DNA from: Pseudoscleropodium purum
Lineage: Eukaryota; Streptophyta; Bryopsida; Hypnales; Brachytheciaceae
Direction: 5' to 3'
Assembly (NCBI GenBank): GCA_963969395.1
Contig: OZ017803.1
Coordinates: 20,336,001 to 20,400,000, forward strand
DNA: 64,000 nt
Below are positions 1-64,000 of the stretch, piece after piece; position 1 is the first letter of the stretch; each line of letters opens with the position of its first letter. The notes under the pieces are model-generated. The model saw nothing but the letters and a program-made list of their open reading frames with translations. It was not told the DNA's origin and did no database searches. The translations under genes and the position numbers were made by a program.

Positions 1-199
1 TCTTTCAAAAGAATCTGAAGTAGATTTTTTTTTGTAAGAAGAGCAACTCCTATTTGGAAAAATCCACTATTGGCTATAGTTCTATGCCTAACATTTTTAG
101 AATCTAATAATAATATTGATCCACTTTTGGGCTTGATATAATAGCCATAGTCTTGCAAACAAAATTCTCCACCTTTTCTTGGTGTTCCATATGAATATT

Positions 200-2611
200 C
201 TGTAAACAAAACAAATAAATAAACAATTAGGGTTTACAAAAACTATTATTGTAGTAATAACAAGTAAAATTCAAATATAAATATATGTTCTTGAAACCAT
301 ATTTACAAATGTTTAAATTTTATATCATCAAAAAAATTAAAATTAAATATTTAATATCAATGTTGAACTTTGTAGTATAGTTTTTCTATGACAAAACCAA
401 GGCAATTCCAAAAAAGGTTCGTTTAAGGAGAAAGCTCAAATTAGCTTAGTGTTTTAATTAACTAATGTCACTTTGTATGTAAATCTCTCTTTCTTTTAAT
501 TTCAAACATACTATTTATTACCACATGTTATGTTAGTAGGGAATGGGATAAATGGCTTATCTCTATTTCCCTCACACTAGTAGTCCGTCAATTAGCAATT
601 TATAGGTTTTATCCCACTATGTCTGTAAATCTATCTTCTCAAACAAAATCCAAATAAATAAACAAAAATCAATAGTCAAATTCAATTGTCATATTCAATT
701 ATCATTTTTCAATAGTCTTTTTTCAATAGTCACTTTTCAATAGTCACAATGTTAGTATTCATTTTTCAATTGTCATTTTTCAATAATCGCTTTTACACAT
801 ACAAGAAAGAAGAACATATAAGTTTAAAATTGTATAACAACAATGTAGAGTACATAGAAAGGAATGTATCACAATCTATAGAAGTTCAAAATTGGAAATA
901 TACGTGCAATAACTTGACTTTAAATGGAAATACAAAAACTTCACACAAAGTATAACAACCGATTTCATAACTTCTAACTTTAAATTCCAAAGTTCAAAGC
1001 TAGAGAAGTCTCATGTGAACTACTACTACTATAACATAATAGTTTCTAAATTGCCAAAATCTATAATTGGTTGAGGTAAGGATTCTATCCACAACAAAAG
1101 TTCTAAGTCTTTTCTGCAATTTCAACCACATAGAAAATATTAAGCACTAATATACTTTAGCAATTGGCAAAATCAATAGTCGCATATTCAATGTGATCTT
1201 TTCAATAGTCAATTTAGTAGCGTGGCTATTCAATGATCAATTTTTCAATAATCTTTAATGTATGGAAACAAGTTAACATAGCAATAATCGTTAAATCAAT
1301 AGTCTTTTATAACCGGCTCAAATTTATATTTAAAATTGTTCTTCATTAACTCATACAATCTAAGTCTACTAGTCCCGAAGGACCAATAGATTCCTTCACT
1401 TCATCTTCACATGTTGAAATTCTATATTTGTATCAACTTATATGTAATAATTAATTTCTTATTCTCACAACCTCTCAACAATAATGCTTCAATTAATTTA
1501 ATTCCCTTTACACTTTTAATTTATTATGTAATTAATTTACCTTATAATTTCTCTCCGAGTTGATAAATTATATATAAAATTAAACTCTCAAAATTATTAC
1601 ACAATGCTCCGTGGTTATTCTCTCTAAGAAAAATAGAATCTATATGCGTTCTAAATTGCTCACAATTAATCCCTTGGCAACAAATGTTAAGAATCAATTA
1701 TTATTAAGGAATTGACCAACTGGCTCTTTCTTTAAATTCCAAAATACTTATAATAACTTAATTAAAAATAATACTTAAATTGCTTCTATAACAAAGTACA
1801 ATTTAATTCTCCGCTTTAAGTAATTATTTGTATCACTCAATTTCATCAACAAAAACTTCAAAGGATTACAATAAATGATCTCCCAATATAACTCTCTAAA
1901 AAAAACCAATTAATTCCTTAAGCAATTACAAATTTCTCTTTACACTCTAAATCAATAACCAAGAATTATCTCTCCAATTCCCTCGGCAAAGATATTAAGA
2001 ATCAATTTATAAATTAATTCCTCACAATTAACTCTCAACAATAAGGCTTCAATTAAATTAATTTGTATTATCCCTCACAAATAACACTCAAAGAATGACA
2101 AGTGATAACACAAAAATTATCCTCCACAATTATTAATAAATTTTAATTGCTCTTCAATCTTCACTTAAAATTATAAAATTATCGATCACACTTAATAAAT
2201 TAACACACACAATTGCCCTCACGGCAAAGATATTAAAATTCACATAAAAATACTTAGCCTAAACTCAAGCTATTAACACTCAAGAAAGATGCAATAAATT
2301 CACACAATGACACATGAAAAAATAATGAATGAGAGAGAGCAAAACAAGGAAAAAAAAACACTTATATAAAAATCAAGATTTGAAATGACATGAGAGACAA
2401 CCTCCCAACTACAACTACCTTAACTAATTTTAATTTCATTCATTCAAAATAAAAATAAAAAACTTCATTCATTTCCATTCATTTTAAATTATCCCTTTAA
2501 AATTTAACCACATTCACACAATAATTGCAAAAATGAACAAAATATAAAGTTAAGAGTCTCACAAACTTTGAAAATATAAAGCAATTTTAAAATTTTAAAA
2601 TAACTAATTAC
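200..2611. other. AT-rich intron-like spacer, unit 1
   Basis: This lies between two exons of the oxygenase-like remnant and is very AT-rich. It contains the degenerate CAATAGTC repeat cluster (669-788) and further scattered copies near 1170-1310. I see no coding exon; the 68-codon ORF at 749-955 starts in the repeat and has no recognisable features. The same stretch occurs at 20661-23072 in unit 2. Confidence 0.5.
669..788. repeat. Degenerate CAATAGTCA tandem cluster, unit 1
   Basis: About eight imperfect copies of a ~14-15-nt unit, roughly TTTTCAATAGTCA with variants CAATTGTCA, CAATTATCA and CAATAATCG, run head to tail. More dispersed copies lie at 1170-1310. Confidence 0.7.
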
Positions 2612-3171
2612 CTTTTGTAAACCACATAATGAATCCCATATTAGTGTCATTGAGATCTTTATGTGGTGATATCCAATAATTTTTGGTAATATTCAAATGA
2701 CGAAATGGAGTTTCTCCAATTTAGCCATATGCTCTTGGAATTGTTTTAGGATATAAGTCTTCCAATGTTTGTATCCAAGATGTAAATGCAGGTTGTGAGA
2801 ACTTATAAACCTCAGTTGTAAACATTTCTCCAAGATTTTAAATTTCTTCTACTAATAGTTTAATATTGTAATTTTTTCTATTTGATTGTGCATACCTATA
2901 AACAATTAAACCTTGATATTTAATAAATAATTGTATTAGATAATTGTAGTAATCAACTTTAAATAAATCATGAATAAAATTATTTTAATCAAACTTCAAA
3001 TGAATAATACAATTTCAATTATCTAATTGAAAATGAATTTTTTATAGCATATAAAATAAATTATAATGTGATTGAGATTGATTCTACTTACATAGCTGGC
3101 TTGTCAACAAAGGTATCAAGCCACCAACCTTGGAGAATTTTGGTGACTACTTGAGTCATGGGGATCATATC

Positions 3172-4539
3172 CTTACAGGGTTAAGAATTGCTTCTTATTC
3201 CTTCAATCCAAGTATTCTAGTATGCAATCCTCTACTGATCTTTTGCACAATCTTTTGTTCAAGCTATGATAGCTGCACCCTTTCCTGTACTAATTTATTT
3301 ATTTTCACTTAATTATTTAGAATGACACCGTCTACAATATTATTGATTCCATTATTAGAGACCCTGATTTCCAAATCAGTTGTAAGGGTAACCCTGTTTT
3401 CAAACTAACTTAAGCCCAACTCATTTAGGATGAATTTTCCTGTGGTTTAATGGTTGTGCTTGGTCTTACATCAATTTTGGGTTATGATGTGCACTTCAAC
3501 TTAAAATTCATAATTCATTCATAGCTTCCAAAGAAACAGCCCAAACAGCTTCAGAGCCCTTTTTCAAGTACTTTCAAGAATGAATTCAAAATTAATTTAA
3601 TTTAATAATATAAATTATGTATATCTATATCCCATAGCTTCAAGTTTCAAACTGAAATGCTACAAACTTATGAAACTGAAATGCTATAAACTTATGATGT
3701 ACTCTGACTTTCATTAGGGAAGAAAATCTGGCCCCTATAAAAATAAATTTTAAGGCTACTAAGAATTCACATGTGCTAAACCAAAAAATTAAAGATAGAC
3801 ATGTAAATCAGAAAGGTATCAGTACCATGAAGTGACAAGTTTCTAAAATGAATTTTTTCTGTCTCAAAGCAAATTTCATTTGCATGTGAAACCACCAAGT
3901 CTCCTACTTAGAACTTGAGTCAGATTAGCAAAGCAGCTACTTGCAGGTGCTTTCTTCTTTTTATGCATCACTCTTTGGTGCTTCAAAGTTCCAAATGTGT
4001 TGTTTCCTATTGAGTCTATAACTTATTGTACAGACCTATAGTGTGCTGCTTATGAAAATTTATAACATGTTCTTCAAGCACTAAAAAATTCTGATTCTAC
4101 TATGAACATCTTTCATTACAATTTGCTCAACTATTTGAACCAAAAAAATTCACAATGTAGCAACTCTTAAATTGTTGCTTTACAGTGTTGCTACCTTTGG
4201 CCCACAATGTCAATTGGGTCACCACATTCCCATGAGAATATCTACGTTATGTGCCATGCTATCTTCGGCATATCAACACCAAGTACGATAAGTAATTGTT
4301 TTACCCACTTTTGCAGCCAATCTAGAACATCATGCAAATACAAGAAAAATTTGTCACTTCACTAGTGTTTGACAATAATCACAAGCCTAAACAACTACCT
4401 ATTCCACTCTTCTGTTAGACTGAGGCTTTCATGCTTCAATTTTTACACTAACAAACACCAGAAACATATCCTACCACATTGTTCCCATGAACACCTCTGC
4501 AAAATCATGAAAAACATAAAAGTGTGGATCCTTCAGCCA
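3172..4539. other. Spacer between oxygenase remnant and receptor kinase, unit 1
   Basis: AT-rich, with no supported gene. It follows the stop codon of the receptor kinase and probably holds its 3' UTR and terminator. The part from about 3910 onward is also recognisable in the third copy from 61449, so the ancient duplicated block extends beyond the coding region. The equivalent in unit 2 is 23633-25000. Confidence 0.5.
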
Positions 4540-7500
4540 TCATCTAAGCCTACTTTCAGGATTCCCAGAAAAATTTGATCCATCCACCCAAATCTCCAAA
4601 GCCCGCGAGTTCTGATTTGCCAAAGAGGAGGAGAAACTTGCTGCTCTGTTCACCAGAGAAGACATTTCCAGAAAAGATGACCTGGGATATGCTTTGCTCA
4701 TCAAGGAACTTGTTTCAGAGCCATCAGAGTTCAAGTGCCCAAGATTGCGTGGCCCTTTACTGGACACGTCCCGGTCGTCCTCATGCTCCTGAACGAGACG
4801 TTGAATCTCAGCGTCCATGCCTCCATGCAACATGGCCACCACGGCTTTCATGTCAGGTCGCCTCTCTCCTGACCTGCAGTAACAATAGTCCCAAATGTGA
4901 TATTCATAAACAGAAGTAGCTCAAGTTTGATGAAAACAACGCTAAAATCGGTTTAGGGTTATGGCATTTCTAACACTGGCACTATTATAGGGTGTACATG
5001 GCCTGAAACCAGTCCTACACTACAATCAACACTGCTCAAACTGTGCCACCTACATGGAGACCAAAAATCGTCACAAAAACCTGGATATTGATTGCAGAAG
5101 ATGGACACAATAAAAACGTGAGAGTCCATGAGAGCCTAGTGTCAATTTCTGGTACACCTAGAAACTATACTTTGAAAAAATCCATAACTTATTCAAATGA
5201 TGTCCACATAAAGTATGCTATATAATGTGAATTGGAACTCTCATTCAGTAGCCAATGAGATCCAGGGTTAAGAATGTAGAACGTACACTCAGTTGCTACT
5301 AGATGATTAAGGGTGTGCATACCTTAGCATATGAACTTCACAATTTTTGGCGCAGATCTAACGAAACTGACAATTGCTAACGATGGAGAAGTTCAGATTT
5401 AACAGCGGTGTTCACATCATTTATTGCAATAAAGGAAATGAGAGAATTGTTGCTAATTAAGCCAGATTTGGGAACAGCACGGACCTGTGCACGCACAACA
5501 AGGCAATGCTGATGATTCGCAGGGCTTCCGCCTCTTCTCTTGGCTGCAGCTCCAGGCTGGGGTCTATGAGCTCCTTGATCTTTCCTTCTGTGTAGAGACT
5601 CCATGCCTGGTCACACACCTCTCACTGGTCAGTATTGACCATACATATCATTACTAAGCGGGACAGAACTGCTCTGCATTAGAATATTTTGTAATCTTGG
5701 AGCTCTAAATCTAGCTACGATGGCAGTGGATCTGAGATTTTAGATGAGAGTCTCAAATCGCTCTGGTTCCTAGCAGAAAATTCCTTTCTTCACTGTAACG
5801 AATATGATCATTGTAGATATCACCCATTTGCACGGTCATGCTAGTGAAAATTGGCGTAATTTTGAGCGCCAAAATTGTGACATTCAAGTGCAGAGAGCGC
5901 CAAATCTCACAGATCTCAGGTTTCAGATGAGTGCTGAGAAAAGTACCAGTCTCTGGAAATTCCACCATCTTAACTAGTAAGACAATTTGTACTCTCAATG
6001 AAGTAAATGCTGAAGAGAAGAAACTCACCCACTCTGGCAGATAAAAACAGTCGTCCGATGATTTGATATTCATGTTTCTTCTTCTGCTCATAATCTCAAG
6101 CAGCAGAACGCCATAGCTGAAGACATCCACTTTCTCACTCAGTTGTCCCAAAAGGGCGTACTCTGGCGCTAAGTAACCCCTACATGAGGCACGTCCAACC
6201 CAATTTCACTTCCATGTTCCAGCTTCTCCTCAGAAGCATCAGAGTATTCCAAACATGTTGACGTTGGACTTAGTAACTTTGATTGGCACCTTTGAAGAAA
6301 TGAGCTCCACTGAGGTTACGGTTTAGTACGTAAATAAAAAAAAGCTGTGATCACCTGGTGCCAGCAACATGGATTGTCATAATGTGGCTCTCCTCATCTG
6401 GATACAGTAAAGCCAAGCCAAAATCTGCAATCTTAGGCTCAAAGTTCTTGTCGAGCAGGATGTTGCAAGCTTTTATGTCACGATGAATGATCTTGGGCTG
6501 GGATGAAAAGTGCAAGTAATGGATGCCTTCAGCCACTCCGTAGCATATGTTTCTGCGTGTAGACCAATCCTTCTTTCCCATTTCCTGGCCTACATGAACA
6601 GCTCAGACAGGGTAACGGTGAGTTCCAATTGATAAAAATAGAGTGATCTAAAGCAACAAAACTACGAAATTCAAATGCACAGAGCTCTACAACTACAGTA
6701 GTATAGATTGGAGTTTCCAGACCAGCATGACGAAAAGTTCCGATTCTCTTCCAATTTCGACACTTTAAAGAATAGGGTGATATTAGGAGATAGCACAACT
6801 AAAGAATGTGGTTACAGTGTGAACAGTGCAAGCGTATACCAAATAGAAACTGCTCCAAATCACCGTTTTCGACATACTCATACACCAGCAGACGTTGGTT
6901 TTTCCGAATGCAACACCCTTTCAGTTTCACCAGGTTTCTGTGCTTCACAGCTGCAACGAGAACAATCTCGTTCAAAAAGTCGTCTAGGCTTTGTTGAGAC
7001 TTTGTGTACAGTTGCTTCACGGCCACTTCACTTCCATTTGGTAAAGTTCCCTGAATAAACACAACGCGGGGGTCATGAAGTGCTTACAGTGCAGTTCGAA
7101 AATCACAAAATGCAAAATTTTCCGAACTATTTATCGTTTCAGCTACTTCATTGCTGTAAGTGCAAATATCAACAGTGTTTGTGATTGCTGTTGAGCAGAC
7201 CTTGTAGACGGCACCAAAGGCTCCTTGTCCAAGTTTCATGCTGAAAACCCTCGTAATGAACTGCAATTCAGTGTAGGTGTATATCGTGGGCTTTACCTCA
7301 TACTCTGCAAATTCTGCACTCAGAATATCTTATATTTTTCAGAAGCTGTGAAAAAACTCACCGATGAATGTCATCCCCTCAATGGAGACCATTTGGCAAC
7401 CAAGCATTGGATGTTGAGAGCTTGGTTATATCTCATAATCCTGCGCTTCTATAAAATTTCAGTATCCTCGTTTTGAGTTCCTTGATTGAGCATGATTGAA

Positions 7501-10500
7501 CAAGATAATGTGAAAGGAAAATCTTCTTACGGAAATAGCATCCCCCAGCACCGTTGTGACTCGAAACGATATTTCTCCTCTGAAGACTCTGCTTTCACAT
7601 TTACCTAGTTAATACAACGCCTAAAAATGGAATCCAAAGTTTCTGAGGGGCGTGATAGGTTTGAGTTTTTCTTACTCTGCTCAGCTCCGAGAATAAGTTT
7701 GTATCTTTCTTTTCTACTCCGCCAGAAGAGGAAACTGAAGATGGAGATGACCACTGCCAACACAGACGCGCTGATTACAGTTGCAATGATGATAACCTTC
7801 TTGTTACTCGGAGCACCCGCTGCATTGAACCAAAAAATGAAGAAGAAATTAAAAAGAAAGGCATGAGCACTGAATAGAGCCTTTGTAGAAGTCCATTCGA
7901 ACTATTCACTACTGTTTCAAACCTTGCTCTGTTCTGGTCAGGGAGTCACATAACTTGGCTAAAATTTGTCACTCATAAACTTGACATGAGCACGATAGGA
8001 TTTTTACTAGTGAAATGTTTCAAGTGCCATTTATCACGATCTGATATAATGGAAATGAGTGTGCTTTATCGTCCTCAAATTGAAAGACGAGCCTCTCGCC
8101 AATTTCGTAATATTGGCGGAAGATCACGACTCTGCCTTTTCATTCAGGGCGTCTGAGACGTAAATCTATACTGGTCCTAGTTTTTAGAGCTGTCTGCAGT
8201 TCAATGTCACAATTTTGATGCTCGAAAGTGCGCTAATACAACGAAATCGATGTTAATTTAGAGTGTCAGCAATTGATTTTCTTACGAGTATCTGAACACT
8301 GTTGCTGGCAAACACAGCGTGACAAGTCGTTATCTGCAGATGTGGAATTGTCGCAATATGGATTTCCCTGCAGACTGTCATGTCAGGCAACCCCTTTGGA
8401 TTAGTTACAAAGAATGCTGCGTGAAAGGAATCTCTAAAGACCCAAGAAAGAAATGAAATGGACATACTTCGGTTTCTAAGGGTTTAAGGTTTAGGGCGTT
8501 TATAAACTCACAAAAACTTGATCGTGAGATTGACTATGTGACCAGAATAAGCAACATGTCGTATTTGGTTGTTTCTTAGGGATACCATCTGCAGACTCCG
8601 GCTTCGATCGGGCACTGCGAGCATGCTGTTCAAGTCTAGAGTCCCCGTGAGGCTGTTGTCATCTAAAGATCTGCCAAAGAATTTGCATTGCACAAGGGTT
8701 TAGTGTCCAGTGCATTTGTACCTAGAACTCGCAGACATTCCATATTGATAGAACGAAAAAATTTCAAGGAATTGACACTATTGCAGATGCTCATCTACAA
8801 CCTCAGATCCAAACTAGTCCTAGCTTTTTGACCTTGTGCACTCGGGTGCCACAAATTTCGCTCTTTAAAACATGCCATTCTGACGAAAATGACTTTCAAT
8901 GCATGATGCTCCAAAGTTGGGTAAAACTTTCTACTATTTCTGTAGATCTATGAACCGCAAGAATTTAGAACCATCTACTGTTTACATTGAAATGTTCTCC
9001 TAAGGAAAGAATGAAATGTAGGAATCACTTACAGCGTTTTCAAGCTCTTGAAACCAACCAAGACAGAAGAAGGGACATCACCAGTCAATGAGACTCCTCG
9101 CAATAATCTGCACAAATGATGAAGCAATTCAGGTGGCCAATGTTAAGTAGAAACAAATCTAGGACGAACAAAATTCAATGATAAACTGGGTGACAAACCC
9201 CGTTCCCATCTAAAAGTGGGATTCTTTGGGTTAAATTACACTATTTCACGTCCACGGTCAAAATCGAAAAGACAATCTTCTCTATATTTCATAAGGTCTC
9301 CCCATGGTCATAGTGATTTTCAGAGGCCTCCCCATATTACATAACGACCTTTTAATGATCATTGTGAATTACAACATAGGTAAGCCTCCTGGGGAATATT
9401 CTCTTTTTAGGCTGTAAAAAAGCTCTTGAAACAATCTAATCTTACTGAAAACCACTTGCCTGGGCATGAATGTTAAACTCAGTCCAAAAAACCTGGCGAA
9501 TTTTCGCCAGAATCTTAGCACATGTTGGCACGGGCTACTTTATTCGACTAAGAAAATGGCTTGAAAATTTGATGAAATCGACAAACCCTTCTCGAAAGAA
9601 CACTAGATTCTCCCAATATTTCGTGAATGAGAGCTACTAATACCTCATAATTTCGTGGATGAGCGCACACATGTGGAGGATTCCTTACTTGCATACTTTC
9701 AGAGTGCAAGTCGCTCAACCGACGAGAAAACCAAAAAAATTGGCTGGTTGAACTTACAGAGTCGCAACGTTGTTGAGTTCGGTAGTCCAATTAGGGAATG
9801 GCCCCGGGTTGAAGTTATTGTAACTCAGATCTCTGCACACAGCATGCTGTGATTACCTCAATGTAATGTATCTTAAACCCTAGACCCTAAGAACATGACA
9901 ATATCGAAGTGCAGTGGATAGTCATTTCTGATATATCTACAGAAATGGCAGTATCTAAAAACCCTAAGTACATCTCAGAAATGACAATTCCTAATTCCTG
10001 GAGATGTGCATATCAACTTACAGATACTGCAAATTTCCCAAGCTAGCCACATTAGGAATGGGGTCGGTAAACAAATTGTTTGAGAGATCCATCATTGTTA
10101 ACGTAGGAACATTGGTTAACCCAGTCGGATTCAGGCTACCGGTGAGCCGGTTATTGCTTACGTTCCTGACGGTCAGAAGCAATGCACAATGGAACAATTT
10201 CCGAGATTAGGGTATGCAATCAGCGAGTAGAGACGACCTATCTCAAAATTGATGCAGGAATCAGCCTTAAACCCTATAAGACCAAGGATTCATGTTTCTA
10301 AACGACCAATTTGATTGATCATACTGTGAAAAATAGGATTCAGATGAGACCAAGTTTTACACCACCAAAATCAGTGAAAGAAAATTGTGCATGTTACTCA
10401 AAAGATAAGTAAAATGGGGAAAGAGAAAGTCCCCAGAAGACGTCCTCAAAAGTGCCAAAAAATACATGAGGTCCTAATTTGGATCTTTAGGGTTAAGCAA

Positions 10501-13500
10501 CAGATGCTACGGCATGGAAAGCTGTACCGACACAGTATTGGTAGAATGCACTCACAGGTATTGAAGAGATTTGTGTCCAGTAATGTTTGGAAGAAACTGA
10601 TCGAATTTGTTGCTCGAAAGGTCCCTACACAGCACAAGAAGTATTCACAAAGTCCGAATCTTATGAGGCAAAACACAGGAGTAGCTTCCTTCATTTGGAT
10701 AAGCATGAAACATTCATCTCAGGTAACAGTAAAGATCATTTGCACTGTTCTGAGGAAGAGATAGCTTTACTTACAAGTAACTTAAAGGTCCTGTTATAAG
10801 AAACGAGGTTCCATTTTCATCGGTCGAATTGATTAGGAAGGGCATTCTCCCTGTGAAGTCATTGTAAGACAAATCCCTGCATATTCAAAATGAAAATGGT
10901 CAGCAAGATGCGAAGAAATCAGGCTTCACATGACCAGTGATTCCAATTGTGGGTTTTTCTTGTGGTCGTTTTCCTGTTTTACGTACACCATGCTTCCAAA
11001 ATTGAGGAATAAGTTGATTTTCGTACACAGAAACGGCCTTGTGGAGATAGCTGAACATATCTATGGTGTAGAAGTCCCCAGAAAATAAGTTGTGGGAAAC
11101 GTTAAATGTTTGCACAGCACGAAATGCATTCGATAGGTTGGTTGGAAGCCCCCCAGTCAACTGGTTATCCGCTACGTTTCTGTCACAACGATGCAAATGA
11201 CATTTCATGCAATTAGCCATGATAAGGTGAGTACACCTAAAATCACCCGAATCAACATTTGAGCATGGTTCAAATTATGAAATACCCGTTGTGAGTTTGG
11301 GTTGGGTGGAAAAAATCCGAGGTGGGTGTTGATTAAGACTTACAAGTTCTGAAGAAAGACAAATGCTGCTTGCTTCCATTTGGGAAATTTCCCTGTGATA
11401 CTATTCCCATGTACATCCCTGGCAAAAAAAAATTAACTGTGGCATGTTAAAGCAAATAACAGAAAGTGGTCATACTCGTTGAAATTCAGGCATGTTCCAA
11501 AGCACCAGTATGGTGACGTTTTGAGTGCCCACAGCTTAGGAAATTCGGAAATTCAAGGGCCTTAAGCACTATAAACGAGGATCTGAGTTTTCAGCTTGGG
11601 CGGCTGAAACAGCACCCATTTCACTTACGTCTGCCCTTTTCTTTTTCTTTTTTTATAGATATGAGGAATATCAGCATTTCTACAAAACACAAGCAGCAAG
11701 AAATGAAACAACAGAATTTTTGTTACAATGAACTCACAGATCAAATAAGCTGCCTAAGTTTTCGAATCCTTGAGGGAGTGGGCCTGTCAATCCAGGATTA
11801 CTCGTTAAAGATCTGCACAATATAGAAAATTAGGCAAGTGTAATCAGTTCTCAGTTGTTGCAGTTTATCTCCAAAAGGAGGCATCAAGGGTAGCATTCAC
11901 TATGGGCATCTACATGGGCTGCAATAGCACTCCTTGCAGGTGCATTAGAATTTGTTGGAGATGTTATTGGTCATGGGAATTGGTAGGCCTACAGAACTCT
12001 AGTGCATAGGGCACCCTCAACTTGAAGCCCCTATATGTGTTATAGCATAGTTAGAAGAACTACCCGTCAATAGACTAATCATTCATTACGATCTTAGGAC
12101 CATAATCATCCTTCTTTTTTGCCCTAATCAATGTGGTAGGTTTTAGTTGGATATGTTTGTTCCACCATGAATTCATTGTTATGATAGTAGTGATGGCTTA
12201 TTCTATGTTTTGTAATCAAGGTTCTTTGAACTATCCACCAAGCATGACTTATTTTGAAACATGGCTCTTTTCCACTTACAAGGTTACTAGGTTGCTGAGA
12301 TTCTCAATTGCCTCTGGAATAATGCCTGAGAGGGATACATTCACTAATGTCCTGTCATCCACACCAATTGAGAAAAACCAATTAGTTCCTTCACAAATTC
12401 TAGGGCTAAAAAAATGAATAAATTTTTAACAATAAACCTTTGATGTGAATATTCCAACATAACAATTGTTAGCCCTTGTAAGCTCACATTGTTTGCTTTA
12501 AGAAATAAAATCAACATTGCATTTTTAAATGACCAACTAGGCTTCCTTCACATGAATTTTGTTAAGCATTCTTATGCTCTTACTTAATTCCTATTTAATG
12601 AATTTGGAACTATCTAGAATGCAACAACAGATCTTTAAAGGAAAAACATCCATAATCTCCATAACTTCAAGATCACCACCCTCAAATTTAAGACAATGGA
12701 CTATGTAAATCACTTAGACATCTATTCACGAGTTTAGAGATTGAACCTTCCCAACATTTGCACACAATGTCCAAAAAACACATTCTTTGATGCATTCTTA
12801 GCACTAGCAAGTGGCAATTTTATGTATCCATAGATTAATTAACCAATATTTGCTAGAGAGAGGTGAAGAAAATTCTTACAAGCCAGTAATCTCCAGATCC
12901 CAGACCGTAGTATTGGACTTGGTAGAATCCGCAACATTAGTTTTGGCATTGCAATACACGCCTCGCCATGGACTTTCCGGGGCACATGGCGCGTTCTCGG
13001 ACTCGTTCACAAGTGCGTTCCATCCTGCCAAGTTGGACAACACCTCTGGTGTACCGTTCCAAGCACTCCACAGTTGCTTCAATCCATACACTAGAGTGAA
13101 AAGAAAACAGAACAAGCACACAACCACAAGCACCCCAATCAAAACACAACCTAAGTTACAAACTATAGAATCGTAAAACCCTACTCACAACATGGTTGAT
13201 TGATTGTTCCCAAGAGTCCATGAAAGAGATGCAGAATAGGTTGCCTTCGTCATTGGCTAAAGTTAGGAAAACTACTTTTTGTAGGTTTTGATACTTTGAA
13301 ACTGAGTTGAAAGGAGTGTGTGAAACCAAAGAATTGGTTTCATGGTGATTTCATTCATGTCAGATCAACAGTACTAACTACAAGCTGTAATGATCCCAAT
13401 TCCCAAAGACAACCCTGACTCCTTGCCAAATTATAATTTTACGTACACCACTGTCACGATTTTCCCTAGCTAATCGATCTTCTTTCTCACAACCATGTGA

Positions 13501-13833
13501 AGGACTGTATCTCTGAGGTTCTCCACATTCCGTAAACCAACGAATAACTTTGAAAACACAATTGCAAAAACCATCACTAGTAATCTGCTCTTCAGCTCAA
13601 TTGTGGACTTCACAAAGTGGCAACTGTTCCAGAGCCTTCAAAAACCTTCACAAGGCAATTGAAGGGAGGGACTTACAATCAGAGGGGGCTGGCCGAAAAA
13701 TGCCTGCCACTGGAGCGTCACTCGTTGCATTCCAATCCACAGCCTCGGCCGAGTGGCTACAAAACAGAAGCAGAAGCAGTACTACAACACCCTGGAATAC
13801 AAATCTGATCACCATCACTACACCAGTCCTCAC
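4540..13833 (-). CDS. LRR receptor-like Ser/Thr kinase (LRR-VIII-like), unit 1
   Basis: Probable plasma-membrane receptor kinase. Twenty-two exons join in frame to 973 codons: 13833-13677, 13090-12880, 12399-12280, 11812-11738, 11418-11344, 11179-11027, 10876-10775, 10624-10556, 10165-10022, 9832-9758, 9107-9033, 8670-8512, 8374-8286, 7819-7676, 7588-7531, 7420-7362, 7304-7201, 7050-6840, 6589-6355, 6179-6029, 5606-5485, 4873-4540. Order: signal peptide (about 1-31), LRR N-cap, LRRs mostly as 69-75-nt exons (about 163-470), a QGNPYC cysteine cap, one transmembrane helix (about 509-533), kinase domain. Catalytic motifs are intact: [10 protein letters not shown] (about 614-623), [12 protein letters not shown] (about 731), ADFG (about 749), APEY. 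The first Met precedes a clear signal peptide. The exon 6 donor is GTACGA here but GTAAGA in unit 2, so splicing may be weakened. Ligand unknown. The LRR-VIII assignment is from layout and motifs. Confidence 0.88.
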
Positions 13834-14400
13834 TCACTAATTCAATGTGCACCAATTGAGCTACACTGCAACAAAAACTGGCTCAGGAAAAACGTACGGG
13901 CTCTTTTCTAAATCTAGATAACGAAAGTGGTTACGCAAACAATCCGGTGGTATTCACGGATGGAGTTAGCAAACTAAACTCACGAGCTGTGAGAAATAAC
14001 TAATAAAAGACGTTCCAACACCCAAAACACAGACCATAGTGGTAGACAGATTATCCTTTGTTTCGCAACAGGAGAAATTGATCAACAAGTGGAAGTTGTG
14101 CCAAGAATTTCCCAAATGACAGAACCGGTTCCTCGTGCCAAACCATCAGGGAAACTTCAGATATTCTCAAACAAGGAACCAGCCAGTTAATTGAGAGATA
14201 CATCGTCTGCCGGCACGTGTAAGAGCCCTATGCATGACTGTGGAAATTCGATGCAAGCTTGGAGAGAGATCGAAGCTTCCAAATGATCTACATTACTGTA
14301 GCTAGCACATTTAAGTTAGCGCAATTCGGGTTAACTTTGTTCCAAGTTGCTGCACTTCTATACTAACGAGGCTGTCCAAATCCCAAGGGAAGGAGAATCA
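13834..14400. promoter_or_regulatory. Upstream region of the unit 1 receptor kinase
   Basis: DNA immediately 5' of the minus-strand start at 13833, presumed to hold the promoter and 5' UTR. No core element was identified with confidence. It ends at the psaB insertion, which lies about 570 bp upstream of the start codon. Unit 2 has the same region (34295-34782) but with about 70 bp missing near 34694 and a shorter variant near 34566. Confidence 0.4.
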
Positions 14401-15064
14401 CTGGTCAACCAGCTGTAGAAGCATTTACTCGAGGCGGAGCATCAGGTCCAGTCAATATAGCTTATTCTGGAGTATATCAATGGTGGTATACAATTGGTTT
14501 ACGTAGTAATCAAGATCTCTATACCGGAGCTCTTCTTCTATTATTTATTTCGGCTCTCTTTCTAATAGCTGGCTGGTTACATTTACAGCCAAAATGGAAA
14601 CCAAGTGTTTCGTGGTTTAAAAATGCAGAATCTCGTCTTAACCATCATTTATCTGGACTTTTTGGAGTAAGTTCTCTAGCATGGACTGGACATTTAGTTC
14701 ATGTGGCTATTCCTGAATCTCGAGGTGAACATGTAAGATGGAATAATTTATTAACAGCATTACCACATCCCCAAGGTTTAGGACCTTTTTTTGCAGGACA
14801 ATGGAATATTTATGCTCAAAATCCTGACTCAAATAGTCATTTATTTGGTACTTCCGAAGGATCAGGTACTACTATTCTGACCTTTCTCGGAGGATTTCAT
14901 CCACAAACACAAAGTTTATGGTTGACTGATATGGCGCACCACCATTTAGCTATTGCAGTTATTTTTATTATAGCTGGTCATATGTATAGAACTAATTTTG
15001 GTATTGGTCATAGTATGAAAGAAATTCTGGAAGCACATACCCCTCCAGGAACTCCATAACCTAA
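14401..15064 (+). pseudogene. psaB: Plastid psaB fragment in nuclear DNA (NUPT)
   Basis: One uninterrupted plus-strand frame from about 14402 to 15059 encodes roughly 218 residues of the photosystem I P700 apoprotein A2, from [16 protein letters not shown] through [26 protein letters not shown] and [12 protein letters not shown] to [15 protein letters not shown], then a stop that is not native. The full protein is about 730 residues, so this is an internal fragment with neither end of the gene. Codon use is AT-rich as in plastids. The insertion is absent at the matching site in unit 2 (34782/34783), where the flanks join directly. The open frame suggests a recent transfer. It should not be functional. 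Confidence 0.93.
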
Positions 15065-16966
15065 AGTAGATTCCGAAAGCGACGGGGCATAAGTGCTAGG
15101 TAGCTTCCTCCTGGAGCCAAAAGTCAACTTCTTGTCGGGTCTTCTTCAAAGTCTTGGGAAGTTGGGACTTGAGCCAACGCAAACTTTTGAGTCTGCAGCG
15201 CAGTATTAGGGGAATTTTTGCAGCTCCTCTACGCGGCTCATTTCTGTTGAACTTAGTTGTCTGTATTGAGATGATAAAACAGAGACTGGCCCCTGATTAC
15301 ACAATACTAAGAAGGGAAGCAAATGGCCCATTTTTATGTTAATTAACACCACTAAGTATAGAAGCTTATGGCTCATTTCCAACCACTCCAAGAATAATTC
15401 ATATTTGGAGCATGGATTTCTAGATTGTAGAAATTTTCCCTTGTGTGGAAATAGAGTTTGGAAGGATTCCAAAATTTTCCAAGTTTTTTTTCCCTCAAAA
15501 CATAATTACACTTATTTTTTTAGCTAAACATATATAGCTAACCTATACTTGTCATATAGAACTTCCTATTTTCAACCACAAGCTACAAACGAAATCAATT
15601 AAGGACTAGTTGCAATATTGAGAGACTTGTAGCCAATAACAACTGCACCAAATGATGTGTCATAATTGATCACTATTCATATTCCCATGTACAGAATTAG
15701 ATCATCCTGTACTTCCATAATGGGAAGGTGATTGGATAGGGATTAGTTACATTATTTGAACAACTGAATGGTACAAGTTTGAATCATTGTTACTAATAGG
15801 TTTGTTGAGGCTACTATGGTCCTACTTGGATATACAAGTGGCTAAAAAAAAGTGAATTAGTAGATACAGGGTTTTAGGAGTGTTTCCTTTAACACACTCC
15901 CTTGTTCCAAAACCCTAATTTTCATCAAGAGAAATTTGACGACATAGCAAAGAAAGATGGCACAAGTGTTTGTGTTTCCATTTGAAGCCATACTTATGCT
16001 TCATAATGCTAAAGATCACTTGTCATTGGTGGGTCACAGTAGGAGAGTTTGTACATTTGATTTACTTGAGTTTGTGTTGAGCATAAAAAATTTGACTATG
16101 GAATTGGAAAAGTATAGATACAAATCATGATGTTGGTGCTTTGTTTGGTGGCGTTGGCAATCCGTCGGGTGTATGTCAAGGTGTAGGAGGGTTGGTACTT
16201 TGGCTAATGACATTGGTGATCTGTCGGGTATGTATTAAGCTTAGATGGGTCATTCTATGTGTATTTTGTGCATCACATGTGGTGAGGGGTATTTTTTAGG
16301 AGACTATTTACCTTCAAGCAAAATAAAAAAGGGCCCCTATCATTACTAAATAAGGAAAAATGGCCTATATTATAGCACTTTATCATTACTTATAATGCCA
16401 TGGTCAATGCAATTTATTGTAGGCTATATTATTTATAAGGAGAAAAAATGAAAGCAAAATTGAAAAATATTGTGAAAGCAAAATTGGTACAAAAACAAAT
16501 CCCTCCTAGAAAATGACTAAAATTCAACCTATTTTCATGCATTCTCAAACACTATGCGATGAAACTTAACTGTAGTCTTGTATTAGGAAGAAAGTGCAAA
16601 ATACTTTATATTCTAACATCCTACATCAAGGCAAACAAAACCAAAAAATCATACAAATGGACATAACAATGGCATTAGAATATTTCATAACTAATTCTAC
16701 ATACGTCTGAAACATGTCAAACAACTTAGATTTGATGTCAATCCCATTAGGCAGAGATAGAAATGTACAGAAATTCTTTAAAGAACTTTTGAGTACCCAA
16801 ATTCAATTTTCACTCCTCACTCTAATTCAACTTCCATTGTATGTATCTACTACCTTTAAAGAAGCCTAAGAAAACCAAGACAAACCATAGAACATGATTT
16901 CCAAACCAAATCATCAACAATACACATAGAACTACAAGTGAATATAAATGAGCTCGCATTAATTTG
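15065..16966. other. Distal part of unit 1, no gene
   Basis: Matches 34783-36528 of unit 2 with many indels. It contains a 424-bp segment (15525-15948) missing from unit 2 between two tagc tetranucleotides, and the empty target site ttttttag of the unit 2 MITE near 16290. No coding region is supported; short ORFs here lack features. Confidence 0.55.
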
Positions 16967-19900
16967 TGATTCACATATGCTTAAAACAAGAAAGTAATGC
17001 AAATGAAAACTAAAAATTATTGACGTCAAGTATATGCAAGATAAGTTCCCTACTGTAAGTCAAAATGCCAAACATTGCTGGGTGGTGGTCTGATATGGGT
17101 GTGCAAAAGGACTGTCTCAGGGCCATTTTTACATACCCCTTGTGCTTGGGACACTTACAATTTGACTCAGCTGTAATTTCCATGCTTCCAAATTGAATTT
17201 GTTGGATTGTATGCTTGCAAAGCTCTCCTAAAAATATGTACAGTCTTTGTGCAATCATTTTTGGATGTCCTTTTATGTCCTTTTGTATGCCCATTAGGAC
17301 TTTGTCCTATTTCTGTAAAATTAAGAAAAGGAATCATCCAGACAAGCAAATATTAATATTTTCTTTCCAAATTTTTTGTGTGCCTCTTCTATCATTCAAT
17401 TGATCTAAATTTGATGAATGGGATTGCTTAGGCACCTTCAACAGTTTATCCCGTGCCCCCAAATGTGCAATTCTGGACAATTTTTCTCACAGCCTCTAAA
17501 TCATAGATATTTTAGGTTTCTAAAAATTCAGTTTAACCCCTAAATTCTCATTGTCCCCTCCGGGAACAAATCAGATTTTTGGGCAGGTTCCTGTGATTTT
17601 AATTTTTGGTGAATTGTTTTGAAACTTTCTTGTAAGATAGAAAAAATGATTATCTACATGGGAATATAATTTTTATTTCATTTGGTGCCCGGGAGCAAAA
17701 GTTATACCACAGAAAGCTTGAAATTGAACTCAACGGGCAGCACAAAAAAATTGCAAAAAATCAAAATAAATTTTAATTTTTTTCCCCTGAAATCTTTTCT
17801 TTTTGTCTATATGTGAAGCTTTGATTTGTTCTATTTGGAGTAATGATGAGAAAATTAAAGACAATTTTGTTTTTCGGGCAATTTTAGCATCTTCTTGAAA
17901 AAATAAATTGTAGGGTTCATTTCTGAATGCAATTTTCACAATTTCTCACAATTTTTTTTTTAGAATGTTGTGTTCAATTGCTAAAACAATCTCACCGTTG
18001 GGATAATTGTCTTTCAATCCCATCTTGGAGTTATTAATGATTTAGTTTTTTTTCCAATCTTGGACCTACTTCTACTTACCCTTTTTGTAAAGAATGAAAA
18101 TCAAGTGTGTTTTTTTTGAATTTTTTTTCCTAGAATTTCAACTCAATTCTTCAACATAAAAAATTTTCAATTCAAGATTGTAGTGCAAAAAAAATTCACA
18201 ATTGGCGGTCAAAGTCATTTGAAATTGTAGGCCAGTGTTCAAAATAACTTTTTTTTTCAACTTTGAATGCTAATATCTTCCAATCTATACGGTCAAACTT
18301 CATGAAGTTTTTACCATATGAGCTAGGACAAGTAAAGTACAAGATCTTACGGTTAGATTATAAAAAAATTATTATTTTTTGTATTCTTGGATGAACGCAG
18401 CAAAAATGATAGTTTTGAGTGGTTTTTGACAAAAAAAAATGGCCTTGGGAATTTAGGGGTTAAGAAATGATGATCATACAAGGAAGGGGAGGTGCCCATT
18501 GGCCCAAAACTATTGGAAGTGACCCAAATCACAATGTGCAATATTTGTATGATTACAGTCCTTTCCCAGACAATAAAAGGATCTGTTAACTCTTTGGTGC
18601 CTCAGTCAGTGTGAAAAGGGTCCAGAACTCATCATTTCTTGAGGGATGCAAGTAAAAGACGTCACAAAGAAACACTGTAACTGAAAGGCAGGGAACAGAA
18701 GAAGGAACAAGAAGCTGGATATAGGGAAAGAAAAGGAGGGGAAAAAAAGGTAATGATGTGATGTCAAAGACTAAGTAGAATGCTTACAACTGTCTCAAAA
18801 TGGAGTACGGTTGAGGAAGGACAGATGCTCATGTAATGAGCATTTTTTCTGTCTGGATTGTCCTTAGCCAATGAAAATACTCCAAGTGCCACACACCAAG
18901 GTGAAAATGGTACATAGAGTTCACTACTAGGGTAGCAGGTCCATCAATAACGTTGAAACTGAATTTAGACAGGTGAAACTTCTTGAAATAATTTTCAATA
19001 ACTTTTCCTTGAAAGACAAGAGGAATTGGCATTGAACCCAATTCATTTCATATTTTTTGAAGTACAGTGGAGTTAGTTATGAAATTTTGAAGTTGAAAGC
19101 GTATAGGGCTTTACAATTGCCCACCTCCTATGATGTACATTATTTGTACATTGATGAAGGCCATAAAAAAGGTCAAAACATGTACAAAATAGTGTGCATT
19201 TAAAGAGGAAGGCAAGTTTAGAGCCTATGTGCTTTCAGAACCTCCTACTCACTATGTTGGTTGGAGGTACTCTCAACTAATGACAATGTCACTTTAATTT
19301 TTAATCAATACCTTGGTACCATAGTAATGTCCTATAACCTTGAACAAATATTTATTTAATTTTGAAAGAAGAAGTTTAGCAACTCAAATAAGAATGTCTA
19401 AATATAAGGTAGGAGTATTTATTTTCTATAAGTTAAGCATTTTAGCTTGTAGGATATGGGAAATTCGTCAAGAAATTGAGCTTAATGAGTGCAAATATAA
19501 GGATGAGGAAGAGTGCAAAATTTTGCTTTTGTAATTTTAAAAAACGGATATTTTATTCAATATAAATGTGAATTTTTCATTCTAAGATCCATTTTAGTTT
19601 TATAAACTCGCCTATTGTGATTAACTTTGGCACGTCTCCCTAAGCAAAGAAGGAAGAGAGATAAGTGGACAAGAAGGTAAAAACAAAGAATCTTTTTCAA
19701 TGAACAATGCATCCAAGTGTTGTCAATAATAGATCATCCTATATAGGGGGATGTTAAAAATAAATATTTTTATCTTAAAATGAATGAAAAAGCACAACAA
19801 TGACTTTGTAATAGGAAAGCAACTCAAGAAATGATCAACATTAATTTTTTGAGGCCCACAAATAAAACTCCTATCCCAAAATGATCTTTCAGTAGGACAA

Positions 19901-20445
19901 AATGCTCAAGATTAAAGTGGAAATAATATTATTTTCATCCACTTCTAAATATTTTAAAGAAATTGTTATCCATTCACTGAATCTTCAAGAACAAAAATGA
20001 TCATTTTTGAACAATTGGAATTTCATTTTGAAATGAAAGAAGTATATCTCAGTCCTAAAACATATTCTAGTACTATTCTTTTTTGGGGTCATATTCAATT
20101 TCTAGGTGTATGAAAAAGACTAAAAAGTGGTTGTAACTAGTCCTTACCTACCATAATAAGGTCCCATTTACATGAAAGTACCTAGAAAATGGATGGATAT
20201 ATGTATTTGTTGCAAACAAATATATTACACATAAGGCATATTGGTTGAATCTTTATATATAAATTGTATTTAAGACTATTACAAGTTATTCATGTTTATT
20301 TATAAAACATACATATATATATGGAATATTTTACATGTAGTGTAGTAAAAAATGCAATTTAATATTTTATTTTCTTTAATTCTAAATTTTCTAAGATTTG
20401 ATCATAAAGATATATTTTTTTTCTCTTTGGCTCTCCTAATCTCAT
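16967..20445. other. Unit 1 spacer lost from unit 2
   Basis: This stretch runs to the unit 2 oxygenase remnant and has no second copy in the window. It is AT-rich with long T and A runs around 17740-18260. A 70-codon minus ORF at 18829-19041 has protein-like composition (HFHLGVWHLEYFHW) and could be an exon, but no family was recognised. No other gene is supported. Confidence 0.4.
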
Positions 20446-20660
20446 TCATTTCTTTTGTAATTCTTTCAAAAGAATCTGAAGTAGATTTTTTTTTGTAAGA
20501 AGAGCAACTCCTATTTGGAAAAATCCACTATTGGCTATAGTTCTATGCCTAACATTTTTAGAATCTAATAATAATATTGATCCACTTTTGGGCTTGATAT
20601 AATAGCCATAGTCTTGCAAACAAAATTCTCCACCTTTTCTTGGTGTTCCATATGAATATT

Positions 20661-23072
20661 CTGTAAACAAAACAAATAAATAAACAATTAGGGTTTACAA
20701 AAACTATTATTGTAGTAATAACAAGTAAAATTCAAATATAAATATATGTTCTTGAAACCATATTTACAAATGTTTAAATTTTATATCATCAAAAAAATTA
20801 AAATTAAATATTTAATATCAATGTTGAACTTTGTAGTATAGTTTTTCTATGACAAAACCAAGGCAATTCCAAAAAAGGTTCGTTTAAGGAGAAAGCTCAA
20901 ATTAGCTTAGTGTTTTAATTAACTAATGTCACTTTGTATGTAAATCTCTCTTTCTTTTAATTTCAAACATACTATTTATTACCACATGTTATGTTAGTAG
21001 GGAATGGGATAAATGGCTTATCTCTATTTCCCTCACACTAGTAGTCCGTCAATTAGCAATTTATAGGTTTTATCCCACTATGTCTGTAAATCTATCTTCT
21101 CAAACAAAATCCAAATAAATAAACAAAAATCAATAGTCAAATTCAATTGTCATATTCAATTATCATTTTTCAATAGTCTTTTTTCAATAGTCACTTTTCA
21201 ATAGTCACAATGTTAGTATTCATTTTTCAATTGTCATTTTTCAATAATCGCTTTTACACATACAAGAAAGAAGAACATATAAGTTTAAAATTGTATAACA
21301 ACAATGTAGAGTACATAGAAAGGAATGTATCACAATCTATAGAAGTTCAAAATTGGAAATATACGTGCAATAACTTGACTTTAAATGGAAATACAAAAAC
21401 TTCACACAAAGTATAACAACCGATTTCATAACTTCTAACTTTAAATTCCAAAGTTCAAAGCTAGAGAAGTCTCATGTGAACTACTACTACTATAACATAA
21501 TAGTTTCTAAATTGCCAAAATCTATAATTGGTTGAGGTAAGGATTCTATCCACAACAAAAGTTCTAAGTCTTTTCTGCAATTTCAACCACATAGAAAATA
21601 TTAAGCACTAATATACTTTAGCAATTGGCAAAATCAATAGTCGCATATTCAATGTGATCTTTTCAATAGTCAATTTAGTAGCGTGGCTATTCAATGATCA
21701 ATTTTTCAATAATCTTTAATGTATGGAAACAAGTTAACATAGCAATAATCGTTAAATCAATAGTCTTTTATAACCGGCTCAAATTTATATTTAAAATTGT
21801 TCTTCATTAACTCATACAATCTAAGTCTACTAGTCCCGAAGGACCAATAGATTCCTTCACTTCATCTTCACATGTTGAAATTCTATATTTGTATCAACTT
21901 ATATGTAATAATTAATTTCTTATTCTCACAACCTCTCAACAATAATGCTTCAATTAATTTAATTCCCTTTACACTTTTAATTTATTATGTAATTAATTTA
22001 CCTTATAATTTCTCTCCGAGTTGATAAATTATATATAAAATTAAACTCTCAAAATTATTACACAATGCTCCGTGGTTATTCTCTCTAAGAAAAATAGAAT
22101 CTATATGCGTTCTAAATTGCTCACAATTAATCCCTTGGCAACAAATGTTAAGAATCAATTATTATTAAGGAATTGACCAACTGGCTCTTTCTTTAAATTC
22201 CAAAATACTTATAATAACTTAATTAAAAATAATACTTAAATTGCTTCTATAACAAAGTACAATTTAATTCTCCGCTTTAAGTAATTATTTGTATCACTCA
22301 ATTTCATCAACAAAAACTTCAAAGGATTACAATAAATGATCTCCCAATATAACTCTCTAAAAAAAACCAATTAATTCCTTAAGCAATTACAAATTTCTCT
22401 TTACACTCTAAATCAATAACCAAGAATTATCTCTCCAATTCCCTCGGCAAAGATATTAAGAATCAATTTATAAATTAATTCCTCACAATTAACTCTCAAC
22501 AATAAGGCTTCAATTAAATTAATTTGTATTATCCCTCACAAATAACACTCAAAGAATGACAAGTGATAACACAAAAATTATCCTCCACAATTATTAATAA
22601 ATTTTAATTGCTCTTCAATCTTCACTTAAAATTATAAAATTATCGATCACACTTAATAAATTAACACACACAATTGCCCTCACGGCAAAGATATTAAAAT
22701 TCACATAAAAATACTTAGCCTAAACTCAAGCTATTAACACTCAAGAAAGATGCAATAAATTCACACAATGACACATGAAAAAATAATGAATGAGAGAGAG
22801 CAAAACAAGGAAAAAAAAACACTTATATAAAAATCAAGATTTGAAATGACATGAGAGACAACCTCCCAACTACAACTACCTTAACTAATTTTAATTTCAT
22901 TCATTCAAAATAAAAATAAAAAACTTCATTCATTTCCATTCATTTTAAATTATCCCTTTAAAATTTAACCACATTCACACAATAATTGCAAAAATGAACA
23001 AAATATAAAGTTAAGAGTCTCACAAACTTTGAAAATATAAAGCAATTTTAAAATTTTAAAATAACTAATTAC
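20661..23072. other. AT-rich intron-like spacer, unit 2
   Basis: Unit 2 copy of the AT-rich spacer between exons of the oxygenase-like remnant. It holds the CAATAGTCA cluster and nothing else I can support. Confidence 0.5.
21130..21249. repeat. Degenerate CAATAGTCA tandem cluster, unit 2
   Basis: Unit 2 copy of the CAATAGTCA cluster at 669-788, with no difference seen. Confidence 0.7.
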
Positions 23073-25000
23073 CTTTTGTAAACCACATAATGAATCCCAT
23101 ATTAGTGTCATTGAGATCTTTATGTGGTGATATCCAATAATTTTTGGTAATATTCAAATGACGAAATGGAGTTTCTCCAATTTAGCCATATGCTCTTGGA
23201 ATTGTTTTAGGATATAAGTCTTCCAATGTTTGTATCCAAGATGTAAATGCAGGTTGTGAGAACTTATAAACCTCAGTTGTAAACATTTCTCCAAGATTTT
23301 AAATTTCTTCTACTAATAGTTTAATATTGTAATTTTTTCTATTTGATTGTGCATACCTATAAACAATTAAACCTTGATATTTAATAAATAATTGTATTAG
23401 ATAATTGTAGTAATCAACTTTAAATAAATCATGAATAAAATTATTTTAATCAAACTTCAAATGAATAATACAATTTCAATTATCTAATTGAAAATGAATT
23501 TTTTATAGCATATAAAATAAATTATAATGTGATTGAGATTGATTCTACTTACATAGCTGGCTTGTCAACAAAGGTATCAAGCCACCAACCTTGGAGAATT
23601 TTGGTGACTACTTGAGTCATGGGGATCATATCCTTACAGGGTTAAGAATTGCTTCTTATTCCTTCAATCCAAGTATTCTAGTATGCAATCCTCTACTGAT
23701 CTTTTGCACAATCTTTTGTTCAAGCTATGATAGCTGCACCCTTTCCTGTACTAATTTATTTATTTTCACTTAATTATTTAGAATGACACCGTCTACAATA
23801 TTATTGATTCCATTATTAGAGACCCTGATTTCCAAATCAGTTGTAAGGGTAACCCTGTTTTCAAACTAACTTAAGCCCAACTCATTTAGGATGAATTTTC
23901 CTGTGGTTTAATGGTTGTGCTTGGTCTTACATCAATTTTGGGTTATGATGTGCACTTCAACTTAAAATTCATAATTCATTCATAGCTTCCAAAGAAACAG
24001 CCCAAACAGCTTCAGAGCCCTTTTTCAAGTACTTTCAAGAATGAATTCAAAATTAATTTAATTTAATAATATAAATTATGTATATCTATATCCCATAGCT
24101 TCAAGTTTCAAACTGAAATGCTACAAACTTATGAAACTGAAATGCTATAAACTTATGATGTACTCTGACTTTCATTAGGGAAGAAAATCTGGCCCCTATA
24201 AAAATAAATTTTAAGGCTACTAAGAATTCACATGTGCTAAACCAAAAAATTAAAGATAGACATGTAAATCAGAAAGGTATCAGTACCATGAAGTGACAAG
24301 TTTCTAAAATGAATTTTTTCTGTCTCAAAGCAAATTTCATTTGCATGTGAAACCACCAAGTCTCCTACTTAGAACTTGAGTCAGATTAGCAAAGCAGCTA
24401 CTTGCAGGTGCTTTCTTCTTTTTATGCATCACTCTTTGGTGCTTCAAAGTTCCAAATGTGTTGTTTCCTATTGAGTCTATAACTTATTGTACAGACCTAT
24501 AGTGTGCTGCTTATGAAAATTTATAACATGTTCTTCAAGCACTAAAAAATTCTGATTCTACTATGAACATCTTTCATTACAATTTGCTCAACTATTTGAA
24601 CCAAAAAAATTCACAATGTAGCAACTCTTAAATTGTTGCTTTACAGTGTTGCTACCTTTGGCCCACAATGTCAATTGGGTCACCACATTCCCATGAGAAT
24701 ATCTACGTTATGTGCCATGCTATCTTCGGCATATCAACACCAAGTACGATAAGTAATTGTTTTACCCACTTTTGCAGCCAATCTAGAACATCATGCAAAT
24801 ACAAGAAAAATTTGTCACTTCACTAGTGTTTGACAATAATCACAAGCCTAAACAACTACCTATTCCACTCTTCTGTTAGACTGAGGCTTTCATGCTTCAA
24901 TTTTTACACTAACAAACACCAGAAACATATCCTACCACATTGTTCCCATGAACACCTCTGCAAAATCATGAAAAACATAAAAGTGTGGATCCTTCAGCCA

Positions 25001-28000
25001 TCATCTAAGCCTACTTTCAGGATTCCCAGAAAAATTTGATCCATCCACCCAAATCTCCAAAGCCCGCGAGTTCTGATTTGCCAAAGAGGAGGAGAAACTT
25101 GCTGCTCTGTTCACCAGAGAAGACATTTCCAGAAAAGATGACCTGGGATATGCTTTGCTCATCAAGGAACTTGTTTCAGAGCCATCAGAGTTCAAGTGCC
25201 CAAGATTGCGTGGCCCTTTACTGGACACGTCCCGGTCGTCCTCATGCTCCTGAACGAGACGTTGAATCTCAGCGTCCATGCCTCCATGCAACATGGCCAC
25301 CACGGCTTTCATGTCAGGTCGCCTCTCTCCTGACCTGCAGTAACAATAGTCCCAAATGTGATATTCATAAACAGAAGTAGCTCAAGTTTGATGAAAACAA
25401 CGCTAAAATCGGTTTAGGGTTATGGCATTTCTAACACTGGCACTATTATAGGGTGTACATGGCCTGAAACCAGTCCTACACTACAATCAACACTGCTCAA
25501 ACTGTGCCACCTACATGGAGACCAAAAATCGTCACAAAAACCTGGATATTGATTGCAGAAGATGGACACAATAAAAACGTGAGAGTCCATGAGAGCCTAG
25601 TGTCAATTTCTGGTACACCTAGAAACTATACTTTGAAAAAATCCATAACTTATTCAAATGATGTCCACATAAAGTATGCTATATAATGTGAATTGGAACT
25701 CTCATTCAGTAGCCAATGAGATCCAGGGTTAAGAATGTAGAACGTACACTCAGTTGCTACTAGATGATTAAGGGTGTGCATACCTTAGCATATGAACTTC
25801 ACAATTTTTGGCGCAGATCTAACGAAACTGACAATTGCTAACGATGGAGAAGTTCAGATTTAACAGCGGTGTTCACATCATTTATTGCAATAAAGGAAAT
25901 GAGAGAATTGTTGCTAATTAAGCCAGATTTGGGAACAGCACGGACCTGTGCACGCACAACAAGGCAATGCTGATGATTCGCAGGGCTTCCGCCTCTTCTC
26001 TTGGCTGCAGCTCCAGGCTGGGGTCTATGAGCTCCTTGATCTTTCCTTCTGTGTAGAGACTCCATGCCTGGTCACACACCTCTCACTGGTCAGTATTGAC
26101 CATACATATCATTACTAAGCGGGACAGAACTGCTCTGCATTAGAATATTTTGTAATCTTGGAGCTCTAAATCTAGCTACGATGGCAGTGGATCTGAGATT
26201 TTAGATGAGAGTCTCAAATCGCTCTGGTTCCTAGCAGAAAATTCCTTTCTTCACTGTAACGAATATGATCATTGTAGATATCACCCATTTGCACGGTCAT
26301 GCTAGTGAAAATTGGCGTAATTTTGAGCGCCAAAATTGTGACATTCAAGTGCAGAGAGCGCCAAATCTCACAGATCTCAGGTTTCAGATGAGTGCTGAGA
26401 AAAGTACCAGTCTCTGGAAATTCCACCATCTTAACTAGTAAGACAATTTGTACTCTCAATGAAGTAAATGCTGAAGAGAAGAAACTCACCCACTCTGGCA
26501 GATAAAAACAGTCGTCCGATGATTTGATATTCATGTTTCTTCTTCTGCTCATAATCTCAAGCAGCAGAACGCCATAGCTGAAGACATCCACTTTCTCACT
26601 CAGTTGTCCCAAAAGGGCGTACTCTGGCGCTAAGTAACCCCTACATGAGGCACGTCCAACCCAATTTCACTTCCATGTTCCAGCTTCTCCTCAGAAGCAT
26701 CAGAGTATTCCAAACATGTTGACGTTGGACTTAGTAACTTTGATTGGCACCTTTGAAGAAATGAGCTCCACTGAGGTTACGGTTTAGTACGTAAATAAAA
26801 AAAAGCTGTGATCACCTGGTGCCAGCAACATGGATTGTCATAATGTGGCTCTCCTCATCTGGATACAGTAAAGCCAAGCCAAAATCTGCAATCTTAGGCT
26901 CAAAGTTCTTGTCGAGCAGGATGTTGCAAGCTTTTATGTCACGATGAATGATCTTGGGCTGGGATGAAAAGTGCAAGTAATGGATGCCTTCAGCCACTCC
27001 GTAGCATATGTTTCTGCGTGTAGACCAATCCTTCTTTCCCATTTCCTGGCCTACATGAACAGCTCAGACAGGGTAACGGTGAGTTCCAATTGATAAAAAT
27101 AGAGTGATCTAAAGCAACAAAACTACGAAATTCAAATGCACAGAGCTCTACAACTACAGTAGTATAGATTGGAGTTTCCAGACCAGCATGACGAAAAGTT
27201 CCGATTCTCTTCCAATTTCGACACTTTAAAGAATAGGGTGATATTAGGAGATAGCACAACTAAAGAATGTGGTTACAGTGTGAACAGTGCAAGCGTATAC
27301 CAAATAGAAACTGCTCCAAATCACCGTTTTCGACATACTCATACACCAGCAGACGTTGGTTTTTCCGAATGCAACACCCTTTCAGTTTCACCAGGTTTCT
27401 GTGCTTCACAGCTGCAACGAGAACAATCTCGTTCAAAAAGTCGTCTAGGCTTTGTTGAGACTTTGTGTACAGTTGCTTCACGGCCACTTCACTTCCATTT
27501 GGTAAAGTTCCCTGAATAAACACAACGCGGGGGTCATGAAGTGCTTACAGTGCAGTTCGAAAATCACAAAATGCAAAATTTTCCGAACTATTTATCGTTT
27601 CAGCTACTTCATTGCTGTAAGTGCAAATATCAACAGTGTTTGTGATTGCTGTTGAGCAGACCTTGTAGACGGCACCAAAGGCTCCTTGTCCAAGTTTCAT
27701 GCTGAAAACCCTCGTAATGAACTGCAATTCAGTGTAGGTGTATATCGTGGGCTTTACCTCATACTCTGCAAATTCTGCACTCAGAATATCTTATATTTTT
27801 CAGAAGCTGTGAAAAAACTCACCGATGAATGTCATCCCCTCAATGGAGACCATTTGGCAACCAAGCATTGGATGTTGAGAGCTTGGTTATATCTCATAAT
27901 CCTGCGCTTCTATAAAATTTCAGTATCCTCGTTTTGAGTTCCTTGATTGAGCATGATTGAACAAGATAATGTGAAAGGAAAATCTTCTTACGGAAATAGC

Positions 28001-31000
28001 ATCCCCCAGCACCGTTGTGACTCGAAACGATATTTCTCCTCTGAAGACTCTGCTTTCACATTTACCTAGTTAATACAACGCCTAAAAATGGAATCCAAAG
28101 TTTCTGAGGGGCGTGATAGGTTTGAGTTTTTCTTACTCTGCTCAGCTCCGAGAATAAGTTTGTATCTTTCTTTTCTACTCCGCCAGAAGAGGAAACTGAA
28201 GATGGAGATGACCACTGCCAACACAGACGCGCTGATTACAGTTGCAATGATGATAACCTTCTTGTTACTCGGAGCACCCGCTGCATTGAACCAAAAAATG
28301 AAGAAGAAATTAAAAAGAAAGGCATGAGCACTGAATAGAGCCTTTGTAGAAGTCCATTCGAACTATTCACTACTGTTTCAAACCTTGCTCTGTTCTGGTC
28401 AGGGAGTCACATAACTTGGCTAAAATTTGTCACTCATAAACTTGACATGAGCACGATAGGATTTTTACTAGTGAAATGTTTCAAGTGCCATTTATCACGA
28501 TCTGATATAATGGAAATGAGTGTGCTTTATCGTCCTCAAATTGAAAGACGAGCCTCTCGCCAATTTCGTAATATTGGCGGAAGATCACGACTCTGCCTTT
28601 TCATTCAGGGCGTCTGAGACGTAAATCTATACTGGTCCTAGTTTTTAGAGCTGTCTGCAGTTCAATGTCACAATTTTGATGCTCGAAAGTGCGCTAATAC
28701 AACGAAATCGATGTTAATTTAGAGTGTCAGCAATTGATTTTCTTACGAGTATCTGAACACTGTTGCTGGCAAACACAGCGTGACAAGTCGTTATCTGCAG
28801 ATGTGGAATTGTCGCAATATGGATTTCCCTGCAGACTGTCATGTCAGGCAACCCCTTTGGATTAGTTACAAAGAATGCTGCGTGAAAGGAATCTCTAAAG
28901 ACCCAAGAAAGAAATGAAATGGACATACTTCGGTTTCTAAGGGTTTAAGGTTTAGGGCGTTTATAAACTCACAAAAACTTGATCGTGAGATTGACTATGT
29001 GACCAGAATAAGCAACATGTCGTATTTGGTTGTTTCTTAGGGATACCATCTGCAGACTCCGGCTTCGATCGGGCACTGCGAGCATGCTGTTCAAGTCTAG
29101 AGTCCCCGTGAGGCTGTTGTCATCTAAAGATCTGCCAAAGAATTTGCATTGCACAAGGGTTTAGTGTCCAGTGCATTTGTACCTAGAACTCGCAGACATT
29201 CCATATTGATAGAACGAAAAAATTTCAAGGAATTGACACTATTGCAGATGCTCATCTACAACCTCAGATCCAAACTAGTCCTAGCTTTTTGACCTTGTGC
29301 ACTCGGGTGCCACAAATTTCGCTCTTTAAAACATGCCATTCTGACGAAAATGACTTTCAATGCATGATGCTCCAAAGTTGGGTAAAACTTTCTACTATTT
29401 CTGTAGATCTATGAACCGCAAGAATTTAGAACCATCTACTGTTTACATTGAAATGTTCTCCTAAGGAAAGAATGAAATGTAGGAATCACTTACAGCGTTT
29501 TCAAGCTCTTGAAACCAACCAAGACAGAAGAAGGGACATCACCAGTCAATGAGACTCCTCGCAATAATCTGCACAAATGATGAAGCAATTCAGGTGGCCA
29601 ATGTTAAGTAGAAACAAATCTAGGACGAACAAAATTCAATGATAAACTGGGTGACAAACCCCGTTCCCATCTAAAAGTGGGATTCTTTGGGTTAAATTAC
29701 ACTATTTCACGTCCACGGTCAAAATCGAAAAGACAATCTTCTCTATATTTCATAAGGTCTCCCCATGGTCATAGTGATTTTCAGAGGCCTCCCCATATTA
29801 CATAACGACCTTTTAATGATCATTGTGAATTACAACATAGGTAAGCCTCCTGGGGAATATTCTCTTTTTAGGCTGTAAAAAAGCTCTTGAAACAATCTAA
29901 TCTTACTGAAAACCACTTGCCTGGGCATGAATGTTAAACTCAGTCCAAAAAACCTGGCGAATTTTCGCCAGAATCTTAGCACATGTTGGCACGGGCTACT
30001 TTATTCGACTAAGAAAATGGCTTGAAAATTTGATGAAATCGACACACCCTTCTCGAAAGAACACTAGATTCTCCCAATATTTCGTGAATGAGAGCTACTA
30101 ATACCTCATAATTTCGTGGATGAGCGCACACATGTGGAGGATTCCTTACGTGCATACTTTCAGAGTGCAAGTCGCTCTACCAACGAGAAAACCAAAAAAA
30201 TTGGCTGGTTGAACTTACAGAGTCGCAACGTTGTTGAGTTCGGTAGTCCAATTAGGGAATGGCCCCGGGTTGAAGTTGTTGTAACTCAGATCTCTGCACA
30301 CAGCATGCTGTGATTACCTCAATGTAATGTATCTTAAACCCTAAACCCTAAGAACATGACAATATCGAAGTGCAGTGGATGGTCATTTCTGATATATCTA
30401 CAGAAATGGCAGTGTCTAAAAACCCGAAGTACATCTCAGAAATGACAATTCCTAATTCCTGGAGATGTGCATATCAACTTACAGATACTGCAAATTTCCC
30501 AAGCTAGCCACATTAGGAATGGGGTCGGTAAACAAATTGTTTGAGAGATCCATCATTGTTAACGTAGGAACATTGGTTAACCCAGTCGGATTCAGGCTAC
30601 CGGTGAGCCGGTTATTGCTTACGTTCCTGACGGTCAGAAGCAATGCACAATGGAACAATTTCCGAGATTAGGGTATGCAATCAGCGAGTAGAGACGACCT
30701 ATCTCAAAATTGATGCAGGAATCAGCCTTAAACCCTATAAGACCAAGGATTCATGTTTCTAAACGACCAATTTGATTGATCATACTGTGAAAAATAGGAT
30801 TCAGATGAGACCAAGTTTTACACCACCAAAATCAGTGAAAGAAAATTGTGCATGTTACTCAAAAGATAAGTAAAATGGGGAAAGAGAAAGTCCCCAGAAG
30901 ACGTCCTCAAAAGTGCCAAAAAATACATGAGGTCCTAATTTGGATCTTTAGGGTTAAGCAACAGATGCTACGGCATGGAAAGCTGTACCGACACAGTATT

Positions 31001-34000
31001 GGTAGAATGCACTCACAGGTATTGAAGAGATTTGTGTCCAGTAATGTTTGGAAGAAACTGATCGAATTTGTTGCTCGAAAGGTCCCTACACAGCACAAGA
31101 AGTATTCACAAAGTCCGAATCTTATGAGGCAAAACACAGGAGTAGCTTCCTTCATTTGGATAAGCATGAAACATTCATCTCAGGTAACAGTAAAGATCAT
31201 TTGCACTGTTCTGAGGAAGAGATAGCTTTACTTACAAGTAACTTAAAGGTCCTGTTATAAGAAACGAGGTTCCATTTTCATCGGTCGAATTGATTAGGAA
31301 GGGCATTCTCCCTGTGAAGTCATTGTAAGACAAATCCCTGCATATTCAAAATGAAAATGGTCAGCAAGATGCGAAGAAATCAGGCTTCACATGACCAGTG
31401 ATTCCAATTGTGGGTTTTTCTTGTGGTCGTTTTCCTGTTTTACGTACACCATGCTTCCAAAATTGAGGAATAAGTTGATTTTCTTACACAGAAACCGCCT
31501 TGTGGAGATAGCTGAACATATCTATGGTGTAGAAGTCCCCAGAAAATAAGTTGTGGGAAACGTTGAATGTTTGCACAGCACGAAATGCATTCGATAGGTT
31601 GGTTGGAAGCCCCCCAGTCAACTGGTTATCCGCTACGTTTCTGTCACAACGATGCAAATGACATTTCATGCAATTAGCCATGATAAGGTCAGTACACCTA
31701 AAATCACCCGAATCAATATTTGGGCATGGTTCAAATTATGAAATACCGGTTGTGAGTTTGGGTTGGGTGGAAAAAATCCGAGGTGGGTGTTGATTAAGAC
31801 TTACAAGTTCTGAAGAAAGACAAATGCTGCTTGCTTCCATTTGGGAAATTTCCCTGTGATACTATTCCCATGTACATCCCTGGCAAAAAAAAATTAACTG
31901 TGGCATGTTAAAGCAAATAACAGAAAGTGGTCATACTCGTTGAAATTCAAGCATGTTCCAAAGCACCAGTATGGTGACGTTTTGAGTGCCCACAGCTTAG
32001 GAAATTCGGAAATTCAAGGGCCTTAAGCACTATAAACGAGGATCTGAGTTTTCAGCTTGGGCGGCTGAAACAGCACCAATTTCACTTACGTCTGCCCTTT
32101 TCTTTTTCTTTTTTTATAGATATGAGGAATATCAGCATTTCTACAAAACACAAGCAGCAAGAATTGAAACAACAGAATTTTTGTTACAATGATCTCACAG
32201 ATCAAATAAGCTGCCTAAGTTTTCGAATCCTTGAGGGAGTGGGCCTGTCAATCCAGGATTACTCGTCAAAGATCTGCACAATATAGAAAATTACGCAAGT
32301 GTAATCAGTTCTCAGTTGTTGCAGTTTATCTCCAAAAGGAGGCATCAAGGGTAGCATTCACTATGGGCATCTACATGGGCTGCAATAGTACTCCTTGCAA
32401 GTGCATTAGAATTTGTTGGAGATGTTATTGGTCATGAGAATTGGTAGGCCTACAGAACTCCAATGCATAGGGCACCCTCAACTTGAAGCCCCTATATGTG
32501 TTATAGCATAGTTAGAAGAACTACCCGTCAATAGAGTAATCATTCATTATGATCTTAGGACCATAATCATCCTTCTTTTTTGCCCTAATCAATGTGGTAG
32601 GTTTTAGTTGGATATGTTTGTTCCACCATGAATTCATTGTTATGATAGTATTGATGGCTTATTCTATGTTTTGTAATCAAGGTTCTTTGAACTATCCACC
32701 AAGCATGACTTATTTTGAAACATGGCTCTTTTCCACTCACAAGGTTACTAGGTTGCTGAGATTCTCAATTGCCTCTGGAATAATGCCTGAGAGGGATACA
32801 TTCACTAATGTCCTGTCATCCACACCAATTGAGAAAAACCAATTAGTTCCTTCACAAATTCTAGGGCTAAAAAAATGAATAAATTTTTAACAATAAACCT
32901 TTGATGTGAATATTCCAACATAACAATTGTTAGCCCTTGTAAGCTCACATTGTTTGCTGTAAGAAATAAAATCAACATTGCATTTTTAAATGACCAACTA
33001 GGCTTCCTTCACATGAATTTTGTTAAGCATTCTTGTACTCTTACTTAATTCCTATTTAATGAATTTGGAACTATCTAGAATGCAACAACAGATCTTTAAA
33101 GGAAAAACATCCATAATCTCCATAACTTCAAGATCACCACCCTCAAATTTAAGACAATGGACTATGTAAACCACTTAGACATCTATTCACAAGTTTAGAG
33201 ATTGAACCTTCCTAACATTTGCACACAATGTCCAAAAAACACATTCTTTGATGCATTCTTAGCACTAGCAAGTGGCAATTTTATGTATCCATAGATTAAT
33301 TAACCAATATTTGCTAGAGAGAGGTGAAGAAAATTCTTACAAGCCAGTAATCTCCAGATCCCAGACCGTAGTATTGGACTTGGTAGAATCCGCAACATTA
33401 GTTTTGGCATTGCAATACACGCCTCGCCATGGACTTTCCGGGTCACATGGCGTATTCTCGGGCTCGTTCACAAGTGCGTTCCATCCTGCCAAGTTGGACA
33501 ACACCTCTGGTGTACCGTTCCAAGCACTCCACAGTTGCTTCAATCCATACACTAAGAGTAAAAAGAAAACAGAACAAGCACACAACCACAAGCACCCCAA
33601 TCAAAACACAACCTAAGTTACAAACTATAGAATCGTAAAACCCTACTCACAACATGGTTGATTGATTGTTCCCAAGAGTCCATGAAAGAGATGCAGAATA
33701 GGTTGCCTTCGTCATTGGCTAAAGTTAGGAAAACTACTTTTTGTAGGTTTTGATACTTGAAACTGAGTTGAAAGGAGTGTGTGAAACCAAAGAATTGGTT
33801 TCATGGTGATTTCATTCATGTCAGATCAACAGTACTAACTACAAGCTGTAATGATCCCAATTCCCAAAGACAACCCTGACTCCTTGCCAAATTATAATTT
33901 TACGTACACCACTGTCACGATTTTCCCTAGCTAATCGATCTTCTTTCTCACAACTATGTGAAGGACTGTATCTCTGAGGTTCTCCACATTCCGTAAACCA

Positions 34001-34294
34001 ACGAATAACTTTGAAAACACAATTGCAAAAACCATCACTAGTAATCTGCTCTTCAGCTCAATTGTGGACTTCACAAAGTGGCAACTGTTCCAGAGCCTTC
34101 AAAAACCTTCACAAGGCAATTGAAGGGAGGGACTTACAATCAGAGGGGGCTGGCCGAAAAATGCCTGCCACTGGAGCGTCACTCGTTGCATTCCAATCCA
34201 CAGCCTCGGCCGAGTGGCTACAAAACAGAAGCAGAAGCAGTACTACAACACCCTGGAATACAAATCTGATCACCATCACTACACCAGTCCTCAC
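25001..34294 (-). CDS. LRR receptor-like Ser/Thr kinase (LRR-VIII-like), unit 2
   Basis: Unit 2 copy of the 22-exon receptor kinase; every exon is at the unit 1 coordinate plus 20461 (first exon 34294-34138, last 25334-25001). All splice borders and the reading frame are kept, and the kinase motifs [26 protein letters not shown] and APEY are present. Differences from unit 1 lie in the extracellular half. In exon 2 (33551-33341) the N-cap reads [13 protein letters not shown] instead of [13 protein letters not shown]. The exon 3 donor is GTGAGT instead of GTAAGT, and the exon 6 donor is the stronger GTAAGA. Exon 10 differs only synonymously. Because the kinase half looks identical, the copies probably signal alike, and any functional difference would lie in the ectodomain or in upstream DNA. 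Confidence 0.88.
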
Positions 34295-35572
34295 TCACTA
34301 ATTCAATGTGCACCAATTGAGCTACACTGCAACAAAAACTGGCTCAGGAAAAACGTACGGGCTCTTTTCTAAATCTAGATAACGAAAGTGGTTACGCAAA
34401 CAATCCGGTGGTATTCACGGATGGAGTTAGCAAACTAAACTCACGAGCTGTGAGAAATAACTAATAAAAGACGTTCCAACACCCAAAACACAGACCATAG
34501 TGGTAGACAGATTATCCTTTGTTTCGCAACAGGAGAAATTGATCAACAAGTGGAAGTTGTGCCAAGAAGTTGTGACAGAACCGGTTCCTCGTGCCAAACC
34601 ATCAGGGAAACTTCAGATATTCTCAAACAAGGAACCAGCTAGTTAATTGAGAGATACATAGTCTACCAGCACGTGTAAGAGCCCTATGCATGACTTTTAG
34701 CGCAAGTCGGGTTAACTTTGTTCCAGGTTGCTGCACTTCTACATTAACGAGGCTGTCCAAATCCCAAGGGAAGGAGAATCACCAGTAGATTCCGAAAGCG
34801 ACGGGGCGTAAGTGCTAGGTAGCTTCCTCGTGGAGCCAAATGTCAACTTCTTGTCGGGCCCATAGTCTTGGGAAGTTGGGACTTGGGTGCATGCAGCGCA
34901 GTATTAGGGGAATTTTTGAAGCTCCTCTACGCGGCTCATTTCTGTTGAACTTAGTTGTCTGTATTGAGATGATAAAACAGAGATTGGCCCCTGATTACAT
35001 AATACTATGAAGTGAAGCAAATGGCCCATTTTTATGTTAATTAACACCACTAAGTATAGAAGCTTATGGCCCATTTCCAACTACTTCAAGAATAACTCAT
35101 ATTTGGAGCATGGATTTCTAGATTGTAGAAATTTTCACTTGTGTGGAAATAGAGTTTGGAAGGATTCCAAAATTTTCCAAGTTTTTTTCCCTCAAAACGT
35201 AATTACACTTATTTTTTTAGCAAAGAGAGATGGTGCAAGTGCTTATATTTCCGTTTGAAGCCATGCTTATGCTTCATGATGCTGAAGATCACTTGTCATT
35301 GGTGGGTCATAGTAGGAGAGTTTGTGCACTTGATTTGCTTGAGTTTGTGTTGAGCATAAAGAACCTAACTATCAAATTGGAAAAGTATAGATACAAATCT
35401 TGATGTTGGTGCTTTGTTTAGTGGCGTTGGCAATCCATCGGGTGTATGTCAAGGTGTAGGAGGGTTGGTGCTTTGGCTAATGGCATTGGTGATCTGTCGG
35501 GTATGTATTAGGTTAAGATGGGTCATTCTATGTGTATTTTGTGCATCACATGTGGTGAGGGGGATTTTTTAG
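34295..35572. other. Upstream region of the unit 2 receptor kinase
   Basis: DNA 5' of the second receptor kinase, up to the MITE. It represents the pre-insertion state for the psaB fragment (junction 34782/34783). Compared with unit 1 it carries a ~70-bp deletion near 34694 and a 424-bp deletion near 35217. No gene is supported. Confidence 0.5.
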
Positions 35573-35854
35573 GAGGGTTGTCAGGACGTCCAGACGCGGA
35601 CACTGTGTCCGCAACGTCCGCTGATATTCGCGTCCTGGCGGATGCAATGTCCGCGTGTCCCCCGTCCGCCCATCCACCCGATTATGGCCGTCCGATTGAC
35701 GCGCGAACTGATCTGGTCCGCACGATCTGGGCGTCCACCCCGCCCGTCCGCTTTCTGACGGCGGTCGGGACGCTGCGTCCACTAGTGTCCGTGCGTTTGG
35801 ACGTCCGGAAAACGGACGCTATTTTGGGGCGGACGTTGACATTCGTCAACCTTG
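35573..35854. mobile_element. GC-rich hAT-type MITE in unit 2
   Basis: A 282-bp GC-rich insertion flanked by a perfect 8-bp duplication, ttttttag (35565-35572 and 35855-35862). Unit 1 has the empty site with one ttttttag. The ends read GAGGGTTGTCAGGACGTCC and, inverted, CAAGGTTGACGAATGTC, degenerate versions of CAGGGTTGACG. An 8-bp target duplication with CAGGG-like termini is the hAT signature. The last ~130 bp (TTCTGACGGCGG, GCTGCGTCCACT, GGACGCTATTTTGGGGCGG) match the right end of the large element at 52677 and of the MITE at 53219. It has no coding capacity. Confidence 0.93.
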
Positions 35855-36528
35855 TTTTTTAGGAGACTATTTACCTTCAAGGCAAAATTAAAAGGGCCCC
35901 TATCATTACTTAATTAGGAAAAATGGCCTATAGTATAGCATTCTATCATTACTTATAATGCCATGGTCAATGCAATTTATTGTAGGCTATATTATTTATA
36001 AGGAGAAAAAATGAAAGCAAAATTGTGAAATAATGTGAAAGAAAAATTGGTACAAAAACAAATCCCCCCTAGAAAATGACTAAAATTCAACCTATTTTCA
36101 TGCATTCTCAAACACTATGTGATGAAACTTAACTATAGTCTTGTATTAGGAAGAAAGTGCAAAATACTTTGTATTCTAACATCCTACATCAAGGCAAACA
36201 AAACCAAAAAATCATACAAATGGACATAACAATGGCATTAGAATATTTCATAACTAATTCTACATATGTCTGAAACATGTCAAACAACTTAGATTTGATA
36301 TCAATCCCATTAGGCTGAGATAGAAATGTACAGAAATTCTTTAAAGAACTTTTGAGTACCCAAATTCAATTTTCACTCCTCACTCTAATTGAACTTCCAT
36401 TGTATGTACCTACTACCTTAAAGAAGCCTAAGAAAACCAAGACAAACCATAGAACATGATTTCCAAACCAAATCATCAACAATACACATAGAACTACAAG
36501 TGAATATAAATGAGATTGCTTTAATTTG

Positions 36529-36665
36529 CAAGGTTGACGTGACGTCCGGACACGGACGTTGTATCCGCAGCGTCCGTTGACATTCACGGTCCCGACGGAC
36601 GCATCGTCCGCCGGGAACGCCCCGTCTGCTTTGACGGCTCTATTTCCCCCGACCGCCCTACCCAA
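36529..36665. repeat. Left terminal GC-rich region of the giant element
   Basis: Begins CAAGGTTGACG and continues with GACGTCCGGACACGGACGTTGT, ATCCGCAGCGTCCG and TTGACATTCACGG. These follow in the same order in both MITEs. This is the probable transposase-binding terminal inverted plus subterminal repeat region. Confidence 0.8.
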
Positions 36666-37289
36666 ACTGCCTCACGGTCACTCCCTTAATCCGTAAATAA
36701 TTAAATATTAAATGAAGTGCAATGGTTCGCGATTTGATTCATATTTTTAAATGTCATGAAATTTGTGCATATGGAAGATATTCCTCATCTCCACATTCTA
36801 TTAAAAAATTTCAACCCAAAATATGCAAATGTACAGTTACACGTATGCCCAAAAATTATATATTGCCGAAAAACACATGTTGGTCCTCTAGGAATTGAAG
36901 CACATAGGAAAAAAACTAAAACAATGTCTCTTATAAGTTGAAAGATTATAAAGTTTGACCATGATACCATGATAGTCTTGAAACTATGAAAAAATTCCAA
37001 TTCATTTTCAGAAGGCAAACTAAAAAAGTTTGTGACTTCAAATATATATATATATATATTCTATTTAAAAAATCGAGATCAATACAAATACAAACATAAT
37101 TAATATGAGCAAAATGTATTGAATTTAATATAAAATATCATATATTCTGAACTCAAAAATTTATATATACCATATAGTGTGCACATTTGGCTAATTGGAC
37201 ATATAATTTTTTTCATTCCAACTCTATATTTCTAAACTAATTTTTAATGCCTATATAACCTATTCAACTACTACTTCTGCACTACTAAT
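36666..37289. other. AT-rich spacer downstream of the kinase-like gene
   Basis: AT-rich DNA between the left terminal repeat and the 3' end of the kinase-like pseudogene, with an (AT)n run near 37041-37060. No gene is supported; it presumably holds the 3' UTR and terminator of the minus-strand gene. Confidence 0.45.
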
Positions 37290-38783
37290 CTAATATAAAT
37301 GGCGAAAATGTTCATCTGGCATCGACCAACGATATGTATTAGAAAATCGCGTAATCACATGGGCCAAACTAGTATTTTCATCGTCAGTCTTCGAAGAAAT
37401 GTGCTTTAAATAAGTATAAAACACTTTTGTAAAGTCATGAAAGGCAAATTGTGTCGCATTAGGTGTTTTAAATAGCAAGTTGAAATACGCCTTTGACATG
37501 TTGTTTCCATTCATTCGCCGAGCAATTTTTCGAATGGCATATTCTTCCGACTTATGTGAATACATCGGAATGACTTCCACATCTGCACCTGCTTTATGCA
37601 AATATGCAATACGTGGATCCACCCACCATCTCCTCTGCAAAGTCTGTTTCATCTCATCTACTGATGTGAATGTGTACAAAGACTTCATTGGCTAAGAAGC
37701 TAAGGTGGTCATGCCCCAATTGCAAACTCCAATATACACACGTGACTCATCCTCTAGAAAATGCAACAAGATGTTGTCCGGAGAAAAATCATTGTGCAAA
37801 TGTCCAGCAAGATGCACTGCATACATTATATGCATAAACGTCCATGTCAACTCCGTGCGCTTCTTCCGATATCGCCCTAAACGGTGAGCTTTTACAACCT
37901 CCTCTTCAGTTGGATTTGTATACATCAACCGAATTTGAATGTTGTCTGGATAGTCCTTATCCATATTCAACATTTGTCGAAGAGTTCCACCATTCCACCA
38001 ATACGCATAACCTTCACACGTCGTTCCGTGCACTACAGCAAATCGTATCACACCTGTGTGTGGAATTCGAACAGCTATTGATTCGTTTTGATGTTCTAAC
38101 TTTGCAAGATTGGGTCGAGTTTGGTGGTGAATGGATTTCTTTGCCGTAAACTCCCAATAAAGAAGTATTCCTAGACATCCTTCAATACGAACCTTTCGAA
38201 TCGTTGCATATCCACCTCTCATCGTTCTATCATCAATAGCAATCACGCGTACTGTATCTGGAAGTGCTATTAGGTGCCATCTGGTCCTTTCCGCTTCAGC
38301 AACTCCATCATTGCTTTTCCACCAACCAATTGAACCAACTCGATTGTGCTTTTTGGCAAATGGAGCACATCGCCCCCTAAACAAGTCCGCTTTCAGAATC
38401 ACTTCTTTAAACTGGACGTCATTGAGTTGATATTCTTTGCCATATTTAACCAAAATGACTTTGGAATTCCACAAAGCGTCATGAACCTTGTTCTCCAAAC
38501 ATTTGGTGAAGTACGTTTTATGCATTTTGTCATGCCATTTCGGAACATTCAATGCATCCAACAACATCTGTGTCATGTCTACTTTGAATTTAAACACGCA
38601 CTCCTCTTGATATCTGATGTACTTATTGTCTAAAGACAATGTTGTTTCCGATTCATAAAATTGAACGATGCGCTCGATCATAAATTTCTAGCATTCTTCC
38701 GAAGGACTTTGGCGAGCTACTTCCAAGTTCGATGGTCCCTCTCCATGTTTAAACTTCGCAACCTTCTTCTTCCCCTTTGGCAT
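37290..38783 (-). pseudogene. Divergent protein-kinase-like gene in the giant element
   Basis: A single frame of 498 codons from ATG at 38783 to the stop at 37290, interrupted by two TAG codons (38690-38688 and 37694-37692). The N-terminus is basic (MPKGKKKVAKFKHG). Residues ~190-365 resemble a protein kinase: a glycine-poor nucleotide loop (GGYATIRKVRI), a candidate ATP-binding Lys in FTAKK, a catalytic loop HNDFSPDNILLHF, and then CNWG where DFG or DWG is expected. The Asn at the metal-binding Asp position suggests loss of catalysis or a further decay mutation. The region after the second stop (MKSLYTFTSVDEMKQ...) continues the same frame, so it is one gene. It is preceded by a GC-rich array at 38965-39385. 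Substrates and role in the element are unknown. Confidence 0.72.
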
Positions 38784-38964
38784 CGTGACAAATGAAACTG
38801 ATATAGATCAAATTTTTTAATTTGAAATTAAATTCACGCGCAAGTGTCTAAAAAATTGGCAACAAGGGGGCCCCAATAAAGAACTCTTGCCTTGCCTCGA
38901 AAAGGAGCCAATGGAGGATAAACCACCAAGCTCTCCGCTCCACCTTGCATTCACAAGGGGCAAA

Positions 38965-39385
38965 TCAAAAGTGACAATGCGGACGGCCCGTCCGCCCATC
39001 TTATTGGGGTGCGGACGGCCCCAAACCGTCCGCACGATTGGACGGGCCGGGGGTGGCGGACGCATCGGCTGTCCGCCTCCCCGAAACCCTTGAGCCCTGT
39101 CCGCCCAATCGGACAGCCACGGGCGGACAAATCTGCCGTCCACCCGATCCGATGGGCAGCGGCGGACGGCCCGTCTGCCCCATCGGACGGATCCAAACCG
39201 TCCGCTTGATTAGATGGGCCGCGGCTGGCGGACGCATCAGCTGTCCGCCTCCCCGAAACCCTACAGTCGCGTCCGCACGATCTGACGGGTCGCGGCGGAC
39301 AGCCCGTCCGCCCCATCAGACAGCCCCAAACCATCCGCCCGATCGGACGGGCATGGGCAGACAAATCAAGCGTCCGGCTGATTCG
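38965..39385. repeat. GC-rich array I, upstream of the kinase-like gene
   Basis: Dense GTCCGCCC/GGACGGGC motifs on both strands. Longer repeats are visible: a ~70-bp block starting CCAAACCGTCCGC recurs at 39021, 39193 and, diverged, 39326. It lies about 180 bp 5' of the start codon at 38783. The long GC-driven open frames on both strands here are not genes. Confidence 0.8.
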
Positions 39386-39389
39386 CTTT

Positions 39390-40008
39390 ATTTTTCATAT
39401 TTGAAAATAGAATCTAAAGAAGAACCACTAATTGTCTAATTTGGACATTTCTTCATACCAATAAGAAATCATTTTAGTTTTTAGCAATCGTTGAATGAAA
39501 AATAAAAAAATTTCAAATATTCAAATAATTCAATCTTTCATAAATTAATTAGAAATACATTTATATCATTTATGAGTTTCTAAATGTAATAAACACACAA
39601 CAGTAATTTCAAAATACACACCATGCTAGTACATATTTAACCTCGAATGCTGAATTCAAAAATAGACATAATATGGCTTTTACAAAATTACATTTCTTCT
39701 TCATATTTTTATTATTTATCAAAGTCGCTTATAGCCGTATACATCAACGCTATTATAAAATAATACAATGATGTCTTCAACAATATGCTTGCCTACATAC
39801 ATACTTGGTGTACACTATTACACAACACTTTTTGAAAAAGTGAACAAAATTGTTGTTCAAAATTGTTCTATTCATTTAAAATTTTGTACTACTTCTACCA
39901 ATCTAGTGCTCTATACTTGTCGTGAGAGTAAAAATGAGAAAATTGAGCAAACACATGCTCACTATATACTTGCATGTTTTTTTATTCGAAATCTGAATTG
40001 GACTCAAA
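39390..40008. other. AT-rich spacer between array I and the novel-domain gene
   Basis: AT-rich, with no supported gene. It probably contains the 3' UTR of the minus-strand gene ending at 40009. Confidence 0.45.
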
Positions 40009-41244
40009 TTATTGACCGCTGCCTCTTCTTTGTACTCCAATGAACGAATCACCTCCGTAGTTTCCGTGATATCCACTCGGTGCACCTCCTTGTCCATAAT
40101 TTGAACCTCCAAAAGTGTGAGGAGGAATCGGAGTAGTAGGCTCTGATCCTCTTTCATTTGAAGCCTCGTAATAAGAGGCCCCATGATGCCCGTATGAATT
40201 ACTTCTAGTTGATCCCGGATAGTATTGGGTGCTTCTGTGAAGAGAGCAACTATACTTCGGGGTTACATGGTTTCCTCTACTACCTTCGGAGCCCACTTGA
40301 GTGGGCGTTGTATAATATGAACCAGATTCAGTAGACCTACTATAGTGCGTGCTACCATAGCTACCTGCTCTACCTTGAGAGCCAATTTCAGGGGGAGTGC
40401 CATAACGAAAATCAACTACACTTGAACCACCATAATGCGTGGATCCATAGCTCCCTCTTCCACCTTCATATCTATTTTGAGGATTATAACCAGAGTATGA
40501 ACCACCTCTTCCATGTTTAGATTCTCGCGTTCCATGTTCATGTCCGTAGGACCCACCATGCCTATCTTGCCGTCCACGATCTTGAAGGCTTCTGCGTGTT
40601 GCCTCTTGCATTTGTTGTTCGAATTCAATTCGTTTTCGTTCTTCTACCTACTCTTGCCTAACTCCAAATGTGACAAGCGCTTGCATATCATCGTCATCAT
40701 CGTCATCTGTTCACGCATCTTCAGCATCTCGTAGAACAACTGAAGGTTGTTGTAGATAACCTTGATTGGACCATTCTGGCATGCAATCGCTTGCGTCCCT
40801 CCACTGTGTATCTATAACGACATCCGTGCGCGTATAGTTCTCTACATTGCGACCTGTAGCGGTACGCCAGTCCACGTCCTTGTGGAGTACAATCTCTGCC
40901 CAAACCATTGCCATAACATTATAATTCATTATATTTGGTTTGGCACTTTTAATGCCAAGAACTCGATGCACTTGTGTGTATCGTTGTTTGAAGTGCTCAC
41001 TTTGGCACGTAGACATTTGTCCTTCCCAACGTGGCGCTTGGTGCTTTACACGCTCATGTGGCCAAAGTTTTTGAATGTGAGTCATTTTTACATACTTCTT
41101 GCACATTGAGCAATCCCACACTCTTGTTGGTTCTTCTTCCCATCCCGGTTCACCCACGCACAATGGATTGGCCCAAGCATCCCAATCGAACAATTGGAGT
41201 CTTCCCTTTCGATTATTTTTTTTGGGTGTTCTATCTTTTGGCAT
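40009..41244 (-). pseudogene. Novel-domain gene A with Gly/Ser/Tyr-rich tail
   Basis: One frame of 412 codons from ATG at 41244 to 40009, interrupted by TGA (40713-40711) and TAG (40650-40648). The N-terminus MPKDRTPKKNNRK is basic. Residues ~25-145 form a domain with WDCSMCKKYVKM, THIQKLWPHERVKH, SEHFKQRYTQVHRVLG, INYNVMAMVWAEIVL and VDW. The same pattern recurs in the plus-strand gene starting at 44676. A Cys-x2-Cys followed by His-x4-His makes a zinc finger plausible. An acidic stretch then leads to a tail of imperfect ~31-residue repeats (GSYGSTHY..., YGTPPEIGSQGRAG). Array II lies upstream. No known family was recognised. The product could bind DNA or act as an accessory to transposition, but that is inference. 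Confidence 0.65.
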
Positions 41245-41399
41245 GATGAAGCTGAAGCAAAGAGAATGAAACAATTAGAAAGCTTAAGAACCAAAATTTT
41301 GATTTAACTAATTAATTAAAATTTTACAAGCGTGAACTTTGTGAAAATTTGTAACAATGCCACAACAATCCTTTACTCAAAGCGAAAGGGGCGCGCAGA

Positions 41400-41765
41400 G
41401 CTTCCAATGCACTGGTCCGCCCACTCCAAAAGAGAACGATTGTTCGGAATGAGCCGTCCGCCTCTCCATATATATATGCGGACGCCCCGAGGCGGACGTC
41501 CAGATCATGCGGACCACATCAGTCCGCGTGTCAATCAGACGGCCGTACTAGAGTGGACAGGTATTGGGGCGAACGGGGCAGACGCCGGATTGGGCGGACT
41601 AGGCAGACGGAGGACGGGGTAGACGGGTATCGGGGCGGACGGGGCAGTCGGGCTGGACAGGGCGGACTCCGGATTGGGCGAACAGGGCGGACGGATATCG
41701 CGGCGGACGGGGTGGACAGGGCGGACGGGTATCGGGGCGGACGAGGCGGAAAAGGCAGACGGCTC
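41400..41765. repeat. GC-rich array II, upstream of novel-domain gene A
   Basis: Repeated GGGGCGGACGGG, GGGTATCGGGGCGGAC and related units, G-rich on the plus strand. It lies about 160 bp 5' of the minus-strand start at 41244. A telo-box-like AAACCCTAAACCTA sits immediately beyond it (41771-41784). Confidence 0.8.
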
Positions 41766-42238
41766 ATCTTAAACCCTAAACCTAATGAAAGAAATTGTTC
41801 TTTTTTCAAAATCTCACGGTATAGATGTTTAACCCGTAAAGTTTTTTTCACTAAAAACACTTCAAAAACTGTCAATAGTAGTGCAAATATCAAGTCTTGG
41901 AAGAAAAATACTTTGGGGCATATGTAACCGTAGGATCTTGTAGTAAATTAGTTGGAAAAAATGTGGAAAAATTTTTAGACAAATCCACCATTTGGATTGT
42001 AAGATATTAGATATTGAATGTTTCATTTAAGGGGGCCACTCAATTATGTCTATTAACGAACAATTGGTAGGCTAACAAACCTAACTTAGCATGTATTTTA
42101 ATATTTGTTGCAATTGTTTTAGGAATATTGTAACATAACACTATTATAATATTCTTATAAATGATATAGTACTAAATCATTTCAAAATCAACAACATTTG
42201 AATACAATCTGTCAATCTTGTCTTTCATACTCCTTCAA

Positions 42239-42240
<2 letters not shown>

Positions 42241-42293
<53 letters not shown>

Positions 42294-42296
42294 TAA
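42241..42296. repeat. (AT)n microsatellite
   Basis: An uninterrupted AT dinucleotide run of about 47 bp followed by an imperfect continuation. Confidence 0.97.
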
Positions 42297-44029
42297 AATA
42301 TATTAGATAAATCAACATGAACAAATCAATGATTATATATTTCATAGATCTATTCTTCATCAATCAAATAAGAGTGCATATGCAAATATAGACAAAGATG
42401 GTTTCTCCATTTGTTGCCAAAAAATAGATAAACAAATAGAGAAAGATATGAAGTGAATGTTACTTGGAGAATTGAAAAGAAAGAAATTGAAATACTCAAT
42501 TGCATTTTATTAAATTGGAAAATTGCATGTAGATGACATGAATTAATCTTCATAGATGCTAAACTTATACGAGTTGCATTTCAACATTTATGATTTATGC
42601 AATTGATTGAATTGAAAGCTCTTGTAATTACATTTTCAAATTTTCGATTCAATCATTTAAATTTGCAAGAGTGATTTATGATAGATTTATAACTTTAAAT
42701 GTAAAAGCATTCAATGCCTTTATGCGTTTGTTCATCAATATATTAATTTTAAATAAATAATATATATATTTTATAACATATGCATAAACCATTACATTAA
42801 GAAAAACAAAAAACTAAGAGCCAAGCCAAATAGGCTGGTCAAATGAAGAGAATAACATAATAAGAACCCTACGAGACAAAAAAAAAAGGAAAAAAAAGAA
42901 AATATCAGAAGGATTCAAAGGAAGAAACAAGATGCATTCTTGTAAGACCGTAGAATACATAATGATTTCAAAATCCAAACACAAATATATTTTCTATTTC
43001 AATGAGAGTAAAAAATGAACTACCTTGCTCTTAAAGATTGTATAATGTACATGTTATACAAAACGAACATATAACAGAAAGAGTAGAAGACATCATTTAT
43101 CATGATTGAAAACTAAAATGATTTTTTTTTTCTATGTAGAATATTTTATGAAATGTAACAATGTATTTAATTATCATAATAATTGGTAGAAATCTTTGTG
43201 CAATACTTAGAAACATTTCATTTATGTGGAATTTTTTCATTTGTTTAGGATTAAAATGGAAATATTATACTCTACAAAGTACAAACCAAAAACAATACCA
43301 CATACCTAAGTTCAAAAGTTTGCAATTGTTTCGTGAATTCATTTTGAAAACTCAAACAAAGAAATATTTTATAATCAATATCTTGTTCATTTGAATCATT
43401 TCAAAATTCAAATTCCGAATTCAATTCCTATTTATAATAGAAATTATATTTGTCAATTTTTTAGATCTTTAAACAATGAACCCTCTTTTTTAAAATTAAT
43501 ATTTAAAAACATCTGAAATAAGAATATTGGAATTACCCTTCAAAATAAATATAGCACATGTATAATGTATTCTACTCCACCAACTCAAGTAACGAATTTT
43601 TCTATGTTTTTAAGAAAAAATATAGCCATACATGATTTGAAAGTTAAAACATTGATTCTTTTTCTTTGTTTTCAAATCTAATCAAAATTTCATTAAAAAA
43701 TATGAAAGACTCGATGTTCATTTGAAGATCGTGATGCACTTTTAATGAGAAATCACAACCTTTCATTAAATATCATGAGGTTGAAATCCATTAAACTGTT
43801 ATTCTAATTATGTATTGGGGCTTTTTTTTAAAATTTCATTTGCTTACAATGAAAATGGATTTGATTATTTTTGCAAAACATTTGATTTCCTAATGAACTT
43901 TAAAAAAATCCCCACCATCTTCAGATCTTCTCGAAAGCTATTTAGAGATATAATATCAGTAAATAATTCAAACATATTCAACTTAACCACATTTTCCTCA
44001 TTCGTAAAACAATTTAGGGGAAAAAAGAA

Positions 44030-44060
44030 AAGGTTTAGGGTATAAGGTTTAGGGTTTACA
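44030..44060. promoter_or_regulatory. Telo-box-like pair upstream of novel-domain gene B
   Basis: AGGTTTAGGGTATA followed by AGGTTTAGGGTTTA, two 14-bp units carrying the plant telomere-like TTTAGGG core. They lie before array III and about 620 bp upstream of the start at 44676. Telo-boxes are known promoter elements in plants; function here is inferred. Confidence 0.45.
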
Positions 44061-44187
44061 TTTTAAAAAAAAGAAAATGACAAATTAATTACATTGATCA
44101 TCATTTAGTAGTGATTATTAGGCTGTTTTATTTTTGAAATGTTACCGCTCTTTTTGAATAATAATGGCCTCATAGGATGCACCAATT

Positions 44188-44430
44188 GACAGCTGGGCGG
44201 ACGGCGTCGGAAGGCGGACAATGCGGACAGTCCAGGCAGACGCGCCGGTCAGACGGTTGGTCGGACGGGGCGGTCGATCGGGGTAGGCGGACGGGGCGGG
44301 TGGACAGGGCGACGGGCGGACGGCGCGTCCGCTGCCGAAGCGGACGTCGTTGGTCCGCGTAGCGGACGCGAGGTTTGGGGCCGCTTTGCGCGGTCCGGTG
44401 GCGAACGGCCTCTAGGTCCGGCGGCAGACG
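44188..44430. repeat. GC-rich array III, upstream of novel-domain gene B
   Basis: Repeated GGGCGGACGG, GGCGGACAATGCGGAC and GACGGGGCGG units. It ends about 250 bp 5' of the ATG at 44676. Base composition contrasts sharply with the AT-rich flank. Confidence 0.8.
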
Positions 44431-44675
44431 ACTATAAGGGTGGAGTGACTTTTCATTTCTTCTCAGTTCAATTCTCCTTCGGTGCCAAGTTGGATGTGCT
44501 ACTATTGCTTTATGCGCTAGTTGCTCCTACGGGGTGGAGAGTTGGGGTCCTTTATCTTGTGTTACTGTGTTGCGGTTGATGCCATCACTTTTGACTATCA
44601 CGTAAGATTTTCTTATTCACTTCAATTGGTTGTTGAATTCAATTGACAATCATGAACGGCGATGGTGATTGAAAT

Positions 44676-47600
44676 ATGGATGGGGTGACTCCGGGTAGCG
44701 AAGCGAAGAAAGAAAGCAAAGTGAAGGGGGCTATACATGACCTTCGGCTTGACATTTTAAATGATCCTACAATTAAAGAAGAGAGCGGGTGGGAAGATGA
44801 AGATGCAGAGTATTGGACATCAAAAATGTACAGGACCTATGTTAAAATATACCACATTGACAAGTTGTGGCCTCAGAAGTCGCACAAGAGTCATACACGG
44901 GATTTTTGTTGTAAACCATGGACTTGCAACAACAAACATTTTGTCCATCGATCTGAAGAGGTGTGGCGTGTTCTATTCGGAAACAAGTATAGAAGTAAAG
45001 GCTATATTAATTATAGCGTGGCGTGTATGGTTTATGCGGAACTTATATTAGAGCGCAAGATCGATTGGAGCACGTTTTCGACGACAACAACTTGCCCACT
45101 TCTTCTTAAAGCCAATCAAAAGGACATTCCCGACTTGTACAACTCAGAGGGAGAAACAGAGAAAGTATTAAAAAATATTATTGAAGTGAAAACGAATGGT
45201 GTGGAGAAAGCCTCAAATGTTGAAGAATTACGGTCTGTACAATCTTCAACAAAAGCAATCAATAAAAGGTCTTCGAAAAATGTGGGGAAAGATGTGGAGA
45301 AAAATGTAGAGGCACAGGAGGGTGAAGTCCTTTCCACAGCTCCAACGTGTTTGACCTTTACACCAAATGTTGCGGTACAAACACAAACAGAGTCTGTAAA
45401 CAAAGGTAATGTTTGTACGGAACGCGGGGAAACTTCAAAAAGTAAAGTAGACGAAATCTTGGCGGAGAAAGTGGCAAAGGCTAATGCTACAATTGATAGT
45501 CTGATAACCAACAATTGTTTTGATAGTTTGGTCTACAAATCTCCGCCTCTGCATCAAGGCGTTGAATCTAGTCCAGCGTTAAGTTTAGAAAACAAAGTAC
45601 ATACGCCTCGTGGACAAGGCGTGACGATTGATAATATATCCTCATTATGGAGTTCCGAGCGTAAAAAGCGGGCGAAGGAGTTTCCGTTTACAATGTCATT
45701 GCCAAGTCCTCTACATCAAACCTTGCAAGACATGTTCAACCCAAAACAATTGGAAAATCTTTTGAAGCTCTCGATTCAGTTTGCTAACCTTCATGAAGAA
45801 ATAGGCGGATCGTCGAATCTCGATGATGGTGCTACTACTGTTCCAATGAGTCCACTTGTAGATCCAAAGAATGTTGCATATATACTTGATACAACTTTCA
45901 AGATGATGATGTCAGCTAAATTTTTAGCGCAAACTACTCCGACTTTTATGAATTTGGCCAAGGAGTTTTCTTTGATGGCATCAGAGATGTTGAAAGGTGC
46001 TATAGCATTTCAGAATCTCACGAAGATTTTCAGACCACTTTTCGAAGAAAGAGATGTTCACATACTACAATTGGTCGAATATGAGAAGAAAATTGTTGAC
46101 CTTGGAGGAGTGGAAGCAAGGTGCAAAGTGTTGGAGTTGAAATTAAAGACTTCGGAGAGTGAGGTTGAACATTTAAATCAACAATCATCGAGGCAAATGG
46201 AAGAGTTGATGAAGATGCGTAAACGGATTGCAGAATTGCAAGGGACCTCCAGAAATCCAAGTGAGGTTGCAATCTCACTAGTGATTGTACTCGGAGACAG
46301 TCAAGAGACTCAAGAGAGTGAAGATAAACTCTCTCTTCCTTTTGATAAGGCCGAAGCAAGTGACAACCCTGCCATTGTAAATGTACAAGAAAGTCACGAT
46401 ATGAGCATATTAAAAGCGACACAACAACCATCAATGGAAAAACTTTCATCCCTTTACGTGAATGCGGAGACACAAACGGAGAGTTGTGACTTTGAAGAGT
46501 TGAAGCATAAATTGGAGGAGGCAATTGAAGCAAAAGGAATCGTTGAATCCAAGTTGAATCGATTACAATTGTCCTTGGATTTGAAGAAATTTATGCCATC
46601 TAGCGGCTTGGAGTCTCGATGGTTAGCATGGGTACAAAGACTTCAAGACAGACCCTCTGTAGTATCTCGAGCAATGGCAAGTCTTCAAACATTGGCAATG
46701 GAGTCGAATGAAAATTGTGATGCCATTCAAAGCTCTTTGAATTGGTTTAAGACTATTTTTGACCAACATCCTTCTAAGGGATATATGGAAATCACATGTT
46801 GGGGAGACATGGATGCCATGTTTGAGCGGATAAACCACACAAAGAAGGACCAAACTCCACCCATCAATTGGGCCTTGGAAGTAGAGGAAGGATGGGTCCC
46901 TTACAACACACTTTCAGCACACATCAATGTGAAAGACAAGTGAGTGGTGCATGCTTGTCATCTAGCCTCTCCAATCTTGGATGGTGGTTGTAGCTTTTGC
47001 TAAGGCCTCTTCAGACCGCAAGGTGTATTAACCATAGGCCAATGTCGCCACACTTTCCATGTCACTTGCATTGTGAAAGCATCACTCATTCGTTCGGTGT
47101 GTATTGGGTGTCGTAGTCCATTGAGTGTTAAGTTCTACGAAATGTTTGGTATCTTGGAAGCTATGCCTCCAGGCCACAAGTACAATCATTGGAATCTTCT
47201 TCTTGATCAAGCGTTGTACAAATTTCAAAATTATCAACATTAGGGGAAGCCAATCCGGTGGAATGCAAATGAACAGAGGCATGATTTGTACGAGGAATCT
47301 CAACAACTATTGGATTTGGATGTGTGGATGATTCACAATAGAGAGGTAGAATTGCGAGCTCGAGGAATCGTAGATGATGCGGCTCGTGAAATGTTTTGTC
47401 GCAACATGGGGGGACATTGGAGCTTGCAACACGAAAAGTTCTTTCGTTTTCCAGATAAAAAAGTAGAGAGAGGACCAGAAGACAATTGGGTGGAGGTGGA
47501 CCGTGGAAAATAGTTCAATAAGCAGTATAAGGCATACGACCACACCCTCGTAGGTAGGGCCCTTTTATTGTCGAAGTTGAAAGAGGCTGCAAAAGTTCGT

Positions 47601-48050
47601 GCTGTCTACGATACAAATGGACTAACAAGCACAGGACATTCATCTGTAGATGTAGCAGCAGCATTTGATAGGCGCATTGGCGATATTATAGGGCATTGGA
47701 AGGCTTTCCTATTGGATGGAGACTGCCTTACAGTATGGCAAGGAAAAGGAGATGATGAAGTTGTTCAAGCGATGGTAGATCGTGTGGAGAGCAACTTGAG
47801 AACCTTGAAGACAGACGAAGTCAATTTATCACCGAAAAGAAAACAAAAAAGGAAGCGTGAAGAGGACGATGATTTCTCTCCGGAAACCAAGAAACAATTT
47901 CATAAGGTGGACATCGAAGTTCAATCTAGAGGGCGAATAGTCCGTCCAAGTCAACAACGGTCAACTCGTCAATCATCTACTAAACTCCTCGGTACAGCAG
48001 ATTTTCCTTTTGTTTTGGAAGAAGGTAGTGGTCCATCCGGTGGAAAGTAA
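44676..48050 (+). pseudogene. Novel-domain gene B with coiled coils and a RING-H2 finger
   Basis: A single frame of 1125 codons. The first 755 are open (44676-46943), then TGA 46941, TAA 47001, TAG 47241 and TAG 47511 interrupt the rest, which stays in the same frame to 48050. Residues ~30-135 repeat the domain of gene A (YVKIYHIDKLWP, NKHFVHRSEEVWRVLFG, INYSVACMVYAELIL, IDW). Coiled-coil segments lie near 450-530 and 600-640. Beyond the first stop there is a RING-H2-like pattern, CSFC, QCRHTFHVTC and CIGC, with standard Cys/His spacing. The C-terminus is basic (SPKRKQKRKREEDDD), like a nuclear signal. An ATG at 44652 in the same frame is cut by TGA at 44670, so the original start may be there. 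If once intact, it may have been a nuclear ubiquitin ligase; that is inference. Confidence 0.75.
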
Positions 48051-48344
48051 GATTTGAGGAGAATTTTGTTTTTTAAAAACAATGGTCCTTTCATTGTTTA
48101 AAAACAAAAAAGAATGTGAAAGATTTAGATTTTAAAAAGATCGTATAGGATTCAATAGTGATATTGGAACTATGTTTTCATATATTTTGTTTATACATAT
48201 ATATTTATATATAAAGATGCTATATTTTCATTTGCGTAAAAAAATATTTTTATATGTACATCTTATTTTACGTGGATGCATTCATTTTTGATTATGTAAC
48301 ATTCAAATTACATAACAATATAAAATTTTCTAATGACTAATGGC

Positions 48345-48490
48345 AATGCGAAGTTCGCCCTGTCCACCGTGTCCGTCCGCCCCGTCTGCTCTGTACGCCC
48401 GACCGCCCCGGCCGCCACGTTCGACCGCCCCGTCTGACCGCCCTGTCCGAACGCCCGTCCCGTCCGCCTGTCCGCTTTAGCCCCGTGCAC
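48345..48490. repeat. GC-rich array IV, upstream of the transposase
   Basis: Repeated GTCCGCCCCGTC, CCGACCGCCCC and GTCCGCCTGTCCGC, C-rich on the plus strand. It lies about 330 bp 5' of the transposase ATG at 48820. Confidence 0.8.
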
Positions 48491-48511
48491 GCCGTTGGTT
48501 GTTTTTGAATG

Positions 48512-48550
48512 TAAACCCTAAAATATAAACCCTAAAATATAAACCCTAAA
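48512..48550. promoter_or_regulatory. Telo-box-like triple repeat upstream of the transposase
   Basis: Nearly three head-to-tail copies of the 14-bp unit TAAACCCTAAAATA, each with the plant telo-box core AAACCCTA. Located between array IV and the transposase start, about 270 bp upstream of the ATG. Possible promoter element. Confidence 0.5.
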
Positions 48551-48819
48551 TTTTCTGAAGGGGATTATAAATGTTAGAAGAGAAGCTTTTGTATTCACTC
48601 TCGAAAAACCGAACACTAAGATTTCCAAAGGCTATGAGCTTCAATTTATTGTGTCTCTTATTTGATAATGCATAGTTTGGTGAACGGGGGGGCTTTGATT
48701 TTCAAAGCTTTGTGTGACTAATTTCATTGATATTGTATACATTGTCACGTTGTGGGTTTCAAATTTAAAACATTTTATTGGTTTCTTTTGAAATTGAGGT
48801 AAAACATACACTTGTCAAT

Positions 48820-51800
48820 ATGAGGGCCAAACCGATGGGGGATTTCTCTCCTTGGTATAGTGTGGCACATGATGGTAAAGTAAAATGTAGGCTTTCCAAG
48901 GCGGTCATAGCAAGAAAGCTCGGCTGTTTGTTGAGCCACTTAGGCTATCCTAGGCCTAAAGGTATATGTGATAAAGGGGTGAGCCTTTGTCTACGATTAC
49001 CAATGGCAGTTCGAGATTTATTTCGGCATTGCGAAAGAGTTTTTCCAAAACGCGTTGTAGTGGACAATGTGGATGGCAACCTTAGTCCTTCAGATGTGTA
49101 AGAGTTCTCGGCCGGAAAGGCTGTGTTGCATTCTGACCACGAAGACTCTTGTCCAGTGTCCAAAGAATTGGTATCAATGGTATATGCCACAACTGAAATG
49201 ACTTTGAGTATAGAAGCTTCTGGTGAACGTGAAACCCCAAGGGCATCAAGTTCTAGGCCTCAGAGGCAAGATAGCTTAGTGAATGGGTTTGAAAAAAGTC
49301 ATAGACGCAAATTACATTCAGTGTGGGCAAATTCTTTTTATTCCGCAAACATACCATTTTCCGTGGCTCGAAATTCAGCTTTTAAAGAAGCAGTGAAGAA
49401 AACAGCTGTGTTCGGTAGGCCATAGATTCTTCCCTCATACTATGACCTTCAATACAAATTGTTGAATGAGGCGAAGACCAACATTCAGACACAGTTGAAT
49501 GCACGAACCGAAGATAACATTCGAAAATTTGGAGCAACATTGTCCATTGATGGATGGAGCTCTGTGACTAATCAACCTCTCATCAATGCCATGCTTGTAT
49601 CATCCACATGTGAAGAATTTTTTGGATCTGTGGATACAAGTGGTTGTAAAAAAATGCGGAGTACTTGACAGCTGTGTTGGAAAAGTTTATTGAACAAGTG
49701 GGGTTCAAGAACGTCGTGTTAATAACTATGGATAATGCTCCCGTGAATCCGTCCGCATAGAATGTAATATCTGCAAAATATCCTCATAGTTTTTACCAAG
49801 GGTACGTGGTACATGCATTGAATTTATTGTTGAAGGATTGGGCTGCACAGAAATGGATTGCTTCCAAATTGGATAAAGGAGTTCTTGTAGCTAAATTTAT
49901 CAGGAAGAGACATATGCCGCTAACTCTATTACAAAAGTATTCGCCAAATCTTGGTCTCTTGATGCCTGAGTATACAAGGTTCGCTTCTAAATTTATCATG
50001 ATGGAACGTTTGACAAAATTGAGAGGAACATTGGAACAAACGGTGGTAGATCCGCAATGGGTTGAGTGTGTACATACTCTCAAGAAGAAACATGGAGCCA
50101 AAGTCCATCCAAAAGATTTGGCCTTAGCGGTGAAGAAAATTGTTCTTGATGACCATTTTTGGAATCGGTCCATCAATTATGTGGAGATGGTTGAACCAAT
50201 CATATGTGCACTCCACGATTTGAATTCAAAATCACCATGCATGGGGAAGGTGTTGCATATCATGAGGAAGTTAAAGAAGCACGTCAACGGATTACAAAGT
50301 CCACCATTTTGTTTGCTAGAAGAACTTGCAATTTCATTGATACAGTCTTTTTATGCCGGAAGAAGAATGGTGGACAACGATCTCCAATTAGCCACAACTC
50401 TTTTGATACCATATCTTTTTCATGACAAAGAGCTAACGGATGACGCAGATACAATGTCAGGATGTAAGAAAGTTTTGGAGAGAATATGTAAACTGGATGA
50501 ATATGTAGCAATGGTGAAGGAATTGGTGACTTTTCGACACAAGGAACCTCCATTCCACAATATGTTGAATCCGGAAGAACAAATGTTGTCCGCGCATGCT
50601 TGGTGGGATTTCGAAGGTGCATGTGGCAAGTTTATAGCTCCATTAGCGAAGTGGATATTGACTCAACCGGTGTCATCATCTTATTATGAACGGAATTGGA
50701 GCAACTATTCTTTTGTTCACAACAAATCTCGAAATAAATTGAAGTCGGAGAGAGCAGCGGATTTGGTGTACGTGTATATCAATTCCAAAGTATTAAACGC
50801 ATCGAAGGAAAAAGATGAAAAAAAATGGTATAATGATAATGTGGATCCAATGGAATCAAAGGATTCAGATAGGCCGACGTTAGAAGACGATGATGACGAT
50901 GATGACGATGATTTGGAAAGGACCTTTTCAACTGTAAATGGTGGGGATGACTTCAATTGTGCGACAACGTGGGGAGATAAAGACGTTATGCAAGACTTTC
51001 CCAATTTGGTGAATGATACGCATGATTATCATTTAAACCGCAAGGATGTTGTTCCCGACAATGCAAACGATGCATATACCTTTTATGAAGACAAGGACAA
51101 TGTAGAGATACAGGAGAATGTACCTTCTTTAACTGCATATTGTAATGGAATGGGATTCTTGAATAGCAAAAACATTCTATCGAAAAAGGCAAACGCTATT
51201 GCCAAAGAGGTGAAAATCAATGAGAATGCTATTGGTGATGATGGGAGAAATGAAGAAGTTTTAATTTCTCAATCTCCATCTGTGGCATTAAATGTAGTGC
51301 AAGGAAACAACAAAAGAAAAGATGCGGTTACGAAGGTAGACATTCCAAAAGATGTGGGCAACAATAGTGGTGATGAGGGGGAACTAAATATTGCGGTACA
51401 GAAAAATAGTGATTCAGTTGGGATGGCAGTCACAAATTTGACAATTGTGAAGAGTGATAAAGGAAAAGAGCCAATGAAGTCAATTTTTGAAGGACCGAGA
51501 TCTAGTGCTCTTCCACCACTACCGTTAAAGTCTGTTAGCACACAATTGGATGATTCTCAGAGCTTTGGATATGGAAAACACCTAATGAACATTTTCAAAG
51601 AAATTTCTATAAGCAGTAATCTACAGAAAGTAGCGTCATCACCTACAAGCCTAAATGATACGGATAGTGATCAGATGCCATTGGCATCTTTGCGTGCTCG
51701 CATTTTAGGAAAAAGAATGGCGCAAGAACCCATCAAATCAACAAACGGCACTCTATTACTTCAAAAGAAAGCCAAAGTGGAGATAACCATTCATGGACAT

Positions 51801-52165
51801 GTCGACCCTACATCGAGATTGATGGTTCAAGAATCAAGTAAGGTGAAAGCGAAAAGAGAAATGCAACCTTTTGCTATCTCTCCGGTGAAGAATAGGACCC
51901 CTCTTGATGAAAATGTTGCTACTTTGTCAAATAAAAAAATAAAAAAAATTCCTATTCAAAAAGCCTTTAATCGTTCTATTAGAGTAAAAAAGAAAAATTT
52001 AATTCGAAAGAAGGGAGTAAACCTACTTCGAGAGAAGACTTGAAGGAGACAACGATACTTGATTCCAACAATGAAGATGACTCCGATAATGAAGATTTTG
52101 AACAGAGAGTTGTAGGAGAGAGTAGTGAGGCTGAGGTTAAAGGAGATGTGGATTGGCGTCCATAG
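48820..52165 (+). pseudogene. hAT superfamily transposase, decayed
   Basis: Starts at ATG 48820 (MRAKPMGDFSPWY). A BED-finger-like segment follows (VKCRLSKAVIARKLGCLLSHLGY) with Ser where the second Cys is expected. Then comes a DUF659-type region: NIPFSVARNSAFKE, LSIDGWSS with the first catalytic-type Asp, NAEYLTAVLEKFIEQVG, and ITMDNAPVN with the second. The C-terminal hAT dimerisation region reads LAKWILTQPVSSSYYERNWS, NYSFVHNKSRNKL and SERAADLVYVYIN. An acidic run and a long charged tail follow. Breaks: TAA 49099, TAG 49423, a frame change in an A7 run near 49645, TAG 49758, and another frame change near the 3' end (one frame stops at 52043, the other at 52165). The 745 codons from 49806 to 52043 are open. 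It cannot make active transposase as read. Confidence 0.88.
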
Positions 52166-52499
52166 GAATTGTGGAGATGTGAATTTAGATGTTTGATTGT
52201 TTAGTTATTGATGATATATGGAGCTCATGTTAACAAATGACAATGGTTTCTTCAATCATTTTATTATAAAATTGTTTGTTTATTGATGATATACATCTCG
52301 GTGGATTTTAAAGTGATTTTGTTTCTAAATCAAAAAAATTAAAAATATAATTCATATTTTAGCTTTTACGTAAATAGTGATATACAACTCTATTGAATCG
52401 CAATTGCAATATAAGAAAAATCAAAATCCAAATGACTTCACTCTTAATCTCTCATTGGTGAAAACAATCAAAACAAAAAACCCAAAACGGGTTTTCTAA
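52166..52499. other. AT-rich 3' flank of the transposase gene
   Basis: AT-rich DNA between the transposase and the right terminal repeat. It probably holds the 3' UTR and terminator; no motif was assigned. Confidence 0.45.
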
Positions 52500-52677
52500 G
52501 CTGCCCCGTCCGTCCGCCCTGTCCGTCTGCTCCGCCTGTCTGCCCTGTCCATCCGCTCCGTTCGTCCGCCCCGCTCGTCCACCTTCTGACGGCGGGAGGG
52601 ACGTTGCGTCCACTGGCGTCCAGACGTCCGGGTTTCAGACGCTATTTTAGGGCGGACGTAGAGATTCGTCAACCCTA
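52500..52677. repeat. Right terminal GC-rich region of the giant element
   Basis: GTCCGTCCGCCCTGTCCG-type repeats followed by TTCTGACGGCGGGAGGGACG, TTGCGTCCACTGGCGTCC, GACGCTATTTTAGGGCGGACG and the terminal ATTCGTCAACCCTA. The same order occurs at the right ends of the MITEs (35854 and 53418). Confidence 0.85.
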
Positions 52678-53210
52678 TCGTAATCTAAAAGAAATTTCGG
52701 GATGAATACAAGGAATGTTTCCAAAATGACATGGAGACAGTTTCTGTCCCTATAAGTCAATGCATTATTGCAAGTGATTGACCAATATGTCATTCCAACC
52801 TTGCAAAGAGACATTATTGAGGTTGTTAAAAAAGAACTCATTCAACTCATCAACATCAAGCAACGCCAAAAGGTTTGCCTCACGTTAGTTGATTCAAATA
52901 GATGATTGCTAAAAAAAAAGCCGAAGAGCTGCAGAGTCGAAGAGTCGGAGAAGTGGGATGACATTAAAGACAGCCTATACATAATCATAAATGGCCAATA
53001 CAATATTACTGCATTCTAGGAGCTTCAAACTGAAGATTGTGGAGAGGACAAAAAATTAAAGCTGCAGAGATGGGATGCTTTCATCATTTTGTCTTTGGAT
53101 CATGCAAAATTACAAAACATCTCAAAATACTATAATATTGCTAATCATTTGGATCACTCTCAGCCAACTTTGGGGAACCAAATCATTGCGTATTGGAACA
53201 TCTAGATCTA
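52678..53210. other. Right flank of the giant element
   Basis: Not the continuation of tandem unit 2. It contains short protein-like stretches (LQVIDQYVIPTLQRDIIEVVKKELI on the plus strand near 52760-52830, and EDKKLKLQRWDAFIILSLDHA near 53045-53105) interrupted by stops. It looks like an old, unrecognised coding relic, possibly a retroelement; no family can be supported. Confidence 0.35.
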
Positions 53211-53218
53211 GTAAAAAC

Positions 53219-53418
53219 CAGGGTTGACAGGACAGTCGGACGTCCGGGATGTCCGAACGCGGACGCTGACATTTGCGGACGCTGTCCGCCTGTCCGCCCC
53301 GCCCCGCCCATCCGCCTTTCAACGGCGGGAAGGACGTTGCGTCCGCTGGCATCTATGAGGACGGACGTCCAAGTTACGGACGCTATTTTGGGGCAAACGT
53401 ACTAATTTGTCAACACTG
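53219..53418. mobile_element. GC-rich hAT-type MITE
   Basis: A 200-bp element with termini CAGGGTTGACAGG and, inverted, CAGTGTTGACAAA, flanked by the near-perfect 8-bp duplication gtaaaaac (53211-53218) and gtacaaac (53419-53426). Subterminal sequence matches the large element and the MITE at 35573 (GACGTCCGG, GCGGACGCTGACATTTGCGG, GGACGTTGCGTCCGCTGG, ACGGACGCTATTTTGGGGC). It has no coding capacity. Confidence 0.92.
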
Positions 53419-53426
53419 GTACAAAC

Positions 53427-56400
53427 GTGCCACTAACAAAGTAAATGACAACGCAAAGGGAAAAAATAACTCAATCTATGGCGTAAATAATTATAAGGTA
53501 CCATCTCTTTTCTACTTCTATCATCGAGTTGATGATAACCATTTATCAATTTATTACTTGATCATCAAGTTGAGGATAAATAGATTTAAACTAGTTTTTA
53601 TTAACATTTTGAATTCATTGGCCTTCAAAAATTTACAAACATTGTAGTTGAGTAGTTCCAGAACATAAATCCCGATATGGATGGAGCTTCAATATCTGGA
53701 ACTACATATCTCAAAAATGAGATCAAGATTATAAGGTTGATGGATGAGCTTTTTGCGTACTGGCAGAAGTTCTTGACAATACACACCAATGGCGAGTTGA
53801 TTGATCCTATTTCTTTGACACAATTCAAGGCATTGAAAAGATTGAAAATCAAAGCAATGTCATTAAAAAGAGAGTTTCTCAAACATTGTGGCTAGTTTAC
53901 AAATAGAGACTACGAAGTATTTGCATAGCATCTACTTCGAGAGGTACCAAAACAAAAGTCTCTATCTTGAGAACTAAGATTCTCGTATCCAACAACATTT
54001 CAGCAACGGATTGGGTGGAGAGAAAGGCCCAAATATGACACTTCCACAAATTGCATATACTATATGGATGCCTGTAATCAAGACAATTTTATTTTATAGT
54101 AAAATTTTATTTTTTTAAGTATAAAATGGGTTTTATGTTCAAAATTTTGAGCAATAAAGTGTGAATGTGGTGATAGTTGATGTTTAAATGTGAAAAGTCT
54201 CTTTAGTTTAAACGGTTGTGAATTGTGACAGTTTTTATCAAGAGATTTGAAGGGGTGTTTTTGAGAATGGAGGGTGATAAATAGAGATTTTTCTCTCATT
54301 CTTCTCTCTTCTTCTTTTTAATTTTCTCTTGCAATTTTGTGTGGTGAAGTTATGTTTTTCATTGTCATCTTGAGTTGTGATTTTTTTTATTTCACTTAAG
54401 TGTTAGTTTTATTGCTTTAAGCATTACATTTCATTTTGGTATTACATTGCCGTGAGCAATTTTTTATGAAGGAGAATCTTTTTAAGAGAATTTTTATTAT
54501 CTTTTGAGTAGAATTTTGTCTATCAATTGTTTTTCATCTCTTAAGAGAATTCTTTGTATCAATGTTTAAAGTGAGAGGGGAAGAAAAGTAGAGCAAAATA
54601 TTGATTTATTAATTAATTTGTTAATTCCAATGATTGGAAATTATTTTTATTTAAAAGATTGGAATATCTTTGTATTACTAGTGGATATATATGTTGGAAA
54701 CAAAATTAGGAATTGAGATTTATTTGGAGTTGGAAAATGAGTTTAGAATTCTAATGAATAGAAATTATTGAACAATTTTAAATAATTGTTGTATATTTTA
54801 ATTATGGAATGATTATCTATATAATTAATAAATGGTATTCCAATTGAAGTTACGTGTACATGGATTAATGCTTAAATGTGTATTTAAATTCTTATGGGAT
54901 ATTGGTGTGTGAAATTGTTTATCTAAAGTGCAAGTTGAGAATTTCTATGTTGTAGTAATATTTTATTGAGAGAAATCAATTGCTTGACTATAGAGTTAAT
55001 ATGATGGGAATACAAATGATGTAAAATGGATAGAGAACCTATTAAATTAAAATTGAAGCAATGTAAATTTTGTAACCAATTGAATTACGCAAAAGTAGAT
55101 TGTGAGATTAAAAAGGAAAACATTAAGATAAAGGATAAGAGTAAGGATTCAATAGAAGACAAGTTGGAAGAGATTTACAGCAAAGAAAGATCACTTGGAG
55201 ATGCTGAATGATGAAAGAATATTTTCAAATAAAGACCGGAGCTTTGATAAGGGAAGAATTCAAAATAATTTAAAATAATTTAGCAAAGCATATTATAGAT
55301 TCCTTAAGGAAAATTTTAGAATTGCTTAAGCAATGTCCTTGGTTGTTTTCAATTCCTAGAAAGGATATATGGTACATTTATTTTAAGTAATTAAGACATT
55401 AGTGCTTAAAGCGATTTCAAAGCGAAATGATATTTGTGCAAAACAATTCATGAATTCTTGGTTAAACTGAATTTTCAAAGTTCAAATATGTATTGTGTGA
55501 TGCAAGTTGCAAATGAATATATTTGTAATATATTTCAATGAATTCAAAATATGAGATTTGTGGATGCAGGTGCCCTTAATTCACACTTTTTAAATTTATA
55601 TTTTATCTTGAGATAAGACTAGACGGATTTAGTGGTTAGAAATTTGTATTTATAATTGGACAGAAACTAAAGAGAGAATTCCTTCCCATTCCTAAATAGA
55701 ATATGAAAGATACAAAATACCCTAATATATTAAGATTAAAGATATAATTTACCTACAAAGTGATATTAGCTAATTAAAACACTAAGGTAATTTGAGTTTT
55801 CCCTGAACGAACCTAATTGGAATTGCCTTGGTTTTGTCTTATAAAAAATTGTACTACAATGCCTCTAAGAACACAAAGGCGAATAGGCAAATGAGGCCAT
55901 CAAATTCCAAATGGAGTTTTACCTTGATATCTTCCACGATTTTGCAAAGCTGAATAAAAACGTTTTTGGCATCTACAAAGGTGTCAAATTCATGCTTACC
56001 ACAAAGGTACAAATATTTCTCTTAGTAGTTCCACCTATCATTGACTCAAGGATACTTATTGATTAATTAAAATAACAATTATTTGATTGTGATATGATCT
56101 TTTGTTTTTAGTTTAGTACCCATTTTGCATATCCTCAAGTTGATGATATTCTTTTTCTCATGAATGTATCTTTTTGAGTGTGTCTCTTAATTGCTTCCCT
56201 ATTATGAACAAATGTGTCGCTCGTGTAGTCTAGGCGTAAGTATCTTTACTCACAAAAATATGGTAAGTTGATACAAATTATCATCCCAAGGAATTCTAGA
56301 TGCCTTTCCAAACTCCAATATCCGGATGATCGTTTTCTCCTCTTCCGACTAATCTCTTTCATTCTCTTTTCCGGAATCAATACTATCTGGATTTCTATTC

Positions 56401-57191
56401 GGATCCGGTATCACCCGGTTTTCCGGTTTTGTCCCTTAACAAACTGGTTTTCAATTCCTCTATTTTACCATCAGAGGGTCCGCTATTAATCTTTCGAGGG
56501 ATAGGAACTTCACCACTCTTGTCTATTTACTATATAGACAAAAACAAATAAACAACAAACACCCAAGTACTCAAGATGTTGTAGTGCACATGGTAGATCC
56601 GGATCCTTACAACATCCCGGATGGCCGATCCGGAATGTAGGTCACTCAGGATTGCGTTCACTCCTCCTTAATACAATGACAGATCTCAGACCCTTGGAAC
56701 TGACAAGGGGGGTATCTTTTGAGGTGTAAGACGAATCCCAAGGTAGGCAGACCTTTCGGTGAGTGGGAGTTTCTTCTGACGCTCGCTCGTCTCTGTACAG
56801 AATTGTTTCCAATTCCAGATCTACACTCATACCACTTCTTCACTAAAAACTAAATCACCGTTTCAGTAGTTCAAAGGTACTACATGCAGCTCCTTTGTCT
56901 CATATCTAACATCATTACAATAGTACTCCCTCAATCCAATCAAGTTATCTGAAATCCGGATTCCTCTTCACCCGTCCTTCTCACATCTCAACACTCAAAC
57001 AACAAACCAACACAATCCGAATACACGATTGAAGCCAGAATGTTCACCAAGTGACTTAAATTAAAGAAGGGAATGGAATACAACAAAATAATTGCTAGGA
57101 TAGAATGAGAAGGCAACAAACTTGCCCGCCTTTAAAAATCAAAATCAAAACCAAATTCAACGCCTACAAAGTCATAAAGGCATCCTGGAAA
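53427..57191. other. Low-information AT-rich DNA
   Basis: Mostly AT-rich with no supported intact gene. A 72-codon plus ORF at 53677-53895 has protein-like composition but no recognised family. A zinc-knuckle-like relic lies at 55026. The stretch 56280-57060 is notable for repeated TCCGG/CCGGA motifs. Confidence 0.4.
55026..55211 (+). pseudogene. Zinc-knuckle-like relic
   Basis: A 61-codon ORF containing CKFCNQLNYAKVDC, which has the exact Cys-x2-Cys-x4-X-x4-Cys spacing of a CCHC zinc knuckle, but with Tyr where His is expected. It is followed by a charged Lys/Glu-rich tail. This may be the remnant of a retrotransposon gag or another nucleic-acid-binding protein. It could equally be a chance pattern. 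Confidence 0.3.
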
Positions 57192-57719
57192 TCAAGGCAA
57201 CCAACTAGTGAATAATCTGGAATATCTGGAACATCCACAACCCAACAGCCCCGACAAATCCAGAACTCCTAAAACAATCCGGAACTCGAAAGCCCCAAAA
57301 ATGGTGTTGGCCACCGTGACTGTAATGCGGGTAGGCTTTTCCAGATACAAGATTGGAATCAGGAAGTTCAATATCCATCTATGCCTCTCGTTCTTACAAT
57401 CACGAATGGAAAAACCTTCCTTTGAATGGACTTGATTCCGGAACTTTCCGGCCATGTACTTGTCCGCTCTTCCAGCTAGTCCAAGCCCATTCTTCTTAAA
57501 CAAATAGACATCCGCCCAAATGTCTTCCGTCCAAGCTACGGGTCGGCCTCTCACTGTTAACTCGTATTGATTCGGAACTCTGTAAATGAGTTCTTGAATC
57601 ATCTCCTTGTTCTTCATGTTCCACAACCTATCTAACAATTCGACACATCCAATATACATGAGGTCCTCCTCTAATTGCACTCGGTGAGCCAGGTCGAAAG
57701 GGATAACCGGACAAACCAT
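57192..57719 (-). CDS. Unrecognised 175-residue protein, possibly repeat-derived
   Basis: An open frame from ATG at 57719 to 57192, far longer than expected by chance in this AT-rich DNA. Composition is protein-like, with many charged residues and few low-complexity stretches; recognisable segments include LEEDLMYIGCVELLDRLWNM, ELTVRGRPVAWTEDIWADVY and RWILNFLIPILYLEKPTRIT. I do not recognise the family. No signal peptide or membrane helix is evident. It may be the N-terminal part of a longer repeat-associated protein, since the last ~35 residues (FEFRIVLGVLDLSGLLGCGC) look like read-through into non-coding DNA. No clear LTRs or terminal repeats were seen around it. Confidence 0.4.
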   Translation of the reverse strand: MVCPVIPFDLAHRVQLEEDLMYIGCVELLDRLWNMKNKEMIQELIYRVPNQYELTVRGRPVAWTEDIWADVYLFKKNGLGLAGRADKYMAGKFRNQVHSKEGFSIRDCKNERHRWILNFLIPILYLEKPTRITVTVANTIFGAFEFRIVLGVLDLSGLLGCGCSRYSRLFTSWLP

Positions 57720-60065
57720 CTAGGCTACAACTCCAAACTTTCATGCAATTGGGTCGGCAACCACTACTATGAATCACCGACAACTGATAAACCTAGTCCA
57801 GTACTAATCCTTCTGTCTCCTTCCTATCTTGATTGCTATCTCACCACTCTTTCTCTCAACTATACGTTCATCAAGTTTAGCAAGCAAAGAGGGAAAGAAA
57901 GAGAAGTGGCGATAGATTTAAGTACTTGATGCGTAGCCGGCAGTTCCCGGTGGAGAATGGGTAGATGACCGTTCCCATAACGGTCTCCTAGTTTCTTAGA
58001 CCGAAAGTCTAGAATGTAGGTTTGGGAAATCCGGTACTTTTCTGGATCCTGAATCTGTATCGGATTTGTTTCCGTAATGTTACTAATGGTTTAAGCAATC
58101 CAAAAAAACTAACTATTTCTATTATAGTTGTAGTGTACTAGAAGTCTCTAGAGGTTACCAAAAAAAATGAAATTTGCAAGTCTATCTAATCCTAATTCTA
58201 GATTAACTTATCATATTTGAGTTTTCGTACTCCCACAAATAGTATGATAGATAAACATAAAAAGTATTTAGAATACCTGAATGCACGTTACTATACAACA
58301 AACATTTACATGCACCCTAGTAAGTGATGAGGCTTAATTATACTTCACTGACTTTAGAAGTCACTATGAAAAAAGCTTCATACTTCATTCACTTTGGAGA
58401 TCATTCATTGTAAGCTAAAGTTACATATTCTTTTTTTATAATCAAACTATCAATGAAGTAAAACTTTGTGTACTAAATTTCCTTGAAATTGCTTTGTGGT
58501 AAATTATATGGAGCATTACATTACATCTTCTTCTCAATGGATGGATGGATGAACGGATGCTATGGGGCTTGCTTCATTTAATTCACGAGAAACAACATGT
58601 TTAAGACTTTCAATTTCTATTGGATGTTTGCTTGTATTTATCATTGGGTTCAAGAACTATTACTTGAATAATGCTTCACACTTATTTTTCAAAGTCTTAA
58701 AGTAACCACTCTGTCTGAATTTAACAAATAAGGCCTTAATATTATATTACACCATTTTCAATGCTTTCCATTCTAAAAAATTTATTTAAATATGCTATTC
58801 CAAATTTAAACAACAAAATTAAGATTCTCATAAATAATTTTTGTGATAGTTAAAATTCAAAATTAATCGAAGGTATATTTTTATTGATATAATTTTATTT
58901 CCAACATTTCACTACAAAATTGCAAATACTTTATTTTTTACATAAATTTTAAAAAAAATAATGTCATTAGAAAAATTTGGTTTCACATGTTGTTTTTATG
59001 TTATAATTTTTTTATCATATAGGCTATACACTTTTATAAAGTTCATAATAGTTGAAATGGAATTCCATTCCAAAATTCTATTCCTGAATATTGTTCCAAA
59101 ATTACTTTAAATTACGTCCAAAACCCTAAACCATACCTCTCCTTGGCATTTGTTGAGTCCATCAAACCTTGTTCGTCAAATTGAAGAACCTCATACATTA
59201 CTTTCGTTGGTCCTTCGTCAATCGCTCCTTCGTCTATTATTCCACTTTGTTTTGTTGTTGTCCACAAACAACGTTCACTACCTGGCATCTTCCCTACCGT
59301 TCACACAACCCACAATGTTCCCTACGTTCACCCAGGCACGTTCCCTTACGGGTAGACCAATGAACTTTCAAATAGCATACCCGACCCAGATCGTGCAAAA
59401 GGCAAACGGTAAACCAAAGTGTGCCCATGATCATGAATTTAGACTCCCAAGTTTCCCTGTTCTACACCGGGGATTTCAGAAAACCGAATCCCCGAATCGA
59501 CACATGACGTATTTCCTGCCCAAAATCGGGGTTGTGCAAAAAGTATTCCACAAATATAAATTGATGTGTGTGACATTCTGGAAGGTCGCATTCCAAAGAA
59601 AACTCTATTTCTGTACAGCTGTTTCGCTCGCAATGTCCAAATTCCGTACAATTAGGTCTAAACTTCAAGTCTGTCCCCCAAATTTCGGTACAATTCTTCA
59701 GGGACTGTCGGATTCATTCCAAATCAGGCATCATAATGAACCTGCTTTACTTCCACTTGAGAGCAAGCCTTCTGTGTCTGAACATTGAATGGGTCACAGG
59801 AGAAATCCAGAATGTCCATCTATGGAATATTCCATTTGAAGAATTCCATAGTAGCCAGTGTCACTACGTATGGAATTTAGACGCAAAAGGAGCTAGATTT
59901 GCTCCATTTCCATCGACAATTGCCATAGCCACAGGACATTCAGTAATTGTCCAATTTTCACGATTAGGGTTTAGGGAAGTTGGCCATATTGGGCCTCTCC
60001 GGAAGTCCGGATCTGTGTTCATGCCTGCATCCCTAAGCTACCGAATCCATTCGATATCAGGCATC
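57720..60065. other. No supported gene
   Basis: AT-rich to about 59100, then of mixed composition. A 212-codon plus ORF at 59150-59788 is open, but it lacks an ATG at its annotated start and has no recognisable domain, so I do not call it a gene. Possible promoter or 3' flank of the kinase remnant at 60066 could not be defined. Confidence 0.4.
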
Positions 60066-60435
60066 TCAATAGACCCACTCCCCGTCCCCAGCAGCCCATC
60101 TCGGGATCCACGAGGCGATTTCGTGTGGGTCGAGGTGGAGAGTGAGCAGGCTCTGGGGAGACTGACAGCTGCCTCGCAGCAGTCGAACTGATTCTCCAAA
60201 CAGTGTTTGCGCTTCCTGAGTCGCGTGAGCTCGATCGACGAGCTCGGCGTCCAATCCGCCTTGTAGCATGCCCACCACGCTGGCCATGTGGGGGGCGCTT
60301 GTCGGCGGACATTTGAATGCACAGAAAGGCGATGTTGAGCAGGCGCTGCACTTCGACGAACTCTTCGTCTGTTCGCAGGTTGAGGGTTGAGTCGATGAGT
60401 TGCGTCATCTTGCCTTCCGAGCGGAGACGCCAGGC
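60066..60435 (-). pseudogene. Receptor-kinase C-terminal exon, frameshifted
   Basis: A minus-strand exon starting after an AG at 60436-60437 and ending at TGA 60066. It reads AWRLRSEGKMTQLIDSTLNL, then LLNIAFLCIQMSADKRPP, equivalent to the end of the kinase domain (subdomain XI) in the tandem receptor kinase ([20 protein letters not shown]). After KRPP an extra C in a run of C's shifts the frame. The expected MASVVGMLQGGLDAEL continues in the next frame to a divergent GC-rich tail. Base composition is much richer in GC than in the neighbouring copies. It is a different, older paralogue, here probably inactive. Confidence 0.7.
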
Positions 60436-61225
60436 CTGCATGGATGCGAACGACGACATGAGTGAGCTAGTCAGAGGGTTGGTAGTTTGAGACCATCATC
60501 CAGATCTAGAGATATCTGGAAACTTAAGAGAAAGGTACACACTGCTAGAATTTGGAGGGTTCAGCAACATTTGTAGCAGTGTTTCTAACAACGTTTTTAA
60601 CTGCATGAAGCATTTGGGAAGATTGATTTAGCAAACATGAAAATTTTGGGACGTACTTCAGCATGCAAATCATGCAACAATTTTCATCAAAGTCGTTTGA
60701 AAACGTTGTTCAATATTAATTTGGACAATTTTCCATAGCAACATTGAATGTCAACTTTGGACGCATTGCCATAAAACGTTGTTGTAAGGGTGAATTCTAG
60801 CAGCTCGTAGGAACTCCATTCTTTTGGTTTTCAGCTGGTTTGAGCGATTTCTAGAGTTAAGCGAGGTTCCCATCACGCAACATATGAGTTTTCCAAGTTT
60901 TGTTCGTAGGCAAGGCAAAATTGTGGGTTACTGGGTCTGTTTTCTTTGACTCCATAGCTCTTGTCCATTGCACTGTTGATGAGATTCTAAATATGTAATT
61001 TGCAGTAATATTTATTTTGCTTATAACTTCTTCATTTTTTTCCTTCAATTTTCTTGATTTTTTAATTTATCAAGAGATGCAATGTCCTTCATTGATTTGG
61101 TGATGTAAAACTTGACACAATTTGAATTATTTGTTCAAAAATATGATTACACAAACTTGTCATTTAAAAAATCAATCCTTGATTGTTAATTTGTTTCAGA
61201 TTGATGCGAAGACATGAATACTCAC

Positions 61226-61375
61226 CCTATCTAGAAGATAGACCTTGTCTTTTGGTAGCTTCTTGTTGGTGGTTTTTTTGCCACTTACAATCTCAAAAAG
61301 GAGCACTCCAAAGTTGTAGATGTCAACTTTCTTGCACAATTGTTCCAAAGTAGCATATTTTGGGGCCGAATCCAA
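61226..61375 (-). pseudogene. Receptor-kinase exon remnant (subdomains VIII-IX)
   Basis: A minus-strand exon reading SAPKYATLEQLCKKVDIYNF, then GVLLFEIVSGKKT, ending at a GT donor (exon end 61226). It aligns with the exon carrying [20 protein letters not shown] in the tandem receptor kinase, with APEY changed to APKY. It precedes, in transcript order, the exon at 60435-60066, so both may belong to one broken gene. The 5' border is unclear. Confidence 0.6.
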
Positions 61376-61448
61376 TTTAAGGTCACAAATGAAAATAGGT
61401 ATAAACTAATTTCATGCCATGAATCTTGAAACGTGACAAAGTTATTAA

Positions 61449-64000
61449 AACTTGAGTAGATTAGCAAAGTGGGTATTTGTGGCTGCCTTTGTACATGCTT
61501 TGCTCTTTGATACTTTGAGGTTCCAAATGTGTTTTTTCATTATTGAATCTATGACCGATTGTAGGGTTTAGGGTCTAGAGTGTTTCTTTTGAATGTTCAT
61601 AGCATATTCTTTGAGTAACAAATTTTTTTTATTCTACTTGCAACATTTTTCTATGATTGATTGTAGGGTTTAGGGTCTAAAGTGTTGCTTTTAAATATTC
61701 ATAGTATATTCTTTGAGTAACAAATTTTTTGATTCTACTTGCAACATTTTTCACTGCAATTGGCTAATCTATTAAACAAAAAATTCACAATGTGGCCACA
61801 CAAAAGACCCTGGACATCTCATTTTGTTGCTTTACAATGTTCCTAGATTAGGCCCACCATATCAATTGGTACACCACATTACCATGAGAATATGTACATT
61901 ATGTGCCAAGCTGTCTTTGCAATATCAACACTAAGTACTGTAAATCATCGTTTTGCCCACTTTTGCAGCCAATCTAGAACATCATACAAACACAAGAAAA
62001 AATTTGTGGCTACACAAGTGTTTGACAATGTTCACAAGACTAAACAACTGCCTATTCCACTCTTCCGCTAGGGGCTTTCATGCTTCAATTTTTAAACTAA
62101 TAAACCCCCAAAAATATCTTACCACATTGTTTCCATGAACACCTATGCATCGCAATCGTGAAAAATACAAAAGTGTGGATCCCTAAGTCATCATCTGAGC
62201 CTACTTTCAGGAGTCGCAAGATTTGATCCATCCACCCAAATCTCCGAAGTCGGTGAGTTCCGATTTGCCAAAGAGGAGCCACTCGCTTCCCTATTCACCA
62301 AGGAAGACATTTCAAGGAAAGACGAGCCACCATAAGCTCTGCTCGTCACGGAACTTGATTCAGAGCCGCCGGCGTGACTAAAGTGCCCTCTACTGGACAC
62401 GACTCGGTCGCCCTCATGCTCCTGAACGAGACGAAGAATCTCAGCGTCCATGCCTCCGTGCAACATGGCCACCACGGCTTTCATGTCAGGTCGCCTCTCT
62501 CCTGACCTGCAGTCAAAATAGTCCCAAATGTGATTTTCATGATCAGAAGTAGCTCAAGTTTGATGAAAAAAACGCCAACATCAATTTCGTTAAATAGACG
62601 GCATTTCTATCATTGGCACAGACTTTTTTAGCAATGACACTGACCTGAAAAGTACATGAAATCACTCCTAAGGAATGTGCAACTATAATCAAAACTGGCC
62701 AAACTGGCCAAACTGCAGCACCTACATTGCGACCCCAAAACGACACAGAAATCTGGATATTGTTTGCAGAAGATGGACACAATAAAAACGTGAGAGTCCA
62801 TGAGAACCTAATGTCAATTTCTGCTACACCTGGAGACTTTACTTTGAAAAAATTCAGATCTTACTAAAAAGATGTTCAAATAATGTATGCTATAGAATGT
62901 GAATTGGAACTCTCCATCAAGTAGCCAACAAGATCCAGTGATAAGATTTATGTTTAACAGTAGTACGTATACTCAGTTTCCACCCGTGTTGATCGTGGGT
63001 GTGCATACCTAAGTAATTAGGGATTTGAGCATACGAATGTCAAAATTTTTGAGTCCCAAACTAGCGCAAATCTAACGAAACGAAACTGGCAATTGCTAAC
63101 GATGGAGAGGTTCAAATTTAACTGCGGTGTTCACATTATTTGTTGCAATAAAGGAAATGAGAAAATTGTTGCTAATTAAGCCAGATTTGGGAACAGCACG
63201 GACCTGTGCACGCACAACAAGGCAATGCTGATGATTCGCAGGGCTTCCGTCTCTTCTCTTGGCTGCAGCTCTAGGCTGGGGTCTATGAGCTCCTTGATCT
63301 TTCCTTCTGTGTACAGACTCCATGCCTGGTCACACACCTCTCACTGGTCAGTATTCACCATACATAACATTACTAAGCGGGACAGAACTGCTCTTCATTA
63401 GAATATTTTGTAATCTTGGAGCTCTAAATCTAGCTACGATGGCAGTGGATCTGAGATTTTAGATGACAGTCTCAAATCGCTCTGGTTCCTAGAGGAGAAT
63501 CCTCTCTTCATTGTAACGAATATGATCATGTAGATATCACCCATTTGCAAGGTCATGCTAGTAAAATTGGCGTAATTTTGAGCGCCAAAATTGTGACATT
63601 CAAATGCAGAGAGCTCCAAATCTCACAGATCTCAGGTTTCAGATGAGTACTGACAAAAACACCAAGCTCTTGAAGATCTTCCATCTTAACTAATAAGAGA
63701 ATTTGTACTCTCAATGGAGTATTGCTGAAAAGAGGAAACTCACCCAATCTGGCAGATAGAAATAGTCGTCCGATGATTTGATATTCATGTTTCTTCTTCT
63801 GCTCATAATCTCAAGCAGCAGAACGCCGTAGCTGAAGACATCCACTTTCTCACTCAGGTGTCCCAAATGGGCGTACTCTGGCGCTAAGTAACCCCTGCAT
63901 GAAGCACGTCCAACCCAATTTCACTTCCATGTTCCAGCTTCTCCTCAGAAGCATCAGAGTATTCCAAACATGTTGACGTTGGACTTAGTAACGTTGATTG
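61449..64000. repeat. Third, diverged and partial copy of the tandem block
   Basis: Matches about 3910-6290 of unit 1 (and the unit 2 equivalent) with frequent substitutions and small indels, running off the window. It includes the 3' part of a third receptor kinase. The homology starts inside the 3' flank of that gene. It contains extra TTTAGGGTCTA-type motifs near 61563 and 61665 not seen in units 1 and 2. Confidence 0.85.
62191..64000 (-). CDS. Third LRR receptor kinase copy, 3' exons only
   Basis: Three 3' exons are within the window: 63894-63744 (APEYA to YLPDW, 151 nt as in unit 1), 63325-63204, and 62506-62191 (terminal). Splice borders and phases match the unit 1 gene. The last exon encodes [20 protein letters not shown] and ends in the same TPESRLR-type C-terminus, but the Ser-rich tail is shorter and diverged. 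The partial gene shows no stop or frameshift, so it may be functional; its 5' part lies beyond 64000. Confidence 0.8.

Follow-up and report, generated by a model that had tools for sequence, protein, structure and literature searches.

The window, a stretch of 64,000 nucleotides from the moss Pseudoscleropodium purum, contains a region in which a gene for a hAT transposase lies together with three other long genes between conserved ends. The original prediction described this region as a giant, cargo-bearing hAT lineage, which raises the question of whether the four genes belong to one mobile element and what the three additional genes might do for it. Positions 36529-52677 (around 16 kb) are one copy of a repeated element, and this element is very probably a four-gene DNA transposon of the hAT superfamily.

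The element in the window

The element is bounded by CAAGGTTGACG at position 36529 and by CGTCAACCCTA, which ends at position 52677. Between these termini lie a kinase-like gene, a gene encoding a novel domain (ND), a gene combining the ND with a RING domain and the hAT transposase gene, in this order, and all four can be read without introns. The features of the element and two separate miniature elements (MITEs) in its neighborhood are as follows, with GTCCGCC counted on either strand:

35567-35854 (left edge placed by eye): separate MITE with the same termini, TTTTTTAG on both sides
36529-36710, plus strand: left terminus and GC-rich subterminal region (CAAGGTTGACG...), matched at 39 other scored places; 1 GTCCGCC
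37290-38783, minus strand: kinase-like gene, 497 codons; 2 in-frame stops
38950-39440: GC-rich motif array upstream of the kinase gene; 10 GTCCGCC
40009-41244, minus strand: ND gene with a Gly/Ser-rich low-complexity tail; 2 in-frame stops
41400-41780: GC-rich motif array upstream of the ND gene; 10 GTCCGCC
41781-44210: central spacer, around 91-95% identical (blastn) in most fetched copies and present in all three forms of the element
44180-44450: GC-rich motif array upstream of the ND/RING gene; 4 GTCCGCC
44676-48050, plus strand: ND, coiled-coil and RING gene, 1124 codons; 4 in-frame stops
48340-48500: GC-rich motif array upstream of the transposase gene; 2 GTCCGCC
48820-52165, plus strand: hAT transposase gene; broken by stops and frame breaks
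52500-52677, plus strand: GC-rich subterminal region and right terminus (...CGTCAACCCTA), matched at 39 other scored places; 3 GTCCGCC
53219-53418: separate MITE with the same termini, flanked by GTAAAAAC and GTACAAAC, which agree at 7 of 8 bases

The predicted hAT transposase and three other long genes could thus be located between the ends, and all four are broken in this copy. The heptamer GGTTGAC, taken alone, is not significant, with six occurrences found and 5.6 expected. Searches with the longer ends in the genome (313 Mb in 52 contigs) revealed the 201-bp left end at a minimum of 40 places, the 39 others matching at 84-89% (best 40 of 1604 candidates scored), and the 200-bp right end likewise at 40 places or more (best 40 of 2566 candidates scored). 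Because only the best candidates were scored, these and the following place counts are lower bounds, and they include the window. Together with both neighboring MITEs, the scored end matches bear out the claim that the element has conserved termini in common with two MITEs.

Short and four-gene copies in the genome

The transposase was found at no fewer than 59 places including the window (58 others, of 1142 candidates), the ND/RING protein also at 59 or more (58 others at 88-90%, of 1454 candidates) and the ND protein at 150 or more (149 others at 88% identity or more, of 1244 candidates). According to a hand count, 23 of the 150 ND matches have no stop in the 177 matched residues and an open frame of at least 420; one of them, copy R2, was read and contains an ND open frame of 420 amino acids.

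Ten transposase loci were fetched, three of them (E1-E3) for a known left end at a fitting distance and the other seven (E4-E10) mostly for long open frames. Nine of the ten possess both ends, the kinase gene and the hAT gene in the order and orientation of the window and are referred to as form A; among the seven loci that had not been picked by their left end, the fraction is six of seven. The exception is E9, which lacks the left end and the kinase gene. Form A has a length of 9.6-10.1 kb in the eight copies measured, and all nine copies lack the stretches corresponding to 39.4-41.5 kb (ND gene) and 44.2-48.4 kb (RING gene) of the window, while the spacer is kept. Intact transposase frames of 1121 amino acids are present in E3 to E6, and the protein of E3 contains DUF659 (E 2e-30) and Dimer_Tnp_hAT (E 9.4e-9), both above the Pfam cut-off, as well as a zf-BED match below it (E 0.061).

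A second arrangement, form B, was seen at three of three loci (R1-R3), which were picked by a RING match and a left end at a fitting distance. Form B consists of the left end, kinase gene, ND gene, spacer, RING gene and right end and lacks a transposase; its length is 11.7 kb in R1 and R2, and R3 is further damaged. The stretches missing from forms A and B begin and end in or beside the GC-rich arrays.

Copies of the four-gene form were sought using the junction between the RING and transposase genes as a query (window 47850-48750, 901 bases), and 40 places were scored. The junction is matched over at least 894 of the 901 bases at 13 of them, window included, and the other 27 matches end at query base 560-625, which is expected for form B. 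Three of the 12 other junction places were looked at beyond the junction. F1 and F2 contain the kinase, ND, RING and hAT genes in window order, and a place on C40 near 6.01 Mb has the kinase gene, the junction and the right end at roughly fitting distances. The left end of F1 is present, but much diverged; that of F2 was not found in the stretches fetched, where the matches stop at window position 36733. None of the four-gene copies read is intact, since the window copy (W), F1 and F2 are all broken. The original prediction had proposed to look for intact copies with the same four genes in the same order within these termini and with 8-bp target duplications. As a family, the element lives up to this expectation; however, most copies read are shorter forms, and F1 and F2 have the four genes in order, but the left end was seen in F1 only and a duplication in neither.

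Short terminal inverted repeats, CAGGGTTGAC...GTCAACCCTG with slight variation, are present in the ten copies for which both ends could be placed. In seven of these, the flanking 8-mers agree at all eight positions (E2, E4, E6, E7) or at seven (E1, E3, R2), a level that random pairs of 8-mers reach at a frequency of 0.0008; agreement is 6/8 in E10, 3/8 in E8 and 2/8 in R1. By eye, no duplication was recognized in E5, R3 and F1, which results in a total of seven of 13 copies that were read at both ends. Target duplications of 8 bp were generated by members of the family. The termini and the duplications point to cut-and-paste movement by the hAT transposase, which would mobilize all forms of the element as well as the MITEs. 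For the MITE ending at 35854, an empty site exists: it is absent at the matching place of a tandem duplicate, near position 16292.

The neighborhood of the element in the window contains MITEs and tandem duplications. The window copy itself is not flanked by a target duplication, as TTAATTTG and TCGTAATC agree at 2/8 positions. Its left end adjoins the point at which the homology between the tandem duplicates stops (36528, after TTAATTTG), and the right flank that would be expected is complete only in the two other tandem copies. Hence, either the right side was rearranged or the two halves come from two insertions. In the best explanation, the window copy is an old, dead four-gene copy with a rearranged right side.

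Phylogenetic trees were calculated for three parts of the element. The transposase tree places W, F1 and F2 together (support 0.997) and separates them from form A, with distances of 0.077 (F-W), 0.061 (F-F), 0.058 (E-F), 0.071 (E-W) and 0.038 (E-E). The spacer tree separates form A from form B and the four-gene copies, F2 being the outermost of the latter, and the kinase tree is little resolved. As the trees are unrooted, other orders of descent remain besides the likelier one, in which the four-gene form is ancestral; forms A and B would then have arisen by internal deletion between arrays and multiplied afterwards. The changes from the majority sequence are mostly C>T and G>A (878 of 1160 in the hAT gene, 357 of 519 in the RING gene and 197 of 257 in the ND gene). 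An excess of this kind is expected of methylated, silenced copies. Median dN/dS values are 0.48 for the kinase gene (91 pairs), 0.66 for hAT (78 pairs), 0.84 for ND (15 pairs) and 0.56 for RING (15 pairs); live and dead copies are mixed in these comparisons, and the values therefore weakly support selection on the genes of the element, least for ND.

Could the four-gene arrangement have come about in another way? The missing target duplication of the window copy and the nearby MITEs and tandem duplications would fit a chance nest, in which unrelated insertions came to lie between two terminal repeats. This reading is highly improbable; the genes recur between the same ends in one order and orientation, with the RING-hAT junction at 13 places, and it is this recurrent co-occurrence that refutes it. 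It was also considered that form A is the true element, that the ND and ND/RING genes belong to form B, and that the four-gene copies, including the one in the window, are A/B recombinants produced via the arrays. Forms A and B indeed have ends, kinase gene and spacer in common, their breakpoints fall in repeated arrays, W, F1 and F2 cluster with form B in their spacers, and the two sides of W form no single insertion site. In the hAT region, however, W, F1 and F2 constitute a group of their own outside form A with longer branches, so that this region does not consist of young pieces of form A. Moreover, the junction is common to all 13 places, and the three form B copies were read without a transposase, so that form B needs a transposase from elsewhere. 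Recombination between A and B is thus an unlikely origin, and a four-gene hAT element is the preferred reading.

Accessory proteins and motif arrays

The kinase-like protein is encoded by intact frames of 497 amino acids in E6 (protein L019) and E8. It is classified as kinase-like: Pkinase matches L019 with an E value of 1.1e-4, which is below the Pfam cut-off, and the three proteins scanned score 22.1, 20.1 and 26.7 bits against a cut-off of 31.7. Matches to kinases in the PDB are weak (best E 0.0005 with a profile and 0.01 with a single sequence), and 29 of 61 relatives carry the label PF00069 in the database. K215, E234, D332, N337 and D355 are invariant in 17 aligned relatives with identities down to 27%. 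We take K215 to be the AxK lysine, E234 the alphaC glutamate, D332 and N337 the aspartate and asparagine of the catalytic loop and D355 the DFG-like aspartate. In the window copy, an asparagine replaces the aspartate of the DWG motif, at the position of D355. Among the relatives are two proteins from the moss Ceratodon purpureus (49% and 43% identity), and some outside relatives represent clusters of 126, 85, 54 and 47 members, whose size is not a copy number; most clusters are small.

It had been predicted that the ND and ND/RING proteins share a domain, and this holds true, with 32-37% identity over the ND in the copies read. Twenty-nine relatives of the ND were found. In the 30 aligned proteins, C48, C80 and H84 are invariant and H56 is nearly so, and Cys48, His56, Cys80 and His84 might perhaps form a zinc site, which is a guess from the alignment. 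The structure model of the ND is mostly helical and has a confident core (blocks 85-93; mean 79.2); no significant structural match was obtained in the PDB or among viral models. The RING domain exceeds the Pfam cut-off in two homologues, P0004 (1121 amino acids; zf-RING_11, 27.9 versus 27) and P0008 (zf-RING_2, 30.3 versus 27.3), and falls below it in the broken piece from the window. A stop-free RING gene was not present in any of six copies examined, which have three to seven stops each.

The motif GTCCGCC, counted on both strands, links the noncoding parts of the element: all 30 occurrences lie in six noncoding GC-rich blocks, at both ends and upstream of each gene, and none in its coding parts. 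The whole window contains 35, i.e., five outside the element. The blocks were picked by eye as GC-rich ahead of counting; after base shuffling, they contain 0.7 motifs on average and three at most. Clusters of the shorter GTCCGC are also found in E6, R2, F1 and F2. The CpG observed/expected ratio is 1.17-1.59 in the blocks and 0.72-0.96 in the genes, compared to 0.49 in window positions 1-36528 and 0.64 in the last 10.5 kb.

We infer that the additional genes serve the element, since they recur and the kinase gene is retained in both short forms. The term 'cargo' should be replaced by accessory genes, because the kinase is kept in A and B and its relatives are conserved over large divergence. 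The proposed cargo-bearing lineage stands as a recurrent gene set in one order; in contrast, most copies read belong to two complementary shorter forms, and the window holds an old, dead copy without a target duplication. In favor of genuine cargo, i.e., genes that benefit the host and not the element, relatives of the kinase are present in another moss, and kinases and RING proteins are common signaling parts. Such a role is nevertheless improbable, given that all genes lie within a high-copy, decaying repeat, that the kinase is kept in both short forms and that some outside relatives belong to the large clusters described above.

How the accessory proteins might serve the element can be proposed tentatively, by analogy with VANC, which maintains the expression of Arabidopsis VANDAL elements by other means. 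The ND proteins would bind to the GTCCGCC arrays, both the terminal ones and those preceding each gene, and array-bound ND protein would bring the RING protein, as a ubiquitin ligase, and the kinase to the control regions of the element. There, both could act on host factors, thereby allowing the element to escape silencing and to remain expressed. However, form A has multiplied even though it carries neither the ND nor the RING gene in cis, which counts against an anti-silencing role. The main rival on function, which is compatible with a four-gene hAT element, is that the accessory proteins act directly in transposition, i.e., in transposome assembly, target choice or timing. The motifs are found not only upstream of the genes, but also at both ends, and TnpA of En/Spm is a precedent for a second protein that binds subterminal repeats; on the other hand, the ends have a lower density of the motif than the regions upstream of the kinase and ND genes, and a direct role appears somewhat doubtful. 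A further extension of the anti-silencing proposal, rather speculative, is a split system of mutual dependence: the four-gene hAT ancestor would have given rise to the complementary halves A and B, both with the kinase, and A would provide B with transposase, whereas B would provide A with the anti-silencing pair, an array-binding ND protein and an ND-guided ubiquitin ligase, all acting in trans on the GTCCGCC arrays.

Comparison with known transposons

The element has much in common with the hAT superfamily (Ac/Ds, Tam3, hobo), i.e., DUF659 and the hAT dimerization domain, short inverted termini, 8-bp duplications, shorter derivatives and MITEs. A single gene is present in Ac and other well-studied plant hAT elements, whereas the element described here adds three recurrent genes, has a length of 9.6-16 kb and carries motif arrays upstream of each gene. 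Among the matches listed in a literature search, no hAT element combined kinase-like, RING and ND genes, and none was described from a moss. A 2018 survey of plant hAT elements reports none in Physcomitrella (PMC6027215). A lineage in which a kinase-like gene, a RING protein and a paired novel domain are retained would represent a new accessory toolkit for plant DNA transposons, and it would draw attention to a domain whose model is confident but matches no structure significantly.

Some fungal transposons carry an alpha-kinase, which belongs to a different kinase family. DNA transposons with extra enzymes are already known from fungi: TET/JBP-bearing hAT7 elements and IS3EU elements with an alpha-kinase are multi-gene DNA transposons with hAT among the carriers, and in TET-bearing IS3EU elements the alpha-kinase gene is located opposite to the transposase (PMC12730594). 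They differ in their fungal hosts and in the 7-bp duplications of hAT7, and the words RING and ubiquitin are absent from the main text of that article (PMC12730594).

The Arabidopsis VANDAL elements (MULE; VANA, VANB, VANC) resemble the element in being DNA transposons with accessory genes and a short motif repeated in noncoding regions; the VANC-binding motif forms repeats in the noncoding parts of VANDAL21 (PMC5735166). The VANDAL transposase comes from another superfamily, whereas that of the element has hAT domains, and the ND piece from the window has no Pfam match and thus no DUF1985, the VANC domain. Forms A and B, being complementary, also allow the question of which accessory genes work in trans to be addressed, and the element would provide, beside VANDAL, a second testable case of motif arrays that are spread through a transposon.

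Surroundings of the four-gene element

The four-gene hAT element is accompanied in the window by a tandem segmental duplication with a period of 20461 bp and, to its right, by an open frame of another kind, which lies outside the element:

Window 1-16966 and 20462-36528, the tandem segmental duplication
Window 57192-57719, minus strand, a 175-aa open frame (MVCPVIPFDLAHRVQLEEDL...)

The tandem units are 99.6% identical across the first 14.2 kb and 91-96% identical further on. A 600-bp piece was found again one period upstream of the window (C47:20332506, on the same contig), and an older copy with 83% identity starts near window 61677. The junction search also revealed a further RING-hAT junction of the four-gene type at C47:20311980, which is located about 24 kb upstream of the window start.

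Paired copies in opposite orientation

Among the best genome matches listed for the transposase, RING, junction and ND searches, several copies are paired in opposite orientation, separated by 7-75 kb and with equal or nearly equal scores, for example:

C49:8609814 (-) and C49:8620576 (+)
C46:1161358 (-) and C46:1182462 (+)
C47:18783372 (-) and C47:18805904 (+)

One pair was checked, C1:12223229/12239709: no second full copy exists of a 1-kb stretch taken from its right flank, so on that side the entire region has not simply been mirrored.

Relatives of the kinase-like protein

A Ceratodon relative of the kinase-like protein, P0046 (126 member sequences, a cluster size rather than a copy number), is located on a 110-Mb contig with the locus tag KC19_VG, which we take to be the V sex chromosome. 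The close relative P0012 (73% identity) is listed in a metagenome bin assigned to Bacilli, and most likely represents plant DNA within this bin.
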